Below, piece after piece: positions 1 through 64,000 of a stretch of DNA of 64,000 bases. Numbering within the stretch: position 1 is the first letter of the stretch; each line of letters opens with the position of its first letter. Location: the NCBI GenBank assembly GCA_016235065.1, contig JACRMB010000003.1, forward strand, positions 531,943 to 595,942, read 5' to 3'. The translations under genes were made by a program, and so were the position numbers. Under the pieces are notes generated by a model that saw only the letters and a list, made by a program, of their open reading frames with translations, was not told where the DNA came from and made no database searches. Origin of the DNA: Actinomycetota bacterium. GTDB taxonomy: Bacteria; Actinomycetota; Thermoleophilia; BMS3ABIN01.

Positions 1-829
1 CTCCGCCCTGGCCGGCGCCCTCGCCCAGCTGGCGGGAAGCGCCACCGGTCCATTCCTGCCATTTGCCCGGAAATGTCTGATCGATCTCCTCGGTGCCTCG
101 ATAGACTTTGATCGGTACCTTGGGGAGGCTGGTGCCTGGTATGACTTCTTCCAGGCGGGGCATTGAAGCCTCGGCCATCGAGAGCGCCTGCCGGGCTGTC
201 TCTTCCTGTGGCGACTGGTAGAGCACGATGGCCCGGTCGCCCTCCAGGACTTCGACCTTGCCGAAATCCTCGAAACGGGCGTCCCGCTTTCTGCCGAGCG
301 CCTGCTCGCCGGCGTCGCCCGAGAGTTTCCAGCCATCTTCACGTTTCACCAGAAAATAAGCGGTGCGCTCAAGGTCAGGTAATTCGGGGAAGCTGCCGCG
401 CAGTGTATAGGCGGTTGCGACTTTGGCCGCAACGGTCCCCGGTGCGGTCTCCGCCTGGCTCAGCAGGTTCAGGTAATACTGGTCGAAGGGCACCTCGATG
501 AGCCGGTCAAAACGCTCGAGCTCCTGCTGGACGAAGGCGGGGTTATCCTGGTCGAGGACTCCGGCAAACTTGCCGCGGTCTTTTTCAACGAGAGCCTGGG
601 AGTATGTTTCCAGCGCCTGCTGGATGCCATCGCCGTTTGCCTCGCCGGCGGTTCCCTCTGGTGCCGCCCAGTCGATGTTGGCCGGAGCTTCAGCAAGGCA
701 GCCGGCGCACGCTAGGGTGAGCGCCAGGCAGGCTGCGATCACAAAAAGCAGCTGCAGTTTCGGGACCGCTTGGAGCGGGCGGATTGGGCTGCCGAGCCGG
801 CACGAGCGCCAGGGCGCTACGGATCTCAC
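1..829 (-). CDS. Secreted/lipoprotein-like protein, probable peptidase MA family (C-terminus off window)
   Basis: An open frame runs on the minus strand from GTG at 829 to the window edge without a stop. The GTG overlaps the polX stop (GTGA), so it is probably translationally coupled to polX. The N-terminus has basic residues and then a hydrophobic stretch ending in a Cys-rich LTLACAGC, a signal peptide or imperfect lipobox. The body reads as a helical tail-like segment followed by VLYQSPQEETARQ and VPIKVYRGTEE, resembling the start of peptidase-MA-like (gluzincin) domains. The HExxH motif, if present, lies outside the window. Catalytic function is therefore inferred and not seen. A shorter start at the internal GTG just before IAACLAL is possible. 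Confidence 0.6.
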   Translation of the reverse strand, partial: MRSVAPWRSCRLGSPIRPLQAVPKLQLLFVIAACLALTLACAGCLAEAPANIDWAAPEGTAGEANGDGIQQALETYSQALVEKDRGKFAGVLDQDNPAFVQQELERFDRLIEVPFDQYYLNLLSQAETAPGTVAAKVATAYTLRGSFPELPDLERTAYFLVKREDGWKLSGDAGEQALGRKRDARFEDFGKVEVLEGDRAIVLYQSPQEETARQALSMAEASMPRLEEVIPGTSLPKVPIKVYRGTEEIDQTFPGKWQEWTGGASRQLGEGAGQGG

Positions 830-2562
830 GAGATCCCGGCTTTCGGCTTGAGCAGGAACTTCTCCAGCTGCGAGGCACTCATGGTATTGAGCACGTTTCC
901 CGGCTCGATCCAGCCTCGCCGGGCTGTGGCGATACCGTACCTGAGCAGGTCGAGGTGAGCTGGCCGATGGGCGTCGCTGTTTATCACGAGTTTCACGCCG
1001 GCGGCCTGGGCTGCACGCGCATGGATATCGTTGAGATCCAGCCGCTGGAAATGCGCGTTTATCTCCAGGGCTGTGCCTGTGCGCGCTGCCGCGGCGATTA
1101 TCTCTTCCATTTCGATCTCATACGGCTCGCGGCGGTTGATCAGCCTGCCGGTAGGATGCCCGATCGATCTGACATAGGGATTCTCCATTGCCGCCTGTAG
1201 CCGCTCCATGATCTGCGCCTTCTCCTGGTTGAATCCGGAGTGGATCGAGACGGTGACGAAGTCGAGCGCTGCCAATGAATCATCCGGAAGGTCAAGAGAG
1301 CAGTCTGACCTGACGTCGACCTCGGCGCTGGCGAACACCCGAAAATCTTCCAGCTCGGCGTTCACCCGGGCTATCTCGGCAAGCTGCTTCTCGAGCCGTT
1401 CCGGGGTAAGGCCCTGCACCATGCCGAGCGACTGGGTGTGATCGGATACGGCGATATAGGCGTAGCCCCGCTCCCGGGCGGCGAGCGCCATCTCCATGAT
1501 CGACGCGTGGCCGTCGCTCCAGTCGGTATGCAGGTGAAGGTCGCCTTTAAGGTCGCCGTCATCGATCAGGTGCGGCAGCCGGCCCTCGGCGGCAGCTTCC
1601 AGCTCGCCGCTGTCTTCGCGCAGCTCGGGAGGGATGTAATCGAGTCCGAGGAAGCTGTAGACCTCTGCCTCAGTGGCGCATTCGTTGACCTTGCCGCTAG
1701 CCGTCTCCTCGACGCCGTACTCGCTGACCTTCAGCCCCATGGATATGGCCCGTTCGCGCAGGGCGATGTTGTGTTCCTTCGAGCCGGTGAAATGCTGCAG
1801 CAGGTTTCCATAGAGGCTGTCGGGGACCACCCGCAGGTCTACCTGCAGGCCCGCGTGGGTGCGCACGGAGCATTTAGTAGGGCCGGTGGCGATGATATCC
1901 GCGACCATCGGCAGTCGGCCGACTGCCTCGGTGAGCGCCTCGGGGTCCGCGGCTGTCGCGATGATGTCCACGTCTTTGACCGTCTCCTTCATCCGCCTGA
2001 CGCTGCCGGCGCAGGTGACGTTGTGAGCCCCCGGTACCTGCCTGAGCAGGGCGGCGATCTCTTCTGCTACCGGGAGCACTTCACCCAGTAGCAACCGGTC
2101 GCTTCTGACCTTGAGCCGCTCGATGGCCTTGAGGATGTTCTCCGCGCTCTTCTCGCCGAGGCCCGGGAGGCTGGCGATACTGCCGTCTAGGGCGGCAGCC
2201 TCAAGCTCGGCGATGTTGGAGACACCAAGATCCTCCCAGACGCGGCGGGCGGTCCTGGGGCCGATGCCTTGCACCCGCTCCATCTCGATCAGCGCCGGGG
2301 GATATTTCTGGAAATATTCCTCGAGTTCCCCGAGTCTGCCGCTGGCGACGATCTCCTCGATCTTGGCGGCGATCTTCTCGCCGATGTCGGGGATCTCTGT
2401 CAGGGTCCCGGCAGCCGCGCGTTCGGATACGGAGAAGTTGGCTTCCGATACGCGCCTTGCCGCCTTCTGCAGGGCGATGAACCTGAACTTGTTGACGCCG
2501 TCGAGCTCCATCAGCTCGGCCAGCGTCTCCAGGATCTGGGCTATCTCAGCGTTAGTGGCCAC
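826..2562 (-). CDS. polX: Family X DNA polymerase with PHP domain (PolX)
   Basis: 578 residues with the full bacterial PolX layout. Helix-hairpin-helix regions lie at about 1-150, including DIGEKIAAKI and GIGPRTARRVW. The nucleotidyltransferase palm follows, with GSVRR (186-190) and metal-binding aspartates at D197, D199 and D242. A C-terminal PHP domain begins at DLHLHTDWSDG (341-351). PolX enzymes fill short gaps in base-excision repair, and the PHP domain carries 3'-5' exonuclease or AP-endonuclease activity. The start overlaps the end of the upstream glycosyltransferase by 11 bp and its stop overlaps the downstream GTG, so the three genes form a tight minus-strand operon although their functions look unrelated. 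Confidence 0.95.
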   Translation of the reverse strand: MATNAEIAQILETLAELMELDGVNKFRFIALQKAARRVSEANFSVSERAAAGTLTEIPDIGEKIAAKIEEIVASGRLGELEEYFQKYPPALIEMERVQGIGPRTARRVWEDLGVSNIAELEAAALDGSIASLPGLGEKSAENILKAIERLKVRSDRLLLGEVLPVAEEIAALLRQVPGAHNVTCAGSVRRMKETVKDVDIIATAADPEALTEAVGRLPMVADIIATGPTKCSVRTHAGLQVDLRVVPDSLYGNLLQHFTGSKEHNIALRERAISMGLKVSEYGVEETASGKVNECATEAEVYSFLGLDYIPPELREDSGELEAAAEGRLPHLIDDGDLKGDLHLHTDWSDGHASIMEMALAARERGYAYIAVSDHTQSLGMVQGLTPERLEKQLAEIARVNAELEDFRVFASAEVDVRSDCSLDLPDDSLAALDFVTVSIHSGFNQEKAQIMERLQAAMENPYVRSIGHPTGRLINRREPYEIEMEEIIAAAARTGTALEINAHFQRLDLNDIHARAAQAAGVKLVINSDAHRPAHLDLLRYGIATARRGWIEPGNVLNTMSASQLEKFLLKPKAGIS

Positions 2563-3667
2563 GGGCTGATAATACCCGCTGATAGAGATTTCTTGTCTCC
2601 TGGGCGCAACGATGCCAGCTGTACGTCGCCACCCGCGCCAGCCCCTTCTCGATCAGACCTTCGCGAATCTCGGTGGAGGAGAGCACCATCTCCAGGGCCC
2701 CGGCGATCTCCGCCGGGCTCTCCGGATCGACCAGCACCGCGGCGTCGCCGGCGATCTCCGGTATGGAGGTGGCGTTGGAAGTCACGACCGGGGTGCCGCA
2801 GGCCATGGCCTCCAGGGGCGGCAAACCAAAACCTTCGTAAAGGGAAGGGAAGACCAGCACCTGGGCCAGGCTGTAGACCGCCGGCATATCCAGATCGTGG
2901 ACGTAACCGGCGAAATGAACTCCTTCCAGGTTCAGGCCGGCAAAGGCCTCGTCGGGACCGACCCGGCAGTAATCCACGCCGGTGATCACCAGCTGCACAT
3001 CGGCGCGGACGCGCCGGAGCTGGGCGAACGCCTTGATCGAGTTGCGGATGTTCTTCCGTGGTTCGGTAGAGCCGACGCAGAGCGCGAAGCGAGGTGGCAG
3101 CTGGTAGCGGTTGCTGACAGCGGACAGCTTCGCCTCGTCGGTCACCGGCTTGAATGATTCGTTGACGGCGTCGTGGATCACGCTGACCTTGCCCGGATCG
3201 ATGCCGCTCCAGTCGAGGATGTCATCCCGGGAGTACTGGGAGATGGTAATCACGTGGTCGGCACCCTCCACCCGGTCGAGCAGGCGGCGCTCGTACATCT
3301 TCGCCCGGGCGGGGCTGTAGTAGTCCGAGGCCAGCCTTACCAGGATAATGTCATGGAGGGTGATGATGCTGGCGCAGGGAAGGCGTGAGGTCTTCGGCAG
3401 GCCCATGTCCCTGGGGGCGTGATAGATGTCGATGCCCCGTTCGGCGAGCTGCTGCGGTAGCCGATACTCTTTATAGATATAGTTTGCAGCCCGCTCCGCA
3501 TAAGAGATGTTGTGATAGGAATCCCCCGCCATCCGCTGGTTCCGAGCAAAAAGGATCACCTGGTCGCCGAGGTTCAGACGCCTCAGGTTCTGTACCAGCT
3601 CATGGGTGTAGGTAGAGGTTCCAGTGCGGTGGAACAGGAGGGGCAGGCCTTCGATACCGATTCTCAT
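2552..3667 (-). CDS. GT4 family glycosyltransferase
   Basis: 371 residues from ATG at 3667 (MRIGIEGLPLLF), which matches the usual GT4 N-terminus; an upstream in-frame ATG at 3697 would add ten non-conserved residues. The C-terminal Rossmann half holds FALCVGSTEPRKN, a nucleotide-sugar site typical of the mannosyltransferase-like group, and the EGFGLPPLE signature (E-x7-E). Predicted retaining glycosyltransferase acting in the cytoplasm on a surface polysaccharide or glycolipid precursor. It is the first gene of the GT4-polX-lipoprotein operon, divergent from the amidase gene at 3891 across a 223 bp promoter-sized gap. Donor and acceptor cannot be read from the sequence. Confidence 0.88.
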   Translation of the reverse strand: MRIGIEGLPLLFHRTGTSTYTHELVQNLRRLNLGDQVILFARNQRMAGDSYHNISYAERAANYIYKEYRLPQQLAERGIDIYHAPRDMGLPKTSRLPCASIITLHDIILVRLASDYYSPARAKMYERRLLDRVEGADHVITISQYSRDDILDWSGIDPGKVSVIHDAVNESFKPVTDEAKLSAVSNRYQLPPRFALCVGSTEPRKNIRNSIKAFAQLRRVRADVQLVITGVDYCRVGPDEAFAGLNLEGVHFAGYVHDLDMPAVYSLAQVLVFPSLYEGFGLPPLEAMACGTPVVTSNATSIPEIAGDAAVLVDPESPAEIAGALEMVLSSTEIREGLIEKGLARVATYSWHRCAQETRNLYQRVLSARGH

Positions 3668-3890
3668 GTTTCGAATCCTATAGGGTTGGGCAGCCAATTT
3701 GAAGGAGAAGCGGGCAGCGGGGATAACTTGCAGTCAGGAGCCCGATGCATCCGGGGGAGCACGCTGCGCCCCCTGGATAGCGATTTTACGGGAAACTTAC
3801 ATTCAGATGTTAATAATAAACGGTCATCGTCAAACTCCTCGCCTTGATTTGGTAAGGTAAGGTAAGGGATAAGATTCAAACGGGGTATTG

Positions 3891-6800
3891 ATGTTCACGC
3901 GCGGCAAGAAAAAGTATCTCCTGGGAACAACCGCGGCTGTGCTGGTATTGGTAGCCGCAGTCCTCTTCCTCCCGGGATTCAGCGGTAAGACTCCTCCACC
4001 TGAGACCATCGGCGGCGAGATAATTCGCAGCGGCGCCGATTTCGCAGAAGGTGAGCAGAGCGGCACGGGGATTGCTCCAGCTGCCGGCTCAGGCGAACTG
4101 GCTCTGGCGATTCAGCCTTCGCGCTCGCGGGGTGAATACATCTCCGAACCGGAAGAGGCTGACTTTGCGTTCAATGCCCTGGGATTGCGCTGGAAAGCCG
4201 AACTGCCGACAGGTGCGCGAGTCTCCGCCGAGGTGCGATTCAGCCAGGATGGTACCAGCTGGGGCGAATGGATCAGCGTCAATGAAGACCAGGATCTGCC
4301 AGATCATATTAGCAAGACCAGGTCGGCGGGAGACACCTTCGGCCAGCTGGTTTTTGCTGATAAAGCAAAGTATTTCCAGTACCGTCTTGACCTGCAGGCA
4401 AACACCGAGGGAAATTCACCGGCAATCAGTCGCCTGACCGCCAGTTATATTGACGCCAAGGGCTATCATGAATCTCCATTGTCGGTATCGAAAATCACTC
4501 GTATGGCGGACGCAATATTGGACCCACCCGAGGCAGACGCCGCACCGGGGATCACCACCCGGGCCCAATGGGGCGCCAATGAAGCTCTTATGCAGTGGGA
4601 TCCAGAGTATCAGCCAGTCAAGAAGATAATAGTCCACCATACAGTGACCAGTAATTCCGATCCCGATCCTGCGGCCACTATTCGTTCCATATACTACGAA
4701 CATGCGGTCAGCCGGGGCTGGGGCGACATCGGATACAATTTCCTGATCGACAGTCAGGGCAGGATCTACGAAGGCCGGTACGGCGGCAATTCCGTCATCG
4801 GCGGCCATGCCCTCACCTGGAATCCAGGCTCTATCGGAGTCGCGGCCCTGGGCAATTATGATGTGAGCGAGATATCCCCGGCAATGTATAACGCTTTCGT
4901 CGAACTGATGGTGTGGAAGTCCAACGTCAACATGATCGCTCCCTGGGGTAACGATTATCTGAATGGCACTTACTCGCCCAACTACCTGGGACACCGGGAC
5001 GTGGGCAGCACAGCCTGTCCGGGTGGCTATATGTACGCGCACCTTAACGGCTTCCGCAACGACGCCAACGCCCGCTACTCGCCGATTCCGATCACGACGC
5101 CGTTCATCGAGAAGTGGAATGCACTCAACGGCGCGCCGGGCGGCGCCACCATCGAGCAATATCCCGTCACCGGCGGCAAGGCCCAGGACTTCCAGACAGG
5201 CCGGCTCATCTGGAACCAGTCATTCAACAACACCTACTGGGTGGTCGGCGCCATCCTGAGCCGCTACGATTCCTTCGGCAAGTGGGATAGCTTCCTGGGA
5301 TTGCCCACCAGCGATGAATACGGAGCCGGCAGCGGCAGGGTCAGCGATTTCGAGCATGGGCAGATCTACTGGTCGTCAGCGACCGACGCCCGCGAGGTCC
5401 ATGGCGGCATCCTTTCAAAATATATCGCCGCCGGTGGCCCCTGGCGATTCGGTTTTCCAACAAGCGACGAGTATGAGGTCGCCGGCCACGCCGGTTCGCG
5501 GGAGAGCGACTTCCAGCTGGCCCGGGTCTATTATCGCAACGATGGCGGCGGCACTTATATAACTTATGGCGCCATCCTGGGCCGGTATCTCGCATGGGGC
5601 GGCGCCCCGGCTCTGGGCCTGCCCGCCAGCGACGAATATGACCTGGCCGGAGTCTCCGGCGGAAGGGTCACCGATTTCGACAATGGCCGTATCTACTGGA
5701 CCCAGGCCACCGACGCCCATGCCATCTGGACTGGGCCCTTCAACGATAAATTCACGGCGCTGGGCGGGCCTACCGGGACCTTCGGCCTTCCGGTCGACGA
5801 TGATTTTGCGGCAGGAAGCGGCCGGGCCCAGAACCTGCAGCGGGCGACCATCACCTGGTCGAATGCGCTTGGCGCCCATGTTGTCTACGGGGGCATCCGC
5901 GGCAAGTACAACCTCATGGGTGGGCCTACGGGCTATCTGGGGCTGGCGACGACCGACGAGATGGACGTGCCCGGCATCAGCGGCGCCCGTGAGAGCGATT
6001 TCCAGAACGGACGGATCTTCTGGCACGCTTCCACCGGCGAGCATTCGGTAATCGGTGGTATCAACCAGCTTTATACGGCTCTCGGTGGATCTCCGGTGCT
6101 TGGCATCCCGGCTACCGACGAGTTTGATGTTCCCGGCGTCAGTGGCGGCCGCGAGAGCGATTTCTCCATGGGCCGCATCTATTATCATCCGACCGCCGGT
6201 ACTCACGAGGTCTACGGCGGCATCCTGGCCAAGTACCTGGAGCTGGGCGGCGCCAGCGGAATAATAGGCATGCCCGTGACCGGTGAGATCGATGTTTCCG
6301 GCGTATCCGGCGCCCGCGAGAGCGACTTCCAGAACGGACGCATCTACTGGTCCGGCGGCACCGGCGAACACGCTGTCTACGGCGGCATCCTGATCAAATA
6401 CGTTGAGTACGGCGGGCCGGCATCAGCCCTCGGGCTGCCGGTGACCGACGAATATACCTACGGCTCCGGCCGGCGCAGTGATTTCCAGGGAGGCTTCATC
6501 TACTGGGATGCCGCGAACGGCGCTCAGGTTTACGTCGGCACCGCGACTACCGTGACCGCTGATTCTACCTACGAAGCGCGTGACGCCAGCAACAACCTGC
6601 TGGGCACTATCGCAGCAGGGCAGACCGCGTCTGTGCGCTACAGCGGCGGCATCTACAGCCTGCAGGCTCCGGGTGTCTTTTATTCGGGAAGCTCCTATAT
6701 CCGCTTCGCGGCCAGCGCCGGCATCATGCAGGTAAGTTCTTATCACGATGTTCCCGGCTGGAATCCCAGTCTTGACGACAACAAGTTCCGGGGCACGATC

Positions 6801-7412
6801 GAGGTCAGGTATTCACCGGTATCAAGCAAAGTCTGGGTGGTCAACGAGCTGCCAGTGGAGCACTACATGAAGGGTATCGCCGAGACCAGCTCCGGCACTC
6901 CCGCAGATTTCCTGAAGACGATGACGGTCGCCGCCCGTAGCTACGCTATCTGGCATCTCGACCGGGGCGGCAAGTACGGCGGCTCGGAGATATTCCATCT
7001 AAAGAACAGCCGCAACGGCAACGGCGACGACCAGGTCTACAAGGGCTACGGCCTCGAGGCCCGCTTCCCCGAATTGGTAAGCGCGGTGAACGGCACAGCC
7101 GGGCAGGTGGTCAAGTACAACGGCAGCGTCGCCATGACCTCGTATTTCTCCAATTCAGACGGCAGGACCCGTTCGGCCCTGGAAGTCTGGGGTGTGGATT
7201 ACTGGCCCTGGCTCCAGAGTGTGCCCGATCCGGATTGCAACGGCATGTCTCTCAACGGGCACGGGGTCGGACTCAGCGGCACCGGTGCCCTGGAGAGGGC
7301 CGGCCGCGGCGACAGCTATACGACCATCCTCGGCTATTATTACACTGGAACTACAGTCGCTCCCGTGGATACAAGCGGCAGTATCAGGATCGCTATCACC
7401 AGCGTTTCCTGA
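3891..7412 (+). CDS. Secreted N-acetylmuramoyl-L-alanine amidase with LGFP repeats and SpoIID/LytB domain
   Basis: 1173 residues from ATG at 3891 (a TTG directly upstream adds one residue). A basic N-terminus and a hydrophobic segment at about 8-27 form a signal anchor. An Amidase_2/PGRP domain at about 220-385 has the zinc-site motifs IIVHHT and GHRDVGSTACPG. Eight complete LGFP-type repeats and a ninth half-repeat follow (about 425-885; for example LGLPTSDEY and RESDFQNGRI), a wall-binding module common in Actinobacteria. The C-terminal part (about 980-1150) is SpoIID/LytB-like, with TVAARSYAIWH, YFSNSDGRT and GHGVGLSGTGA. Predicted to cut and remodel peptidoglycan outside the cell. The gene stands alone, with 163 bp before the exporter operon. 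Confidence 0.9.
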   Translation: MFTRGKKKYLLGTTAAVLVLVAAVLFLPGFSGKTPPPETIGGEIIRSGADFAEGEQSGTGIAPAAGSGELALAIQPSRSRGEYISEPEEADFAFNALGLRWKAELPTGARVSAEVRFSQDGTSWGEWISVNEDQDLPDHISKTRSAGDTFGQLVFADKAKYFQYRLDLQANTEGNSPAISRLTASYIDAKGYHESPLSVSKITRMADAILDPPEADAAPGITTRAQWGANEALMQWDPEYQPVKKIIVHHTVTSNSDPDPAATIRSIYYEHAVSRGWGDIGYNFLIDSQGRIYEGRYGGNSVIGGHALTWNPGSIGVAALGNYDVSEISPAMYNAFVELMVWKSNVNMIAPWGNDYLNGTYSPNYLGHRDVGSTACPGGYMYAHLNGFRNDANARYSPIPITTPFIEKWNALNGAPGGATIEQYPVTGGKAQDFQTGRLIWNQSFNNTYWVVGAILSRYDSFGKWDSFLGLPTSDEYGAGSGRVSDFEHGQIYWSSATDAREVHGGILSKYIAAGGPWRFGFPTSDEYEVAGHAGSRESDFQLARVYYRNDGGGTYITYGAILGRYLAWGGAPALGLPASDEYDLAGVSGGRVTDFDNGRIYWTQATDAHAIWTGPFNDKFTALGGPTGTFGLPVDDDFAAGSGRAQNLQRATITWSNALGAHVVYGGIRGKYNLMGGPTGYLGLATTDEMDVPGISGARESDFQNGRIFWHASTGEHSVIGGINQLYTALGGSPVLGIPATDEFDVPGVSGGRESDFSMGRIYYHPTAGTHEVYGGILAKYLELGGASGIIGMPVTGEIDVSGVSGARESDFQNGRIYWSGGTGEHAVYGGILIKYVEYGGPASALGLPVTDEYTYGSGRRSDFQGGFIYWDAANGAQVYVGTATTVTADSTYEARDASNNLLGTIAAGQTASVRYSGGIYSLQAPGVFYSGSSYIRFAASAGIMQVSSYHDVPGWNPSLDDNKFRGTIEVRYSPVSSKVWVVNELPVEHYMKGIAETSSGTPADFLKTMTVAARSYAIWHLDRGGKYGGSEIFHLKNSRNGNGDDQVYKGYGLEARFPELVSAVNGTAGQVVKYNGSVAMTSYFSNSDGRTRSALEVWGVDYWPWLQSVPDPDCNGMSLNGHGVGLSGTGALERAGRGDSYTTILGYYYTGTTVAPVDTSGSIRIAITSVS

Positions 7413-7575
7413 GCATCTGGCCGTTCACGGCGGCAATCCGCCTGTCAGCGGATTCGCCACGTTCCACCACCGCCAGGCACTCCGCCGGTGGCATCGGGCC
7501 TGCATGGCGGCCTGATGTGATAAAATCCATTCCCGTGATTTATCCCTTATCCCTTCTTGTCGTTATAGACAATCA

Positions 7576-8370
7576 ATGATCTCTGACCTGAGACAACTTG
7601 CGGATTACCGCGAGCTGCTGCGCACACTGGTATCCAAGGATATCCGTTCGCGCTACAAGGGCTCTGTGCTGGGCTTCGCCTGGAATTTTGTCATCCCCCT
7701 GCTTCAGCTGTTCGTCTTCTGGCTGCTGTTCGGCATCATCGTCAAGGTGGCGCCCCCGGGGGATTATCCCTTTGCCGTCTTCCTGTTCACCGGCCTGCTT
7801 CCCTGGAACTTCTTCGCCAACTCGGTTACCGGTGGCGCGATGTCGATCATCGGCAACGCCAATCTGGTGAAGAAGATATATTTCCCATTGCAGATCCTGC
7901 CGACGGCAACGGTCTTCTCCCAGTTCGTCAGCCTGCTCCTGGGGATGATCGTACTGGCCATAGTCGTCATCGCCTTCGGCATCGGCTTTGGCTGGCAACT
8001 GCTGTTGCTGCCGATCCCGTTCGTAGTTGAGATGTTCTTCATCCTGGGGCTGGTCTATTTCGTCGCCTGCGCCAACGTCTTCTACCGGGACATCGAGCAC
8101 ATCCTCGGCATCATCATCATGGCCTGGATGTATCTGACCCCGGTGCTTTATCCGATCACCATCCTCGACGGGAAGCCGGCCTGGGCCCAGCTCGCCGCGC
8201 ATCTCAATCCCATGACCGGCATCATCAACGCCTATCAGGTGATAATCCTCGACCATGCCATGCCGGACTGGAAGTGGCTTGGTTACTCGGCAGCCTGTGC
8301 CGTGGTCATGTTCCTGGTGGGCTTCACAGTTTTCAACCGCTACAAGTTCCGGTTCGAGGAGGAGGTCTAG
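7576..8370 (+). CDS. ABC-2 polysaccharide exporter permease (Wzm/TagG-like)
   Basis: 264 residues with about six membrane helices. The N-terminal cytosolic segment ending DIRSRYKGSVLGFAWNFVIP is the classic start of O-antigen/teichoic-acid export permeases. FYRDIEHILGIIIMAWMYLTPVLYP is the conserved late segment of the ABC2_membrane family. It pairs with the ATPase gene 3 bp downstream to export a lipid-linked polysaccharide across the membrane. This opens a four-gene plus-strand operon (permease, ATPase, GT4, GT2). Confidence 0.92.
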   Translation: MISDLRQLADYRELLRTLVSKDIRSRYKGSVLGFAWNFVIPLLQLFVFWLLFGIIVKVAPPGDYPFAVFLFTGLLPWNFFANSVTGGAMSIIGNANLVKKIYFPLQILPTATVFSQFVSLLLGMIVLAIVVIAFGIGFGWQLLLLPIPFVVEMFFILGLVYFVACANVFYRDIEHILGIIIMAWMYLTPVLYPITILDGKPAWAQLAAHLNPMTGIINAYQVIILDHAMPDWKWLGYSAACAVVMFLVGFTVFNRYKFRFEEEV

Positions 8371-8373
8371 GAC

Positions 8374-9600
8374 ATGACTGACTTCGCGATATCGGTGAGG
8401 GACGTAGTCAAGCAGTATCAGGTACGGCACTCCAAGGGCAGGACCCTGAAGGAAGCCTTCTTGCGGCAGAACATCTACCACGAGACAATCAAGGCTCTCG
8501 ACCACGTCTCTTTCGACGTCAAGCCGGGCATCACGATGGGCATCATCGGCAGCAACGGTTCGGGCAAGAGCACGATGCTGAAGCTGATCGCCCGCACTTC
8601 CCGGCCGACCAGCGGTGAGGTCATCGTAAACGGCCGCGTCTCGGCGCTGCTGGAGCTGGGCGCCGGTTTTCATCCCGATTTCAGCGGCAGGGAGAACGTC
8701 TTCCTCGATGGCGCCATCATGGGCCTGCCACGGCGCGTAGTCGAGGAACGCTTCGACGAGATCGTGGCTTTCGCCGAGATGGAGGAGTTCATCGATGCTC
8801 CGGCAAAGACATACTCATCGGGAATGTACATGCGGCTGGCTTTCTCGGTCGCGGTCAGCGTCGACCCGGATATCATCCTCATCGACGAGGTCTTCGCCGT
8901 GGGTGATGAGTCCTTCCAGCGGAAATGCCTGGAGCGGATCGACAGCTTCAAGAGCGAGGGCAAGACTATTCTCTTCGTATCGCATAGCCTGGCCGCCGTG
9001 CGCGGCCTCTGCGACGAAGCGATCTGGATCAACAAGGGCAAGCTGAGCGCCCAGGGTTCGACCGACAAGGTGACGGATTACTATCTCTGGGCGGTCAACA
9101 AGGGCGACGAGGACCGGCTCTCAGCCGAAGAGGCTTTTGAGAGCGACCTCAACCGCTGGGGCACGCGCCGGGGCGAGATCACGGCCGTTGAGTTCTTCGG
9201 CGGCGACGGCGAGCCGAAACATCTTTTCAACACCTCGGAGAAGCTCCGGGTGAAAGTCTCATACCGGGCCACGGAAGAACTGCGCGAGCCGGTGTTCGGC
9301 ATCGGCTTCTACCGCAGCGACGGCGTCTACTGCTTCGCCTGCAATTCCTCGGAGACCGGCAGGACACCGGCGAAGCTCAAGGCCGGCGCGGAAGGCGAGA
9401 TGTGGTTCGAGATCGAAGACCTTTCTCTGCTTCCCGGGGATTACCAGGTATCAGTTTCTTTCCACGACCTGGAGCAGACAGAGACATATGACTATCACGA
9501 CCGCAAATACCGCTTCAAGGTGCTCAAGGGCCCGGAGATCGTCATCGGCCTGTTCAACATGCCGCACCGCTGGACCGGCTGGCCGGAGCTGAAGGCGTAG
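8374..9600 (+). CDS. Polysaccharide ABC exporter ATPase with Wzt-type C-terminal domain
   Basis: 408 residues. The nucleotide-binding domain shows Walker A GSNGSGKST (59-67), signature SSGMYMRLAF (148-157) and Walker B DIILIDE (166-172), with the short VFAVGD segment typical of Wzt/TagH. Residues from about 260 form an extra beta-rich domain like the Wzt C-terminal carbohydrate-binding domain, which in known systems recognises the capped end of the chain. This suggests export of a finished polymer and not of single repeat units. Three bp separate it from the permease and 4 bp from the next glycosyltransferase. Confidence 0.92.
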   Translation: MTDFAISVRDVVKQYQVRHSKGRTLKEAFLRQNIYHETIKALDHVSFDVKPGITMGIIGSNGSGKSTMLKLIARTSRPTSGEVIVNGRVSALLELGAGFHPDFSGRENVFLDGAIMGLPRRVVEERFDEIVAFAEMEEFIDAPAKTYSSGMYMRLAFSVAVSVDPDIILIDEVFAVGDESFQRKCLERIDSFKSEGKTILFVSHSLAAVRGLCDEAIWINKGKLSAQGSTDKVTDYYLWAVNKGDEDRLSAEEAFESDLNRWGTRRGEITAVEFFGGDGEPKHLFNTSEKLRVKVSYRATEELREPVFGIGFYRSDGVYCFACNSSETGRTPAKLKAGAEGEMWFEIEDLSLLPGDYQVSVSFHDLEQTETYDYHDRKYRFKVLKGPEIVIGLFNMPHRWTGWPELKA

Positions 9601-9604
9601 AAGT

Positions 9605-11029
9605 ATGTCAGGCGGCCGTCCGACAATCGGCATCATCAGCCACGAGCGGATCGCCGCCTCGATGGCCGGGCCCGGCATCCGCTGCTGGGAATTTGCCCGG
9701 GCGCTCGCCGGTGACGCCGCCGTGAAGCTGTTCAGCCCGGCTGGCTCGGACCTCGAGCCCGAAGGCTTCGAGCTGATCGCCTACGCAAAGGAAGACCATG
9801 CGGGCCTCGCGACGGCGGTAGCCGACTGCGACGTGCTGCTGGCCCAGGGATTCACCTTCAACGAGAACCCGGCGCTGGTGGAGATGGGCAAGCACCTGGT
9901 GATCGACCTGTATGTGCCCATGACCCTGGAAGCGATGGGGCAGTACGAGCACATGACCCTTCCAGAGCAGTCGGGTATCCAGCAGGGGATCATCGGGGCG
10001 CTTGAACGCCAGCTCGAGATCGGCCACTTTTTCATCTGCGCATCGGAGCGTCAGCGCGATTACTGGCTGGGATGGCTTTCCCTGGCGGGAAGGGTGACTC
10101 CGGGCGTTTATGCCGATGACCGGACCCTGCGGCGGCTGATCGGAGTGGTTCCTTTCGGCCTGCCTGAAGCGCCTCCTGAGGCGGCGGGCAAGACTTTGAA
10201 AGGCGTGCATCCCGCAGTCGGTGAGAGCGACAGGGTGCTGCTCTGGGGCGGCGGCATCTACAACTGGCTGGACCCGTTCACGCCTATCCGGGCCGTGGCT
10301 GAACTTGCCGGCAGACGCGATGACATCAGACTTTTCTTCATGGGAACGCGCCATCCCGATCCCAATGTACCCAAGATGCGGGTCTATGACGAGGCGGTGG
10401 AACTCGCCCGTGAGCTGGGGGTGCTGGATTCCGCCGTCATCTTCAACGACAGGTGGGTGCCTTATGCCGACCGGGTAGGCTATCTGCTGGAAGCCGACCT
10501 TGGAGTCAACGCCAACATCGACCATATCGAGACAAGATTCTCTTTCCGCACCCGGATACTCGACTGCATCTGGGCGTCGCTGCCGCTGGTATCGACTCAC
10601 GGCGATTCGCTGAGCGAGATGGCCGAGCGGCGTGAGCTGGGCCTGGTGGTGGAGTCGGGCGACGTGACGGCTTATGCGGCTGCGATCGAGCGGCTGCTGG
10701 ACGACGGTGAGCTTTACGACAGTTGCCGCGCCAATCTTGAGACAGTGGCCGCTGATTTTCGCTGGTCGCGGGCGACGCAGCCGATCAGGGAGTTTATCGG
10801 GCGGGTCGTGGCGGGCGGACAGGGTACGGGAACCGCAGGCGCTGCTGATTCCACAAGGGCCATCCCGAAAAGCCCTGCGATCGACAGGCTGGCGACCGGT
10901 TACAGCGCTGGCGGAGCGGGCGGCGTTGAGTCGCTCGACAGTACAGCTTCCGCCGGTCGCGCTTCGACAGCCGCCGCCGGCCGCAAACTCAAGCAGGCAG
11001 CCAGGAAAGTGAAGAGAAAGCTTAGATGA
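9605..11029 (+). CDS. GT4-type glycosyltransferase
   Basis: 474 residues. It starts TIGIISHERIAASMAGPGIRCWEFARAL, matching the N-terminal Rossmann start of GT4 enzymes that bind the acceptor. The C-terminal donor half includes VLLWGGGIYNWLDPFTPIRA and LEADLGVNANIDHIET, the variant lacking a strong E-x7-E motif. The last 70 residues are an Ala/Ser-rich linker ending in a strongly basic tail (KLKQAARKVKRKLR) that may bind the inner membrane face. The stop overlaps the next ATG (ATGA), so translation is coupled. Predicted to extend the polymer exported by the upstream ABC pair. Confidence 0.85.
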   Translation: MSGGRPTIGIISHERIAASMAGPGIRCWEFARALAGDAAVKLFSPAGSDLEPEGFELIAYAKEDHAGLATAVADCDVLLAQGFTFNENPALVEMGKHLVIDLYVPMTLEAMGQYEHMTLPEQSGIQQGIIGALERQLEIGHFFICASERQRDYWLGWLSLAGRVTPGVYADDRTLRRLIGVVPFGLPEAPPEAAGKTLKGVHPAVGESDRVLLWGGGIYNWLDPFTPIRAVAELAGRRDDIRLFFMGTRHPDPNVPKMRVYDEAVELARELGVLDSAVIFNDRWVPYADRVGYLLEADLGVNANIDHIETRFSFRTRILDCIWASLPLVSTHGDSLSEMAERRELGLVVESGDVTAYAAAIERLLDDGELYDSCRANLETVAADFRWSRATQPIREFIGRVVAGGQGTGTAGAADSTRAIPKSPAIDRLATGYSAGGAGGVESLDSTASAGRASTAAAGRKLKQAARKVKRKLR

Positions 11030-12795
11030 TGATTTCCAAAGCGAAAAAAGCTGCGCGAATACTATTAACCGAGGGTCCGGCGCCGCTGGCGCGGAGTATC
11101 AGCTACAGCCTGAGGAACCCGCTGGCCAAACAGTACAAGCAGTGGCTGCAGGAGAATCCTCTTTTCCCGGCAGACCTGGCGCGGATGAGACGGGACAGTG
11201 CCGGCTTCGACTATCGTCCACTTATCAGCATCGTCACACCGGTTTATAACGTGGACGAGATCTGGCTGACGAAGTGCATCGACTCTGTGATCGCCCAGAC
11301 GTACGATAACTGGGAGCTCTGCCTGGCAGACGATGCCTCTACCGAGCCTCATGTTCACGCGGTGCTCCAGCGGTACCAGGAGCGCGAACCTCGCGTCAAG
11401 GTCGTCTTCCTCGAAGAGAACCGGGGTATCGCCGGCGCCAGCAACGCCGCCCTGGAGCTGGCATCGGGCGAGTTCGTCGGCCTGCTCGACAATGATGATG
11501 AGCTGACCCCGGACGCGCTTTTCCACGTGGTCAGCCTGCTCAACGAGCATCGCGATGCCGACATGATCTATTCCGACGAGGACAAGCTCAACAAGGACGG
11601 CGCCCTCTGTGAACCTTTCTTCAAGCCGGACTGGTCTCCCGATCTTTTCCTGACCCAGATGTACACCTGCCATTTCGGCGTCTACCGCAAGAGTCTGGCT
11701 GATGCCATCGGTGGCTTCCGTGAGGGCTTCGACGGCAGCCAGGACTACGATTTCGTGCTGCGATTGAGCGAGCAGACAGACCGCATCCACCACATCCCGA
11801 AGATTCTCTACCACTGGCGGATGATCCCCGGCTCCACGGCGGAAAAGTACGAATCCAAAGACTCTGATGTGCCCTCGATGAAATCGCTCAGCCATGCAAT
11901 GCGCCGGCGCGGCTGGAAGGGCGTGGTGGAGAGGGGCCTGGAGCCCGGAACTTTCCGAATCCGCTATTACATCACCGGCGAGCCGCTGGTCAGCATAATC
12001 ATCCCGACCCGCGACCGGGCGGAGCTTCTGAAAAAATGCGTCGACAGCATCAGGAAGAAGACCACCTGGGGCAACTACGAGATCATCGTCATGGATAACG
12101 GCAGCAGCGAGAAGGCGTCACTGAAATATCTCGAGGCGTTCGACGCGCTCGAGGGCTGCCGTGTCATCAAACACGAAGGCCCCTTCAATTTTTCTGCGAT
12201 AAACAACGCCGCGGCGCGTGAGGCAGCCGGCGAGATGCTGGTCTTCCTCAACAACGACACCGAGGTCAGCGCCGGCGACTGGCTGGAGGCGATGCTGGAG
12301 CTGGCGCAGCTGCCTCACGCGGGAGCCGTCGGTCCCTGCCTGCTCTATCCGGATGACACCATCCAGCACGCGGGCATCATCCTGGGCCTGGGAGGCATCG
12401 CTAATCCGGCGTTCTATCGCCGGCCGGCGGAAGGCTGGAGCTACTTCAACCAGGCGAGGGTCATCCGCGACTACAGCGCCGTCACCGGCGCCTGCATGAT
12501 GGTTAGGAAGGAAGTCTTCGAGGAGCTTGGCGGCTTCGATGAGGAAAACCTGCCTATCGCCTACAACGACATCGATTTCTGCCTGAGGCTGCGGGAAAAG
12601 GGATATCAGTCGGTCTATACGCCGTTCGCCATCCTCTATCATGACGAGGGCGCCAGCCGCGGCTACGGCCCCGATCCGGAGGCGGATTACATGATTGAGA
12701 AGTGGCGGGGCGTCATCGACCGCGATCCCTTCTACAATCCCAACCTCGCCCGCGACCGCTTCGACTTCAGTCTGAAACTGCGGCAGCCTTCCTGA
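11026..12795 (+). CDS. Bidomain GT2 family glycosyltransferase
   Basis: 589 residues with two GT-A domains. The first starts ISIVTPVYNVDEIWL (about residue 67) with metal-site LDNDDEL. The second starts VSIIIPTRDRAELL (about 322) with LNNDTEV and a conserved VTGACMMVRKEVFEELGGFDE-type acceptor region. Two-domain GT2 enzymes usually add two sugars or act processively in O-antigen or rhamnan assembly. It overlaps the GT4 stop by 4 bp and ends in a 29 bp convergent overlap with the minus-strand membrane gene. Confidence 0.9.
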   Translation: MMISKAKKAARILLTEGPAPLARSISYSLRNPLAKQYKQWLQENPLFPADLARMRRDSAGFDYRPLISIVTPVYNVDEIWLTKCIDSVIAQTYDNWELCLADDASTEPHVHAVLQRYQEREPRVKVVFLEENRGIAGASNAALELASGEFVGLLDNDDELTPDALFHVVSLLNEHRDADMIYSDEDKLNKDGALCEPFFKPDWSPDLFLTQMYTCHFGVYRKSLADAIGGFREGFDGSQDYDFVLRLSEQTDRIHHIPKILYHWRMIPGSTAEKYESKDSDVPSMKSLSHAMRRRGWKGVVERGLEPGTFRIRYYITGEPLVSIIIPTRDRAELLKKCVDSIRKKTTWGNYEIIVMDNGSSEKASLKYLEAFDALEGCRVIKHEGPFNFSAINNAAAREAAGEMLVFLNNDTEVSAGDWLEAMLELAQLPHAGAVGPCLLYPDDTIQHAGIILGLGGIANPAFYRRPAEGWSYFNQARVIRDYSAVTGACMMVRKEVFEELGGFDEENLPIAYNDIDFCLRLREKGYQSVYTPFAILYHDEGASRGYGPDPEADYMIEKWRGVIDRDPFYNPNLARDRFDFSLKLRQPS

Positions 12796-14851
12796 CGTAG
12801 AATCCGACCCCGGTATTGCCGGCTTCCTCCACCAGTTCCAGGCACGACTGCGATTCGACCCCCGGTTTCTTGCTGTAGGCGAAATTGTTGACGCCCAGCT
12901 TATTCATGTCATCCGAACAGGGGGAGATGTCAACCGCGAAGGCGTCGCCGTTCAGCAGCCTGAAGGCGGCGGGTTCCGCAGGCAGCGCCGGCTCGTTGAA
13001 GGTCGTATGTGAATAGCGGTTGTAGATACCACGATTGCTGCCGGTGGGATCGATAGCCGCAAAGAAATCGAGATCGGGAGTATACTTGGCGCCGTTGACC
13101 ATCTGCATGCCCGAGGCTTTGAGCAGGGCTGCGAGGCTGGGATTTCCATAGACGATCCAGCGGGCGTCGGGGTCATGGACCGCGAGCTTGTGCCCTGTCT
13201 TAAAAATCTGGTTCTCGAAGACGGGATCCATGCCCCGGGCGATGGGATTGACGAACAGATAGGGAGTCAGCGCCAGAAGGATCAGCACCGAGAAAGCCGC
13301 GCGCCTGCGGGTAAGGATCAGCCAGGAGAGCAGGCCGAAGAAGGCCGACATCAGCACCACGTAACGCAGCCGGAAATCCTCGCTGGCATACTGGATGTAG
13401 ATCAACCCGTAGAGGAACACGAGCGCTCCGATAACGATCGATGCGTTGCGGGCGAAGGCGCGGTCCATGGGGGCGTCGTCAGCCGCCGGCTCTTCGTGCC
13501 CGCTGGCAGAGTCACTCCTCGCTTCGCCGGCAGCCCGGCCTGCATTACTCTTACCATCCCCACCCGCCAGGTACACCATCGTCACCAGTATGCTGCCGAT
13601 TCCCAATCCGAGCAGGATCCGGTTAAAAGAAACGTAGCTGAGCAGGCTCAGCTTCGCCACCGGCAGCGGGAATTTGACCAGCACAAAGGCTGAGATGATC
13701 AGCAGGTAGGCCAGCAGCACCGTCACCATCCGGTTGTTCCTGATCTTGAGGATGTAATTGCGCACCCAGGCTATGAGCACCACCGGAAAGAGGATGATGA
13801 AGTTGCTGGTCTCGCTGGCGTTGACCCAGACCCGGGGATAGTCGAGTTCGCCGTAAGGCGCCCAGGTGAAGCCGGAGAACATTCGCACGAGGCCGGTGTC
13901 GCCGCCGCGGTTTATACGGCGGCCTGGATATTCAGTGTTGAGGATGGCGGTGATGGTGGCGCTGGTGTCCTGGTAGAAGAGGTAGAGCACCGCACCCGCC
14001 AGCAGGCCCAGCCCGGCGGCGAGAGGCAGACGGGTCTTCAATCCGCTCGCTAGCAGCTGCCAGCGGCCGCCGGTGGTGAAGAAGGCACCGGCCATGAAAA
14101 GCGTCAGCCACCCCAGCGGCACCTGGAACGGCGGATAGAAGAAGAGGATGAAGTCGAGGCCGAACACGGTGAGCAACACCGCTCCCGTCGCGACCAAAAT
14201 TTTACTGCGCGCCAGGAAGAGATAGCTCGCGCCGACGAAGATGAAGCAGAAGCTCGCCAGCATCTCCACGACCATGGTCGAGAACCACCATTGAGTGAAG
14301 CCGGAGAACAGCACCCAGAGCGCGCCGGTCACCGACAGCCAGAAGTTGTTGCGGGTCAGCAGCATCAGCAGCATAAAAAAGCCGAAGAGCAGGCCGAAGA
14401 TCTTGAAATTCCACCAGAAGGAAAAGCCGTGTTCGACGCCCATTGAGAAATAGCCCCAGTTCTGCGGCTTGAAGGCCGTGGTCAGGTGCTTTACCGGGAC
14501 GTTGTTCAGCAGCGGATCGTTGTTGGCGCCAATGTTGTAGTTATGAAGGGGATAGTCCTGCTGGTACTGGGATAAGGCCCAGGGGGTGCCCACCAGCCAT
14601 TCGTCACTCCGGATGGACTTGGGCGTGCCGGCGATAACGCCGGTCTTCTCGGCGCGGGCTTCAGGGTAGACGGTGTCCCAGTAACTGATGGAGGAACCGT
14701 GCAGCTTCAGGCCCACAGAAAGCGCGAACAGCAGCACCAGGATGAAGGTGAGCAGGAAGACCCGGAAGTCGAAACGGATCAGGCTTTCTTCGCTTATTTT
14801 TTCCCCGGCGCGGTCAAGGGAGCGCCGGAGCGCCTGCAGCCTCGGTTTCAT
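12767..14851 (-). CDS. Large multi-pass membrane protein of the polysaccharide locus
   Basis: 694 residues from ATG at 14851 (MKPRLQALRRSLD). The frame is open further upstream, but that part runs into the divergent methyltransferase and is not membrane-like. A basic cytosolic start and a first helix (FLLTFILVLLFALSVGLKL) precede an extracytoplasmic loop with SIRSDEWLVGTPWALSQ, then about ten more helices and a soluble C-terminal domain. The layout resembles GT-C/YfhO-like membrane proteins that act on lipid-linked sugars, but no catalytic motif was identified. Function is inferred from topology and neighbours. Confidence 0.75.
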   Translation of the reverse strand: MKPRLQALRRSLDRAGEKISEESLIRFDFRVFLLTFILVLLFALSVGLKLHGSSISYWDTVYPEARAEKTGVIAGTPKSIRSDEWLVGTPWALSQYQQDYPLHNYNIGANNDPLLNNVPVKHLTTAFKPQNWGYFSMGVEHGFSFWWNFKIFGLLFGFFMLLMLLTRNNFWLSVTGALWVLFSGFTQWWFSTMVVEMLASFCFIFVGASYLFLARSKILVATGAVLLTVFGLDFILFFYPPFQVPLGWLTLFMAGAFFTTGGRWQLLASGLKTRLPLAAGLGLLAGAVLYLFYQDTSATITAILNTEYPGRRINRGGDTGLVRMFSGFTWAPYGELDYPRVWVNASETSNFIILFPVVLIAWVRNYILKIRNNRMVTVLLAYLLIISAFVLVKFPLPVAKLSLLSYVSFNRILLGLGIGSILVTMVYLAGGDGKSNAGRAAGEARSDSASGHEEPAADDAPMDRAFARNASIVIGALVFLYGLIYIQYASEDFRLRYVVLMSAFFGLLSWLILTRRRAAFSVLILLALTPYLFVNPIARGMDPVFENQIFKTGHKLAVHDPDARWIVYGNPSLAALLKASGMQMVNGAKYTPDLDFFAAIDPTGSNRGIYNRYSHTTFNEPALPAEPAAFRLLNGDAFAVDISPCSDDMNKLGVNNFAYSKKPGVESQSCLELVEEAGNTGVGFYVRKAAAVSD

Positions 14852-14929
14852 GGCAGTGATTATATACGCAAAGTGGCGGCGCATGCGGGCTATCGCCCGT
14901 GGACGGCGCCGTGGTCTATAATCACCGTT

Positions 14930-15862
14930 ATGAATCAACCGCATCCGCTGAAAAGAAAGATAGCCAAGCTCCTGTTCGCCCTGAAGGCGGCAATGAAGCT
15001 TATGAGCCGCAAGGCCGACCGCCGGGCGCTGGTGCTGGACATCCTGCGCAAGCCCTTCTATGACCAGGACACCGCCCGGGAGTTGGAGCTGGTCAAATGC
15101 GTGCTCGAAAGCCAGGACCGCCAGGCGAAGCATCCCGAAGACACCATGCGCGAGCGGGAGCTGATCCGGCATATCCTCACCAACCGGGAAAAGCAGCAGG
15201 TCATTCAGGATATCTTCGAGAGCCCCTACTACAGCCAGGACACCTCGGACGATCCTTATCACGGGAATTTCAGCTGGTTCATCGACGAGGTCAACAAGAT
15301 CGGGAAGCCGCGTATCCTCGAGCTTGGCGCCAGGAAGATCAACCAGAAGGAGCGCTTCGCGGATTATGGCGAGTACGTTGTCTTCGACATCCATGAGGAT
15401 GAGGATGTTGATGTAGCCGGAGACATCCACCAGCTTTCCACCTACTTCGAGGAGGGCCAGTTCGACGCGGTCTTCATGGTCTCGGTGATGGAGCACCTTG
15501 CTATGCCCTGGAAGGCCGTCCTTGAGATCAATAAGGTGATGAAGCCCGGCGGACTGCTGTTCATCTCGACCCACCCGGTCTGGCCCGCCCACGCGCTGCC
15601 CTGGGATTTCTGGCGTTACTCTAAGGAAGCTTTCCCGGTGCTGCTTAACCGTTTCACCGGTTTCGAGGTGCTAAAAGACGATGAGGGGCTGCCCTGCCTG
15701 ATCCTGCCATTCGGCAAGGACCAGTCACTGATGAACCTCCATCGCGAGCCCGCCAACCTGGGCGTGAGCGTGATCGCCAGGAAGACCGGCACGGCCGACG
15801 AGCGGCTTTCCTGGGGGCTGGAAGTTGATGAGATGATCGATTCGGTTTATCCTCGGGGGTAA
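14930..15862 (+). CDS. Class I SAM-dependent methyltransferase-like protein
   Basis: 310 residues from ATG at 14930. The first 110 residues are helical and charged (KRKIAKLLFALKAAM; repeated YDQDTARELELVK / YYSQDTSDD). The methyltransferase fold follows: motif I RILELGARKIN, then VVFDIHEDEDVDVAGD, VFMVSVMEHLAMP and KPGGLLFISTHPVWP. Motif I lacks the second glycine of GxGxG, so cofactor binding may be altered. A TATAAT at 14917-14922 lies only 7 nt before the ATG, which would give a leaderless mRNA. A role in modifying surface glycans is inferred from context. Confidence 0.8.
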   Translation: MNQPHPLKRKIAKLLFALKAAMKLMSRKADRRALVLDILRKPFYDQDTARELELVKCVLESQDRQAKHPEDTMRERELIRHILTNREKQQVIQDIFESPYYSQDTSDDPYHGNFSWFIDEVNKIGKPRILELGARKINQKERFADYGEYVVFDIHEDEDVDVAGDIHQLSTYFEEGQFDAVFMVSVMEHLAMPWKAVLEINKVMKPGGLLFISTHPVWPAHALPWDFWRYSKEAFPVLLNRFTGFEVLKDDEGLPCLILPFGKDQSLMNLHREPANLGVSVIARKTGTADERLSWGLEVDEMIDSVYPRG

Positions 15863-15920
15863 TTCATTCTCTCCAGGATGATTATCGTCTGGAGGGAGAA
15901 TCGGACCGCACGGGGGCAAT

Positions 15921-18815
15921 GTGATTCTTCACCATCGAGCAGGATGGAAGAAAAGGTTGATTATCGCTCTGAGCGAAGGCGTCCTGCTGTTGCTGGTTTA
16001 TATCTTTTTGGCTATGGCATCGCCGGCGCGGGGGATGTCTTCAGCAGAACCAGACCTCGCGAACCCCGCAGCCCGCGAAAATTTCGAGCGTAGCTTCAGC
16101 CCCGGGAATTATCGCGGCCCGGGGAATATCGTCGGCCTGGAGACGCCGTTCGGTTCGGATGTGTCGTCCGGCCCGGAATCTGCAGCGAGTCCATCTGGCA
16201 TCTCCGGCTCATACCTCGACGCCGATCCATCAAAGCCAGGAGTTCAGATCCCGTTGCTGCCATCGCCTTCGCAGTCGTCACCGCGAAGCCCCGCCACCTT
16301 CTACATGGACACCGCCACCCCATGGCTCCTCGGCAGCGTGCCACTCTCCAGCGGTTTCGATTATCCCGTCGGCGGACTAAACCACGAAGGCTTCGACATG
16401 ATCAACTGCTTCGGTTGTGGCGTCGACTGGCTGGGTGATTACGGCCATACGGCTGAGGACTACGCCAACGGGCGCGAGGGCGACGCGGTTTATTCGATCA
16501 GCGAAGGCATCGTTCTCTGGCGCGGCGTCGGCCCCAATGCTTATGGGAACGTGCTGATCGTCCAGCACAAAGTCCAGGGCACCTTCATCTACTCCCTCTA
16601 TGCCCATCTGCAATCCATCAATGTCGTACCGGGTCAGGTAGTCGGCCGCCGGCAGCAGATCGCCACGGTCGGATCGAGCGGCTCTTTCCTGCCTCATCTC
16701 CATTTCGAGGTCAGGACCCGGCCGCATATCGCCGCCCGCGGTTATACTTTTTATTCGTTCACGGGCGCCAGCATCAACGCTTACGACATGACCTTCTACG
16801 CCCCGTCCTGGTACATCAACAACCGGCGGCATCTCGACGATCCGTTCGGCGGCATCGACGGTGCTGAGATCGTCCCCGGTGGATTCAAGGTGAACGGCTG
16901 GGCGCTCGATCCCAACACTTCCAGCCCGATCGCCGTCCACGCATATGTCGACGGCCGGGGAGCTGCCATCGCCACAGCGAACCAGAACCGCTGGGACGTG
17001 GGCTACAACTTCCCCGCATCAGGTTCACAGCATGGATTCAGCGCTTCTATCCCGGCTGGCCCGGGCCTTCATAATGCCTGCATTTTCGCAATAAATGCCG
17101 GAGCTGGCACCAACAGCCAGGTGGGCTGCTATCTGTATAACCTGAGCGCCAGCCCCATTGGCCGGCTCGACGATGCCAGCATCGACGGCAGCGGCCAGCT
17201 GAATGCCACAGGCTGGGCGCTCGATCCGGACACCGCCTCGCCGGTCTATGTCCACTTCTATATCAACGGCCAGTTCGCGGGATCAGGCAACGCCGGAAAC
17301 AGCCGCGTCGACATCGCCGACCGCTTTCCGGAATTCGGCGCCGGGCACGGTTTCTCGACGGCCCTGCCGAAGCTTGCAGGCAGTAACAGCGTTTGCGCTT
17401 ACGGGATAAATGTGGGCCCCGGGGGTAACGCCCTGCTCGGCTGCAGGACGGTGGTTGCCGGCCTTGATGATTTTCCTGCCGTGACGCCCCCGGCCGGACG
17501 CCATTACAACTGGACATATTTCGATGGCGTCGGTGGCTCTGACTGGCTGCTGATGGCCGAACCAGCCGATTATTCGACGCCAGCGCCGACACTCCACTTC
17601 GACCTTAACATCCAGGGGAGGGGCGTTGATTTCGGATTGCAGGGTAATCCGGCCGTGCCACCTGGGTTTGCGCTTTTCAGTGGCATCGGTGGAATAGCCG
17701 GCGGCCCCGTGGTCGCGACTTCCCTCACTGGTGACGAAGCCCTGATGTCGCAGCGGATCCTCTGGGCTGGTAAATCACTCGAGGAAGTACCCGGCATCGA
17801 CTCGGCGGACCTTTCTGACCATTATTACTGGCCATGGTATGACCAGAACAGTTCCGGGTTCGCCGACTGGGTGATGCTGGCAAATCCTGGTATTGAGTCC
17901 GTTTATTACGAGATCACCATCGATGGAAACAATCCCGGTGCCGGCTCAACCGGGACTATCGCGCCTGGGGCGCTGGCAACGGCGGCTTTCCCTGGCGTGA
18001 TCGGCGGTCCTGTGGAGCTACGGGCCTGGACCGGGCCGGACAAGCTCACCCCGGCGCAGCTAATGGCTTCCCAGCGAGTGCTGTCAGCCGGCAACGCGGC
18101 TTTCAACGAGGAGCCGGGCATTCCCGCGGCGGCGCTGTCCGACCACTATGTATGGACCTGGTACGATTCCGTCGGCACCGTCGGCCGTGACTGGCTGCTG
18201 CTGGCCAACACGAATGCGGCAGCCGTTTACTACGAGATAAGCATCGGTGGCAACGATCCCGGTTCGGGCTCGAGAGGCACAATCGAACCGGGCGGGCTCG
18301 CCTATCCCTCCTTCCCTGAAAAAACCGGGGGACCTGTCGAAGTGCGGGCCTGGCTCTCAGAGACTGACGGCGATGGCAATCAGCTCAAGACCAATTCCGC
18401 AGACATCGTGGCGTCGCGGCGTTCGATCTGGGGACCTTCCTTCGAGGAAGTGCCGGGCCAGCCGTTTGAGGCTTTGGCTGCGGATTATCACTGGACCTGG
18501 TATGACCAGGCAAGCCCCGGATCGCAGAACTGGATGATGGTGTCCAATCCCACCGATATCCCTGTCTACTACGTGATCACCATGCGGGGGAACTATATGG
18601 GCGGGTCCGACTACGCTGGTACCCTGAATCCGGGAAGCAGCGCCTTCCCCAGCTTCCCTGCTGAGATAGGAGGTCCGATCGAGGTCAAGGGCTGGCAGCT
18701 GAATCCTGACGGCTCGCCGAATTACAGCCAGCCAGCTGTTTTCCTCGCCTCCCAACGGGTGCTCTGGAACGGATACTTCAATGAGATGACCGGGACGGTA
18801 TTGGGGCCCGGTTAG
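15921..18815 (+). CDS. Secreted M23 peptidase with four-repeat WYD tail (paralogue A)
   Basis: 964 residues from GTG at 15921. A basic start and a hydrophobic segment (VLLLLVYIFLAMASPARG) form the export signal. A LytM/M23 metallopeptidase domain lies at about 140-290. Zinc ligands are visible in GHTAEDYANG (H..D) and HLHFEVR (HxH), so it should be active on peptidoglycan cross-links. Two modules of the GWALDP(N/D)T type follow (about 310-520). The C-terminal 438 residues are four tandem repeats, each with a (W/Y)xWYD start, an NP turn, GGPVE, a SQR motif and EVPG-like end, closing with VLWNGYFNEMTGT. No sortase motif or membrane anchor follows. It is the first of four consecutive genes sharing this tail. 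Confidence 0.9.
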   Translation: MILHHRAGWKKRLIIALSEGVLLLLVYIFLAMASPARGMSSAEPDLANPAARENFERSFSPGNYRGPGNIVGLETPFGSDVSSGPESAASPSGISGSYLDADPSKPGVQIPLLPSPSQSSPRSPATFYMDTATPWLLGSVPLSSGFDYPVGGLNHEGFDMINCFGCGVDWLGDYGHTAEDYANGREGDAVYSISEGIVLWRGVGPNAYGNVLIVQHKVQGTFIYSLYAHLQSINVVPGQVVGRRQQIATVGSSGSFLPHLHFEVRTRPHIAARGYTFYSFTGASINAYDMTFYAPSWYINNRRHLDDPFGGIDGAEIVPGGFKVNGWALDPNTSSPIAVHAYVDGRGAAIATANQNRWDVGYNFPASGSQHGFSASIPAGPGLHNACIFAINAGAGTNSQVGCYLYNLSASPIGRLDDASIDGSGQLNATGWALDPDTASPVYVHFYINGQFAGSGNAGNSRVDIADRFPEFGAGHGFSTALPKLAGSNSVCAYGINVGPGGNALLGCRTVVAGLDDFPAVTPPAGRHYNWTYFDGVGGSDWLLMAEPADYSTPAPTLHFDLNIQGRGVDFGLQGNPAVPPGFALFSGIGGIAGGPVVATSLTGDEALMSQRILWAGKSLEEVPGIDSADLSDHYYWPWYDQNSSGFADWVMLANPGIESVYYEITIDGNNPGAGSTGTIAPGALATAAFPGVIGGPVELRAWTGPDKLTPAQLMASQRVLSAGNAAFNEEPGIPAAALSDHYVWTWYDSVGTVGRDWLLLANTNAAAVYYEISIGGNDPGSGSRGTIEPGGLAYPSFPEKTGGPVEVRAWLSETDGDGNQLKTNSADIVASRRSIWGPSFEEVPGQPFEALAADYHWTWYDQASPGSQNWMMVSNPTDIPVYYVITMRGNYMGGSDYAGTLNPGSSAFPSFPAEIGGPIEVKGWQLNPDGSPNYSQPAVFLASQRVLWNGYFNEMTGTVLGPG

Positions 18816-18870
18816 AATATCCACCGGCAATCAACGATAATGTCGTATGGCTGGATTGAGGCGTTAAAAA

Positions 18871-21537
18871 ATGTCCGGATATCACAGACCATCGATTCTT
18901 CTTTTCGTGGCCAGCGCGCTGGCTTGCGTCCTGTCGCTGGCAGCTTATGCCGCAGCGGCATCAAACCCGGCGCCGGCAGGCCCTGGCAACCTGGCTAACG
19001 CCGCTCCTCTCAACCTTCCGCCCGGAACTTCGACAGCCGATGCTCCCGATGCCTCCGCGGATCTGTCCGTCGCTTCGGCCACGAGTTTTGCTTCTCCGAT
19101 CCTGGCAGCCAGCATCCCAATATCCAGCGGTTTTGACTATCCCGTCGGCGGCGCCCTGCACCATGAGGGCTTCGAGATGAACAACTGTTTCGGCTGTGCC
19201 TGGAACGACTGGCTCGGCCATACCGGCGAGGACTTCGATAACTACAGGTGTGGCGATCCGGTCTATTCTGTCTCCGAGGGAGTCGTCGTCTACCGGGGCC
19301 TCGGCCCGGGAGCCTGGGGTAATGTGATCATCGTCCAGCACCTGGTCAGGGGGCGTTTCATCTACTCACAATACGCCCACCTGGAGACCATGAATGTCGT
19401 GCCCGGCCAGATCGTCGGCCGCAGGCAGCAGATCGGCACCGTGGGCACTACCGGCACGGTTGCCTGCCACCTGCATTTCGAGATCAAGGACCAGCCGCGC
19501 ATCGGCCACGGCTATACCGGCTGGCCTTTCAGCGGCCTCACGGTCTACGACGATCCCATCAACTACTGGGCGCCTTCCTGGTATATCGAGAACACCCGGC
19601 ACCTGGATTCGCCGTTCGGCACCATCGATGGCACCAGGGTGATCCCTGGCGGGTTCAAGCTCTGGGGCTGGGCGCTGGATCCCAATACGTCCGATTCGAT
19701 CCCCGTGCATGTCTACCTGGACCGGCTGGGAGCTGCGATCCTGACGGCCTCTGATTACCGTGGTGATGTCGGCGCCGCTTATCCCACTCTGGGGTCTTAT
19801 CACGGGTATAGCTCGGGTATCACCGCCGCCCCGGGAACTCACGAGGCCTGCGTCTATGGCATCAACACCGGCGCCGGCGACAACACCCAGATCGAGTGCC
19901 GCACGGTCACGCTGACAGGTAATCCGATCGGCGGCCTGCGGGACCTGTCGCTGAGCGGCGGGAGCATCCAGGCGGACGGCTGGGCAATCGACCCCGACAC
20001 GTCCGCGCCGATCGGCATCCATTTCTACATCAACGGCCAGTTCGCCGGCTCCTCCGATGCGGTGCTCGACGATCAGAGTGTCCTCAGCAGCTATCCAGAG
20101 TATGGTGCCGGTCATGGATTCAGCGCCTTATTACCTAAGTTTGCAGGTGATAACCAGGTCTGCGCCTATGGCCTTAACACCTCAGCCGGCACGAACACCC
20201 TGCTCGGCTGCGAGACGATCAATGTGGGCCTGGACCAGTTTCCCCCGGCGCCGGCCGCCTCCGGACGCCATTACTACTGGCCATATTTCGACGGCGCCGG
20301 AGCCTACAACTGGCTGCTCATGGCCAGCCCCAGCACAGGGACACAGCTGAACTTCGACCTCAACCTCCAGGGAAGGCAGCTCAACCTGGGCCTGTTCGGC
20401 AATCCGGCGGTCGCTCCCGGCGAGACATTCTTTGCCGGTTTCAGGGGCATCGCCGGCGGTCCCGTGGTGACGACTTCCACCAGCGGGGAAAGGGCCATAG
20501 TCAGCCAGCGCATCCTCTGGGGCGGCCGGTCGCTGGACGAGGTGCCAGGAACAGAGTCCGGCAGACTGTCTGACCATTTCTACTGGACCTGGTACGACCA
20601 GCAGACCCCTGGCTTCGCCGACTGGGTGATGGTAGCGAATCCCGGAAGTTCATCCATCTACTATGAGATCACAGTCGCCGGACAGGACCCCGGCGCCGGG
20701 TCGAGCGGCACCGTCGGGCCGGGAGCTCTCGCCGCGCCCGCATTCCCGGGAATTCAAGGTGGGCCGGTCGAGCTGCGCGCCTGGACCGACTCCGGCAAGA
20801 CAACAACGGCGACGGTCATGGCGTCGCAGCGGGTCCTCTCCGGATACACAACCGCCTTCAACGAAGTCCCCGGCATCCCGGCATCGGAGCTTTCCGACCA
20901 CTATCTCTGGACCTGGTACGACAGCATCGGCGCTGCCGGGCGTAACTGGGTGATGATCGCCAACCCGGCCGGCGGGCCTGCCGAGCTTTATTACAGCATC
21001 CGGCTGGGCGGCGCCCAGGAAGTCGCATGCGGCGGTCCCGTAGCTCAGAACGGATTTGCTTTCTGGAAGAATCCCGACCGGCGCGACGGCCCGGTTGAAC
21101 TGAACACCTTCGCCGACGCGAACTGCACGGTTCTTGCCGATTCGGTAGCATCGCAGAGGATCATCTGGGGTCCGTCCTTCGAGGAGGTCCGCGGACAGCC
21201 TTTCGAGACTCTCCTGCCGGAGAACTACTGGACCTGGTACGACCAGCAGACTCCGGGGGCGCTGAACTGGGTCATGGTAACCAATCCGGGTGCTGCACCG
21301 CTGTACTATCAGATAAGGATCGGCGGCGGCGATCCGGGAGCGGGTTCGACAGGCACGCTTGATCCTGGCCGGTATGCTTTCCCATCATTTGCAGGGGTAA
21401 TCGACGGGCCGGTGGAGGTTAGAGCCTGGCTGACAAACCCAGACGGCACGCCGGATCTCAGCCAGCCAGCCCCAGTCCTGGCTTCGCAGAGGGTCCTTTG
21501 GAGCGGTTACTTCAACGAGGTGCTGGGGCAGGGCTGA
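18871..21537 (+). CDS. Secreted M23 peptidase with four-repeat WYD tail (paralogue B)
   Basis: 888 residues, a clear paralogue of the preceding gene with 55 bp between them. The signal peptide runs to about residue 30 (LACVLSLAAYAAAA). The M23 domain at about 85-235 keeps GHTGEDFDNY and CHLHFEIK. Two GWALDPNT/GWAIDPDT modules sit at about 255-460. Four WYD-tail repeats occupy 466-888 and end VLWSGYFNEVLGQ. Repeat 3 (YLWTWYDSIGAAGRNW) carries the variant GG-P-ELYYSIRLGG insert also seen in the third paralogue. Predicted secreted wall endopeptidase. The tandem arrangement indicates local duplication and possibly different timing or substrates. Confidence 0.9.
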   Translation: MSGYHRPSILLFVASALACVLSLAAYAAAASNPAPAGPGNLANAAPLNLPPGTSTADAPDASADLSVASATSFASPILAASIPISSGFDYPVGGALHHEGFEMNNCFGCAWNDWLGHTGEDFDNYRCGDPVYSVSEGVVVYRGLGPGAWGNVIIVQHLVRGRFIYSQYAHLETMNVVPGQIVGRRQQIGTVGTTGTVACHLHFEIKDQPRIGHGYTGWPFSGLTVYDDPINYWAPSWYIENTRHLDSPFGTIDGTRVIPGGFKLWGWALDPNTSDSIPVHVYLDRLGAAILTASDYRGDVGAAYPTLGSYHGYSSGITAAPGTHEACVYGINTGAGDNTQIECRTVTLTGNPIGGLRDLSLSGGSIQADGWAIDPDTSAPIGIHFYINGQFAGSSDAVLDDQSVLSSYPEYGAGHGFSALLPKFAGDNQVCAYGLNTSAGTNTLLGCETINVGLDQFPPAPAASGRHYYWPYFDGAGAYNWLLMASPSTGTQLNFDLNLQGRQLNLGLFGNPAVAPGETFFAGFRGIAGGPVVTTSTSGERAIVSQRILWGGRSLDEVPGTESGRLSDHFYWTWYDQQTPGFADWVMVANPGSSSIYYEITVAGQDPGAGSSGTVGPGALAAPAFPGIQGGPVELRAWTDSGKTTTATVMASQRVLSGYTTAFNEVPGIPASELSDHYLWTWYDSIGAAGRNWVMIANPAGGPAELYYSIRLGGAQEVACGGPVAQNGFAFWKNPDRRDGPVELNTFADANCTVLADSVASQRIIWGPSFEEVRGQPFETLLPENYWTWYDQQTPGALNWVMVTNPGAAPLYYQIRIGGGDPGAGSTGTLDPGRYAFPSFAGVIDGPVEVRAWLTNPDGTPDLSQPAPVLASQRVLWSGYFNEVLGQG

Positions 21538-21697
21538 TCGTTGCTGGGCGTCTCGGTGGCTATCGGTTCTGCGCCCGCTGAACCGGTGAAACTGCTCTTC
21601 AGGCCAAGGTTTATCGCTGATTCTGACGATACTATTATTGGACGCGGGCTGTTCAAGTTTATCGACGGCTGCCCGAAGAACCAGCATCGAAAGAGTA

Positions 21698-24600
21698 ATG
21701 AGACACCTCGCACGTCATCTCAGAGCCTTCGGGGGAATTATAAAAGGGGCTATCCCGATCTCACTTGTCCTCATGGCAGGACTTCTTGCCCTGACCGCAG
21801 CCCCCGCGCTTGCCGCCCCGCCGACGGTCACGCCCGCGGCGCCGAGTGTCAATGAGGCTCCCGACTACGCGTCCGAGAACTGGGCAGATCCCTGGGATTA
21901 CAATAACGTCGAGGACCTCAGCCTGACCCCGGTCGTGCAGTCGGTCAACGTCTCCGGCCTCGCCATGAACGGCGGCAGCCTCAGCTTCAACAACTCAAAC
22001 GGCTACATCGTCCCGGTCTGGTCCTCAGGCGCGTTCGCCCATGGGCGGGACGCTGACATCCATCCAGTAGACGCCGGCAGGTACACGCGCCTGTCGTTCC
22101 GGATGTATTCCAGCGTGTCGTCCAACGCCGGCCAGATCTCCTGGTTCAGCTGCGCCGGCGCTGTCCCCTCCTGCTGGGGCGCCATGCCGCTGCAGGTGCA
22201 ACAGGGATGGAACACCTACGATGTGCTCCTGGCCCCGGGATACGGACCGGCGGCGCCTACACCCTGGTCGGGTGCTATCAAGGTGCTTCGTCTGGCGCCC
22301 GGTGCGGCCGGCAACATCCAGCTCGACTGGATGCGCGTCTATCAGCCCGGCGGCAGCGGCGTCAATCTAACGGTTTCCGGTGGCTACGCTGACGAAGTCT
22401 GGTGGGACACTGACACCGACCCCAATAACAACGATCCCTCGCAGGTCGGCGGCAAGAGCGCCGGCCGGCTGGCCTGGTACACGCCCAACGGCGGCACGGT
22501 CAACTTCCCTTCGGCGCAGTTCCCGCCGGGCACTTATTACTTTTACTCCAAACAGGGTGGTCAGGTCTCTGGCTACAGCAGCCCGGTGACGGTTGACGCG
22601 GCGCCTGAACCGGTCGTCATCGATCCGGATATCGCCGGCGGCGACGACTACGCAACCGTGGTTCGCGGCGACGCCTGGGATTTCTGGCAGGCGGGCGACG
22701 CCTGGCAGGTCAACAACTCAACCAAATCTGTCGCCGCGGGCATGTTGCGAGGAAGTTACGCGGGTCCCTATCCAAACGACCCCCAGGTGATCCTGCCGCA
22801 GGCCGGCCAGATCAACGCCAGTCTCTATCACCGCCTGACTTACCAGGTCTATTATGATGGGCCATTCGGCCTGGATAATGCTCCCGGCGGCGGCATGGTT
22901 GCCCGCACCATCTGGACGGTGAATCAGGGCGGAGTACCCGGATACCACGATTCCCAGGACATGATCGTCTTCCCCGGGTGGCAGACGGTAAGCGTCGACC
23001 TCAAGACCAACCCGCCTTCGCTGGCGGAAGATGAAGCTTCGACTAATCCGATCGGCTGGGGCGGCCCTCTCAGCGGCTGGGTGGGAAGCTTCCGCTTCGA
23101 CCCGCACGAGGACCCGGGCGGCCGTGTCTGGTATCTGGAGGATATCCGCCTGGCCCGTGACGACCGCGGCACACCGAACTTCGACATCCAGTTCCAGGAT
23201 AACGGCTGGGAGTCTGGAACAACCGCCGAACTCTGGGCGGACGCCGACACTTCCGGCTATAACGGCTACCAGATCGCCAGCGGCATCCCGGTTAATCAGG
23301 GTGTGAACATCTACAACTGGAACGGCGGCGGCGTGCCGGCGTGGGGGATCTGGCATATCCATGTGAAGCTGACCGATCCGGACGGAACGATCAGTCGCGC
23401 TTATTCGACCGGGCCTGTGGAGATAAGCCCACCGCCGGATGCGACGCCGCCGGTGGTCAGCGTCACGGCGCCATCAGGCGGGATCTCCGTAGGTGACCCC
23501 GTGATAACGGCGACAGTCAGCGACGCGGCGCCTTCCAGCGGCATCAACGGTGCTTCGGCGACGCTCAGCCTTAATGGCGGTACCACGACTCCCTGCACGG
23601 TCGTCGGCGCGAATATCAGCTGCCCGACCAGCGGTCTTGAGAACGGCCATTACAGCTCGACCGTCTCGATCTCAGATAACTCCGGTAACTGGGGAACCGC
23701 CAGCGGCTCATTCGACGTCGCCGGCCAGAGCTATGACCTTTACAGCAGTTACTTCACCTGGTACGACAATGTGGGCGGCTCAAACTGGGTACTGATGTCT
23801 AACCCGACCGGCTCGGTTGACGACATCACTTTCGATCTCGCCATCGCCGGCGCGGTCAAGCCCATCGCCCCTCTTTCGGGCCAGGCGGTCGGTCAGGCCC
23901 ATCCGGGGCAGTCAGTCTTTGCCAGCTATCCGGGCTTGAGGGACGGCCCGGTAGAGGTGGGCTACAAGGCGATTGGCGGCACCGGCGACAAGGCTCTGGC
24001 CAGCCAGCGCATCCTCTGGGCGGGCAAATCCCTGGAGGAAGTGCCGGCGACCGAGAGCACCAAGCTTTCAGATCACTTTTACTGGACCTGGTACGACCAG
24101 CAGACTCCGGGCTATGCCAACTGGGTGATGGTGGCCAATCCCGGGGCGGTCGAGGTCTATTACCAGATCACTATCGCCGGTGAGGATCCCGGCACCGGTA
24201 GTACAGGAACTATCGCCGCGGGAGGATACGCCATGGCTGCCTTCCAGGGAAAGATCGGCGGCCCGGTAGAGGTCAGGGCCTGGAGCGGTGATCCTGACCC
24301 GGCTCAGGGCTCGCCCGCCAATGTCATGGCGTCCCAGCGGGTGCTCGCCAACTACGGAGGCGCCTTCAACGAAGTCCCGGGCATACCGGTGAACGAACTT
24401 TCCAGCGACTACCTCTGGACCTGGTACGACAGCGTCGGTACGGCCGGCCGCAACTGGATCATGATCAACAACCCCGGGAGCGGACCGCCCGAGCTTTATT
24501 ACAAGATCAAGGTCGGCGGCACGGAGGAAGTGCAGTGCGACGGACCTGTGCTGCAGAATGGCTACGCATTCTGGAACAAGACCAACCTGCTGAACGGCCC

Positions 24601-25066
24601 GGTCGAGCTGAAGACATATTCCGATTCTGGCTGTACCATAGCCGCGAACTCGGTGGCATCCCAGCGCGTCGTCTGGGGACCCTCCTTCGAAGAGGTGCCG
24701 GGCACGCCGCTGACATCGCTGGCTGCCGAATACCACTGGACCTGGTACGACCAGAAGAGCGCCGGCGCCCAGAACTGGGTCATGGTGGCGCCGAAGCCTG
24801 GAGAGGCCGACATCATCACAGTCGTCGCCAGCTTCACGGATGAGAACGGAGTGCCGCGGACAAGCGGCCCCCACGACATCAACCCCGCGGACCCCAATCC
24901 TGATAATCGCCGCTGGTACTGGACCTCACCGAACACCCGTGGCGGACCGGTTCAGGTTATCGCCTACAAGAAGGACGCTCCCGGCACGCCCAAGCAGGTA
25001 ATCGTCTCCCAGCGTGTACTCTGGGGCGGGTACTTCAACGAGGTGCTGGGGACGGTGCTGAACTAG
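21698..25066 (+). CDS. Secreted beta-sandwich protein with four-repeat WYD tail (paralogue C)
   Basis: 1122 residues from ATG at 21698. A start 60 bp upstream in frame is possible but adds no signal-like sequence. The signal peptide reads ISLVLMAGLLALTAAPALAAPP. The first 620 residues contain two related jelly-roll-like segments resembling carbohydrate-binding modules (GWNTYDVLLAPG; GWQTVSVDLKTNPP; LDWMRVYQPGG), then an Ig-like domain beginning VVSVTAPSGGISVGDPVI. No catalytic motif was recognised. The tail (about 684-1122) has four repeats starting YFTWYDNVGGSNW and ending VLWGGYFNEVLGT. It may be an adhesin or a structural surface-glycan binder. Function is inferred from fold impressions only. 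Confidence 0.82.
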   Translation: MRHLARHLRAFGGIIKGAIPISLVLMAGLLALTAAPALAAPPTVTPAAPSVNEAPDYASENWADPWDYNNVEDLSLTPVVQSVNVSGLAMNGGSLSFNNSNGYIVPVWSSGAFAHGRDADIHPVDAGRYTRLSFRMYSSVSSNAGQISWFSCAGAVPSCWGAMPLQVQQGWNTYDVLLAPGYGPAAPTPWSGAIKVLRLAPGAAGNIQLDWMRVYQPGGSGVNLTVSGGYADEVWWDTDTDPNNNDPSQVGGKSAGRLAWYTPNGGTVNFPSAQFPPGTYYFYSKQGGQVSGYSSPVTVDAAPEPVVIDPDIAGGDDYATVVRGDAWDFWQAGDAWQVNNSTKSVAAGMLRGSYAGPYPNDPQVILPQAGQINASLYHRLTYQVYYDGPFGLDNAPGGGMVARTIWTVNQGGVPGYHDSQDMIVFPGWQTVSVDLKTNPPSLAEDEASTNPIGWGGPLSGWVGSFRFDPHEDPGGRVWYLEDIRLARDDRGTPNFDIQFQDNGWESGTTAELWADADTSGYNGYQIASGIPVNQGVNIYNWNGGGVPAWGIWHIHVKLTDPDGTISRAYSTGPVEISPPPDATPPVVSVTAPSGGISVGDPVITATVSDAAPSSGINGASATLSLNGGTTTPCTVVGANISCPTSGLENGHYSSTVSISDNSGNWGTASGSFDVAGQSYDLYSSYFTWYDNVGGSNWVLMSNPTGSVDDITFDLAIAGAVKPIAPLSGQAVGQAHPGQSVFASYPGLRDGPVEVGYKAIGGTGDKALASQRILWAGKSLEEVPATESTKLSDHFYWTWYDQQTPGYANWVMVANPGAVEVYYQITIAGEDPGTGSTGTIAAGGYAMAAFQGKIGGPVEVRAWSGDPDPAQGSPANVMASQRVLANYGGAFNEVPGIPVNELSSDYLWTWYDSVGTAGRNWIMINNPGSGPPELYYKIKVGGTEEVQCDGPVLQNGYAFWNKTNLLNGPVELKTYSDSGCTIAANSVASQRVVWGPSFEEVPGTPLTSLAAEYHWTWYDQKSAGAQNWVMVAPKPGEADIITVVASFTDENGVPRTSGPHDINPADPNPDNRRWYWTSPNTRGGPVQVIAYKKDAPGTPKQVIVSQRVLWGGYFNEVLGTVLN

Positions 25067-25213
25067 GTTCAGGCTGCGAAGCACCCGGCCGGCCGCAACA
25101 CCGGGCTGAGCTCCAAGCAGCGCCGGGTTCTCGGAAACTCCCCCAAATAAGCCTGTTTCTGATATTGTAGAATGCCGTAGTGACAAGCACTGCGCATTCA
25201 GGAACAGAGCCCA

Positions 25214-25912
25214 ATGCCCCACGTTTACCAACGCCAGATAGACATCGACAGCGGCGACTCGCTCGCCCTCATAGCCCGCAAGATCACCCGTGGCAGCCGC
25301 GTGCTGGAACTCGGGGCGGCAACAGGTTATTTCAGCCGTTTCCTCAAGGAGGAGCTGGGCTGCACGGTAGACGGTATCGAGCTCGATGCGGTCATGGCCG
25401 CCGAAGCCGCGCCGTTCTGCGGCAAGCTGGTGGTCGGCGACCTTGGCAAGGAGCGGCTGCTGGACCATTTTAAGCAGGGTGCATATGACTTCATCATCTG
25501 CGCTGATGTGCTTGAGCATCTTTACAGCCCCGAGGCGGTGCTGGAACAGCTGCCGGCGCTGCTGGCATCGGGAGGCAATGACGGCCAGCACGGCAAGGTC
25601 ATCGTGTCGATCCCCAATATTGGTTACGCCGGCGTCATACTCGATCTGATCGAGGGCGGCTTCCAGTATCGTGACGAGGGCATCCTCGACCGCACGCATA
25701 TCCGCTTCTTCACGAGAGGCAGTTTCGAAGGCATCCTCAGCACGGTCGGCTACGAGGTGGAATCGGTCGAGCCAGTGCGCCGGGCCCTCGAGGAGAGCGA
25801 GTTCTTCGGCAGGCTCGACCAGATGCCGGTGCCGCTGAAGAATTATCTTTTTGCCAGGCCTGACGCGGATGCCTATCAGTTCGTGTTCGTCATCCGGCCT
25901 GTGGGGACTTGA
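25214..25912 (+). CDS. Class I SAM-dependent methyltransferase
   Basis: 232 residues. Motif I VLELGAATGYF at about 31-41, acidic strand-2 end VDGIELD, motif DFIICADVLEHLYSPE and a later strand KVIVSIPNIGY define a Methyltransf_11/23-type fold. LDRTHIRFFTRGSFEGIL is typical of sugar- or glycolipid-modifying methyltransferases in polysaccharide loci. It lies between paralogue C and the GH26 gene, with 147 bp upstream. The substrate is unknown. Confidence 0.87.
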   Translation: MPHVYQRQIDIDSGDSLALIARKITRGSRVLELGAATGYFSRFLKEELGCTVDGIELDAVMAAEAAPFCGKLVVGDLGKERLLDHFKQGAYDFIICADVLEHLYSPEAVLEQLPALLASGGNDGQHGKVIVSIPNIGYAGVILDLIEGGFQYRDEGILDRTHIRFFTRGSFEGILSTVGYEVESVEPVRRALEESEFFGRLDQMPVPLKNYLFARPDADAYQFVFVIRPVGT

Positions 25913-26073
25913 ACGAGTTAGCCGGGTGAATGCACAACGTAAATATCAATCGTATAAACCTCCCTGCTAGCGGCATTCCCAAGAAATTTCGTTTACAAAT
26001 TATCAACATTGACCAGGGATGTTATTTGTTATAGTTTTTAGCATATATTTGAGCGATCGCGAGAGGCGGCGAA

Positions 26074-28515
26074 ATGAGAAAACTCAGGCTCATCTTTTCA
26101 TCGTTTGCAATGGCAATGATTTGCTCTCTTATGATTATCCCGCTCGTTCAAGCGCAGACTTCGTACCCCGATGGCCCACAAATAGGTGCTTTTCTTCCTA
26201 ATCCCAATCAATACAATCCTAATCCATGGAACGATACTCAATTTGAGCAGTTATCAGGCCACAATCTTGACATTTTTTTATGGTACCAAGACTGGACGGG
26301 TAACTATAGTGCTCCCAATCCACCAGTCATTCAAATAGCATCCGAAGTTGCTTCTGCAGCGAGCGCTGGACACACAATCCAACTGGCATGGGAGCCGCAT
26401 GAACAGGGAGCGCCATATGTTCCCTCGCCACAATGCAGCCCTACTGCGCAGCAAGGCCAACTTTCTTTACAATGCATGGCACAAGGTGGTTATGACGCGA
26501 GCCTCATAATTCCGTGGGCGGATGCTTTAAAGAATTTTAAGGATGCTCAGGGTAATCCATATACTGTCCTCTTTCGTCCGATGTGTGAAATGAATGGCGA
26601 TTGGGTGGATTGGGGAACAACGAATCCAACTAACTCGTATTACATTCAGGCATGGCAGCACATTCATGACGTTTTTTATGAACGAGGCGCTTCAAATGTT
26701 ATTTGGGTCTGGTCGCCGAACCGAGACGGTAGTACAACAAGCGCGCAGAACACATTTAATAATTACTATCCAGGTAATAATTGCTTAGGTAGTGATGGAC
26801 AAAGAAATCATCCTTGCGTTGATATTATCGGTATTGACGGATACAACTTCGGAACGGAATGTACCAATCCAACTTGTGGATGGGTGTCAAATTGGCAAAA
26901 CTTGGGTCAAGTTTTTGGCCCAAGTTATGACGTTTTTGCACATAATCAGCAAACCATGAATATGCCAATAATGATTGCAGAGATGTCATCAACCGAGAAT
27001 GGCGGTGATAAGGCGTCGTGGATTACATCAGCATATACTTCGTGGCTTCCGTATAGATTCCCGCGAGTTGTCAATGTCACATGGTTTAATGAAAGAAAAC
27101 CTGAAGGACTGAATGGAGGATCTCCGATTATCGATTGGAGTATTGCAAGTTCGACAGAAAGCCAGCAGGCTTTTCAATCTGCTATGCAAAGCCTGAACGA
27201 TCACACCTATTTTATGAATTGGTACGATAATATCGGTGGGGATAATTGGGTGATGATAGCAAATCCCGGTGTCAATAACGTCTCTGCGGATCTGTCTATT
27301 CCTGGAGTTTTCCCCGGGGATACATCGATAACTATTCCTTTGTCCATTAATCCGCAAAGTACAGGACTATTTGCTAGAAGCAATTCAAGGGGTGGTCCAG
27401 TAAAGATTACGACTCACAATAATACAAATGTCATAGTAAGCCAACGAATGAATTATCCGAAAGGATACAGCGGAAATTCATTTGAAGAAATTCTAGCTCG
27501 AGACTACAACAATCTATCTAGCCTTTATTATTGGCCGTGGTACGATACGAAGGATTCCCGCTTTAGCAGTGGAGTCTACATTCAGATAGCAAACATAAAT
27601 CCATTCGAAATTTATTACGAGATAAAGATTGGTGAAGAGTCAAATCCTTGTCTGAAGAATGGGGGGTGCGGCACGATCTCGCCATCCGGAACAGGATTAA
27701 ACAGTATGGTATTTCCAACCTTCGCGAACATCCAGAGTGGCCCGGTTGAGGTTCAAACTTGGGTCTCCGAAATTGATGAATCAGGCAATCAGAAGAAACT
27801 TTCACCTGCATTCAGCGTGCCTTCACAACGCCTGCTCTTTAACGGAAATGCTCTAAACGACACGCCGGGAACATCAGCTTCGGAGTTGTCTGACCATTAT
27901 ATTTGGACCTGGTATGATCTATATGATCCAAGGGTAAACGGTGATTGGATTGTAGTCACCAATCCATCTACGAGTGAAACAGTAACTGCAGTAGTCTCAT
28001 TCTTCGATCAAATTAGTGGCACCCCAGTAAATGTGTCGCATAACATTGCCCCAGGGGATACTTGGCCGTTCTACTTTCCTGGTAAAAGAGGTGGGCCGGT
28101 GGAGATCAAAGCATCTTTGGCGGGATTTGCATGGCCTAGCAATAAGAGAAGTGTAATAGCCTCGCAGCGAGTAATTTGGGGTCCTTCATTTGACGAAGTT
28201 CCAGGCATGCCATTCGATGCACTTAGTAGTGAATACTTCTGGACTTGGTATGATCAGTCGTCGCGGCCGAATGTTCAGGATTGGCTTCTTATAGGAAATC
28301 CTAATGCGGCACAAGTAACCTATACAGTAAAACTCAATGGTGTTACACAGCCCTGTTGGCCTTGCACGCTTTCGGGCGGTGAGACGGCTGTCCTAGCTTT
28401 TTCACCACCACAAAATGGGCCGTTGGAGATTGTCTCTTCTGGCGGAAGCGTAGTAACTTCCAGGCGGATTCTTTGGAATGGATACTTTGACGAGGTCTGG
28501 GGGACTAAAACCTAA
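26074..28515 (+). CDS. Secreted GH26-like glycoside hydrolase with four-repeat WYD tail (paralogue D)
   Basis: 813 residues. The signal peptide ends near LVQA (27). A TIM-barrel domain of GH26 (beta-mannanase) type covers about 35-360: GRF-like start IGAFLPNPNQY, acid/base glutamate E172 in RPMCEMNGDW and likely nucleophile E303 in IMIAEMSSTE. The residue before the acid/base is Cys in place of the usual His. The tail (about 376-813) has four WYD repeats ending ILWNGYFDEVWGT. The gene is clearly AT-richer than its neighbours throughout, including the tail, which suggests arrival by transfer from another lineage. Predicted to cut a mannan-like or related beta-glycan outside the cell. Confidence 0.88.
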   Translation: MRKLRLIFSSFAMAMICSLMIIPLVQAQTSYPDGPQIGAFLPNPNQYNPNPWNDTQFEQLSGHNLDIFLWYQDWTGNYSAPNPPVIQIASEVASAASAGHTIQLAWEPHEQGAPYVPSPQCSPTAQQGQLSLQCMAQGGYDASLIIPWADALKNFKDAQGNPYTVLFRPMCEMNGDWVDWGTTNPTNSYYIQAWQHIHDVFYERGASNVIWVWSPNRDGSTTSAQNTFNNYYPGNNCLGSDGQRNHPCVDIIGIDGYNFGTECTNPTCGWVSNWQNLGQVFGPSYDVFAHNQQTMNMPIMIAEMSSTENGGDKASWITSAYTSWLPYRFPRVVNVTWFNERKPEGLNGGSPIIDWSIASSTESQQAFQSAMQSLNDHTYFMNWYDNIGGDNWVMIANPGVNNVSADLSIPGVFPGDTSITIPLSINPQSTGLFARSNSRGGPVKITTHNNTNVIVSQRMNYPKGYSGNSFEEILARDYNNLSSLYYWPWYDTKDSRFSSGVYIQIANINPFEIYYEIKIGEESNPCLKNGGCGTISPSGTGLNSMVFPTFANIQSGPVEVQTWVSEIDESGNQKKLSPAFSVPSQRLLFNGNALNDTPGTSASELSDHYIWTWYDLYDPRVNGDWIVVTNPSTSETVTAVVSFFDQISGTPVNVSHNIAPGDTWPFYFPGKRGGPVEIKASLAGFAWPSNKRSVIASQRVIWGPSFDEVPGMPFDALSSEYFWTWYDQSSRPNVQDWLLIGNPNAAQVTYTVKLNGVTQPCWPCTLSGGETAVLAFSPPQNGPLEIVSSGGSVVTSRRILWNGYFDEVWGTKT

Positions 28516-28585
28516 TTAAAAGGCGCTGGATTGTAGACGCTTTATAGAACTACAAACGATTATTTAGGATCATGAAGAAGTGAAA

Positions 28586-29380
28586 TTACTTATACGCCAG
28601 CACCGTAAAGACATTACCGGTGCCCAGGTTCTTGTTGAACATCTTGCGGATACTAAGGTAGTTGCGTAAGTATCTGGCATCCCGTGGGTAGATCTCCCAG
28701 GATTGTGTCTGCTTCTCGGGCTGGAATCCAGCATTGCATAAAAGGCCGACAAACCAATCCCTGTCGAGTGGCTCCTCATCCGTGTCGAGGTGCTCATTGC
28801 CCAAGGCATGGACTTCAGGAGAATAGGGCTTCAGGTTGCTTTGTGCCTTCGCATTCCATTCAGCAATCTCTGACGGTGTTTCATCGACAATCTTGATTGG
28901 TTCTGAAATGAGCACAAAACCGCCGCTACGCAAGACCCGGTGCAGTTCGCTCAGCAACCAGCTGAGTTCCGCGCTTTTTAGATGATGTAAAAATCCTGTG
29001 CAAAAAATTGCGTCGTAATGGCTATCATCAACATCAGACAAAAAATCCACAAAGTCACTTCTTATGAAATTAATATCCGCAGACGAATTTGACAGATTGC
29101 TTTGGGCCTGGGCCAGCATCGCTTCCGAGCCGTCCACAGCGTCGACTGAATTAAAATACCGGTCAAACCGCAATGTCATGTGACCGGTACCACATCCGAG
29201 ATCGAGAGCGCGGTGCATTTTACCCTGCTTTAAGTATTTTCTGTAACTATTGAAGATCAGGTCATTTGTGAACTGCCGCGGCTTTACGATCACCTCATCG
29301 TATTCTGAGGCTACGGCATTGTGATAAAGCCGGTCTTTTTGTTTATGGGCATCTTCGGATTGAGACAAATTGTTGTTCAA
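28586..29380 (-). CDS. Class I SAM-dependent methyltransferase
   Basis: 264 residues starting MNNNLSQSEDAHKQKD. Motif I ALDLGCGTGHM, acidic residue in DAVDGSE, motif AIFCTGFLHHLKSAE and strand GGFVLISEPIK define a Methyltransf_11-type enzyme. The end (NLGTGNVFTVLAYK) is complete. It is convergent with the GH26 gene and divergent from the GT2-radical SAM gene, with 189 bp between the latter starts. Moderately lower GC than the neighbouring exporter genes. Substrate unknown. Confidence 0.88.
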   Translation of the reverse strand: MNNNLSQSEDAHKQKDRLYHNAVASEYDEVIVKPRQFTNDLIFNSYRKYLKQGKMHRALDLGCGTGHMTLRFDRYFNSVDAVDGSEAMLAQAQSNLSNSSADINFIRSDFVDFLSDVDDSHYDAIFCTGFLHHLKSAELSWLLSELHRVLRSGGFVLISEPIKIVDETPSEIAEWNAKAQSNLKPYSPEVHALGNEHLDTDEEPLDRDWFVGLLCNAGFQPEKQTQSWEIYPRDARYLRNYLSIRKMFNKNLGTGNVFTVLAYK

Positions 29381-29569
29381 CGATCGTCAACCATCCTGGT
29401 AGGAGAAAATAATAGTGAAATCGTGCGTAGAGTATAACCCGATGCACGGCAGGAAGGAAAAAGACAGACAACTTTCTGATAATGTAATTATCAGTGCATG
29501 GAATACGGAATCGGCATGAAATGGCAGATATGTCGGTGATTAAATAGTTATACAGAAACAGATGGGAAA

Positions 29570-31657
29570 ATGAAAAGTAAATCCGTACGGGCCTGCGGCC
29601 TCCTTTTTTGTTATAACGAGGAACATATCCTCAGGGAAACCCTCAAGTACTACCTGAGTCAAGGTATCGACTTAGTGGCGGTCGATAACTGCTCCACGGA
29701 TGCCAGCCCCAGGATCGTACAGGAGTTCATAGGGGATCCGGGCCGCTACACAGGCCGGTTAATCGATACCATCCGGGTGGAGACTGACGGCTATGAATGG
29801 GGCAAGATCCTCAAGGCTGCCAGTGACTACATGCACCGGAATCTGACCGGATATGACTGGATCCTGCAAATCGATGCCGACGGATTCTACCAGTCTCCAG
29901 TCAGAGGGATGTCTCTACTTCACTTCATTAGCACCGCACAGCGATTCGGTTATAACATCATCGATGGCAAATGGTTCGATTTCCATCCTACGGAGGCGGA
30001 TGAACCATCGATAGAATCTCCGATGGAGCGTATCCATTATTGTCGGGTGGAACCCTACGGCCCGATGCCACAGCACAAGATATTTCGGTACCATCCATCC
30101 ATCGATTTTTATACCAGCCTGGGCCATGAGTGCCACAGGGACAAGCCGCGGGTGGCGCCGTTGAAATACATTTACCGCCACTATCCCTGGGTCTCATTCG
30201 AGCATGGTGTACAAAAGATTTTCAAGGACCGCAAACCGCGCTATGTGGAGCGCAAGGAAAATCCCCTATATCACATGCATTATCTGGAGCTACTCCCCCA
30301 AGAGGACGATCTGGTTAAATGCTCGTCCGACCTGTACCGGTTCAATGAGAATGAGGTGACGGTCTCAAAGGACGCATTCTACCGGATGTTGTTTCGCGAC
30401 AGGTTAAGGCCTGTGGTGCGTATGGTACGTAAGGCCGCGCGTAAGGGGGTGTCGGTAGTCCGCCGGGCTCCAGATCAGAAATATCCGGAATCGGCTGGGC
30501 CAGAGGCATGTAGTCCGGCTGAGACAACTAATACTGATGAATCTTCGGCAGCTTATAGTACCGAAGCCCCGGCAGCAGCACGTACCGTGACTGAGGAGGA
30601 GATCATGGCCCGCGGGGCTAGCACTATGGGATTTCCACACACCTTTCATTTCCTGATGACAACCGCCTGCAACGCTCGATGCCTCTTCTGTAATCAGGAC
30701 TTCTCCCAGCCGCTTAACGAGATAACGCTGGAGAAATTCAAGCAGATGATTTCCCATATGCCAGTGGAGTCGGCAAAGATTTTTTATTTGAGTGGCGGTG
30801 GCGACCCACTTTTATGCCGAGACTTCTTTCCCATCCTCAAGTACATAAACGAAGAGTTTCCCTGGATCAATGTGCGTGTGCGAACCAATGGCCTGCTGCT
30901 AAATAAATATGCGGAGCAGTTGGCTGAGCAGAACCTGCGCCTTGAGCTGTCGGTGCATGGAGCAACCGATGAGACCAACAGCCGCATACTGGGTACGAAA
31001 AAGGCTGCCGGCGTATTCGAAGGCCTGGAATCGCTCAATGCTATTCTTGCAGAGAAAGGCCGTCATATGGAGATAGCCTTTGTGCCCGCCTTGCTTAAAT
31101 TCAATATTCGCGAGTTGCCGGACATCATCAGGAAAGCGGCGGAGCTCAAGGCAAGCACGGTGGAGTCGTTTTTTTGCCGCTGCTATCTAGGTGAGGAGTA
31201 TCAGGGGGAGGGGCGTATCACCGAGGCAGAATCCCTTTTCTTCAGCCAGGAAGAGTATGACGAGGTAATTGAAGAAGCGGTGAATGTGGCCGCGTCACTG
31301 GGCATCTGTTTCACGCACGAACCCCGTTTCTCTGAAGAGTTTCACTCCAAAGCCTGCTACGAACCCTGGAGGATGCTGTTGGTTGATTGGGACGGTGAGG
31401 TCTCTCCCTGTTGCGGCGGTGAGATGTGGTTTAAGAAGAAGGTGGCTTCCGGGGAGTACCATTTTGGCAATCTGCTGAGTGAAGACCTTTATCAGTTCTG
31501 GAACAACGAGACTTATGTGGCTATCAGGAGGACACTCAGCCCTCATTATCCCGATAATCTGGTGCCTGAATGCAGTAATTGCCACAGCCTTCTCTGCTTC
31601 GAGGGACCGCAAGCGCGGGATGGGCACATCATCGACCGGGAGCCAAGCACAGCGTAG
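29570..31657 (+). CDS. GT2-like glycosyltransferase fused to radical SAM/SPASM domain
   Basis: 695 residues. The N-terminal domain (1 to about 280) is GT2-like: GLLFCYNEEHILRETLKYYL, AVDNCSTDAS and a DxD-type site DWILQIDADG. A basic then Ser/Ala/Thr-rich linker (about 285-350) leads to a radical SAM domain whose cluster cysteines C367, C371 and C374 sit in ACNARCLFC. It is followed by YLSGGGDPLL and RTNGLLLN. C-terminal cysteines C614, C615, C668, C671 and C676 fit a SPASM/Twitch auxiliary cluster. Both halves look intact. It could add a sugar and then radically modify it, or the two domains may act on one glycolipid or glycopeptide. The fusion is continuous with no frameshift sign. Confidence 0.88.
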   Translation: MKSKSVRACGLLFCYNEEHILRETLKYYLSQGIDLVAVDNCSTDASPRIVQEFIGDPGRYTGRLIDTIRVETDGYEWGKILKAASDYMHRNLTGYDWILQIDADGFYQSPVRGMSLLHFISTAQRFGYNIIDGKWFDFHPTEADEPSIESPMERIHYCRVEPYGPMPQHKIFRYHPSIDFYTSLGHECHRDKPRVAPLKYIYRHYPWVSFEHGVQKIFKDRKPRYVERKENPLYHMHYLELLPQEDDLVKCSSDLYRFNENEVTVSKDAFYRMLFRDRLRPVVRMVRKAARKGVSVVRRAPDQKYPESAGPEACSPAETTNTDESSAAYSTEAPAAARTVTEEEIMARGASTMGFPHTFHFLMTTACNARCLFCNQDFSQPLNEITLEKFKQMISHMPVESAKIFYLSGGGDPLLCRDFFPILKYINEEFPWINVRVRTNGLLLNKYAEQLAEQNLRLELSVHGATDETNSRILGTKKAAGVFEGLESLNAILAEKGRHMEIAFVPALLKFNIRELPDIIRKAAELKASTVESFFCRCYLGEEYQGEGRITEAESLFFSQEEYDEVIEEAVNVAASLGICFTHEPRFSEEFHSKACYEPWRMLLVDWDGEVSPCCGGEMWFKKKVASGEYHFGNLLSEDLYQFWNNETYVAIRRTLSPHYPDNLVPECSNCHSLLCFEGPQARDGHIIDREPSTA

Positions 31658-31666
31658 CCTTAAGGG

Positions 31667-32848
31667 CTACCCTAACAGATCCTGTACGCAGGGGGGCTGG
31701 CCGGCGAAAAGTTCCCTGGTCTTTTCATCTACCTGCGGCGCCTGCCCGTCCGCGTTCTCACGGCTCAACTGATACAGTGCCGCCAGCAGCTTCCCAAGTT
31801 CGGGGTCCTGCCCCTTTTTGAGCAAACGCAGATATGTGCCAATCAATGAATCGATGCAGCGGTCCGGTTCATAGGCCACGGTGTCAAAGTAGGCGTCCTC
31901 GCCTTCGGCCATTGAGAATATCTTCGCGTCGGAGACGACCCGTTTCGATCTCAGTTCGCGCCTTTCTTCCAGCAATCCACGCAGGCCGCCCAGGTAAGCG
32001 CTGATCGTCTTCAGGTTGGGCCCGATGAATTTGCGGCGGATGAACGTCCGCGCCAGCAACCTCAGACAACGCGAAGAGACGATATGCGCTACCCGGAGCC
32101 GGCTCTCGAAATTGCGGGTCACCATCTTCAGGGTGTTCAGCTCGATCAATCCGTATTTCAGGTTGAGGGATTCGTTGCGGGTGACGCCCGAGTGCATATG
32201 CAGCACGATGGAGTCGGGGGCGGTCAGGAACCGGTATCCCTGGCTGACGGCGCGCATGCACCAGTCGGAGTCCTCGAAGTAGAGGAAATAGCCCTCATGC
32301 AGGGGGCCTACCCGGTCGGAGTCGAACAGCTCGCGGCGGAGCAATCCGGCTCCGAAGCAGACGCCCGCGACCTCTTCCTCTTCATCATACTGACCCAGGT
32401 CGCACTGACCGATGCCGCGGTTAAAAGCAGCGCCCGTGGGAGGCAGCACGATGCCGATGGCGTCGATTATGCCCTCGTGGGAGCTGGACATCATCTTGGG
32501 GGCGATACCGGCCACGTCTTTGCCGGCACTCTCGAGAGCCGCGACCATCCGCGCCAGCGACCCTTCCATCAGCACCGCATCGGTGTTCAGCATCAAAACC
32601 AGCGGCTCGTCTACTTCGTCGAGGCCGCGATTGACGGCGGCGGCGAAGCCGGGATTCCCTGGCATCTCGATGATCCTGACTTCGGGGAATTCCTCTCGCA
32701 CCTGCCCGACGACGCCGTCGCCTGAGGCGTTATCCACCAGGGTCACGCTGCAGGTCACGCCACTATCGGCCTGGCTCAGGACCGAGCGCAGGCAGCGCTC
32801 CAGCATCTCCCAGGGAGAGCGGTAATTGACTATCACACAACCGACCAA
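31667..32848 (-). CDS. GT2 family glycosyltransferase (rhamnosyltransferase-like)
   Basis: 393 residues. The GT-A domain starts VGCVIVNYRSPWEMLERCL. It has LVDNASGDG, the donor-site MLNTDAVL, and a typical FYFEDSDWCMRA-like FLYFEDSDWCMRAVSQG segment seen in rhamnosyl- and similar transferases. The C-terminal helical part is variable. The stop lies 9 bp from the convergent GT2-radical SAM gene, and the start faces the DUF2142 gene. Its exact acceptor and donor are unknown. Confidence 0.9.
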   Translation of the reverse strand: MVGCVIVNYRSPWEMLERCLRSVLSQADSGVTCSVTLVDNASGDGVVGQVREEFPEVRIIEMPGNPGFAAAVNRGLDEVDEPLVLMLNTDAVLMEGSLARMVAALESAGKDVAGIAPKMMSSSHEGIIDAIGIVLPPTGAAFNRGIGQCDLGQYDEEEEVAGVCFGAGLLRRELFDSDRVGPLHEGYFLYFEDSDWCMRAVSQGYRFLTAPDSIVLHMHSGVTRNESLNLKYGLIELNTLKMVTRNFESRLRVAHIVSSRCLRLLARTFIRRKFIGPNLKTISAYLGGLRGLLEERRELRSKRVVSDAKIFSMAEGEDAYFDTVAYEPDRCIDSLIGTYLRLLKKGQDPELGKLLAALYQLSRENADGQAPQVDEKTRELFAGQPPCVQDLLG

Positions 32849-32865
32849 TGAAGCCTCCGGCTCGA

Positions 32866-32894
32866 TTTACACACCCGACGCGATTATATACAAT
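32866..32894 (+). promoter_or_regulatory. Sigma-70-type promoter for the DUF2142 gene
   Basis: TTTACA at 32866-32871 and TACAAT at 32889-32894 are separated by 17 bp. The predicted transcript start near 32901 gives a leader of about 55 nt before the ATG at 32956. Confidence 0.55.
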
Positions 32895-32955
32895 CGGGCA
32901 GCCGCGGGCCGCGACCATGGGCTGCGGATTCCGCGCACCTACTGAGACGAGGCGA

Positions 32956-34305
32956 ATGGACGGGAACTCACGGCAGGCAGGGAGATTACGGAGCTGGCTG
33001 GGCGCGAACAAGGTCCTGCTGGCTCTTTTGCTGCTTGCTGCCGTCAAATCGCTGCTCTGGACAGTGGCCATCCCGCCCTGGCGGGCGCCAGACGAGCCCC
33101 AGCACTTCGGCTACGTCGAGCACCTGAGCCGCGAGCATACCATCCCGCTCAACGGCGCCGCCTACCTCTATCCCGACATCTTCGAGTCGCTGGCGCGCAC
33201 CAATTTCGCCGGTATCACCGGATCCGAGACCACCATAGTCGATCCCAGTGTGCAGCAGCTCAACCCCGCCGCCCAGCATCCGCCGCTCTTCTACACCCTG
33301 GCGCTGCCCGCCTATGCCGCCGGCAGCGGCAGCTCCATCGAGACCCAGCTATATCTCGTCAGGATGGTCAACGTCCTGATCTTCATGGCGCTTATATTCG
33401 TGGCTTACCGCTTCGCGCGCCTGGTGTTCCCGGGGGCCGCTTATCTGCAGATCGGTGTGCCGCTGCTGATGATCTTCCACCCCCAGCTGGGGTTCATCTC
33501 CGCCGGGGCGATGAACGACGCCCTGCTGACCCTCCTGTTCACCCTGTTCCTCTATCAGCTGGCTGTCATCGCCATGGGCGACTTCAGCCTGAAGCGGGGG
33601 GCGATCCTCGGCGTGGTCATCGGCCTGGGGATGTTGACCAAGAGTTCTTTCATGATAGCTTTTCCCATCAGCCTGGCGGTGCTTGCCGTGCTGCTGGTCA
33701 TCCGGAAGGAACAGCGGCGCCGGCTGGCCATGGCCGCCGGCGCGGCGCTGGGCATATCGTTCCTTATCTTCTTCTGGTATTTCGTCCGCAACTACATCGA
33801 GCTCGGCACTTTCCAGCCCGTTTACAAGGGCGAGCGCTACAGCGCCACCGGCTGGAAGGACCTGGTCTTCGGGACCTCGTTCCGGATGGACCTCACCGCC
33901 AGTTTCCTGGGCAACTTCTCCTGGATGAGCATGCCGCTGCCCGGGGAGATACCACGCTGGTTCACCCGGATCGCGGAACTCTCGATCCTCGGATTGGTCG
34001 CGGCGATGGCGATCGGCTACTGGCGGCGCGGCTGGCAGGTCATCAAGCCGTGGCTGGTCCTGCTGTTCGGCAGCGTGATCGTGCTCTTCGTGCTCTCCGC
34101 GGTCTATTACGAACTTACTGCAACCGGTACCCAGGGACGTTACCTGTTCCCGGCCGCCTTCGCTATCTGGTCGCTGCTTCTCGTGGGGCTGGTCGGCTGG
34201 ATGCCTCCCTCCTGGCGTCCGCGCGCCACGGCAATCGTTGTCACGGTGGCCGCGACTTTCTCTGTCTGGGCCCTGTTCAATGAGTTTGTCGGGCGGGTGA
34301 CCTGA
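32956..34305 (+). CDS. DUF2142 family multi-pass membrane protein
   Basis: 449 residues from ATG at 32956, preceded by GAGACGAGG. The open frame reaches back to 32848, but that part overlaps the divergent GT2 start. After the first helix comes IPPWRAPDEPQHFGYVEHL, the conserved first-loop motif of DUF2142 proteins, which have a GT-C/PMT-like layout of about ten helices. Later loops include YFVRNYIELGTFQP and YELTATGTQGRYLFPAAFA. GT-C-like proteins transfer sugars from polyprenyl phosphates outside the membrane, but activity is not proven for DUF2142. Its TGA overlaps the next ATG by one base. Confidence 0.87.
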   Translation: MDGNSRQAGRLRSWLGANKVLLALLLLAAVKSLLWTVAIPPWRAPDEPQHFGYVEHLSREHTIPLNGAAYLYPDIFESLARTNFAGITGSETTIVDPSVQQLNPAAQHPPLFYTLALPAYAAGSGSSIETQLYLVRMVNVLIFMALIFVAYRFARLVFPGAAYLQIGVPLLMIFHPQLGFISAGAMNDALLTLLFTLFLYQLAVIAMGDFSLKRGAILGVVIGLGMLTKSSFMIAFPISLAVLAVLLVIRKEQRRRLAMAAGAALGISFLIFFWYFVRNYIELGTFQPVYKGERYSATGWKDLVFGTSFRMDLTASFLGNFSWMSMPLPGEIPRWFTRIAELSILGLVAAMAIGYWRRGWQVIKPWLVLLFGSVIVLFVLSAVYYELTATGTQGRYLFPAAFAIWSLLLVGLVGWMPPSWRPRATAIVVTVAATFSVWALFNEFVGRVT

Positions 34306-35117
34306 TGGGCGCCGAGGAAAAGCGGGACGTGGGCCGATGGCTTGCCGCGCTTCTTTTCATGGCAATCGCCGCCATCTGGCTGGCGACCTCGGACTTCGCC
34401 CTGATCGACCGGCTGCAGTTCGTCAGTTCCGTGCCGGAGCGAGCGGTCAGCGACGGCCACGAGCTGGTCCAGACTTTCACGGCGACCGGGGAGAATATAT
34501 CCAGGATCGATCTTGTGCTGGTGAAATCCCAGCAGGGGCCGGCGGGAGAGCTGAACCTGCGTGTGGTGGAGGTCAATGAGGAGCCAGCAAGAGAGTTGAA
34601 CCCGGAGGCTGCATCAGCAGCAGGAGCCGCCGCGGAGGCACCTACCAGTGCGACGACCGCCCCTGTGAAAGCGCCAACTCTCGGCACCACTATCGCCGAG
34701 ACTACCTTCGACACCGGCAGCTTCGATTACACCGCCATCCGCACCCTGGAGTTCGAGCCGGTGCCGCTAACGCCCGGCAGGACTTACGCTTTTGTCCTCA
34801 CCAGCGACGACCCGGAAGACAGCGCCATCCATCCGGGGTCTAATCCCAATGATGAGTACGCGCGCGGGCGGCTATACATCGATGGTGAACCTCAGAAGGG
34901 GGATCTGTATTTCGCCATTTTCCACAGCGATGGCGCCGACGGTATGCTGGAGAAGCTGGAACCCTGGCGTCCGTTCCCGCTCAGCAGCCCCATTCTGCTA
35001 GTCGCGTTGATTTTAACGGGAGCAGGAGCTTTCGGCTGGCTGCTGTGGTCGGTCGCCGGAAACCTGGGGGACCCGGAAGAATCGACAGAAGAGGGAGTCG
35101 CGGATATAAAAGTCTGA
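34305..35117 (+). CDS. Membrane-anchored extracytoplasmic protein of unknown function
   Basis: 270 residues with an N-terminal helix (WLAALLFMAIAAIWLATS) and a C-terminal helix (SPILLVALILTGAGAFGWLLWSV), so the 190 residues between them should lie outside the membrane. The middle looks like a beta-sandwich (DLVLVKSQQGPAGELNLRVVEV; GRTYAFVLTSDDPED) interrupted by an Ala/Thr/Pro-rich insertion. One-base overlap with the DUF2142 gene suggests a partner role. Family not recognised. Confidence 0.75.
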   Translation: MGAEEKRDVGRWLAALLFMAIAAIWLATSDFALIDRLQFVSSVPERAVSDGHELVQTFTATGENISRIDLVLVKSQQGPAGELNLRVVEVNEEPARELNPEAASAAGAAAEAPTSATTAPVKAPTLGTTIAETTFDTGSFDYTAIRTLEFEPVPLTPGRTYAFVLTSDDPEDSAIHPGSNPNDEYARGRLYIDGEPQKGDLYFAIFHSDGADGMLEKLEPWRPFPLSSPILLVALILTGAGAFGWLLWSVAGNLGDPEESTEEGVADIKV

Positions 35118-35153
35118 AGGGAGGAGTTGCCGCACCTGGGCGGCCAGCTGACG

Positions 35154-35867
35154 CTACTCCACCCGTGGCGTCCGCCGCCGGGAAGCAACCACCAGCAGGG
35201 CCAGCAGCACCTTGACCATATAGTAGACCGAGCGGAACTTGTTGATCGAAGACCGGCCGCCGCCGCGCTGGCGCATGGCCACGGGTATCTCCCTGATCCG
35301 GAAGCGAGCCATGTGGGCGACCAGCAGAGCCTCCACCTCGGGATAGTCACGGGGATAATCCCTGGCGAACTGGGCGATCAGCGCCTTGTCAGCCGCCCGG
35401 AACCCCGAAGTGGCATCAGTGAGCCGCTGGCCCACCATCATCGAAAGTATCCTCGAGAACATCGCAGTGCCCGCCCGGCGCCCGCGCGAGCCGCTGTAGT
35501 TGGTATCCGTGAGATAACGCGAACCCACCACGAAGTCGCTCTCATCCTGGAGGATCGGCTCGATCAGCTTCGGCAGGTAAGCAGCATCATGCTGGCCGTC
35601 GCCGTCGGTCTGCACCGCTATGTCGTACCCTTCCCGGAAAGCGAACTGGAAGCCGGTCTGCATCGTGGAGCCGATGCCCAGGTTGAACGGCAGGCTGAGA
35701 AGCTCGACGCCTTCCTCGAGGGCGATCTTCGCGGTGTCGTCGGTGGAGCCGTCGTCGACGACGACGATGCCACAATCCAGCGCCGAGCGGATGTCGGCGA
35801 TGACGCTCGCCAGGCTGTCAGCCTCGTTGTGCGCCGGGATGATGACCAGGACCCGGGGTTCAGTCAT
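35154..35867 (-). CDS. GT2 glycosyltransferase (polyprenyl-phosphate sugar transferase-like)
   Basis: 237 residues from ATG at 35867 (MTEPRVLVIIPAHNEAD). The open frame extends to 35987 but that part is an Arg-rich shadow of the upstream DUF2304 gene. Motifs IIPAHNEADSL, VVDDGSTDDT, QTDGDGQHD and SGFRAADK match DPM1-like enzymes that load a sugar onto polyprenyl phosphate. The start lies inside the end of the DUF2304 gene (8 bp overlap), a known recurring pairing. It would supply lipid-linked sugar to GT-C-type membrane proteins such as those at 12767 and 32956. Confidence 0.9.
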   Translation of the reverse strand: MTEPRVLVIIPAHNEADSLASVIADIRSALDCGIVVVDDGSTDDTAKIALEEGVELLSLPFNLGIGSTMQTGFQFAFREGYDIAVQTDGDGQHDAAYLPKLIEPILQDESDFVVGSRYLTDTNYSGSRGRRAGTAMFSRILSMMVGQRLTDATSGFRAADKALIAQFARDYPRDYPEVEALLVAHMARFRIREIPVAMRQRGGGRSSINKFRSVYYMVKVLLALLVVASRRRTPRVE

Positions 35868-36324
35868 CGGTGTCGCCCTCGTTCCTGCTGCCCGCGCCGC
35901 TTGTCTCCTGAACATCTGTGCTGCCCGTCCCCTGTATGCCCGCGCCGCCCGTCCCCGGGACCTCCACGCCGCCAGTCCTGTCCGCACGTTCCTTGCGGAT
36001 ATCCCGGTCGAGGATGGCCAGCCTTTGGGAGAGCATCTTGGTCTGGTCGGTGAGCCGCGAGACCAGCATCGAATAATGGAGCGACATGGCGAACATAAAC
36101 AGCAGCGCCAGCATGAAGAGCGCGTTCGACGGTACGGCGATTCCGAGCAGGCTGGAGATGCGGTAGAGCAGGCCTTCCCAGAGCGCCAGCACCATCATCA
36201 CCACCACTGTCAGGAACCACAGCAGGGAATATTGTTCCTTGAGCTTCTTCTTCCTGATCAGCTGGAATATGACCAGGGCCAGCAGCAGGGAGATTATGAG
36301 GGAAAAGATCTGAACTTTACTCAA
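35860..36324 (-). CDS. DUF2304 family small membrane protein
   Basis: 154 residues. Three hydrophobic helices (IFSLIISLLLALVIFQLIRKKKL; LLWFLTVVVMMVLALWEGLLYRI; NALFMLALLFMFAMSLHYSM) and a helical cytosolic segment (LTDQTKMLSQRLAILDRDI) are typical of DUF2304. The C-terminal 40 residues are a Gly/Thr-rich low-complexity tail. DUF2304 proteins usually accompany GT2 polyprenyl-phosphate sugar transferases, as here with the overlapping downstream gene. The molecular role is unknown. Confidence 0.88.
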   Translation of the reverse strand: MSKVQIFSLIISLLLALVIFQLIRKKKLKEQYSLLWFLTVVVMMVLALWEGLLYRISSLLGIAVPSNALFMLALLFMFAMSLHYSMLVSRLTDQTKMLSQRLAILDRDIRKERADRTGGVEVPGTGGAGIQGTGSTDVQETSGAGSRNEGDTDD

Positions 36325-36464
36325 GGCGGTTCACCTCTGTCGGGAGGGACTGATGGCGGGATAGGGCACTCGCTGGATATTTTATAGAAAAATACGGTTT
36401 TGGGAAACGGGCGGCGGGTTTCCCGCTACATCCGCGCTGCTTTCTCGTACCTTGCCCGTCAGCT

Positions 36465-36914
36465 TCAGTGCTTCCGCCGCAGGCGCGAGGTCATAGGCGC
36501 GGCGCGGCGCCACACGCTCCGTGCCGCCCTAAACGGCACCAGCAGCGCACGGTAAGCGCGGTACGATGGAGTCTGTAGAATGTGGCGGAGCTCGGCAACA
36601 TCACGCTCCCTCTCGAAGAGCAGGGATGCCCGCTCGGCGCTGATCCGGTCCTTCTCTGCGATCCAGCCGAGCAGCTGGCCCGGCTTGAGAACCTCCGGCT
36701 GGCCGGCGCCGATCGCGGCCAGGACCTTCAGCAGCTCGTCGCGTGTCAGCCGGTCCAGGGTGAAATTGTATTTGTAGTGGGATGCCTCGATGTCGCAGTA
36801 ATAGCGCTCCGCCGGCAGGAACGGTAAGGCATCGGCGGTCGTGTGCTCAGGCTCGGGCGGCGCTGATTCCGTGATCGGACGCAGGTATTCATTCAGGTAG
36901 GCTTCGGGATTCAT
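36465..36914 (-). CDS. Small protein of unknown function in the glycosyltransferase operon
   Basis: 149 residues. The first 35 residues are Pro/Glu-rich. The middle is helical and charged (LTRDELLKVLAAIGAG; ERASLLFERERDVAELRHIL), and the end is an amphipathic basic helix (YRALLVPFRAARSVWRRAAPM) that could lie on the membrane. Similar short tails follow or are fused to glycosyltransferases in polysaccharide loci. The ATG overlaps the stop of the GT2-GT4 gene by 4 bp. No family recognised. Confidence 0.7.
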   Translation of the reverse strand: MNPEAYLNEYLRPITESAPPEPEHTTADALPFLPAERYYCDIEASHYKYNFTLDRLTRDELLKVLAAIGAGQPEVLKPGQLLGWIAEKDRISAERASLLFERERDVAELRHILQTPSYRAYRALLVPFRAARSVWRRAAPMTSRLRRKH

Positions 36915-38881
36915 GCCTCGCTCCTGTCTGGCTGGCGCTGCGCGGCCTGCCCGGCCTGTGACATAAAAAGGTCATTCCAGTCGGCGGCCTCCGTATCCCA
37001 TTCCATTAAAAGCGCACCTGGATATCCATCAAGCCTTTCGCTGAATGCGCCTAGCCGCGGCGCGGCCACTGCCAGCCCCGACCGCATCGCCGCGCTCAGC
37101 GTATAGGAATATGTCTCCGGCCACAGGGCCGGGAAGAAGATTATGTCGGCCCGCTCGCGCTCGATCAGGTCGTCCAGCTGGCTGTCATCGTAAGGCCCCA
37201 TGATGAATAGCGGTATCTCCGGTTCCTGGCGGAGTTTCTCGCGAGCCCAGCCCAGTACCCGGAAGTTGAGCGGCAGTTCCCTGGCTGCAGCGTCTGCCGC
37301 GCAGGCCTCGAGCAGCCGGGCGCCCTTGGCCACGGAAAGTTCTCCCAGCACCAGGACCTTGATCGAGCGGCGCTGCCCTGCTCCAACACCTGCCTGGCGA
37401 ATCTCGCCGCCAGCTTTAGCCAGGCGATCTACACCGGTCTTTCCCGAAACTATCTCAATCACTTCCTCTGCCTCAGGATGAGGCAGATAAACGAAATTCG
37501 CTTCGGGAAAATAACGGCGCAACCGCTCAGAGACGTCGTTCGAGGGCACGATGACCCGGTCGGCGCCGCTGATCAGCCCCGCCCAGCGACCGCGCCAATC
37601 GTCGATGTCCAGCCCCGCCAGGGCTTCATGCTCAGAGAGGCAGACCGCGCAGCCGGCAGCGTCCGGTTCGCCGCAATACCTGCCATCAGTGCTGATGAGG
37701 TTATAGAGCGGACAGATGCTGTAATAGTCATGGATGGAAAAATCGTAAGCCACGCCCAGATCCGCCGGCAGGCGCAGGACCTGCTCGCCATATTCCACCA
37801 GGTGATGGAAGTGCAGCCGCTCGACACCGATATCCTTGAGGAAGCCGACCATCTCCCCGTAATCGCGGGGCCAGTTGAAGAAAGCGTTGAACTCCTCACC
37901 CGTGCGGGCCCATTCGATGCCGACGCAGTCCATGTCCCGGGGCCGCATGATCAGCACTTCCAGTTCCGGTTCCAGCAGCCCGGCCAGTTCGCGCACGAAT
38001 TTTTCCGTACCGCCGCCGAGCCGGTGGGTGACGAGCATGAGCCGGCGCCGCTTCGAAGCGGCAAGCCTGGCGATATCCACACGGCGCCGCAGCTCGCGCG
38101 CGGGGTCCTCCCGGAAGTGGGAATGGATCAGCGGTTCATACTGGGGATGCCGCCGACGCAGTGTTTCCTGGGCGGCATCGCTGGCGGACGCGGCTTCATC
38201 CCCAAAGGATGCGCCGCCGGCATGATAGACGAAGACATCGCCGCATAGGCGGTGCTCGAAGCCGGCTATGGCGGCGCGTATGCTGAAATCGTTCTCCTCG
38301 CCGTAGCCGCGTCCGAAATGCATCGAGTCGAGATAGCCGGTCGTATCCAGGCAGCGGCGGGTGATGTAGGTGCAAAAGCCGATGGCCGTCGGCAGCAGGA
38401 TGCTGCGGCCGCGGTTCACTTCCGCAAAGAGGTCGTCCAGTTCCGCTAGGACCGATTCCGCCGGCAGTGGATTATCCTCCAGGAAGCGCGGATAGCTGCA
38501 GATGGTGGCGTTGTTGGAAAAGGGCGTTACCGTCCCGGCCTTCGGATGCGCCTTGGCGCAGCGCCGCAGGCGGTCGAGCCAGTCGCCGTTGACTTCGGTA
38601 TCGCTGTTGAGGAGCACCACGTCACGGTCGGGATGCATCATCATCCCCAGGTTGGCGGAGCCGACGAAACCGATGTTGGCTTCATTGGTCAGCAGCGTGA
38701 CCTTGCCGCCGCCGGACAGCTCCTCGACGTATGCTGCAAGCGCCGCGTCCGGACTGGCATCGTTGACCACGATTATCTCAAAAGGTGTCTCCTGCCCGTG
38801 TTCCAGCAGGCTCTCCAGGCAGGCGCGAGACTCTTCCAGGCCGCCATAGACGGGGACTACGATGTCGATGGTTTCACTCAA
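36911..38881 (-). CDS. GT2-GT4 bifunctional glycosyltransferase
   Basis: 656 residues joining two different folds. Residues 1 to about 270 form a GT-A (GT2) domain: IDIVVPVYGGLEESRACLESLL, LLNSDTEV and a FGRGYGEENDFSIRA-type motif. Residues from about 278 begin a GT-B half (RLMLVTHRLGGGTEKFVRELA) with DRVIVPSNDVSERLRRYFP and KVLVLGELSVAKGARLLEA, lacking a strong E-x7-E. One polypeptide could add two successive sugars. It overlaps the flippase stop by 8 bp and the next small gene by 4 bp. Confidence 0.87.
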   Translation of the reverse strand: MSETIDIVVPVYGGLEESRACLESLLEHGQETPFEIIVVNDASPDAALAAYVEELSGGGKVTLLTNEANIGFVGSANLGMMMHPDRDVVLLNSDTEVNGDWLDRLRRCAKAHPKAGTVTPFSNNATICSYPRFLEDNPLPAESVLAELDDLFAEVNRGRSILLPTAIGFCTYITRRCLDTTGYLDSMHFGRGYGEENDFSIRAAIAGFEHRLCGDVFVYHAGGASFGDEAASASDAAQETLRRRHPQYEPLIHSHFREDPARELRRRVDIARLAASKRRRLMLVTHRLGGGTEKFVRELAGLLEPELEVLIMRPRDMDCVGIEWARTGEEFNAFFNWPRDYGEMVGFLKDIGVERLHFHHLVEYGEQVLRLPADLGVAYDFSIHDYYSICPLYNLISTDGRYCGEPDAAGCAVCLSEHEALAGLDIDDWRGRWAGLISGADRVIVPSNDVSERLRRYFPEANFVYLPHPEAEEVIEIVSGKTGVDRLAKAGGEIRQAGVGAGQRRSIKVLVLGELSVAKGARLLEACAADAAARELPLNFRVLGWAREKLRQEPEIPLFIMGPYDDSQLDDLIERERADIIFFPALWPETYSYTLSAAMRSGLAVAAPRLGAFSERLDGYPGALLMEWDTEAADWNDLFMSQAGQAAQRQPDRSEA

Positions 38882-39869
38882 CGCCGACCGCCTCGCCCTT
38901 CGGCTCCGGTAGCGACGGATCCATCAGATAGAAGATGCCACCGATCATACTGACCGCCGTGATCATCAGGGTGTTCAGCACCGACATCGAGAGCGCCTCC
39001 GCCGCCGGCACTCCCGCCTGGGTGAACAATAAAACCCACGCGCCCTCCCGGACCCCCAGCCCGTTCAGTGACAGCGGTATCATCCCCACAGCCAGCACGA
39101 TCGGGATGAAGAGGAAGTAAAAGGCGATCGGCAGGTGGATATCCAGCGACAGGGCCAGCAGGTTCACCGAGACCACGTAGAGCGCCTGATAGATGATGGA
39201 GAGCACCATGACCGCGGCCATCGTCTTCTTCTGGTCGCGGAACTGGTTCACCGACATGTAGAAATCCCTCAGGTGCCGCCTCATGCCGAAGGGGTCGGCG
39301 CGCAACACAGGGAAGCGCGCGAGCCGCCGGGCGGTCCGCTCGCTGGCGAATAGCCCGATCAGCAGGAGGAAGACCACGAACATGCCGAGGATGGTAAGCG
39401 CCAGGCCCGTACCCAGCCGGCGCAGTTCCAGCAGCGCCGCGACCAGGGCGATCATCAGCAGGGCGAAGGTGGAGCTGGCCCGGTCGAGGACGACTGAGCT
39501 GGTGGCGTCCACCGTGTTGCCGGTGGCGCGCGACAACTTGTAGATCCTGACCAGGTCGCCGCCGAAGTTGGTCGGCAGGAAGTTGTTGAAGAAAAGTCCC
39601 ATGTAAAAGATGGAAGTCAGATAAGGCCAGGAGACCGAGGCGCCCTGCGCCTGAATAACCATTTTCCACTTAAAAACGCTAGTCATATTAGTCACCAGGA
39701 AAACAAGCACCGCCAGGGCCAGCAGCCCGGGAGCGACGTTTCCGAGCGTCTCCGCCAGTTCGCCGATATCGACGGATGCCAGCAGGACGGCGATCAGGAT
39801 GATACTGACGGCAGCGCGGAAAAGCTTCGAGCGCAGAAGCGCCAGCAGGCCGCAGCGGGAAAGCCTCAA
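38874..39869 (-). CDS. Flippase-like membrane protein (LPG_synthase_TM/UPF0104)
   Basis: 331 residues from TTG at 39869, chosen because AGAGAGG lies 6 nt upstream and the next residues (RLSRCGLLALLRSKLF) lead into the first helix. The longer frame to 40049 would cross into the divergent epimerase gene. About eight helices are visible, with FFNNFLPTNFGGDLVRIYKLSR and IPLSLNGLGVREGAWVLLF as the conserved segments of the AglD/MprF-flippase-like family. Members translocate or bind lipid-linked compounds. It heads the five-gene minus-strand operon. Confidence 0.87.
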   Translation of the reverse strand: MRLSRCGLLALLRSKLFRAAVSIILIAVLLASVDIGELAETLGNVAPGLLALAVLVFLVTNMTSVFKWKMVIQAQGASVSWPYLTSIFYMGLFFNNFLPTNFGGDLVRIYKLSRATGNTVDATSSVVLDRASSTFALLMIALVAALLELRRLGTGLALTILGMFVVFLLLIGLFASERTARRLARFPVLRADPFGMRRHLRDFYMSVNQFRDQKKTMAAVMVLSIIYQALYVVSVNLLALSLDIHLPIAFYFLFIPIVLAVGMIPLSLNGLGVREGAWVLLFTQAGVPAAEALSMSVLNTLMITAVSMIGGIFYLMDPSLPEPKGEAVGVE

Positions 39870-40031
39870 CGGAATCCTCTCTTCATGGTGGAAGCGCCAG
39901 CGGAGTCGGTCGTTTTGTTGTTCGTAACAGGCGCCAAAATATGAGAGTATTCTATAAGAAAAAATGGGGTCTTGTAACGATCCCTGGGGGCTCCAGCCGC
40001 AAATAACGCGATAATCTGACAGGAGGACGAA

Positions 40032-40994
40032 TTGGCGACAGATCGGCAAAAAGTCTCAGTCATCACCGGCGCCGCCGGGTTTATAGGTGCACATCTGACC
40101 GACTACCTGCTCGCACAGGGGCATAAAGTAATCGGCCTGGACAACCTCAACACCGGCACCCTGCGCAACCTGGAGCATATCGATTCCGACGATTTCGTCT
40201 ATATGAACATGGATATCACCGACTACATCGATATCCCGGGAAGAGTCGACTACATCTATCACCTGGCTTGTCCTGCCAGCCCCATCGATTACCTGCAGAT
40301 CCCGTTGCATACACTGAAAGTGGGCGCGGTGGGAACCCGTAACGCCCTCGGCCTTGCCAAGGCAAAGCGAGCCCGGTTCCTGATCACCTCGACCTCCGAG
40401 GTCTATGGCGACCCGGAAGTGCACCCCCAGACTGAGGATTACTGGGGCAACGTCAATCCCATCGGCCCGCGCAGCGTCTATGACGAAGCCAAGCGTTACG
40501 CCGAGACCACAACAATGGCCTATCACCGCCAGCAGGGGCTCGACACCCGTATCGTCAGGCTGTTCAACACCTATGGCCCCAAGATGCGGCCGTATGATGG
40601 CCGCGCCGTGCCGACTTTCATCCGCCAGGCGCTGGAAGACAAACACCTCACTGTCTTCGGCGACGGCAGCCAGACCCGCAGCTTCTGCTATGTCTCCGAT
40701 CTGGTGGAAGGCATCGTCGGCATCATGAACTGCGACTATCACGGCCCGGTCAATCTGGGAAATCCCGGGGAGTACACCATCAAACAGCTGGCGGACATGA
40801 TCATCGAGATGACCGGCAGCAACAGCAAGGTCGTCTACCAGGTACTGCCCACGGACGATCCCAAGCGCCGCCGCCCGGATATCTCCCTGGCCAAGAAGCT
40901 AACCGGCTGGGAGCCGACCATCCTGGTCGACGACGGCTTGAAGCGGACAGTGGACTGGTTCAAGGAGTATTTCGAGGAGGAAGGGACGTTCTAA
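40032..40994 (+). CDS. NAD-dependent epimerase/dehydratase, UDP-glucuronate decarboxylase-like
   Basis: 320 residues from TTG at 40032, six bases after AGGAGG. The Rossmann NAD site [10 protein letters not shown] and the SDR catalytic pair in [11 protein letters not shown] (YxxxK) are present. Segments [24 protein letters not shown] and [10 protein letters not shown] are diagnostic of UDP-glucuronic acid decarboxylases (UXS group), which make UDP-xylose; the related UDP-sugar dehydratases are the alternative. It supplies nucleotide sugar for the surrounding glycosyltransferases. It is divergent from the flippase operon. Confidence 0.88.
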
Positions 40995-41018
40995 CACCCA
41001 GGGAACCCCTGACACCCT

Positions 41019-41106
41019 GGGGGACACATTACTTAATTACCAGTTAAGGGGACACATTACTTGACTGGCAGTCATGCGTAACTGGTAATTAAGTAATGTG
41101 TCCCCC
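41019..41106. repeat. 28 bp perfect inverted repeat with an internal third copy of the motif
   Basis: The arms at 41019-41046 and 41079-41106 are exact reverse complements (28 of 28), with a 32 nt loop. The loop holds another copy of GGGGACACATTACTT (41048-41062), also present in the left arm. A smaller CCCAGGG/CCCTGGG hairpin (40997-41021) abuts it just after the epimerase stop. No coding frame is supported. The layout resembles REP-type palindromes moved by TnpA(REP)/RAYT enzymes, although no such gene is in the window. It may also end the epimerase transcript. Confidence 0.85.
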
Positions 41107-41113
41107 GGATTCG

Positions 41114-41158
41114 CGGGCGGATGTGGCGTAGTTGGTAACGCGTCGGCTTCCCAAGCCG
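41114..41158 (+). repeat. attL-like direct repeat (5' half of tRNA-Gly)
   Basis: 45 bp identical to 50606-50650. It covers the tRNA acceptor 5' strand, D arm and anticodon arm (tRNA part 41117-41158). After 41158 the sequence diverges from the tRNA, so this copy cannot form a T arm or acceptor stem and is not a functional tRNA. Crossover probably occurred within the anticodon arm. Confidence 0.9.
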
Positions 41159-41275
41159 GTAATAGTTGTTTACTGCTCTATACGGGATTATACCGTTCTC
41201 TAACTATTTACCTGCAAATAGTAGGTATTTATCGCTCACTTGCCTGTTTCCCCTTACGGGCTTATACTTTCTTTA

Positions 41276-41297
41276 TGCGGTAAGTAGTGCGGTAAGT
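41276..41297 (+). promoter_or_regulatory. Paired integrase arm-type-like sites, left end
   Basis: TGCGGTAAGT occurs at 41276-41285 and again at 41288-41297, start-to-start spacing 12 bp. The same pair with the same spacing and orientation occurs at the right end (50511 and 50523). Such direct repeats flanking both att cores are expected for arm-type sites of tyrosine integrases. Assignment is inference. Confidence 0.6.
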
Positions 41298-41332
41298 TGA
41301 GCTTTTCGGCTTATTAAAAGGGGGAATCGACA

Positions 41333-42484
41333 CTGGCAATCAAACGGGAAAAAACCTCTTATCCCGGTGTCAGTTTTATTTGGGGAACAGGCTCTACGGG
41401 GCAGGCGGAGAAGATTTACCACATCCGCTACCGGACTAGACGGGATGATGGCACTTGGGCCGATCATACCGAGTCTGCAGGCCGCCAATATCGCGACCGC
41501 ATGACTGCTCGAAAAGCCTCGATTGTTCGCGCAGAACGGATTTCAGGCCGCGTAAAACCTAATATTGAGCGGCGAGCAGAAGCCAAGGCAGCCCAACTCA
41601 AGAAGAAATGGACGGTCGCCGCGCTCTGGATTGAATATCAGCAGGCCAACCCCGGCCTGAAAGCATATAAAGATTACAACAGCCTATACAATCGCTATAT
41701 TAGCCCCAGTTTCGGCGACAAGCAGCCTAAGGCAATCCTCGCGTCTGAACTTGACCAACTGAAGAGTCAGCAGCTTAAAGGTAAATCCCCTCAAACCGTT
41801 GCCCACGTGCTTGAGTTGCTCAGGCGGATAATAAACTTTGGTGTTAAACGCGGCCTCTGCACAGGGCCGGGCTTCGTTATTCAGCTTCCCCGGCTTCATA
41901 ACGAGAAAACGGAGGATTTGACACCGGAACAAATGAGGAGGCTGAGTGAGGTTATTAACAGCCATATTGATATGAGATCGCCATATCGATGGGGAGCCAA
42001 CATGATGCGACTGGCTTTGCTTACTGGGATGAGACGGGGGGAAATGTTCAGGCTTAAATGGGATGACATCGACTGGCATCACAAAAATATCTTACTTCGA
42101 GAAGCAAAATCCGGGCGAGATGAAATAATCCCGATGAGCAGTTATACCGAAGCGCATCTTCGGGCTATCCGGGATACAGAGCATTCAGAAAGCCCTTATA
42201 TATTCCCCGGCAAAGCTGGAGGCCCACGATCTGATATACGCCAACCGGTTAATCATCTTAAGACAGAGGCGGGGCTACCCGGCGACTTTAGAGCATTACA
42301 TGGCCTCAGGCATGTATTCGCCAGCGGCTTAATTTCAAACGGCATCTCTAAGGACGTTGTGGCCCGCCTGCTAACGCATAAAGGCCAGACCGTAACCGAT
42401 AGATACGCTCATATTCGGGATGATGCATTACGGCATGCGGCAGAGCTGGCAGGGCAAATTGTGGAGGACGCTGGGAAACCTTAA
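41333..42484 (+). CDS. Tyrosine recombinase/integrase
   Basis: 383 residues if translation starts at CTG 41333, six bases after AAGGGGGAA. The reading frame from there encodes YPGVSFIWGTGSTGQAEKIY and then a typical arm-binding N-terminus; the first ATG in frame (41501) would delete that domain. The SAM-like core-binding region spans about 85-190. The catalytic domain has TGMRRGE (Arg I), LHGLRHVFAS (HxxR) and VTDRYAHI (Tyr nucleophile). It catalyses integration into and excision from the tRNA-Gly(CCC) gene. It is transcribed away from attL. Confidence 0.9.
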   Translation: MAIKREKTSYPGVSFIWGTGSTGQAEKIYHIRYRTRRDDGTWADHTESAGRQYRDRMTARKASIVRAERISGRVKPNIERRAEAKAAQLKKKWTVAALWIEYQQANPGLKAYKDYNSLYNRYISPSFGDKQPKAILASELDQLKSQQLKGKSPQTVAHVLELLRRIINFGVKRGLCTGPGFVIQLPRLHNEKTEDLTPEQMRRLSEVINSHIDMRSPYRWGANMMRLALLTGMRRGEMFRLKWDDIDWHHKNILLREAKSGRDEIIPMSSYTEAHLRAIRDTEHSESPYIFPGKAGGPRSDIRQPVNHLKTEAGLPGDFRALHGLRHVFASGLISNGISKDVVARLLTHKGQTVTDRYAHIRDDALRHAAELAGQIVEDAGKP

Positions 42485-42717
42485 ATAACAGAGGGGTTGC
42501 ACAGGCATAATGAGGTATAGTAGCGTATGGTTGTGGGGAAAAGTACGTCCAAAAGGGCGAGTGGCATAGCAGATTGTGAAGAAGGAGGCATATAAGCTGA
42601 TGCGGTATTCAGCTATATGATTATTATACTTACTTATATAAGGTAAATTAGTTTGCATCGGCAGTTATACTGTGGTAATCTTATAAACATAGAGTTAGAA
42701 GTGTTTATAGAGGATTT

Positions 42718-42743
42718 AACCGTCAAATTGGGCGGTTTTTTTA
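42718..42743 (+). terminator. Rho-independent terminator downstream of the integrase
   Basis: A 7 bp stem (42718-42724 with 42731-42737, including one G-T pair), a six-base loop and a run of T. The following TTATTGCCTAAAAA is repeated after the second terminator at 42920. The region 42485-42717 shows no supported gene. Confidence 0.7.
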
Positions 42744-42770
42744 TTGCCTAAAAATAAAAGAAAAATTCTG

Positions 42771-42799
42771 TTGAACCAGACGCGCCGCGGGGGTAGAAT
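42771..42799 (+). promoter_or_regulatory. Sigma-70-type promoter of the candidate small RNA
   Basis: TTGAAC (42771-42776) and TAGAAT (42794-42799) with a 17 bp spacer. No start codon with a ribosome site follows before the terminator at 42920, so the short transcript is probably non-coding or a leader of the excisionase gene. Confidence 0.6.
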
Positions 42800-42805
42800 G
42801 CACAA

Positions 42806-42943
42806 ATGATAGGGACAATGCGTTTTTAGAGCGCTACATAGTAAACCGAAGAAGGGTGATTAGGAGGGGGCTTCTTATCACGGTTTCGGTTTAAGGATTT
42901 AATATAAATCCATTTTCATGCCGCCAACCTTGGCGGCTTTTTT
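42806..42943 (+). ncRNA. Candidate structured small RNA or attenuated leader
   Basis: It lies between a promoter at 42771-42799 and a terminator at 42920-42943, about 138 nt. It contains an imperfect hairpin: AAACCGAA (42843-42850) pairs with TTCGGTTT (42885-42892) and GTGAT (42856-42860) with ATCAC (42877-42881). The hairpin loop region holds a purine-rich AGGAGGGGG stretch that could pair with messages or mimic a ribosome site. It precedes the excisionase-like gene by 31 bp, so it could control that gene by attenuation. No Rfam family was recognised. Confidence 0.45.
42920..42943 (+). terminator. Strong rho-independent terminator upstream of the excisionase gene
   Basis: GCCGCCAA (42920-42927) pairs exactly with TTGGCGGC (42930-42937), in practice with a four- to six-base loop, and is followed by a T run. 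It sits between the small-RNA promoter and the excisionase-like gene, so readthrough would be needed to express the latter from that promoter. Confidence 0.8.
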
Positions 42944-42974
42944 ATTGCCTAAAAACAACAGAGGTGAAGTAATA

Positions 42975-43163
42975 ATGAACGAAAAATTTTATACGGAAAA
43001 AGAGACAGCCGAGATATTGGGTCTTTCTCGGCAGAGCCTTGCCAACTGGCGGAGTATTGGGAAGGGGCCGTCATTCGTAAAATTTTGCGGAGCAGTAAGG
43101 TACGCATCATCTTCGATTACAGAATTTATAGATCGTTCTACTGTGCGTGTTAATTGCGAATAA
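42975..43163 (+). CDS. Excisionase/AlpA-like helix-turn-helix protein
   Basis: 62 residues from ATG at 42975 with GAGGTGA upstream. The sequence YTEKETAEILGLSRQSLANW is a winged-helix/MerR-type HTH seen in excisionases and AlpA regulators, followed by VRYASSSITEFID, the usual second part. It would direct excision or switch on satellite genes, as AlpA does in PICIs. It is placed between the integrase and replication genes, in the same direction. Confidence 0.85.
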   Translation: MNEKFYTEKETAEILGLSRQSLANWRSIGKGPSFVKFCGAVRYASSSITEFIDRSTVRVNCE

Positions 43164-43274
43164 CGAGACCTTTTAAAGTTTGCCCAGGGGCTAATATTTC
43201 ACCCATCCCTGCCCCTGGGTAATTTCAAAAATATGGACGCTGCCTTAAAAGGCATAACAAATGAGTGAGTGCGA

Positions 43275-43913
43275 ATGTCAAAGTTACCGTTTATGAAATT
43301 TTGGGTCGGTGATTATAAAGCCGACACTAGCCACCTAAGTACTGAAGAAAATGGAGCTTATCTTCTAATTTTATTCGATTATTGGTGGCATCAGCGGGGG
43401 CCAATAAATAACGAAAAAACTCTGCGTGAAATTACAAAACTTTCAGCGCATAAGTGGAAAAATATTTCCCCTACTATTTTGGAATTTTTCGAGATAAGAG
43501 ACGGCAGACTTTATCATCCTAGGGTTGAAGAAGAGCTTGAAAAAGCCCAAGGGAAGAGTGAGCAGGCAAGGAATGCGGTTAATTCGAGGCTTGATCGTCA
43601 GTCTACGGACGTAGGTACGGACGTTGTACTAAGTCATAGTCATAGCCAAAGTCAGAACCATAAAAACCAAATAAAAAAGAAAAAAACTAGCAAAAAAAAG
43701 AAAAATAAAACAGCGGCTCCGGCAGAATTTGATATTACCCCCGAAATGAAAAAGTGGGCCGAACCCCTTGGATTTTCAACTGCCGCCCTGATAGCGCAAA
43801 CCGAGATATTCCTTGACTGGCATAGGGCGCGGGGTAACAAGTTTGTTAATTGGAACGCCGCTTGGCGCAACTGGATTAAAAAAGCAAAACAGTTTGCGGA
43901 CGATGAAAAATAA
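43275..43913 (+). CDS. DUF1376 phage replication-type protein
   Basis: 212 residues from ATG at 43275; a GTG two codons upstream is possible. Residues 1 to about 90 (LPFMKFWVGDYKADTSHLST; YLLILFDYWWHQRGPI) are the DUF1376/YdaU domain of phage replication or regulator proteins. A Ser/His/Asn-rich then Lys-rich linker (about 110-150) joins a C-terminal domain ending in WRNWIKKAKQF, typical of helicase-loader or primosomal phage proteins. It may start replication of the element after induction. Confidence 0.85.
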   Translation: MSKLPFMKFWVGDYKADTSHLSTEENGAYLLILFDYWWHQRGPINNEKTLREITKLSAHKWKNISPTILEFFEIRDGRLYHPRVEEELEKAQGKSEQARNAVNSRLDRQSTDVGTDVVLSHSHSQSQNHKNQIKKKKTSKKKKNKTAAPAEFDITPEMKKWAEPLGFSTAALIAQTEIFLDWHRARGNKFVNWNAAWRNWIKKAKQFADDEK

Positions 43914-43926
43914 AGTTTTAAGGTTT

Positions 43927-44178
43927 CCAGGCTGCCCGTGCCGCACTCACGCGGGCAGCCTGGAGAATGTTAAAAAGTTCCCTGGCGGCCACTCGCTCAG
44001 CGCCGGGGATTTATGCCGAGCCGCGCTTTTGCCCCCTCCCTCTTGTGTGGCTCGGCACTTAACAGCGAAATTTAAAAATCTTTTTAAAATTGGCATCCGT
44101 TTCCGCGAAGGCTCGCGGCTCTCGGAAGCTAGATCGAAAGGAAAAAATAAACCGCAAAGGGGGTCATTGATATGACCC
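43927..44178. other. Gene-free region with three strong hairpins
   Basis: The gap between the DUF1376 gene and the small gene at 44341 holds no supported frame but has three perfect stems: 12 bp at 43927-43938/43952-43963, 8 bp at 44015-44022/44049-44056 (GCCGAGCC/GGCTCGGC), and 7 bp with a TGAT loop at 44161-44178. The first could end transcription although no T run follows. The series could also be a replication origin, a packaging site or a structured leader for the capsid message. Function not determined. Confidence 0.6.
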
Positions 44179-44340
44179 GGCTGCATCGCTGACCCAGGTG
44201 GGGCGGCGTAGAACTGATTTTAATAAATTTACAATTCCTAACCCTGGCAGGAGCCGGGCGCGGCGAAGGGGCTGTTTTTCAGTTGAAGGCAGAAATTCCT
44301 CGCCGCTACTCTGGAATTGAATATCAACAGGAAATAAAAA

Positions 44341-44511
44341 ATGAAAAAACTAATGATCAAACACGCGAATTTTTGCGAAGAGCTTTTCGCGCTCGATTAT
44401 GGCAAACATCAGCGTGAGGACTACAGCGCGTTTGAATGGAATGTTCGCTGCGCGATTATCCGCGATATCCAAGAAGCCCGCGTCGAAATGGAAGCGGCTA
44501 AAAATGCGTGA
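44341..44511 (+). CDS. Small phage-type protein coupled to the capsid gene
   Basis: 56 residues (MKKLMIKHANFCEELFALDY start) with AGGAAAT upstream of ATG 44341. The stop overlaps the capsid ATG by 8 bp, so it probably couples capsid translation. Rich in Glu and Ala at the end and predicted helical. No family recognised. Confidence 0.65.
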   Translation: MKKLMIKHANFCEELFALDYGKHQREDYSAFEWNVRCAIIRDIQEARVEMEAAKNA

Positions 44512-45727
44512 AATTAAAGAAATAAAAGCCGAGCGCGGCAGCATTTGGGATGAGATGAAAAAGCTAAACGATTCTGAAAAGTTTAGCGCCAAAGATCAAG
44601 CTAAGTGGGATGAAATGAATACCCACCTTGATGACCTTGATGCGGAAATCAGGAAGGTTGAATTATACCGGGAGGGCGAGGCCCAAAAGGTCGGCGGCCA
44701 TTACGCCGCTTCCAATTTCGATGGTCGATCACTCAATGAACCGGGAGAATCTTTCGGAACACAATACAAAGAAGGAAATAACATAATGAACAAATATGAC
44801 CAAACCGGACGTGGCAGCGAGGAATATAGGGCCGCGTTTTGGAAATATGCCGCCGGTCAGGCGGGGGATGCAGAACTTCGCGCCCTCTCGACGAGCGTAG
44901 ACCCCGCTGGCGGATACCTGCTGCCGGTCGAGACGGAATCGGCAATCCTGACGGCGATCTCTGAGCGCGTGATAATGCGCCAGCTTGGCAGCGTAATCAA
45001 TACCACTTCGGAATATGAAATTCCTATTGGGAATCAATCCGGGGTTGCTTCCTGGATTGCTGAATCTGGCGCATATCCTGAAAGCGACGAAACTTTCAGC
45101 AGGCTATCGCTGAGGGCTTACAAGCTCGGGACGATCATGCGGGTTTCAGAGGAACTGGCCCAGGATTCGACAACTCTGGCGAGCTATATCGAAGCGGAAT
45201 ATGTGAGGCGTATTTCGCTGCTAGAGGAAGCGGCGTTCATCGCAGGTAATGGTGTCTCAAAGCCTAATGGCGTTGTTGAAATGGCGACCCTTGGGCTCAC
45301 CGCCTCGTCAACAACAGACATGACACCTGATGAGTTTATCGAGCTATTTCATGCCTGCCCCGCACCCTACCGTCCCAGGGCATCGTGGCTGCTAAACGAT
45401 TCAACCGTGATGAGTCTGCGTAAAAAGAAGGCAAGTACCGGAGATTACATCTGGCAGCCCGGAGTCAGCGCCAGCGTGGGTGCCACAATCCTGGGCCGAC
45501 CCTACTACACCTCATCGTTTATATCTACGATGGAAGCCAGCGCCAAGAGCGTGGTCTTCGGCGATTTTTCTTTCTACAAAATCGCAAATCGCGGCGGCAT
45601 CGTCTTCCAGCGTCTTGTTGAAAAGTATGCGGACACTGGCGAGATCGGCTTCAAGGCATTTCAGCGGGTAGATGGGCGACTGGCTTTGCCCGCAGCAGTT
45701 GTGTATGCACAGCAGGCAGCCGCATAA
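44504..45727 (+). CDS. HK97-fold major capsid protein
   Basis: 407 residues from ATG at 44504; a frame start at 44399 would overlap the upstream small gene fully and lacks a ribosome site. The first ~105 residues are a charged coiled-coil scaffold (delta) domain (EIKEIKAERGSIWDEMKKL). The HK97 core follows: STSVDPAGGYLLPVE, PIGNQSGVASWIAESG, LGTIMRVSEELAQDS and the late GDFSFYKIANRGGIVFQRL. The delta domain normally needs a maturation protease, but no protease gene is found in the element, so a helper phage protease would be required. Confidence 0.93.
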   Translation: MREIKEIKAERGSIWDEMKKLNDSEKFSAKDQAKWDEMNTHLDDLDAEIRKVELYREGEAQKVGGHYAASNFDGRSLNEPGESFGTQYKEGNNIMNKYDQTGRGSEEYRAAFWKYAAGQAGDAELRALSTSVDPAGGYLLPVETESAILTAISERVIMRQLGSVINTTSEYEIPIGNQSGVASWIAESGAYPESDETFSRLSLRAYKLGTIMRVSEELAQDSTTLASYIEAEYVRRISLLEEAAFIAGNGVSKPNGVVEMATLGLTASSTTDMTPDEFIELFHACPAPYRPRASWLLNDSTVMSLRKKKASTGDYIWQPGVSASVGATILGRPYYTSSFISTMEASAKSVVFGDFSFYKIANRGGIVFQRLVEKYADTGEIGFKAFQRVDGRLALPAAVVYAQQAAA

Positions 45728-45739
45728 ATAAATAAAACA

Positions 45740-45892
45740 TTGGAAGCTCTGCTGCTGGCTTTTTTACTACTTTCAGTCAGCGCGTCAAACGGTTTGTTTT
45801 TGTTCTCGCATTTAGACAAATCTAACGATGGCGGCAGAGAAGAGCGCCTGATCGAAGTCCTCGGTGTGGTTCCGGGGCAATTTAATAAATAA
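45740..45892 (+). CDS. Possible small hydrophobic protein (weak)
   Basis: TTG at 45740 opens a 50-residue frame beginning EALLLAFLLLSVSASNGLFLF, a hydrophobic segment, and ending GVVPGQFNK. No ribosome site is visible, so the call is weak. If real, it is a one-helix membrane peptide between the capsid and the Cys-rich gene. Confidence 0.22.
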   Translation: MEALLLAFLLLSVSASNGLFLFSHLDKSNDGGREERLIEVLGVVPGQFNK

Positions 45893-45904
45893 AAAGGATT
45901 ACAT

Positions 45905-46066
45905 ATGAAACTAACACCCATGAAACGAATTAGGCTCAAATGCCTGGATTGCTCAGCGGGTTCAACCAAAGAAGTTAGATTTTGTCCCTGCGAGGATTGC
46001 GTCCTTTGGCCTGTTAGGTTTGGAAAGCGGCCAGAATCCGATCTGTTAGAGAAAAAGGCTAGCTAG
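45905..46066 (+). CDS. Small Cys-rich phage protein
   Basis: 53 residues with AAGGA before ATG 45905. Four to five cysteines in CLDCSAG and FCPCEDC, followed by VLWPVRFGKRP, match a widespread small phage protein of unknown role thought to bind zinc. Placed between capsid and terminase-small genes as in many phage genomes. Confidence 0.8.
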   Translation: MKLTPMKRIRLKCLDCSAGSTKEVRFCPCEDCVLWPVRFGKRPESDLLEKKAS

Positions 46067-46121
46067 CTTGAGGGTTTTTAAGACGCTATACCAAACAGGT
46101 ATCAGGATAAGGGAAGTTTAA

Positions 46122-46146
46122 GGGCGGTTAAGGTAGCCGCCCTTTT
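46122..46146. terminator. Bidirectional-type terminator
   Basis: GGGCGG (46122-46127) pairs with CCGCCC (46137-46142), followed on the plus strand by TTTTATTT. It ends the capsid-Cys-rich transcript and lies directly past the stop of the minus-strand gene at 46150. Confidence 0.7.
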
Positions 46147-46149
46147 ATT

Positions 46150-46320
46150 TCAAGCAGCACTAGCAAATGAATCAGCTAATGCCCGGAGGTTTTCTGCTAT
46201 CCGCCTGTCAGGCTCGATCTTAGGGTGATTAAGCTCGACGCTGATAGTTGCCGTTACGATCTTACTATCCTGTTGAATTGAGCATGTCGTGACTGCTCCT
46301 GTTTGTGCCTGGGCTTTCAT
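46150..46320 (-). CDS. Small protein of unknown function, minus strand
   Basis: 56 residues from ATG at 46320 with an excellent GGGAGGTGA ribosome site. The sequence begins MKAQAQTGAVTTCSIQQDSK and continues with an alternating beta-like stretch (IVTATISVEL), then a helix (PDRRIAENLRALADSF). It is transcribed against the surrounding phage genes. It ends at the shared terminator. No family recognised. Confidence 0.72.
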   Translation of the reverse strand: MKAQAQTGAVTTCSIQQDSKIVTATISVELNHPKIEPDRRIAENLRALADSFASAA

Positions 46321-46534
46321 TTGAGTCACCTCCCTTGCATTTATTTATTGAGATCGTCTTTGGGGGGCTAAGTCTATTACTGGCTGTCAGTGGAAACTTC
46401 TCTGTTAACGCTTCCATATCTGCCGACCCCGTGCCGCTCTCTTCTCACCTATAATTATACCCTAAAAGGTTGATAAAGTAACCTACCTATGGTATACAAT
46501 ACAATACTATATATCAAGTAAACTTCCGCGCAAT

Positions 46535-46562
46535 AAAAAAGGAGGGAGCCGTAGCTCCCTCC
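46535..46562 (-). terminator. Rho-independent terminator of the 21-residue gene
   Basis: On the minus strand a perfect 9 bp stem (46554-46562 with 46541-46549) closed by a four-base loop is followed by a T run (plus-strand AAAAAA at 46535-46540). It lies 11 bp after the stop of the tiny gene. Confidence 0.8.
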
Positions 46563-46573
46563 AGCTAGCTCCC

Positions 46574-46639
46574 TTAGCTACCTAAGACGCGCAGCGCGAT
46601 AAGCAGAAAAAGAAGCACTTCCAAATCTCTAGGAGTCAT
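46574..46639 (-). CDS. 21-residue hydrophobic peptide (possible type I toxin)
   Basis: MTPRDLEVLLFLLIALRVLGS, preceded by GGGGTGA 6-7 nt before the ATG. One hydrophobic helix with charged ends resembles tiny membrane toxins or holin-like peptides. The ribosome site lies in a CCCC-GAAA-GGGG hairpin (46649-46660), and a strong terminator follows directly, so the gene has its own compact transcript. The toxin role is inference; an antisense RNA was not identified. Confidence 0.55.
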   Translation of the reverse strand: MTPRDLEVLLFLLIALRVLGS

Positions 46640-46648
46640 AGATAATCA

Positions 46649-46660
46649 CCCCTTTCGGGG
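46649..46660 (-). promoter_or_regulatory. GAAA-tetraloop hairpin covering the ribosome site
   Basis: On the minus strand CCCC, GAAA, GGGG form a four-base-pair GC stem with a GNRA loop. The 3' arm is the Shine-Dalgarno-like GGGG of the 21-residue gene, so translation is probably restrained unless the hairpin opens. Confidence 0.5.
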
Positions 46661-46941
46661 GCATCTTTTCTCCATATATCTATATATCCATAAAATGCCG
46701 TTTAATAGATATTGAAATGGAATTGCATTGAGTCTAAACACATGGCGGTTTAAGTGGCAAACTTTTGAGCAGGGGAGAGGGGGGTCTTTTCTTCAACAGC
46801 CGGGGTGGGGCGTACAGCGTAGGCAGGCTCGCTTAAGAAATAGTTACTTTCTTAAAAATGGAAAATAGCACATGGAAATGCTGAAAACCCGTATAAATAA
46901 AAGGATTGCTGGTATTTCATTTTCAATGAACCCGGCGGATT
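46661..46941. other. AT-rich gene-free region between divergent small gene and TerS
   Basis: No coding frame is supported. It holds an AT-rich near-palindrome around 46670-46692 that could supply the minus-strand promoter, a purine-rich stretch near 46776-46789, and a 15 bp palindrome TTCATT-TTC-AATGAA (46916-46930) just before the terminase gene, a possible operator. Confidence 0.4.
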
Positions 46942-47298
46942 ATGATTATGAGTAAGAAAAAACAACATTTAAGGCCACCTGACCATCTAGATCGCACCGG
47001 CGCTGCACTATGGCGAAAACTAGTTTCCGAATTCAGCCAGGAGGAGGGACTTCTTCAGTCGCTAGATATCCCGATGCTCGTGGTGTTCTGCGATAGCTAT
47101 TCAATATATGTGCGAGCTAGCAGGCAGATTAAAAAAGACGGACTCATGGTACAAGGTAGCAGGGGAATGGTTGCCCATAAATTATTACCAGTACGGCGGG
47201 AGGCGGCTAACATGATTGCGAAGATCGGCCCGGCTTTTGGGCTAACGCCACTCGATCGGGAAAGGCTGATGATTCTTCTAGAAAAGGCGGATGATTAA
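46942..47298 (+). CDS. Phage terminase small subunit (P27-like)
   Basis: 118 residues from ATG 46942 (an in-frame ATG at 46948 is equally usable). The sequence KQHLRPPDHLDRTGAALWRKL at the start and LLPVRREAANMIAKIGPAFGLTPLDRERL at the end match the P27 family of small terminases, which recognise the packaging site. No large terminase follows in the element. In satellites a solitary TerS redirects the helper packaging motor. The downstream gene overlaps by 8 bp. Confidence 0.87.
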   Translation: MIMSKKKQHLRPPDHLDRTGAALWRKLVSEFSQEEGLLQSLDIPMLVVFCDSYSIYVRASRQIKKDGLMVQGSRGMVAHKLLPVRREAANMIAKIGPAFGLTPLDRERLMILLEKADD

Positions 47299-47554
47299 AA
47301 TGGCTAAAGCTCGATGGAATAAAAAAGCTGAGGAGAAGAAATCAATACTTACTGAAGAAGAATGGAGCGCCCTAGAAGATTCGTTTCTCGGCTTTGATTT
47401 CGATGGTGATGGGAAAGCACCCGAAGAAGCAAACAGGATTTTCAATAAGCTGGGTTTTTTAAAAGAAGGTAAATACATCGGCCCACAAGAGTTTTTGACC
47501 GGCAGTAAAGAGGCTCGGCGTAAAAAGATTGACGAGTTGAAAGGAAAAAACTAG
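47291..47554 (+). CDS. Small protein with EF-hand-like loop
   Basis: 87 residues from 47291 (or 84 from ATG 47300). Basic start (KARWNKKAEEKKS), an acidic FDFDGDGKAPEEANRIF segment resembling a calcium-binding loop, then a Lys-rich end. It overlaps the TerS gene by 8 bp, so co-expressed; possibly a head-assembly or packaging accessory. No family recognised. Confidence 0.6.
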   Translation: MIKMAKARWNKKAEEKKSILTEEEWSALEDSFLGFDFDGDGKAPEEANRIFNKLGFLKEGKYIGPQEFLTGSKEARRKKIDELKGKN

Positions 47555-47593
47555 GGTGGTTCACATGAACTGCCCCTGGCAGGGGCGCGCCCT

Positions 47594-48313
47594 TTAAAAT
47601 GTGCTGCACAAAAAAAATCTAAATAGCAAAATAAACGTAATCAAACCCAATAATGTGGGTAAAAGGAAATCAAATACTACCCGCACAAATGCAATACGAC
47701 CTGATACTAATTGCATCGTCCTTTTAAATAGATATCGCCTAAATGTAATAGAGTTAAATTGATCTATTTGTGATTGTAATGCCGCTAATCTTTCCCTATA
47801 TTCCTGAGTCTCCGCACTCCTTCTGGTTTCATATTTTAGCCTAGCCAAATCAGCATTTTCCTGAATCATTTCGTTGAGCATTTGAATCAGCATTTCTTTT
47901 TTTCGTTTACTTTTTAAATGATGAATTTCGAAATTTAGTCGTGATGTTGCTATGAGCGAGGAGTCACTTAAAGCTCTAAAGTTCAAGACAGATGGCCTAT
48001 TTTCATCTTCTCTTAAAATCGAAACCGTGATTTTTCGATACCACGTAGCAATGTCGTAACCCAGATAAACAAAAAAAGCAGCTAAGAAATAAAATTGGAT
48101 TGAAAGAAGAATCATCAATATAAGGCGCTGATCTTCTTGAGTGTTAAACTCAAGTCCTAAGCTAGTTATGTTTGAGGGCACATGGCCCCTTGAAACAATT
48201 AAGGAAATAATGCTCACAACGAGCAACCGACTACGCTCTTTTCGTGTCGTGTTGCTTAAGGGGTCAGATATAAGAGAATCTATAGTTTCGTTTTTAATTC
48301 TTGGTATGTTCAC
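47594..48313 (-). CDS. Membrane protein with coiled-coil domain (cargo, unknown)
   Basis: 239 residues, AT-rich. Three hydrophobic segments: RLLVVSIISLIVSRG, RLILMILLSIQFYFLAAFFVYLG and the C-terminal FLLPTLLGLITFILLFRFFL. Between them lies a long charged helical region (HLKSKRKKEMLIQMLNEMI; SAETQEYRERLAALQSQID) predicted as coiled coil. Orientation opposite to the phage genes marks it as cargo. It could be a membrane effector against other phages, but there is no recognisable family. Confidence 0.65.
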   Translation of the reverse strand: MNIPRIKNETIDSLISDPLSNTTRKERSRLLVVSIISLIVSRGHVPSNITSLGLEFNTQEDQRLILMILLSIQFYFLAAFFVYLGYDIATWYRKITVSILREDENRPSVLNFRALSDSSLIATSRLNFEIHHLKSKRKKEMLIQMLNEMIQENADLARLKYETRRSAETQEYRERLAALQSQIDQFNSITFRRYLFKRTMQLVSGRIAFVRVVFDFLLPTLLGLITFILLFRFFLCSTF

Positions 48314-48489
48314 TATTTCATTAGCCTAACCGGATTTAGGTATTTCTGGACAAAAAATATCATGGGATGGGGGAACGAACTTGGGGGCGCTCATTTGATG
48401 GTGGGGAAAGCTCGCCTAAAAAGCGCACAGCGCACCGTTATTTTCTAGGGATAGAAAATCGCGATAGCGAGAGTGGGATGAGGAATGAA

Positions 48490-48678
48490 TTAGGAAATTC
48501 CTAGATGCTTCTTAATAACTTGAAGTTCTGCACCTGTGTTGAAAAAGTCCACAGCGCCTACAACTCCACCGCAATTAGTGCACTGGACAAACATCAACTT
48601 ATATCGTGAACCGTAGGGTTCATTTTCTTTTAACTCAAACCGAGAGCCGCCACACTTTACGCAAGTTGAAATTGCCAC
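48490..48678 (-). CDS. Small zinc-ribbon protein
   Basis: 62 residues from GTG at 48678 with GGAGG nine bases upstream; the ATG-initiated longer frame from 48732 lacks such a site. Two CxxC pairs (CVKCGG and CTNCGG) 29 residues apart form a zinc ribbon. Such proteins bind nucleic acids or act as small regulators. It stands alone on the minus strand of the cargo region. Confidence 0.7.
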   Translation of the reverse strand: MAISTCVKCGGSRFELKENEPYGSRYKLMFVQCTNCGGVVGAVDFFNTGAELQVIKKHLGIS

Positions 48679-48700
48679 AAGCCATCGCCTCCTTTTGCCA

Positions 48701-48726
48701 GTTAAAATACATGTTGTGATTTTAAC
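48701..48726. promoter_or_regulatory. Inverted repeat upstream of the zinc-ribbon gene
   Basis: GTTAAAAT (48701-48708) and ATTTTAAC (48719-48726) are perfect inverted arms with a 10 nt spacer. The position just upstream of the ribosome site suggests an operator or a leader hairpin. Confidence 0.45.
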
Positions 48727-48893
48727 ATGCATACCGGATGGCTTCTCGCATTTCTGCGCCTTTTGGAAATAACGCTGATCTTACAAGCCATCCCATTGTT
48801 AGGTATCTGTCAGAACGGGCATGAATCAGGCAACGGGAGGATTCAGAAGGGTCATGTATAAAGAGATGCTGCCGATTTAGTACGGGTATAGCA

Positions 48894-48922
48894 TTGACAC
48901 TGTAAAGGGTTTAACCTAGTAT
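48894..48922 (+). promoter_or_regulatory. Near-consensus sigma-70 promoter of the three-gene cargo operon
   Basis: TTGACA (48894-48899), 17 bp spacer, TAGTAT (48917-48922). The spacer ends in GGTT-T-AACC (48908-48916), a short palindrome directly beside the -10 that could be an operator. The ATG of the first gene is 35 bp downstream of the -10. Confidence 0.72.
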
Positions 48923-48956
48923 TTAAAACCCATTGCGACGCGGAGACTTCAATTTA

Positions 48957-49673
48957 ATGCTTCCTTCTTCTTTAACACCGATTAGAGCTTTTGCGGAAAT
49001 AAAATTCCCAACTTCTTTTATATTCATAGATAAATTGGGCGCTATTGCGGATTATGCATCCACGCTGTATAGCGAGAAAATTCAAATAACTGATTTCATC
49101 GCTGCAGGAAGCGAAGATGATAATGCCCTACTCAAGGCATCGGAGAATAGCATTTGGGTTGCTAAAAAAACAAATACGCGCGATGAACAAATTGATTTAG
49201 ATTCATTCATTCCATGGGCAAGTGATCAATTCATTCATCTCGCAGAGTTAATAAATATTGAAGAGTATTTTAATATTGGTTTAAGAGTTTATTACTTGCA
49301 GGAATATTCTAAAGTTGAAGAAGCAGTAGAGACGTTCAAGGAAAGATTAGTGAATTATTCGCAAGCACCCTTTAACGTCGTTTTGGGAAAACCAACAAAA
49401 TGCATACTTGAATTTGGAGTTAGGGAAGATTCAATAAACAAGAATTTTAAACTTACGTGTATTCACGATGAAAGAGAGGATGCGCCAAAGGGTTCTGGAG
49501 GCATACTTCTTGATCTTGATATAAATAGGGAAGGCCGGGAAAACATGTTTCCGATAAAAGATTGTAATTCGACATATGAAGAACTGAAAAAAATATCGTT
49601 TGAAACAATACGCCTTTTTTCGAAGGCACTTAATGATGAATCTTCTAAAGAAACAAAGAAGGTGGCAGGATGA
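48957..49673 (+). CDS. Cargo operon gene 1, unknown function
   Basis: 238 residues from ATG 48957 (GGAG ten bases upstream); a TTG at 48933 is a weaker start. The sequence begins LPSSLTPIRAFAEIKFPTSF. It mixes strands and helices (YFNIGLRVYYLQEYSKVEEAVETFKERLV; KLTCIHDERED) and ends in a Lys/Glu-rich helix. Length and pattern faintly recall the sporadically distributed TIGR04255 proteins, but I cannot confirm that. The stop overlaps the next ATG (ATGA). AT-rich and behind a strong promoter. Confidence 0.75.
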   Translation: MLPSSLTPIRAFAEIKFPTSFIFIDKLGAIADYASTLYSEKIQITDFIAAGSEDDNALLKASENSIWVAKKTNTRDEQIDLDSFIPWASDQFIHLAELINIEEYFNIGLRVYYLQEYSKVEEAVETFKERLVNYSQAPFNVVLGKPTKCILEFGVREDSINKNFKLTCIHDEREDAPKGSGGILLDLDINREGRENMFPIKDCNSTYEELKKISFETIRLFSKALNDESSKETKKVAG

Positions 49674-49975
49674 GCTTAACCCTAACTAAAAGTTTTGAAA
49701 TTATTTCGCCAGCTTCAGATACTTCGGAAATTATGGAAAATTCTGAAAAAAGCGGAAAAGTGATTTATTTAGATAAAAAAGAGAGAAAAAACAAGGAAGT
49801 TAAACAGTGGCCGGAACCAGCAACTGCTTGCTCTTACGATATATGCCCACCAGAGTTTGATTTAATAATTACTTGTGAACCTAAGACAGTTCATAAAGTA
49901 AAAGGTCGAATAACTTCAATCAAGCGAGCTATGCCTCCGCATGTACCAAGTGATATAGAGACTGAAATAGAATAA
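49670..49975 (+). CDS. Cargo operon gene 2, small unknown protein
   Basis: 101 residues. A low-complexity N-terminal half (TSEIMENSEKSGKVIYLDKKERKNK) precedes a possible small domain with two cysteines (CSYDICPPEFDLIITC) and a basic region. Four-base overlap with gene 1 and one-base overlap with gene 3 mean the three proteins are made together, so this may be a linker or antidote subunit. No family recognised. Confidence 0.7.
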   Translation: MSLTLTKSFEIISPASDTSEIMENSEKSGKVIYLDKKERKNKEVKQWPEPATACSYDICPPEFDLIITCEPKTVHKVKGRITSIKRAMPPHVPSDIETEIE

Positions 49976-50487
49976 TGAGTTCTAAAAACTCTCCTTGCTT
50001 TGAATTGGTGACTGAGCCATCAATTAGGCAGGGAGATATTTTTTTTGACTTTCCTGTGTTGGTGCCTCCAGCAAATCCTAAAGCCTATATCCCTGGCGTT
50101 GAAATAAACCTAGTAATCGAAACACATGATATTATCGTCATGACTCAATCATGTGTCCTTGATAATGCAAAGGTTGAATTTGCAACAGTTTGCCCACATT
50201 GGCCTATCGGTGAACTATTAAGAATAAGACCGGAAGAGTTCAAAAAGCGAGGTTTCATCCAGAGCATAAGATCACGGAAAGTGCCAAGATATCATCATTT
50301 GGATGATTGCACTGTTGAGGGTTTTATACGGTGCGAAGCCATAGTGTTCTTTGAATCGGTAATGAGAGTCCCACTCGACCTTCTAAAAGGTTTTACTGAA
50401 TCTCCGCGTCTCCGTTTAACGCCAACCTATCTATCTATACTGGCTCATGATTTTGGTGACTTCTTTGCAAACCCAGCCAAGCCTTGA
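49975..50487 (+). CDS. Cargo operon gene 3, unknown function
   Basis: 170 residues. The motif RQGDIFFDFPVLVPP near residue 18 and the segment DIIVMTQSCVLDNAKVEFATVCPHWP are conserved-looking and recall a family of hypothetical proteins with RQGDIF and SQ(S/T)CDL signatures often seen near mobile DNA. Here the usual Asp after Cys is Val. The fold appears all-beta. It ends 118 bp before the right att repeat, the usual cargo place in satellites. Its biochemical function is unknown. Confidence 0.72.
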   Translation: MSSKNSPCFELVTEPSIRQGDIFFDFPVLVPPANPKAYIPGVEINLVIETHDIIVMTQSCVLDNAKVEFATVCPHWPIGELLRIRPEEFKKRGFIQSIRSRKVPRYHHLDDCTVEGFIRCEAIVFFESVMRVPLDLLKGFTESPRLRLTPTYLSILAHDFGDFFANPAKP

Positions 50488-50510
50488 TTCGAAAAATATC
50501 ATGTTACTCA

Positions 50511-50532
50511 TGCGGTAGATACTGCGGTAAGT
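50511..50532 (+). promoter_or_regulatory. Paired integrase arm-type-like sites, right end
   Basis: TGCGGTAGAT (50511-50520) and TGCGGTAAGT (50523-50532), start-to-start spacing 12 bp, mirror the left-end pair in orientation and spacing. Confidence 0.55.
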
Positions 50533-50605
50533 ATGAAATAACTGATAAAGTACAATAAAATTATCAGGTAGTAAATAGTAGTAATTAGCAGGCTTATTAT
50601 CACTC

Positions 50606-50650
50606 CGGGCGGATGTGGCGTAGTTGGTAACGCGTCGGCTTCCCAAGCCG
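50606..50650 (+). repeat. attR-like direct repeat
   Basis: 45 bp identical to 41114-41158. Here it continues into the rest of tRNA-Gly, so the element end lies in the anticodon arm. Confidence 0.9.
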
Positions 50651-50684
50651 AAGATCGCGGGTTCGAATCCCGTCATCCGCTCCA
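50609..50684 (+). tRNA. tRNA-Gly (anticodon CCC)
   Basis: 76 nt with CCA encoded. Acceptor stem GCGGATG/CATCCGC, D arm GCGTAGTTGGTAACGC, anticodon stem TCGGC/GCCGA around loop TTCCCAA, T arm GCGGG-TTCGAAT-CCCGT. The 5' part through the anticodon arm comes from the element end and the 3' part is the original host sequence. It reads GGG codons. Confidence 0.95.
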
Positions 50685-50783
50685 AAGTAATCTTGCGGTT
50701 ACCACATCGTTTACCATACGCTGAATGGATTCCTGCCACTGATTCCGGGAAAGCGTCGTTGTTATCGCATCCATCAATATTTA

Positions 50784-51554
50784 ATGACTGACCTCCAAAC
50801 AAAAATCGCATCCGTCGACTGGTACCACTCCATCGACATGGGGAACGGCATCGTCACGCCGGGCCACTACGATCACCGCCCTTACCTGCCCAACTATCGC
50901 CTGCCGGCGAACCTGGACGGCAAAACCGCTCTTGATATTGGCACGGCCAGCGGTTTCTTCGCCTTCGAGCTGGAGAAGAGCGGTGCCAGTGTAACCGCTA
51001 CCGACCTTCCCCAATGGGAGGATCGCGATCTGGGCCCCAATTACTCATACGAAGGGTGCCCGGTAAACACAGAGACTTACATGCGGGAGCCATTTGAGAT
51101 TGCCCGTGAGGCGCTTGGGTCAAAGGTCCGGAAAAAGTTCATCAACATCTATGATATTTCCCCGGATACGGTGGGGCTGTTCGATCTGGTATTTTGTGGA
51201 AGCCTGCTGATCCACCTCAGCGATCCCCTGAAGGCGCTCTGGAATATTGCCGCGGTAACTCGAGAGAAAGCCATCATCACCACGGTCATCATGCCCGGCG
51301 AGATGGACCGTCCCATCGCAGAGTTGGCTGGATTCCGTGTTGGCGATTCCTGGTGGGTCCCGTCACGCCGCTGCTTCGAGCTGATGACAGCAAGCGCCGG
51401 CTTCGCAGGCATCGAGTGGATAAGCGACTTTCGCCTGAACTATCGGGATGGCAGGGAAGGCCCCTATCACGGCGTCATCCATGCCTATAAGACGGAAGAG
51501 GGTTGGACTCCGCAGACGATCTCCTCACGTGAACTGATCGACTCCCAAGCGTGA
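50784..51554 (+). CDS. Class I SAM-dependent methyltransferase (DUF1698/CmoB-like)
   Basis: 256 residues. Motif I ALDIGTASGFF (about 49-59), acidic ATDLP, and FDLVFCGSLLIHLSDPLKAL match CmoB/DUF1698-like methyltransferases. The N-terminus WYHSIDMGNGIVTPGHYD resembles the pre-motif segment of that group (WYHxIDLGNGxxTPG). It probably methylates or modifies a small metabolite or lipid; a tRNA role is not supported. It lies 99 bp after the tRNA, in the host chromosome. Confidence 0.87.
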   Translation: MTDLQTKIASVDWYHSIDMGNGIVTPGHYDHRPYLPNYRLPANLDGKTALDIGTASGFFAFELEKSGASVTATDLPQWEDRDLGPNYSYEGCPVNTETYMREPFEIAREALGSKVRKKFINIYDISPDTVGLFDLVFCGSLLIHLSDPLKALWNIAAVTREKAIITTVIMPGEMDRPIAELAGFRVGDSWWVPSRRCFELMTASAGFAGIEWISDFRLNYRDGREGPYHGVIHAYKTEEGWTPQTISSRELIDSQA

Positions 51555-51657
51555 GCGCCTTCACCGGTTAATCGGTTTTTCCCTGTCCAGCCGCTCCACT
51601 CTCCCTGCAAACTTGCCGATTTCTTAGATATCAGGCAATCCTTCCCAGGGGGTCACG

Positions 51658-52644
51658 ATGGGTGAAGCAGCTGAACATCTGCAACCTGTTCCAGACGAAA
51701 GCGGCAAGATTCTCAAGTCTGTAGATTCGGGTCCGGAGCCTTCTCCTGAAAAGATCCAGACCGAAGCCAGCCCGCGATCCAAAAACGCTACGCATTGGCG
51801 TGTAGACCTCAAGTGGGTGTTCGGCATCCCCTTCACAGCTTTACTCATGCTCTCGCTGGTATTTATTTCACTCTTTCAGATGACCGGCAGGGATAATGCA
51901 GTCGAGACCATGACGTCCATGAACCAGCCGGTCCTGGCCCAGCAGGAATTCCAGGCCAAGTTGAGCACCGCGGCGCCGGTGCTGGCTGCGTTCGTGCAGA
52001 GCCCGGGTTTTGCCGCTGCCGTCTATGACGACCCGGCGAGTTACGACGCGGCCATAGCCACTATTCCCGAGCCTGACAGCGCCGGGTTGGTAGAGGCTGT
52101 TCCTCAGGATGCCGACCAGCAGGCCGCCGCCGAGCTTGCAGCTGAACAGCAGAACGGCGTCCGCGGAGTCATGGCACTTTACAGCATCCCGCTCAAGTTA
52201 CTGAACAGCAACACCCATTCCGTGTTCAGCGGCATAATGATGGTGCTCGTCATCCTGATGGTGCTCACCGGCGTGCCCTTCATCCTGTTCAGCCGCCGCG
52301 CCGGCAGGTTCGTGAGCCCTGGCATCAGCCTGGCCCTCGCCAGCTGGTTTCCGTTGCTGATCCTTGGCGTCGCCCAGTCGGGAATGGGTTCGTGGGTGGA
52401 TGCCCGGCAGGCAGAGACGGAGGCCCCGGATGGAAAGATGCTGGGCGACATAGTCAGGCCGTTCAGCGACAACCTCTTTGGCAGCGCCCTGTCGGTTTAT
52501 CGTTTTGTCGCCTACGTATCGATCTGTCTGTTTGTGGCTGCCGCGTTGACCTACACGGTCATCCGCGTGCGTGAAAGGCAGCGGGGAGAGCAGGTGGCAA
52601 GGATGGCCGAGCTGGAAGCGATTCCGACGAGAGTTATCCGCTAG
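51658..52644 (+). CDS. Membrane protein of unknown function
   Basis: 328 residues from ATG 51658 with AGGGGGT upstream. A cytosolic N-terminus of about 50 residues, first helix GIPFTALLMLSLVFISLF, an extracytoplasmic Ala/Gln-rich segment of about 110 residues, and three later helices (GIMMVLVILMVLTGVPFILF; LASWFPLLILGVAQSG; YRFVAYVSICLFVAAALTYTV). The C-terminus is cytosolic and basic. It overlaps the convergent WecG/TagA gene by 4 bp. No family recognised. Confidence 0.75.
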   Translation: MGEAAEHLQPVPDESGKILKSVDSGPEPSPEKIQTEASPRSKNATHWRVDLKWVFGIPFTALLMLSLVFISLFQMTGRDNAVETMTSMNQPVLAQQEFQAKLSTAAPVLAAFVQSPGFAAAVYDDPASYDAAIATIPEPDSAGLVEAVPQDADQQAAAELAAEQQNGVRGVMALYSIPLKLLNSNTHSVFSGIMMVLVILMVLTGVPFILFSRRAGRFVSPGISLALASWFPLLILGVAQSGMGSWVDARQAETEAPDGKMLGDIVRPFSDNLFGSALSVYRFVAYVSICLFVAAALTYTVIRVRERQRGEQVARMAELEAIPTRVIR

Positions 52645-53405
52645 GCCCGCCCGGACTTCCGCGACAGCAGCACCTTCAGCCCGAACCTTGGCAGCGCCAC
52701 CATGCGGCGGGCCCGTGACGGCTCCAGCCACAACCGGAACAGCCATTCAAGCCCGGCCCGCCTGAAGAACTTCGGCGCCCGCGGCACCTGCCCCGAGATG
52801 AAGTCGAAAGCGCCGCCGACGCCGATGGCGACGCGGACGCTGGTGAGTTTTCCACGGTTCCGCCCGATCCAGTAATCCTGTTTGGGACAACCGTACGCCA
52901 CCGCCAGCACCTGGGCTCCGGAGTTGTTGATCGCTTCGATGGTGCGCTCGTCGGTCGCGAGCCCCGGGTCGTTGCTGCTGACGCCGGCTATCTTAAGCCC
53001 GGGGATGTCGTGGCGGAGTTTGGCCGAGGTCATCTCCGCTACTCCCGGCTGTCCTCCCAGTAGGAATAATCCAGCTTCCCGGGCGGCGCAGAGCCGGGCG
53101 ATCTCGGGGAGCAGGCCGGTCCCGGTCACCCTTCCCTTCAGCGGACGGCCCAGAAGCCGGGACGCCCAGACGATGCCCATGCCGTCCGGCACGATCAGTT
53201 CGGAGCCATTGATCAGCCTCATCAGCTCCGGCTCGCGGCCGGCGCGCATGACATATTCAGGATTAAGGGTCACGACCTGTTTGCAGCCGTCAGTGCCGAG
53301 CATGCCGGCGATCGCCTCCATGGTCTGCATGGGGTCGACCCGGTCGACCCGGACGCCGAGCACTTCCAGGGTGTCGTGCGCGTATCTGGATTCAGCAGGC
53401 GTCAC
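52641..53405 (-). CDS. WecG/TagA/CpsF family (GT26) glycosyltransferase
   Basis: 254 residues. The family hallmarks VVTLNPEYVMRA, SELIVPDGMGIVWASRLLG, VTGTGLLPEI and FLLGGQPGVAE are all present, plus AYGCPKQDYWIGRNRG. GT26 enzymes add a ManNAc-type or uronic acid sugar to undecaprenyl-linked GlcNAc in wall teichoic acid or enterobacterial common antigen assembly. It overlaps the upstream GT4 gene by 14 bp, so the two form one transcript. Confidence 0.92.
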   Translation of the reverse strand: MTPAESRYAHDTLEVLGVRVDRVDPMQTMEAIAGMLGTDGCKQVVTLNPEYVMRAGREPELMRLINGSELIVPDGMGIVWASRLLGRPLKGRVTGTGLLPEIARLCAAREAGLFLLGGQPGVAEMTSAKLRHDIPGLKIAGVSSNDPGLATDERTIEAINNSGAQVLAVAYGCPKQDYWIGRNRGKLTSVRVAIGVGGAFDFISGQVPRAPKFFRRAGLEWLFRLWLEPSRARRMVALPRFGLKVLLSRKSGRA

Positions 53406-54546
53406 GGCTGGCGATCACCTCTTCGTAGATATCGATTATCTGGTCAGCGACCTGGCTCCAGTCGTGGCGCGAGGCAGCGGCTTTCGCGTCCGCGCCCATC
53501 TTCTGAAGCTGAGCCTCCGGCATTGCGAGTGCCTGTGCCACGCTGGCCGCTGCCCCCACAGGGTCACTGAAATCGACCAGAAAGCCGGTCTCGCCGTCGG
53601 CCACCAGGTCCTCAAAAGCGGGGATACGGCTGACCACCGGGACCGTGCCGCTGGCCATCGCCTCGACCGTTGAGAGGCCGAAGGCTTCATACTCCGAGGC
53701 TGAGACAAAAAGACTGGCGCCAGCCAGTATATCCAGCATATCTTCCTGGGGAAGGACACCGGTGAAACGGGCAGCTTCGCCCAGGCCGAGCCCGTCTGCC
53801 TGCGCTTCCAGACCTGCCTGTAGCCCTTCCCAGTCGGGGCCGACCACGGTCAGGGTCGCATCGGGCCGCTGCTGTCTCAGAACAGCGAGCATCTCCAGCA
53901 GCCGGTCCACCCGCTTGTTCTTGGAGATGCGGCCGATGAAGACGAGGTTCTCGCCGCCGGGTGCCGCGCCTGTACCTTCCGCGCTCGCGCCGCCCATCCG
54001 CTTCACCACCCCCGCAAAAGTCTCATAGTCGATGCCGTTCTCCACCAGGGTCACCCGCCCGCTTATCTGCGAGAACAGCTCCTGGTCCTTGGGGCTCGAG
54101 GCGATGATCCGGTCGACACCGGTCAGGGCCATCCGGGTGAAGGTCTGGAAGTACGCCTTTTTCAGCGCCGGGAACCAGGGAGTGTGGAAAAAGCCTCCAT
54201 GGGTGGATAAAACCACCGGCCGGCCGTGCATCCATTTGCAGGTTCCCAGCATGTCGACGAAGAAATCTACTCCGTGGATATGGATCAGATCGTAACGCGG
54301 GACAAGTTCCAGCAGGCGAGGCGCGAAGAAATAACGCGCGTTACCCATCGAGGGAAGGCGGATCACGTCGGTGCCGTCCAGGCATTCGTAAGCCGGTAGC
54401 GGCGTCATCGTTTTGAAAAGGTAGTCGAGAGTGGCCACGTCGGAGCGGTGGCCGCGTCCGGCCAGTTGCCGGCAGAGGCTGGAGACGTAAGTTTCCATTC
54501 CCCCCGTGCTGGGTAGATACTGGCGTACAACCTGGAGAATGTTCAT
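53392..54546 (-). CDS. GT4 family glycosyltransferase
   Basis: 384 residues. N-terminal RQYLPSTGGMETYVSSLCRQLAG contains the conserved GG-x-E acceptor loop. The donor half has VFIGRISKNKRVDRLLEML and the SEYEAFGLSTVEAMASGTVPVV block with E-x7-E. Retaining glycosyltransferase of the PimB/WcaL-like type, first gene of a two-gene operon with the GT26 enzyme. Probably extends the polyprenyl-linked sugar made by the GT26 partner. Confidence 0.92.
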   Translation of the reverse strand: MNILQVVRQYLPSTGGMETYVSSLCRQLAGRGHRSDVATLDYLFKTMTPLPAYECLDGTDVIRLPSMGNARYFFAPRLLELVPRYDLIHIHGVDFFVDMLGTCKWMHGRPVVLSTHGGFFHTPWFPALKKAYFQTFTRMALTGVDRIIASSPKDQELFSQISGRVTLVENGIDYETFAGVVKRMGGASAEGTGAAPGGENLVFIGRISKNKRVDRLLEMLAVLRQQRPDATLTVVGPDWEGLQAGLEAQADGLGLGEAARFTGVLPQEDMLDILAGASLFVSASEYEAFGLSTVEAMASGTVPVVSRIPAFEDLVADGETGFLVDFSDPVGAAASVAQALAMPEAQLQKMGADAKAAASRHDWSQVADQIIDIYEEVIASRDAC

Positions 54547-54767
54547 TGGCGCCCGTTCATGTATTCAGTGGATGGAACCCCACGTGGATTCCGGGGCCCG
54601 GTGCTTGAGGTTAAGGTACTGTATCCAAATCCTTCACTCCACCGCAAGGTGGCCCAGCTACCATTTTTCGTTTCGGCGTTTCCGGGGCGGCTCAGACAAA
54701 GTTTATTGTCACCGGAGGCGGCGGGTTATAAGATGTTTCCAAATTACGGCTACAGAGAGGTGAGACC

Positions 54768-55910
54768 ATGAAGAAAACAGTTTCCCTGGCACTTGGGGTG
54801 TTGCTGATCACAGCCCTTTTATTCAGCGCGGTAATGACCGGTTGTGGCGAAACGACAGTATCTCCCACGGAAAAGATCGACAAGTCCATCCAGAAGCAGG
54901 GCGAAGTCAAGAAGATGCATGTCGACTATGACCTGAATATGAAGATCGAGGGCGACGCGTCGGCGCTTGGCGCTGAGTTCGAGGGCCTGCTGCCGTTCGA
55001 GCTGGGAGTCAAGGGCGGAGCTGATGTGGACGCCAGCGGCGACAAGGCCAAGGCCAAGGGCACAATCACTCTGGAAGGCCTCAGCGATATCTTCGAGAGC
55101 CTTGCGGGCGCTTCCGGTGAGATGGACGCCGAGACGACTCTCGGACTTGGCATGATCACGAGCATGTTCGAGGACATGGAATTCGTCCTCCTCAATGAGA
55201 AGCTGTATATCAAGATGGCTGGCACCTGGTATGAGACCGATGCTTCCTCCGCCGGCGATGCGACTGGTCTTGGCAGCGATATGACCGCAGGCGCCGAAGA
55301 CATCGATCAGGACTGTATGGAGAAAGCGATGTCCGATCCGACCAAGTTCGGTTCCGCGATCATGACCGATATAACCGAAGTCGGCACCGAGCAGGTCAAC
55401 GGCACCGAGACCAAGCATTACAAGGCTAACCTCGACCTGGACAAGGCCCTCACTACGACGGCCGATGTCATGCGCGAATGCGGTGGAGATGAGAGCGCCG
55501 GCGCCATCGAGACCACCAAGAGCGAAATGAACGACATGTTCAAGAAGAAAGAGATCGAGATGTGGATCGACAAGGACAACAACATGCTTCAGGTCAAAGT
55601 GACCGTGGAGCTCGATCCGGCAGCCATCGCCGATACCGCTGACTCTCTTGGCGGCGACACGGCAGGCGCCGGAGCGGAAGGTCTCGACTCGATCATGGTC
55701 ACCATGACCCTGAAGATGTCCAACCTCGGTCAGGACATCGACGTCAGCAAGCCATCCGGCAACATCGTACCGCTGGAAGACCTGATGGGCAGCTTCGGCG
55801 GCCTGGATTCACTCGGCGGCACATCCGGCCTTGACGACCTGGGCGGGACCAGCACTAGCGGCACCAGCACCAGCCGCACGGGCACGAGTACGAGCTCGTA
55901 CTCACGCTGA
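54768..55910 (+). CDS. LppX/LprG-like or DUF6612-type lipoprotein
   Basis: 380 residues with GAGAGGTGAG upstream. The signal peptide ends in lipobox VMTGC (Cys 26). The long beta-rich body (MHVDYDLNMKIEGD; FVLLNEKLYIKMAGTWYETDASS; TKHYKANLDLDKALTTTADVM; EIEMWIDKDNNMLQVKVTVEL) resembles the LolA/LppX fold of actinobacterial lipid-binding lipoproteins. The C-terminal 40 residues are Gly/Ser/Thr-rich. It is monocistronic and ends at a strong terminator. Confidence 0.85.
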   Translation: MKKTVSLALGVLLITALLFSAVMTGCGETTVSPTEKIDKSIQKQGEVKKMHVDYDLNMKIEGDASALGAEFEGLLPFELGVKGGADVDASGDKAKAKGTITLEGLSDIFESLAGASGEMDAETTLGLGMITSMFEDMEFVLLNEKLYIKMAGTWYETDASSAGDATGLGSDMTAGAEDIDQDCMEKAMSDPTKFGSAIMTDITEVGTEQVNGTETKHYKANLDLDKALTTTADVMRECGGDESAGAIETTKSEMNDMFKKKEIEMWIDKDNNMLQVKVTVELDPAAIADTADSLGGDTAGAGAEGLDSIMVTMTLKMSNLGQDIDVSKPSGNIVPLEDLMGSFGGLDSLGGTSGLDDLGGTSTSGTSTSRTGTSTSSYSR

Positions 55911-55948
55911 TAAAGTAAGACCAATAGCGTAACTGGTAGCTTGACTTG

Positions 55949-55976
55949 GGGGCGGGCCGAAAGGCCCGCCCCTTTT
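55949..55976 (+). terminator. Rho-independent terminator
   Basis: Perfect 10 bp GC stem (55949-55958 with 55963-55972), GAAA loop, then TTTT. It ends the lipoprotein transcript. Confidence 0.92.
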
Positions 55977-56148
55977 GCGTGGGAAAATCACGTTCGCATT
56001 CACTTCGATATGCCATATTTTCAGTGGATCCGGGCCTTCTCAGATTTTACAAACTCCTGACAAAACCTTAATGACAGCCTTACAGGCGTGGCCAAGAATA
56101 CATATTGCCAAGAGGAATAAACCGGAATGAATCGGGAGGTGAAACGAT

Positions 56149-56808
56149 ATGAAGAAAAGCAGAATGTTACTGGTCGGCATCACCGCGGCGTTCCTGGCCC
56201 TGGCCATCGGCGCTGGATATGCGTCGGCGCAGGACCAGCCAGAAGGCCAGGCGGCAACCGGCGAGTTTCAGGGGCCGGGCCCGAGGCGCGGGCACCTGGC
56301 TGCAGGCGAGGTCGTGAAGATCGAGGACGGCACCATCACCATCAAAACGCTTAAGGATGGGACGGAAAAGTCGTTCAAGGTCGACGACCAGACCCGCTAC
56401 CGCAAGGATGGCGCTGACGCTACCATCGACGACGTGAAGGTCGGCGAGAAAATCGGCGTCGCTATCGGCGAGCTGCCGGAAGAAGGGCAGGACCCTGTTG
56501 CCAAGGCCGTGCTTATCGGCAAGCCCGGCGCCGGAGACGGCCCGGGACGTGGCCGCCTTGGCGGCACCCCGACAGTGGGGACCGTCTCCTCGCTGAACGG
56601 CGATACGCTTACCATCACAACTGCGGACGGCGACAAGCAGGTCAAGCTTCCCGCGATAACCAGCGGGATGAGGATCGCAGTCGTGACCGCGGAGGACGGT
56701 ACCGTGCGGGCTGTGATGTATAACCCGCCGGAGCGTCCTGAGGGTGAGCTACCGCCGGAGGCTGCAGCTGCAGGCACTTCGACAACGGAAGGAACTTCCG
56801 TATCGTAA
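56149..56808 (+). CDS. Secreted DUF5666-like protein
   Basis: 219 residues with GGGAGGTGA upstream. The signal peptide ends ASAQ (about 27). Two small beta-barrel-like units, GEVVKIEDGTITIKTLKDG and GTVSSLNGDTLTITTADGD, match the DUF5666 pattern of short secreted repeat domains. The linker and the end are Pro/Gly/Ala/Thr-rich. It precedes the two-component system by about 190 bp in the same direction and may be its target. Two CCTTA direct repeats 12 bp apart lie at 56066-56082 upstream. Confidence 0.8.
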   Translation: MKKSRMLLVGITAAFLALAIGAGYASAQDQPEGQAATGEFQGPGPRRGHLAAGEVVKIEDGTITIKTLKDGTEKSFKVDDQTRYRKDGADATIDDVKVGEKIGVAIGELPEEGQDPVAKAVLIGKPGAGDGPGRGRLGGTPTVGTVSSLNGDTLTITTADGDKQVKLPAITSGMRIAVVTAEDGTVRAVMYNPPERPEGELPPEAAAAGTSTTEGTSVS

Positions 56809-56865
56809 CTGCGACGCACGATTGTACCCGTTCACCTGTGGAGGGCGATCGGTAGGGCAGGAAGG

Positions 56866-56896
56866 GTAGGGCGGCCCCCTCCGGGGGCCGCCCTAC
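56866..56896. terminator. Long GC hairpin, probable terminator
   Basis: 14 bp perfect stem (56866-56879 with 56883-56896) closed by a three-base loop, without a T run. It lies between the secreted protein and the response regulator. Confidence 0.6.
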
Positions 56897-57000
56897 TGCT
56901 TGACTGACAAGCCGGATATAATGACCGGACAGGCACCGTTTTGTCATCAGCTGGGTGCTGCGCAAGACAACCGTTCATGGATATCCGGCGGAAGGTAACA

Positions 57001-57672
57001 ATGGACAAATTGCCGATTCTGATCATCGAAGACGAGGAGAGCATCGCTTCCTTCGTCGCCCTGTACCTTGAGAAGGAAGACTTCGCCGTCACGGTGGCCG
57101 CCACGGGAACCGACGGGCTTGCCCAGGCGAAAGACAAGGATCCGCGGATCGTCATCCTCGACCTGATGCTGCCCGATATCGACGGCTTCGAGATCTGCCG
57201 GATGATAAGGACCGAATCCGATGTTCCGATCATCATGCTCACCGCTCGCGACGACGCGACCGACAAAGTCGTCGGCCTCGAGCTCGGCGCTGACGACTAT
57301 GTCACCAAACCTTTTGATCCCCGCGAGCTGGTCGCCCGGGTGAAGTCTGTACTGCGCCGCGCGGAGCCGCATGCTGGCAACGGCGAAGCGTTGACGGTAG
57401 GCGAAGTGACCCTTCATCCCGACCGCCATGAGGTTACTGTTTCCAGCGAAGAGATCAATCTGACTGCCAAGGAATTCGACCTTCTGGCATTCCTCATGAT
57501 CAACCGGGGACTTGCCCTCTCCAGGCAACAGCTACTCGAGAAAGTCTGGGGTTATGACTTCTTCGGCGACACCCGCACCGTGGATGTCCATATCAACCAG
57601 CTCCGTAAAAAACTCGGCGACTCGCTGAAGATCGACACGGTCCGCAGCATCGGCTACAAGTTATCGGACTGA
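57001..57672 (+). CDS. OmpR/PhoB-family response regulator
   Basis: 223 residues from ATG 57001, GGAAGG upstream; an in-frame ATG at 56977 would add eight residues. Receiver domain with acidic pocket EDEE, phosphorylation site D54 in VILDLMLPD, T in MLTARDD and K in YVTKPFD. The C-terminal winged helix has TAKEFDLLAFLMINRG and VWGYDFFGDTRTVDVHINQLRKKLG. It regulates transcription when phosphorylated by the kinase encoded one base downstream. Confidence 0.95.
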   Translation: MDKLPILIIEDEESIASFVALYLEKEDFAVTVAATGTDGLAQAKDKDPRIVILDLMLPDIDGFEICRMIRTESDVPIIMLTARDDATDKVVGLELGADDYVTKPFDPRELVARVKSVLRRAEPHAGNGEALTVGEVTLHPDRHEVTVSSEEINLTAKEFDLLAFLMINRGLALSRQQLLEKVWGYDFFGDTRTVDVHINQLRKKLGDSLKIDTVRSIGYKLSD

Positions 57673-57673
57673 G

Positions 57674-59116
57674 ATGCTGGGTTTCACCAAAAGCCTGAAA
57701 GGCCGCTTCGCTGCATATTTCGCTCTCTCGATAGTAATTACGCTGCTCGTCTCCGGCATCTTCTCGGTCGGGCTGGTACAACGCTACCTGCGCCAGAAGA
57801 CCGTTTCCGACCTGAAATACCAGGTCGAATCCCTTGCCACCCAGATAGAGACCACCGGACTGCCACAGCGTCAGGCACTGGCCGACCTGGAGAAGATGTA
57901 CCAGACGCGGGTCTTCATCGCGCCCTACATGGAGCAGGCTCTCGAGCAGCTACCCCGCCGCGGACCCATGGGCGATCAGGCCGAAGCCAACAGCAAGCTG
58001 CTGCCCCTGCTCGACTGGGATAAGCTCGGGCGAGGAGAGACACAGGTATCCGAGACCGACCTGCCCGAGGTCGACCATGAGGTGGTGATCGCCGCCCACG
58101 GTTTCAGGGCCGGCGGCGAACTGGCGGGAGCCGTGGTGCTCTCAAAACCGCTGAGGCTGCTTCCCTCCTGGGGCCCGCTCGCATGGGAGTTCCTGATTGC
58201 GGGATCAATATCTCTGGCGGTCTCCCTGCTGCTGGCATTCCTGCTGGCGCGACGCCTTTCCAAACCATTGCATGAGATCACCCAGGCGGCGACCGCCGTC
58301 GCTGAGGGCGATTTCTCCAATGAGCTGACTGTCCGTTCCAATGATGAGATCGGCCGCCTCGCCGACGCCTTCCGCAACATGTCAGCGGAGGTCAGGCAGG
58401 CTCAGGAACAGCAGCGCCAGTTCGTCATCAACGTCAGCCACGAGCTGAAGACGCCGCTGACCGCCATCGCCGGCCACGCCCAGGCGCTGCAGGATGGGGT
58501 GGCTACCGATCCGGAAGCGGTTACGAAATCCCTGGGCGTGATCGTGCTGGAGACAAAACGCCTGAGCAGGCTGATCGAAGACCTGCTGAGCCTGGCGAAG
58601 TTCGATGCCAGGCAGTTCGCGCTCAGGCATGACACTGTGGTGGTCAGCGACATTATCGAATCGGTCGCCGACGCGCTCGCCCGCGACGCAGCCGGCCGTG
58701 GGATCTCACTTTCGGCCGACCTCGACGCGATTCCCGAGACCCCTGAATTCTCGGTCACCAGTGATCCGGACCGCCTGCGGCAGATCCTGGCCAACCTGGT
58801 GCAGAACGCCCTTTCACACACACCCTCCGGCGGCCGGGTCACCATATCCGCCCGGCAGGTCCCTGCTCAAAGCCCCTCTGTCGCCGGCCATCTCGAGATA
58901 GAAGTGGCAGACACCGGCCGTGGCATCGCTCCGGACGATCTGCCCCACATCTTCGACCGCTTCTATCGTAGCGGCGAGGGCGCCCGCGATGCCGGGCTGG
59001 GCCTGGGTCTCTCGATCTCACGGGAGCTCGCTCGAGCCCTCGGCGGCGAGATCACCGTTGCCTCTACGCAGGGACAGGGCTCACGCTTCGCATTGACGTT
59101 GCCGCTCAAGGCATGA
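57674..59116 (+). CDS. Sensor histidine kinase
   Basis: 480 residues. TM1 at about 11-35, an extracytoplasmic sensor of about 130 residues without a named domain, TM2 at about 166-190, HAMP (to about 245), HisKA with phosphoacceptor H256 in VSHELKTPLTAIAGHAQAL, and HATPase with N-box LANLVQNALSH, G1 ADTGRGIAPDD and G2 GLGLGLSIS. It is paired with the regulator gene (one base between stop and ATG). The signal is unknown. Confidence 0.95.
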   Translation: MLGFTKSLKGRFAAYFALSIVITLLVSGIFSVGLVQRYLRQKTVSDLKYQVESLATQIETTGLPQRQALADLEKMYQTRVFIAPYMEQALEQLPRRGPMGDQAEANSKLLPLLDWDKLGRGETQVSETDLPEVDHEVVIAAHGFRAGGELAGAVVLSKPLRLLPSWGPLAWEFLIAGSISLAVSLLLAFLLARRLSKPLHEITQAATAVAEGDFSNELTVRSNDEIGRLADAFRNMSAEVRQAQEQQRQFVINVSHELKTPLTAIAGHAQALQDGVATDPEAVTKSLGVIVLETKRLSRLIEDLLSLAKFDARQFALRHDTVVVSDIIESVADALARDAAGRGISLSADLDAIPETPEFSVTSDPDRLRQILANLVQNALSHTPSGGRVTISARQVPAQSPSVAGHLEIEVADTGRGIAPDDLPHIFDRFYRSGEGARDAGLGLGLSISRELARALGGEITVASTQGQGSRFALTLPLKA

Positions 59117-59243
59117 AGCCGGCCACGCTGCCGCCTTCCTTCCCCCCAGGGTTTCGAGGCTCGCATCTGCGCGCCATGCCTTCCCGGCACTAAGGTCACC
59201 GCCGGCTCTGCCGATATTTTTCCCATCTTTTCCGGGGGGTTCC

Positions 59244-59272
59244 TTGCAACTGGCCGGGGCAATACCTATAAT
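59244..59272 (+). promoter_or_regulatory. Sigma-70 promoter of greA-lysS
   Basis: TTGCAA (59244-59249), 17 bp spacer, TATAAT (59267-59272). The greA start codon lies 44 bp downstream. Confidence 0.75.
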
Positions 59273-59315
59273 TTACCGTCACTTTTGAAACGACAGGCAG
59301 GCCGGAGGGTAAAAA

Positions 59316-59795
59316 TTGACTGACAAGGAAATCATCCTGACAGCCGAGGGTTTTGAGCGGCTCTCAGAAGAAATCGAATATCTCTCCACGATCAAGCGCG
59401 AGGAGATATCCGAGCGGATCAAGGAAGCCCGCGAGTTCGGCGACATCAGCGAGAACAGCGAGTACAACGAAGCCAAGAACGAGCAGGCCAAGCTCGAGAT
59501 GCGCATCGGCACCCTGGAGATGAAGCTCCGCAATGCGCGGGTGCTCTCCGGCTCCGAGATCAAGACCGACGCGGTGGGAATCGGCTGCAAGGTCCATCTG
59601 GAAGACGTCAAGCACGGCGACTCGTTCACTTATATAGTCGTCGGTTCGGCTGAGGCCGACCCGGCCAACAAGAAGCTTTCCAACGAATCTCCCGTAGGCA
59701 AGGCGATCATGGGCCACAAGGCAGGCGAGACCGTAAGGGTCGCTACACCGCGCGGCGGCGCCAAGTACAAGATCGTCTCCATCCGGAAGGGATAG
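59316..59795 (+). CDS. greA: Transcription elongation factor GreA
   Basis: 159 residues from TTG 59316 with GGAGGG upstream. The N-terminal coiled coil carries the acidic tip REFGDISENSEYNEAK, which reaches the RNA polymerase active site to rescue backtracked complexes. The C-terminal FKBP-like half holds VVGSAEADPANKKLSNESPVGKAIMG. Normal length. The next gene lysS begins one base after the stop, a common arrangement. Confidence 0.97.
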   Translation: MTDKEIILTAEGFERLSEEIEYLSTIKREEISERIKEAREFGDISENSEYNEAKNEQAKLEMRIGTLEMKLRNARVLSGSEIKTDAVGIGCKVHLEDVKHGDSFTYIVVGSAEADPANKKLSNESPVGKAIMGHKAGETVRVATPRGGAKYKIVSIRKG

Positions 59796-59796
59796 C

Positions 59797-61287
59797 ATGG
59801 CCGACAGGCCTGCCGACAGGCCCGTATCCGAGGCCGAAGAGCGCCGCCAGAAACTCGAGCAGCTGCTCGAGTCGGGCCAGTCACCCTACCTCAACCGTTT
59901 TCCCGATCCCGAACCGGTAACGCCGCTGCTCGAAAAGTACGAGTCTTTCGAGAACGGCGAATCCAGCGAGGAAGAGCACCGGGTAGCCGGCCGTATCCTC
60001 ATCAAGCGCGGCCACGGCAAGGCCACCTTCCTGGTCCTCAAGGATACCACCGGCCGGATCCAGCTCTATGGCAACATCGATATCCTCGGGGAAGAAACCT
60101 ACGAGGAATTCCGCCGCCTCGATATCGGCGACCTGGTCGGCATCACCGGCCCGGTCTTCCGCACCCGCCGCGGCGAGCTTTCCGTCGAAGTCAGAAGCTT
60201 CATCCTGCTGGCCAAGGCCCTTCATCCCCTTCCGGAAAAGTGGCACGGGCTCACCGATGTGGAGATCCGTTACCGCCAGCGCTATCTCGACCTCATCGTC
60301 AACGACGAGGTTCACAGGGCGTTCTACATCCGCGGCAAGGTGCTCTCGAGCCTGAGGCGCTTCATGGATGGCCGCGGCTTCCTCGAAGTCGAGACGCCGA
60401 TCCTGCAGACGATCCCCGGCGGCGCCACCGCGCGTTCGTTCGAATCGCACCATAACGCCCTCGACCTCAAACTTTATATGCGCATCGCCCTCGAGCTTCA
60501 CCTTAAGCGGCTCATCGTCGGCGGTTTTGACAAGGTGTACGAAGTGGGGCGCATCTTCCGCAACGAGGGCATCTCCACAAAGCACAATCCCGAGTTCACC
60601 ATGATGGAATCGCAGCAGGCCTACGCCGACTACGGCGACGTCATGGAGATGGTCGAACAGCTGGTAGCGCATATCGCCAAGGACGTGCTCGGAACGCTCA
60701 AGGTGACCTGGAAGGGGGGGGACGTAGACCTGACACCCCCATGGCGCCGTGCTACTCTGCGAGACCTTATCAGGGAACACAGCGGCGTCGATTTCGTCGA
60801 CTATCCCGAGCGCGAGGCGCTGCTGGCCAAGGTGCAGGAGCTTGGTGTCGAGGTCGACCCGGCCGCTTCGTGGGGCAAGCTGGTGGACGAGCTGCTCTCG
60901 AATTTCGTCGAGCCCAAACTGATCCAGCCGACTTTCATCATCGACTATCCACTGGAGCTGTCGCCGCTGGCGCGCCCCAAGGACGACGACCCGACTCTGG
61001 TGGAGCGCTTCGAGGGCTTCATCGGCGGCATGGAGATATCCAACTGTTTCAGCGAGCTGACTGATCCGCTAGACCAGCGCCGCCGCTTCGAAGAGCAGGC
61101 AGCCCAGCGCGAGGCGGGCGACGAAGAAGCGGGCTATGTTGACGAAGATTTCCTGACCGCACTGGAATACGGCATGCCGCCCTCAGGCGGTTCCGGCATA
61201 GGCATCGACCGCCTCTGCATGATCCTCACCGACTCGCCGAGCATCCGCGACGCGATCCTCTTCCCGCTGCTGCGGCCTGAAAAGTAG
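59797..61287 (+). CDS. lysS: Lysyl-tRNA synthetase, class II
   Basis: 496 residues. The OB-fold anticodon-binding domain (about 65-150; RVAGRILIKRGHGKATFLVL) is followed by the class II core: motif 1 in RRFMDGRGFLEVETPILQ, motif 2 in FDKVYEVGRIFRNEGISTKHNPEFTMME and motif 3 in GSGIGIDRLCMIL. Charges tRNA-Lys. It shares the greA transcript. A terminator lies 93 bp past the stop. Confidence 0.97.
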   Translation: MADRPADRPVSEAEERRQKLEQLLESGQSPYLNRFPDPEPVTPLLEKYESFENGESSEEEHRVAGRILIKRGHGKATFLVLKDTTGRIQLYGNIDILGEETYEEFRRLDIGDLVGITGPVFRTRRGELSVEVRSFILLAKALHPLPEKWHGLTDVEIRYRQRYLDLIVNDEVHRAFYIRGKVLSSLRRFMDGRGFLEVETPILQTIPGGATARSFESHHNALDLKLYMRIALELHLKRLIVGGFDKVYEVGRIFRNEGISTKHNPEFTMMESQQAYADYGDVMEMVEQLVAHIAKDVLGTLKVTWKGGDVDLTPPWRRATLRDLIREHSGVDFVDYPEREALLAKVQELGVEVDPAASWGKLVDELLSNFVEPKLIQPTFIIDYPLELSPLARPKDDDPTLVERFEGFIGGMEISNCFSELTDPLDQRRRFEEQAAQREAGDEEAGYVDEDFLTALEYGMPPSGGSGIGIDRLCMILTDSPSIRDAILFPLLRPEK

Positions 61288-61349
61288 CCTCTTCTGGCAG
61301 CTCCTGCCAGATGGGCGGCCGGGATTTACGAAACGGAAATTTCGAAGCC

Positions 61350-61405
61350 GGTAAGGTCCACCACCTATTTACCCCTCATAAATGGCTTTGTTGAGCCATT
61401 TTTTT
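61350..61405 (+). terminator. lysS terminator within the left flanking repeat
   Basis: An 8 bp stem (61380-61387 with 61394-61401), six-base loop and T run ends greA-lysS. The stretch from 61350 (GGTAAGGTCCACC and on) recurs in diverged form at 63285, so it is also the left copy of the repeat flanking the DUF262-HEPN island. The rest of the 61288-61624 gap holds no gene. Confidence 0.75.
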
Positions 61406-61624
61406 GTTGACATATCGATGACACCAAACAGGATTCGAACTTCGCGAAATGCGTGGCGAAAGACCTTATTAAAAGAACAAGACGATATTGATGTAGATTT
61501 ATGTAGCTCATTGTCATAGAGTTTTCTAGATTGTTACGTGATATGACAATATGCCTTTTTTATTTGCTCTTATTCTCTGATAGAGATTTATCCCTAATTA
61601 ATATATGCACGGGAGGATAAGCCT

Positions 61625-62734
61625 ATGGATGAAAAGGAAGAACTCGAAAAAGAAGACATAGATGAAGCTGAGTTAATAGAGGATGAAGCAGACAAAGATG
61701 AAACGGTACCAAATGTTTCATACGATGTAACGAGCTATGGATCGGATCCAGAAGTTGATGGTCTGGTTAGAAAATTAGAGCGCGGTGATGTTTTTATCCC
61801 GCCTTTTCAAAGAGACTATGTGTGGCGACAGCCGGAAGCATCCCGATTTATAGAATCTCTTCTATTGGGCCTACCAGTACCTGGAATCTTTCTTGCCACC
61901 GAACAAGAAACGAACAAACAACTAGTTATCGATGGTCAGCAGCGACTTAAAACGCTGCAATTTTTTTATGAAGGATACTTTAATCCTAAGCCGGGAGAAA
62001 AAAGAAGGCGCGTTTTTAGCTTGACAAAAGTTCAAAAACCATTTGAAGGAAAAACGTATTCCGATCTTGATGAAAGAGATAGAGTCCGTTTAGATAATTC
62101 GATTATTCACGCAACCATCGTAAAACAGACTTCTCCTCCAGGGGATGATACCAGCCTTTATCATATATTTGAAAGACTAAATACAGGTGGTAGACGGCTA
62201 GCAGCGCAAGAAATGCGCGTTGCACTTTATCACGGTAATCTTATGAATAGGATTCGAGAGCTAAATGACTATTCTATATGGAGAAATATCTTTGGAAAGA
62301 CACATACGAGATTAAAAGATCAGGAATTAATACTTCGTTTTATGGCCCTCTATACCGACTTTAAGGACTACAGCAGGCCAATGGGCGAATTTTTAAATAA
62401 GTATGCAGGGCGCAATCGTAACGTCGGCGATGACCATCTTGAAGAACCATTAGAAGCATTCCGAAATTGTTGTAACCATTTTTGGGATGCTCTTGGAAAA
62501 GAAATCTTCCGGCCCACTCGGGCATTGAATGCAGCAGTTTTTGATTCATGCATGATAGGCCTAGCGCAACGCTTAAAGAAAGACTCACATGTCAATCCTA
62601 AACAAATTAAGAAAGCTTACGAGTCTTTGCTCGATGATTCGAGTTATGCAGAATCCGTGTCGCGTTCTACCGCGGATGAAGCTTATGTAGACCGTCGTAT
62701 AAAATTATCAACATCAGCCTTTTCACAGATATGA
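61625..62734 (+). CDS. DUF262 domain protein (GmrS-like)
   Basis: 369 residues, AT-rich. A Glu/Asp-rich start (first 30 residues) leads into DUF262: RKLERGDVFIPPFQRDYVWRQPEASRFIESLLLGLPVPGIFL and the hallmark DGQQR (103-107). DUF262 is related to ParB/sulfiredoxin-like nucleases and is the GmrS half of type IV restriction enzymes, where it is an NTP-hydrolysing part. Here it stands without a DUF1524 HNH partner domain and is followed one base later by a HEPN gene. Predicted defence role. Confidence 0.85.
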   Translation: MDEKEELEKEDIDEAELIEDEADKDETVPNVSYDVTSYGSDPEVDGLVRKLERGDVFIPPFQRDYVWRQPEASRFIESLLLGLPVPGIFLATEQETNKQLVIDGQQRLKTLQFFYEGYFNPKPGEKRRRVFSLTKVQKPFEGKTYSDLDERDRVRLDNSIIHATIVKQTSPPGDDTSLYHIFERLNTGGRRLAAQEMRVALYHGNLMNRIRELNDYSIWRNIFGKTHTRLKDQELILRFMALYTDFKDYSRPMGEFLNKYAGRNRNVGDDHLEEPLEAFRNCCNHFWDALGKEIFRPTRALNAAVFDSCMIGLAQRLKKDSHVNPKQIKKAYESLLDDSSYAESVSRSTADEAYVDRRIKLSTSAFSQI

Positions 62735-62735
62735 A

Positions 62736-63209
62736 ATGAAAAGCCGCAGTCTAGTCCGGCAATATCAGAAAATCAATTGGTTGATTGAGAACACAGAAGT
62801 GGCTAGTAAGGAGCAACTAGAATTGCAAGCACATTGGGGCCGATATCTTTGTGTTCTCGTTGCGGGATTTATGGAAAATGCGATCGGAGAAATCTATTCA
62901 GACTTCAGTCGACAAGCTGCGAGTGATGCTGTGGCGAAATATGTATCGCATAAGGTACTACGAATTCAAAATCCAAATGCTCAACGGTTTGTTGAGACGG
63001 CAAGTGCGTTTAGAGTTGAATGGGGTAAAGACTTAGAATTATTTCTTGAGGGAAATGGTCGCAAAGCTGCAATTGATGCGATTATGGCGAATAGGCATCA
63101 GATTGCACACGGAAGTGATGCCGGTATTACTGTTGCACGCGTAAAAGATTATTTGCTCAAATGTGTTGAGGTAGTTGAGTATCTCGAAACTCAATGCAAT
63201 TTAGCTTAG
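62736..63209 (+). CDS. HEPN domain protein (RiboL-PSP/MAE_28990-like)
   Basis: 157 residues, all-helical. The motif NRHQIAHG supplies the Rx4H pair R120 and H125 typical of HEPN ribonucleases. An early motif WGRYLCVLVAGFMENAIGEI matches the RiboL-PSP/MAE_28990 branch found next to DUF262 proteins. The ATG lies one base past the DUF262 stop, so translation is coupled. Likely an RNA-cutting effector controlled by the DUF262 partner. Activity is not shown. Confidence 0.82.
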   Translation: MKSRSLVRQYQKINWLIENTEVASKEQLELQAHWGRYLCVLVAGFMENAIGEIYSDFSRQAASDAVAKYVSHKVLRIQNPNAQRFVETASAFRVEWGKDLELFLEGNGRKAAIDAIMANRHQIAHGSDAGITVARVKDYLLKCVEVVEYLETQCNLA

Positions 63210-63284
63210 ATACGTGAGCTCTTGTTGATAGCTATCTCTAGTTGATCGAGAATGATCGAGAACTGCCAAGTTCGAATAGCTAAC

Positions 63285-63335
63285 GGTAAGGTCCACCTCC
63301 TTCTTTCCTCTCAAAGTGGCTTTGCTTAACCCCCC
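63285..63335 (+). repeat. Right flanking imperfect repeat of the DUF262-HEPN island
   Basis: GGTAAGGTCCACC at 63285-63297 matches 61350-61362 exactly, and the next ~35 bases match with several changes, including TGGCTTTG. Further on, both sides carry a TTCGAAC-type stretch (near 61435 and 63371). The 63210-63595 gap holds no supported gene otherwise. Confidence 0.6.
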
Positions 63336-63595
63336 TATTTCTTCTCCAAAACCATTAACAAAAAAGGGTTTCGAACCTTCTTTCTTGAAACGTAATTCCA
63401 GCGTTTGAGATTATGAGAGCGAACTCCCGATTTGAGTTTTACTCCTTTCTCTGTTTTGGCGGGCGTATTCGTTGTGACACAGTCCGTGCGCCTCTGATTT
63501 CACAAGTTCACGTTTCAGCAGAACCGATGTTTCAATAGTGTTACGTTGGGCATCTTGTTCGGCCAAGAGCTGGACGCTATGGAAAGGACCAGGAC

Positions 63596-64000
63596 ATGAA
63601 GAAATGTGGTATCGCCATCGGTTTGGCCGCTATCTTTAGCGCAGCTGTTATGCTGGCAGGCTGTGGAAGCAACGGAACTAACACTACGGCAGACAACTCT
63701 ACTGCCGGCACGTCAACTACATCCCAGGGACCAGACTATTCGAACGCGGCAAACTGGCTGGCGCTTCCTTCCTCACCCGACGCCAAGCCGGTCGACGTCT
63801 TCTTCCTCTACCCGACAGCCTATCAGCAGCCCAGCCCGAGCGATCCGATAGTCTGCGCGATCGACAATCCGCAGATGCAGGCAGGAGCAAAATCAGCGTT
63901 CGCGAGAACAGCTACCGCTTTTGAGACTGAAGCCAATATCTATGCGCCCTGGTACGAGCAGGCCGCAATTCAGGTCCTGTCCCTGCCGCTAGACCAGCAA
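63596..64000 (+). CDS. DUF3089-like lipoprotein (C-terminus off window)
   Basis: 135 residues visible from ATG 63596 (AGGACCAGG upstream) to the window end. The signal peptide ends in lipobox MLAGC (Cys 23), then a Thr/Ser-rich linker. DYSNAANWLALPSSPDAKPVDVFFLYPTAY and the later IYAPWYEQAAIQ match the start of DUF3089, an alpha/beta-hydrolase-like family of bacterial lipoproteins. Catalytic residues are beyond the window. GC is typical of the host. Confidence 0.8.
   Translation, partial: MKKCGIAIGLAAIFSAAVMLAGCGSNGTNTTADNSTAGTSTTSQGPDYSNAANWLALPSSPDAKPVDVFFLYPTAYQQPSPSDPIVCAIDNPQMQAGAKSAFARTATAFETEANIYAPWYEQAAIQVLSLPLDQQ

Follow-up and report, generated by a model that had tools for sequence, protein, structure and literature searches.

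A four-repeat tail on secreted proteins of an uncultured Actinomycetota family: a predicted single-chain ASRAH tetrad with a putative role in surface retention

Tail-bearing genes in the window

The window, which is the whole stretch of 64,000 nucleotides analyzed in this study, contains four genes for secreted proteins whose C-terminal parts consist of four repeats each (r1 to r4), referred to here as the WYD tetrad or the tail. These genes, their tetrads and one neighboring gene are as follows.

3888..7412, + strand: neighbor protein with Amidase_2, LGFP repeats (nine matched stretches) and SpoIID; it bears the alternative wall module LGFP and no tetrad
15921..18815, + strand: secreted protein 1 (964 aa) with signal peptide, Peptidase_M23 (16446-16718), two GWALDP-type repeats and WYD tetrad
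17493..18812, + strand: WYD tetrad of protein 1 (r1 17493-17810, r2 17811-18134, r3 18135-18473, r4 18474-18812)
18871..21537, + strand: secreted protein 2 (888 aa) with signal peptide, Peptidase_M23 (19219-19491), two GWALDP-type repeats and WYD tetrad
20260..21534, + strand: WYD tetrad of protein 2 (r1 20260-20565, r2 20566-20889, r3 20890-21210, r4 21211-21534)
20527..20913, + strand: r2 of protein 2 with its flanks, the stretch folded alone (pLDDT 92.3; predicted TM1070/ASRT fold)
21698..25066, + strand: secreted protein 3 (1122 aa) with signal peptide, uncharacterized beta-rich N-terminal part (sub-threshold Ig-like match) and WYD tetrad
23735..25063, + strand: WYD tetrad of protein 3 (r1 23735-24064, r2 24065-24397, r3 24398-24718, r4 24719-25063)
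26074..28515, + strand: secreted protein 4 (813 aa) with signal peptide, GH26 domain (match 26518-26850) and WYD tetrad
27196..28512, + strand: WYD tetrad of protein 4 (r1 27196-27513, r2 27514-27885, r3 27886-28221, r4 28222-28512)

The proteins starting at positions 15921, 18871, 21698 and 26074 were all found where a preliminary description of this DNA had placed them. Cutting the translated proteins at their WYD motifs delimited the repeats and yielded, as had been claimed, exactly four homologous repeats per tail, whose lengths ranged from 97 to 124 residues. The tails correspond to residues 525–964, 464–888, 680–1122 and 375–813 of the four proteins, respectively. At 440, 425, 443 and 439 residues, they were slightly longer than the 423–439 residues given before. 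The alignment scores between repeats ranged from 46 to 413 (120 pairs), whereas those of 300 shuffles had a mean of 29 and a maximum of 49. Every one of the few pairs inside the shuffle range included r1 or r2 of protein 4. The four-repeat organization is real and not a product of chance. Moreover, each window repeat was most similar to its positional counterparts in the other proteins (r1 to r1, and likewise for r2 to r4), and a W-x-GYFNE/DE block closed the fourth repeat of every window tail, as had been noticed earlier.

The N-terminal parts of the four proteins differed. The two M23 domains (E 1e-18 and 1e-19) and the GH26 domain (E 3e-13) were recovered, and the part of the third protein previously described as a beta-sandwich gave a sub-threshold Ig-like match only. 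The four genes are neighbors; however, they are not strictly consecutive, as a gene for a MetW-like methyltransferase (25214-25912) separates the third from the fourth.

A locus for a Wzm/Wzt exporter and glycosyltransferases adjoins the tail genes of the window, and binding of the tail to the polysaccharide made next door had been suggested. Such a specific tie was not borne out, given that 25 of the 29 tail-bearing proteins of this genome are encoded elsewhere and that ten neighbors of tail genes at these other sites were mostly housekeeping or unrelated genes. Co-localization with glycan loci was also considered as a general rule and found unsupported outside the window.

Tail-bearing proteins in the genome

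A search of the bacterium's own genome with the tail of protein 2 returned 67 matches. When a repeat HMM was applied to the matched regions, 29 carrier proteins were identified in the 2.37-Mb genome, so that about 25 further copies of the tail exist outside the window. Twenty-eight of these carriers possess exactly four repeats, and the exception, L041, possesses two. Roughly 1% of this bacterium's genes encode the tail, which has so far been unannotated. The other domains of the carriers included M23 (two proteins), GH26 (two), glucosaminidase-like (two), a thermolysin-type M4 protease, a multicopper oxidase, CAP and a GH127-like domain, as well as PD40/LVIVD/PSII_BNR propellers, NosD-type beta-helices and Ig-like domains. 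The tail is thus widespread outside wall-active proteins, an outcome that the preliminary description had named as a refutation of its proposal. Its wide occurrence, which extends to a protease, an oxidase, CAP, beta-propellers and beta-helices, suggests a general surface tail instead of a targeting domain for wall enzymes, and leaves the proposed anchoring unrefuted.

A hydrophobic, signal-like N-terminus was found in 28 of the 29 carriers. Most carriers end with the tetrad. In L029 and L027_3209, it directly follows the signal peptide, and these two together with L105, L057 and L067 have tetrads that are not C-terminal, being positioned after the signal peptide, ahead of 110–300 further residues or ahead of a multicopper oxidase. 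Stand-alone tetrads were also found, in L104 and in L031 (7698-9131), a protein of 477 aa with little beyond a signal peptide and the tetrad.

These arrangements bear on whether the tail might be a C-terminal sorting signal that is read and removed by a dedicated machine, like the T9SS CTD, PEP-CTERM or LPXTG. The usual C-terminal position, and the presence of one tail on many secreted proteins genome-wide, are what such a signal would predict. However, the tetrads of the five proteins above are not C-terminal, neither an LPXTG motif nor a second membrane segment was found in the 29 carriers, and the tail, a folded unit of four domains, is too large for a sorting signal, which makes this explanation very improbable.

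Distribution and inheritance of the tetrad

The tail was searched for at a cut-off of E 1e-5 in the genomes of 60 relatives, 19 from the family of the bacterium itself and 41 from elsewhere in the class. Fourteen of the 19 family genomes possessed 6–31 copies each. The remaining five comprised three congeners with one degenerate relic each and two genomes with none. No tail was found at this cut-off in the 41 genomes of other families. A match in one genome from another family of the class (G373) was judged to be contamination, as its sequence was identical to one in G002 and the bin was 5% contaminated. Searches of plasmid and phage collections with the tail also returned no match. The relatives that carry a name are metagenome-assembled genomes of uncultured Actinomycetota.

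Exactly four repeats were counted in 70 of the 83 ORF pieces scanned in the relatives, and most others were cut by contig ends or frameshifts. Two genuine two-repeat arrays were identified (L041 and L113). In a set of 154 unique tails with four repeats, 588 of the 616 repeats had their closest relative at the equivalent position of another tail, which shows that the four repeats are passed on together as one block.

Fold and remote homology

Scans of the tails with Pfam, NCBIfam and PHROGs did not reveal a match to any characterized family. SLH, LGFP, CW_binding_2, LysM and other surface modules of Pfam and NCBIfam were likewise not found over the tails at cut-off. Similarly, DUF5719 (PF18986) matched none of the window proteins with the E-value limit set at 1, its best score in the family genomes was 17.2 bits, below the Pfam gathering cut-off of 26.2, and 4 of 64 tails matched it weakly (E down to 0.0013). 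The tail profile matched only designed Ig proteins among PDB sequences (E 0.005).

An AlphaFold2 model of the tail of protein 2, built with 64 aligned tails, had a pLDDT of 96.8 and a pTM of 0.93. A fold search with this whole tetrad returned generic sandwiches only (best Z 6.0, TMq <=0.16). The single repeat folded alone (20527..20913) matched TM1070 (1nc7, chain A) with a VIA Z of 10.1 (99 of 116 residues aligned, 2.8 A), and entries of the Anabaena sensory rhodopsin transducer (ASRT) with Z 7.1–7.4. Unrelated lectins and CBM35/36 ranked under ASRT (Z <=5.6), and no beta-propeller was among the fold matches listed for either the whole tetrad or the single repeat. The match to ASRT emerged only upon folding one repeat alone, not from the whole tetrad. 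The earlier statement that no named anchor has such a pattern therefore holds at the profile level; the tail is unmatched by Pfam, yet the predicted fold of its repeat, that of TM1070/ASRT, is a known one and makes the tail a divergent ASRAH tetrad.

A phylum-wide search reached distant repeats with a WY[LF]AEG motif in other Actinomycetota, which scored well above the DUF5719 cut-off where tested. Profiles of these WYLAEG repeats aligned with those of the WYD repeats (96% and 93% by hhalign, the aligned profiles being about 10% identical) and with ASRT (96%, E 3e-9). Moreover, the WYLAEG profile matched the PDB sequences 1nc7 (E 0.0013) and 2ii7 (E 0.0034). Direct alignment of the ASRT and WYD profiles gave no match (0.5% by hhalign), so that the link between these two depends on the WYLAEG intermediate and on the fold.

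The ASRAH superfamily was defined by De Souza, Iyer and Aravind. In that paper, its members are predicted to bind sugars, ASRT and TM1070 are homotetramers, and secreted members are dyads or, on Chloroflexi amidases, tetrads (PMC2739507). Several features of the superfamily were recognizable in the tails. TWYD and W-V-L-x-ANP were invariant or nearly so in the 64 tails and in the consensus of the 154 tails, providing, where strand 1 starts, the conserved Trp preceded by a polar residue and, in strand 2, the near-invariant Asn that closes it with a tight turn; these two residues were equated with W7 and N32 of TM1070 by inspection. The tetramer, tetrad and dyad organization was also found, as four repeats in 28 of the 29 carriers and as two repeats in L041 and L113. 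The ASRT ligand signature SHExxCxxN was absent, strand 2 reading [ND]W[VI][LM]xANP in the WYD repeats and SHETACLLN in ASRT. The WYD tail is best placed as a new, divergent family of ASRAH tetrads, and we hold the predicted fold and the homology with high confidence.

Probable ring closure and circular permutations

In the tetrad model, the only core segments that form strands there and not in the isolated repeat were the YD of WYD and the first two residues of GGPV. All four copies of both segments were strands in the model. In an open chain, one copy of each segment would lack a partner, and the pairing of all four therefore suggests that the domains close into a ring.

The position of the FNEV strand varied. 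It is at the C-terminal end in 89 of 99 unique WYD tetrads and precedes r1 in the other 10, and in no case was it found at both places or at neither. The table from the regular-expression search read 87, 10, 1 and 1, and its two odd cases (L079 and L140) were read by eye as ordinary arrays with the strand at the C-terminal end. Eight of the ten tetrads with FNEV before r1 have a recognizable glucosaminidase part; one glucosaminidase with a permuted tail is L039 (5373-7379). Similar shifts were found in the WYLAEG branch, in which exactly four repeats were counted in 24 of the 28 arrays that are not truncated, and two of the four exceptions are permuted four-domain arrays. Three phases were observed among the WYLAEG arrays, [1-102]x4, [11-102]+3+[1-10] and [36-101]+3+[1-35]. 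Each of them sums to four domains, and two adjacent genes of one genome (L315) differ in phase. Permutations in both branches imply that the N- and C-termini of the tetrad must be neighbors.

Coupling analysis of the interface between r4 and r1 (mutual information and mean-field DCA; effective number 119) gave no usable signal, known neighbors included. Judged from the permutations and from the strand pairing specific to the tetrad model, closure of the four domains into a ring is very likely.

Module swaps and probable surface retention

Homologous proteins differ in the module that they bear in the slot of the tetrad. The glucosaminidases, which were 52–77% identical within the family, possess a WYD tetrad in most family genomes. 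In two of the congeners that lost the tetrad (L187 and L189), the enzyme has six to eight LGFP repeats instead; that of genus g6 (L192) has three GWALDP repeats and that of another family (L197) has an SLH domain. Similarly, a thermolysin-type protease of G011 was 66% identical to that of the bacterium studied here over 404 residues. The match stops at residue 775, one residue ahead of the start of the tail, and GWALDP repeats are found further on in the G011 protein in place of the tail. Among the matches listed, LGFP-bearing ORFs numbered at least 5, 4 and 11 in the congeners without tetrads and 0–3 in the genomes with tetrads. Genus g6 has neither tetrads nor LGFP. In the window, proteins 1 and 2 bear GWALDP repeats in addition to the tetrad, so that these two modules are not strict alternatives.

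SLH is a known wall-binding module. LGFP has been proposed to be a wall-anchoring repeat (PMC3314691; also PMC2447325). Because homologs carry LGFP, GWALDP or SLH in the same slot, the tail can be read as a device for surface retention, a role that these swaps make probable. The preliminary description had proposed a common targeting or anchoring module. Our results agree with it in that one module is found on otherwise unrelated secreted proteins, and anchoring is the best reading of its function, given the swaps and the fact that both LPXTG and a further membrane segment are missing from all 29 carriers. Sortase is found in all 19 family genomes, indicating that a second anchoring route exists in the cell; sortase-dependent anchoring of the tails was considered and rejected, as they have no signal for sortase.

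Two other functions would fit a sugar-binding or a rigid tetrad. As a substrate-targeting carbohydrate-binding module, the ring would steer enzymes to external polysaccharides or to the walls of other cells, not to its own surface. Such a role could be expected from the sugar binding predicted for the superfamily (PMC2739507), from the lectins and CBM35/36 among the fold neighbors below ASRT, and from the glycan-active carriers (the two GH26, two glucosaminidase, two M23 and the GH127-like proteins). Most carriers are not glycan-active, however (M4 protease, multicopper oxidase, CAP, PD40/LVIVD/PSII_BNR propellers, NosD helices and Ig-like proteins), and the modules with which the tetrad is swapped, LGFP and SLH, are both tied to the protein's own cell wall (PMC3314691 for LGFP). 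Substrate targeting is thus unlikely. It is more unlikely still that the tetrad is a structural or oligomerization scaffold, an S-layer-like or extracellular-matrix block that presents the N-terminal domains and has no ligand of its own. TM1070 and ASRT are closed tetramers and not lattice formers, a one-chain ring has no obvious free interface, and no carrier stands out by sequence as an abundant S-layer protein, although the high copy number, the rigid model (pTM 0.93) and the stand-alone tetrads in L031 and L104 would suit a scaffold.

The explanation that we favor, and consider reasonably likely, is that the tail is a covalent ASRAH tetramer that serves as a general surface-retention module and is predicted, probably, to bind glycan. 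The tail would be an ASRT/TM1070-like tetramer whose four beta-sandwich ASRAH domains are joined in a single chain. The protein would be exported by its N-terminal signal peptide, and the four domains would close into a ring in which the strands around WYD and GGPV bridge adjacent domains and the terminal FNEV strand acts as the Velcro. The folded ring may then retain some 30 different enzymes and binding proteins on the cell surface non-covalently, probably through the binding of its four inter-domain clefts to a glycan of the wall or surface. For the nature of the ligand, the analogy with the superfamily and the fold neighbors suggests a glycan with about an even chance.

A broader proposal is that four-domain ASRAH rings that close on themselves constitute a class of surface-retention modules throughout the phylum Actinomycetota, with the WYD branch as the main non-covalent anchor of a whole uncultured family. 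The number of four would be fixed since a single-chain ring must close, and natural permutants would shift the Velcro strand between the ends. We regard this extension as tentative, somewhat short of an even chance. If our explanation is correct, it would provide a fold, an assembly and a likely function for the tail and, through the tail, for DUF5719, which is annotated as of unknown function and spread over Actinomycetota. It would also document, by means of natural circular permutants, the conversion of a homotetramer into a ring made of one chain, and the tail would be a predictor of cell-surface proteins in these uncultured bacteria. Finally, the 2009 prediction of sugar-binding ASRAH tetrads would become directly testable with small constructs.

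Comparison with known systems

The closest known systems are the ASRAH proteins (PF07100) ASRT (2II7-2IIA) and TM1070 (1NC7), with which the WYD tail shares the predicted fold of the single repeat and the tetrameric assembly; tetrads and dyads among secreted members are also described in PMC2739507. Different from ASRT and TM1070, the WYD tail has four domains per chain, is extracellular, is undetected by PF07100 and lacks SHExxCxxN. The DUF5719/WYLAEG repeats are remote homologs of the WYD repeats that also form arrays of four and are found on wall enzymes (M23, Amidase_3 and SpoIID), whereas the WYD tails differ from them in their motifs and in where the permuted strand lies.

Similar to the WYD tails, the ASRAH tetrads fused to N-acetylmuramoyl-L-alanine amidases of Chloroflexi consist of four tandem domains, are secreted and have a predicted affinity for sugars of the wall (De Souza et al., 2009). 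The Chloroflexi tetrads described there are on amidases only, whereas the WYD tails are one divergent family with about 30 proteins per genome and very varied N-terminal domains. Circular permutations and module swaps are not described in the available part of that paper. Thus, amidase-fused tetrads have been known since 2009, and the WYD family, its general use and the permutations are new.

LGFP (PF08310) and SLH (PF00395) occupy the slot of the tetrad on homologous proteins and are proposed or known to bind the wall, but they are unrelated repeats without sequence similarity to the tetrad. Finally, Velcro-closed beta-propellers are also rings of repeats in which the terminal strand may come from either end (PMC8458387). 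This likeness is an analogy of mechanism only, as the repeats of the tail are two-sheet sandwiches of about 100 residues and not four-stranded blades.

Position and repeat number of the WYD arrays

Were the WYD tetrad a C-terminal sorting signal, it would be expected at the C-terminus. In one 1529-aa protein of the same genome, the tetrad directly follows the signal region and precedes a multicopper oxidase; thus, this domain order argues against such a signal. Shorter arrays were also found, of which one (L041) is from the same genome; its coordinates and those of the 1529-aa protein (L029) are:

L029, 4310-8899: signal region, WYD tetrad, multicopper oxidase
L041, 4065-6131: two-repeat WYD tail

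A second two-repeat tail, at locus L113, retains repeat types r1 and r4, a pair that would suit a dimer of half-rings. In three congeners that have lost the tail system (L043, L044, and L045), nothing is left of it but a single array, degenerate and some three repeats long, C-terminal of Ig-like domains.

A typical WYD tetrad protein is also encoded in a record titled Geobacter sp. (L071), which is probably a mis-binned contig.

A second repeat and ORF boundaries in the window

A second repeat, also unannotated and about 105 residues long, with the consensus GW[AT][ILF]DP(D/N)T.PI.VH.Y.(D/N)G, was unmatched in the Pfam scan of the window proteins. It occurs between Peptidase_M23 and the WYD tetrad:

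16880-17480: two copies, protein 1
19640-20250: two copies, protein 2

The repeat was also found at loci L141, L145, L149, and L153. In proteins of a relative's genome (G011), tandem copies, at least two in each, take the place of the tetrad.

Two ORFs of the window overlap in antisense:

12767-15592 (-)
14699-15862 (+)

Given that their matches to DUF7657/DUF7654 and a methyltransferase begin far inside, the real starts of both are probably downstream of the listed ones.

WYLAEG arrays of other Actinomycetota

In family f51, adjoining Amidase_3 and SpoIID genes of two genomes (L315 of G320 and L316 of G205) both encode WYLAEG arrays, which differ between the two proteins in circular-permutation phase. 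The DUF5719-type proteins of L182-L184, which are single-copy and adjoin membrane proteins, contain 3-4 repeats, of which repeat 1 is sometimes degenerate. In the paper defining the ASRAH superfamily (De Souza, Iyer and Aravind, 2009; PMC2739507), actinobacterial ASRAH lipoproteins are described as dyads. Given the 3-4 repeats of L182-L184, that count may need revision.

Follow-up and report, generated by a model that had tools for sequence, protein, structure and literature searches.

A rare fusion of a GT2 glycosyltransferase with a radical SAM/SPASM domain in two bacterial phyla: a candidate bifunctional glycan enzyme

What would a single protein do with a glycosyltransferase (GT) at one end and a radical SAM/SPASM enzyme at the other? 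Sugar-directed radical SAM chemistry is known mostly from antibiotic pathways, and a GT welded to a radical SAM domain would directly indicate the substrate class. Such a fusion would also offer a handle on the unassigned radical SAM genes of glycan loci, and the surface glycans of bacteria could gain keto or rare sugars by it; as a small, defined family it would be suited to expression work. Listings from the literature searched, mainly openly accessible papers, showed no description of a GT2-radical SAM fusion. We analysed one such gene in a 64,000-nucleotide stretch of an actinomycetotal genome, called the window below. The gene is laid out as follows.

29570..31657, + strand: GT2-radical SAM/SPASM fusion gene, 695 aa (Pfam, six homologous fusions)
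29591..30355, + strand: GT2 (GT-A) half, residues 8-262
30356..30634, + strand: variable linker, residues 263-355 (93 residues)
30635..31309, + strand: radical SAM core, residues 356-580, with CxxxCxxC at 30668-30691 and GGGDP at 30794-30808
31355..31585, + strand: SPASM/Twitch domain, residues 596-672, with cysteines 596, 614, 668 and 671

The sequence-only reading had placed a GT2 and a radical SAM/SPASM domain in one continuous frame, and this was confirmed: the gene is a single unbroken ATG frame of 695 codons, and base shuffling (300 shuffles) gave a longest stop-free run of 217 codons. In the window protein, all Pfam matches exceeded their cut-offs, namely Glycos_transf_2 (PF00535; residues 14-107, 30.0 bits against 23.3), Glyco_tranf_2_4 (PF13704; residues 16-116, 30.1 against 27.5), Radical_SAM (residues 363-491, 58.3 against 29.5) and SPASM (PF13186; residues 596-672, 47.9 against 21.5). 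The motifs named in that reading were located at residues 15-18 (YNEE), 102-104 (DAD) and 367-374 (CNARCLFC).

Two genes joined by an assembly or frameshift error could imitate such a protein, and the linker contains an in-frame ATG (M346, at 30605) that is closely preceded by GGAGG and could resemble a second start. Six further genomes, however, encode the same domain order in one frame at 43-51% identity, and the internal start is absent from those members. An assembly join near 30440-30610, the danger pointed out at the outset, is therefore excluded, and an artefact of either kind is so improbable that the fusion can be treated as a real single gene. In the window itself, the ATG at M346 could be the start of a free radical SAM protein.

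The carriers are the window genome, G016 from the same family, and five genomes from the Omnitrophota draws (G424, G731, G623, G806 and G890). The window genome (2.37 Mb, 10 contigs) held one full-length match and seven matches to the radical half alone, and a set of 60 genomes (its own and 59 relatives) added one more full-length match, that of G016, at about 51-52% identity. A contig search returned one match, a Candidatus Omnitrophota contig (L028, genome G424). With a three-row profile, the fusion was found in 2 of 396 genomes of the window's phylum and in 4 of 384 of the Omnitrophota phylum draw around G424 (G424, G731, G623 and G806); no genome was common to these two draws among the rows listed. 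The GT-half profile found two fusions and seven solo GTs among 299 genomes of the window's class, and four fusions (G424, G806, G623 and G890) and one solo GT among 384 of the class of G424. The family of G424 carried the fusion in 2 of 108 genomes and the order of G623 in 2 of 42; the draws overlap, so that counts across them are not additive. The distribution is thus rare and patchy, in two bacterial phyla. A plasmid search matched the radical half only (21 records), and scans of viral contigs and a phage search returned no relative of the fusion, which leaves a viral or phage origin unsupported.

Both catalytic sites were conserved in a seven-row alignment of all members, in which the G806 protein ends at its contig end, after the second auxiliary cysteine. 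In the GT half, YNE (15-17), D39 and the DxD-type acidic pair D102 and D104 were invariant in all seven, as was a histidine-rich block that closes this half (H204-Y-P-W207, H212 and K216, plus H235); all six members scanned matched GT2 Pfam families. The radical SAM site was equally complete (CxxxCxxC, 367-374, and GGG[DE]P, 409-413, in 7/7). Over 21 pairs, mean pairwise identity was 0.53 for the GT half and 0.46 for the radical core, compared with 0.16 for the linker; the SPASM part reached 0.53 over the 15 pairs that exclude G806. The linker spans 45-117 aa between matching columns in the other members. With both domains and their sites conserved and the linker drifting, the pattern suggests that selection acts on the two domains while the tether between them is free to vary, and the GT half could plausibly work as a GT-A enzyme. 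Alternatively, one half might be catalytically idle and serve binding or regulation, the GT fold for example as a glycan-binding module. This is improbable, because every member retains both the acidic residues of the GT half and the site of the radical half, and the halves are similarly conserved.

The auxiliary site differed in detail from first expectation. Five C-terminal cysteines suited to an auxiliary cluster had been proposed; from residue 590 onward the window protein has six (596, 614, 615, 668, 671 and 676), and only part of this set is conserved. C596 and C614 occur in all seven members, and C668 and C671 in all six that reach that far and so carry a complete SPASM part, with the spacing C-x17-C-x53-C-x2-C; C615 and C676 vary. 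A full two-cluster SPASM domain has seven conserved cysteines. Since only four are conserved here, one auxiliary cluster fits, and the arrangement resembles a Twitch-like site, with four cysteines for a single cluster, more than a full SPASM pair. Structure prediction added little: from an alignment of two rows, the full-length protein gave a poor model (mean pLDDT 41.7), and the radical-half model reached 54.8 with a fair core and a SPASM part mostly below 50, its Foldseek matches at this low confidence being radical SAM enzymes in general.

In order to trace the origin of the fusion, a tree was built for each half; rows below 35 (GT) or 70 (radical SAM) bits, rows below 60% or 70% profile coverage, respectively, and duplicates were left out. 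In the GT-half tree (14 rows), for which a warning of long branches was issued, a branch with support 96/97 separated the seven fusions from the seven other rows. The radical-half tree (34 rows) united them in one clade (100/100), against 27 other rows. As the fusions thus group together in both trees, their best explanation is one fusion event. Most forks inside the fusion clade were unresolved, so that the branching orders of the halves can be compared only at the G623-G890 pair, which appears in both trees. The nearest sampled neighbours of the radical half were Omnitrophota radical SAM/SPASM domains (support 95/92), a placement that the sampling itself favours, as most neighbour rows came from the Omnitrophota search. 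Solo GT relatives were distant (38-121 bits versus 423-467 for the fusions), and seven of the eight entered the GT tree, that of G974 being the one missing. No radical SAM gene was detected near any of the eight, in stretches of 3.8 to 18 kb, and hence no split pair supports a functional link between the halves. Overall, the family is probably bifunctional and appears to be small, of single origin and patchily spread.

The surroundings of the gene in the window are those of a glycan locus, with Wzm, Wzt, GT4 and GT2 genes, a DUF2142 gene and two methyltransferases. The features relevant here are the following.

7576..9600, + strand: Wzm/Wzt-type ABC exporter (Wzm 7576-8370; Wzt with Wzt_C domain 8374-9600)
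9605..12795, + strand: GT4 and double-GT2 genes of the exporter locus
25214..25912, + strand: MetW-like SAM methyltransferase (Pfam), with a homologue lying about 26 bp upstream of the G016 fusion
26074..28515, + strand: GH26-like protein (Pfam) with lineage-typical C-terminal repeats, GC3 0.40; putatively secreted, from its N-terminus judged by eye
28586..29380, - strand: second SAM methyltransferase (Pfam), GC3 0.55
31667..32848, - strand: GT2 adjoining the fusion (Pfam), found directly after the methyltransferase in the relative G012

The fusion is preceded by an intergenic gap of 189 bp, and the convergent GT2 gene lies 9 bp past its stop. Across 26074-31657, GC3 was 0.40, 0.55 and 0.62 (GH26-like gene, second methyltransferase and fusion, respectively) versus 0.71-0.83 for other locus genes. 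In G012, the methyltransferase match (1190-1858) and the GT2 match (1932-3104) lie 73 bp apart, with this segment missing between them. Horizontal gain of the segment is likely on these grounds, although two observations count against it, the lineage-typical repeats of the GH26-like gene and the host-like GC3 (0.76) of the fusion in G016. Co-selection of the fusion with the MetW-like methyltransferase was considered and rejected, as G012 (64-65%) and G013 (52-53%) carry the methyltransferase without the fusion. Elsewhere in the window, TWYD...NWVM...GGPVEV repeat units recur in large proteins (21638-25066 and 26074-28515), one of them joined to the GH26-like domain (26074-28515), and also in family members. 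An LGFP-repeat protein is encoded as well; together with the 66-73% GC of loci in class-mates and the lack of overlap between the rows listed for the two phylum draws, it suggests that the window belongs to a phylum other than Omnitrophota, putatively Actinomycetota. A prophage or remnant occupies 41501-50684, with an integrase (41501-42484), a capsid gene (44399-45727) and, as possible attachment site, a tRNA-Gly (50609-50684).

A search for other fusions and their neighbours had been suggested from the sequence; most of the neighbourhoods are glycan-assembly loci. The G016 fusion follows the methyltransferase homologue and leaves about 40 bp on its other side. In G424, two B12-binding radical SAM genes precede the fusion and a similar-looking one (by eye) follows, with 10 bp on one side and an overlap on the other. 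The G731 fusion, with 2 bp or an overlap on both sides, has radical SAM/SPASM, PMT-type, GT2 and B12-radical SAM neighbours; directly after it, a CofD (2-phospho-L-lactate transferase) domain is joined to a response-regulator-like N-terminus (L068:2256-3695). G890 has radical SAM and B12-radical SAM genes and a GT2-looking gene (by eye), and in G806 a double-GT2 gene immediately precedes the fusion. In G623 no GT gene lies beside the fusion; a Fer4_5 protein abuts its upstream end, an NAD-binding reductase is encoded about 1.4 kb away on that side, and these two could supply electrons.

The tight spacing bears on whether the target might be a peptide or protein, which the GT2 half would glycosylate and the SPASM half would crosslink or epimerise. 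SPASM enzymes are often peptide maturases, and SunS and GmaR are GTs that glycosylate a peptide or protein. The best solved match of the GT profile was GmaR (5.2e-5), with SunS weaker (0.015), and a candidate 34-codon frame lies at 29415-29519. However, both matches are confined to roughly the first 100 residues of the GT fold, the window protein scored below cut-off against the NCBIfam maturase models, and the loci of G016, G424 and G731 leave no space for an adjacent precursor-peptide gene. A peptide or protein target is accordingly doubtful. The coupled two-step modification of a glycan or glycopeptide suggested by the sequence-only reading is thus weakened in its glycopeptide part, by these three of the seven loci, and retained in its glycan part.

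Glycan neighbourhoods, together with the tight spacing in 3/7 loci, favour a glycan as the common target of both halves. We propose, with a probability of about 0.5, that the fusion is bifunctional and acts in glycan assembly, attaching a sugar and oxidising or epimerising one on the same chain. In its favour are the catalytic sites conserved in seven full or near-full members and the glycan character of most loci. Against it stand the missing GT neighbour in G623, the lack of a split pair among the eight solo GTs, the unspecific BtrN match described below, and the fact that the best NCBIfam model, though far below cut-off (87.7 bits versus 380), is the tungsten-enzyme maturase TIGR04317. Among the matches listed, the fusion appears to lie outside the named NCBIfam radical SAM families; a PADLOC match to viperin (pVip) was confined to the core (45 bits), and the NCBIfam viperin models scored below cut-off.

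In the proposed mechanism, in which the activity of both halves, their common substrate and the reaction are inferred, the N-terminal GT-A domain would move a sugar from a nucleotide-sugar donor onto a growing surface glycan, for whose export the Wzm/Wzt system in the window's locus is the probable route. Its C-terminal partner would cleave SAM at the CxxxCxxC cluster and abstract hydrogen from a sugar carbon of the same glycan, with the one four-cysteine auxiliary cluster transferring electrons and the flexible linker letting both domains reach one bound chain. The product would be a keto sugar, formed by a BtrN-like two-electron oxidation, or, as second choice, an epimer; oxidation is the leading outcome, at clearly less than even odds, and epimerisation or another sugar rearrangement a good deal less probable. 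More tentatively still, the protein could be the first polysaccharide-directed SPASM enzyme, a transfer-and-oxidise synthase that holds the nascent surface glycan by its GT while its radical domain edits one of the sugars, and that has passed between two phyla of bacteria as an accessory gene.

Among solved structures, the family radical profile matched BtrN best (1.9e-10), with the four cysteines aligning to the C-terminal part of BtrN. A control profile of six other radical SAM/SPASM proteins, whose best match was PqqE, matched BtrN more strongly (2.5e-21); the likeness to BtrN therefore appears to be general and not specific to the fusion family, which weakens it as proof of chemistry. BtrN, a 2-deoxy-scyllo-inosamine dehydrogenase of the Twitch type, resembles the fusion, as other SPASM proteins do, in its radical SAM core and in the domain behind it, where the four cysteines align in the profile match. 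Four cysteines ligate its auxiliary cluster, and it oxidises an aminocyclitol by two electrons (PMC9012708). Unlike the fusion, BtrN is a small free-standing enzyme.

The cytosylglucuronate decarboxylase BlsE is likewise among the best solved matches, in core sequence and in fold. It differs from the fusion in that the sequence match is limited to the core and the GT domain is not matched; its reported substrate is a nucleoside uronic acid (PMC3715490). A plasmid of Brachyspira hyodysenteriae encodes a radical SAM/SPASM protein that, like the fusion, sits within glycan genes (PMC4267127), between rfbF and a gene of the dTDP-4-dehydrorhamnose 3,5-epimerase family; it is unfused and about 25% identical over the radical half. 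The same plasmid carries a row of radical SAM genes among glycan genes (L065:9962-19153). The BlsE substrate and the placement of the Brachyspira relative among nucleotide-sugar genes both point to another possibility, that the radical half alters a nucleotide sugar before transfer and channels a rare or unstable activated sugar to the GT half. The logic of a fusion would apply equally well. No nucleotide-sugar gene lies directly beside the fusion in the window, however, and the sequence gives no donor, so that editing of the donor seems unlikely, and editing on the glycan chain is preferred.

With other GT2 glycosyltransferases (PF00535/PF13704), the GT half has the fold, YNEE and DxD in common; it stands apart in forming a clade of its own, joined to a radical enzyme. 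Giant Omnitrophota frames (L071:1-5625, L072:3-6164 and L075:1-3969) also combine GTs and radical SAM/SPASM in one chain, and their radical domains neighbour that of the fusion among the sampled rows. They join a coiled-coil-looking N-terminus to GT4, radical SAM and radical SAM/SPASM domains, with a GT2 as well in L071 and L072, and after them come B12-domain proteins with two radical SAM domains and runs of further radical SAM genes; L073:198-5201 and L074:7031-12100 are further giants by length and motif only. The giants differ from the fusion in their other GT2 type, which the fusion GT profile misses, in the extra GT4 and in the second radical domain. They represent a separate and larger GT-radical SAM architecture that arose by a separate fusion.
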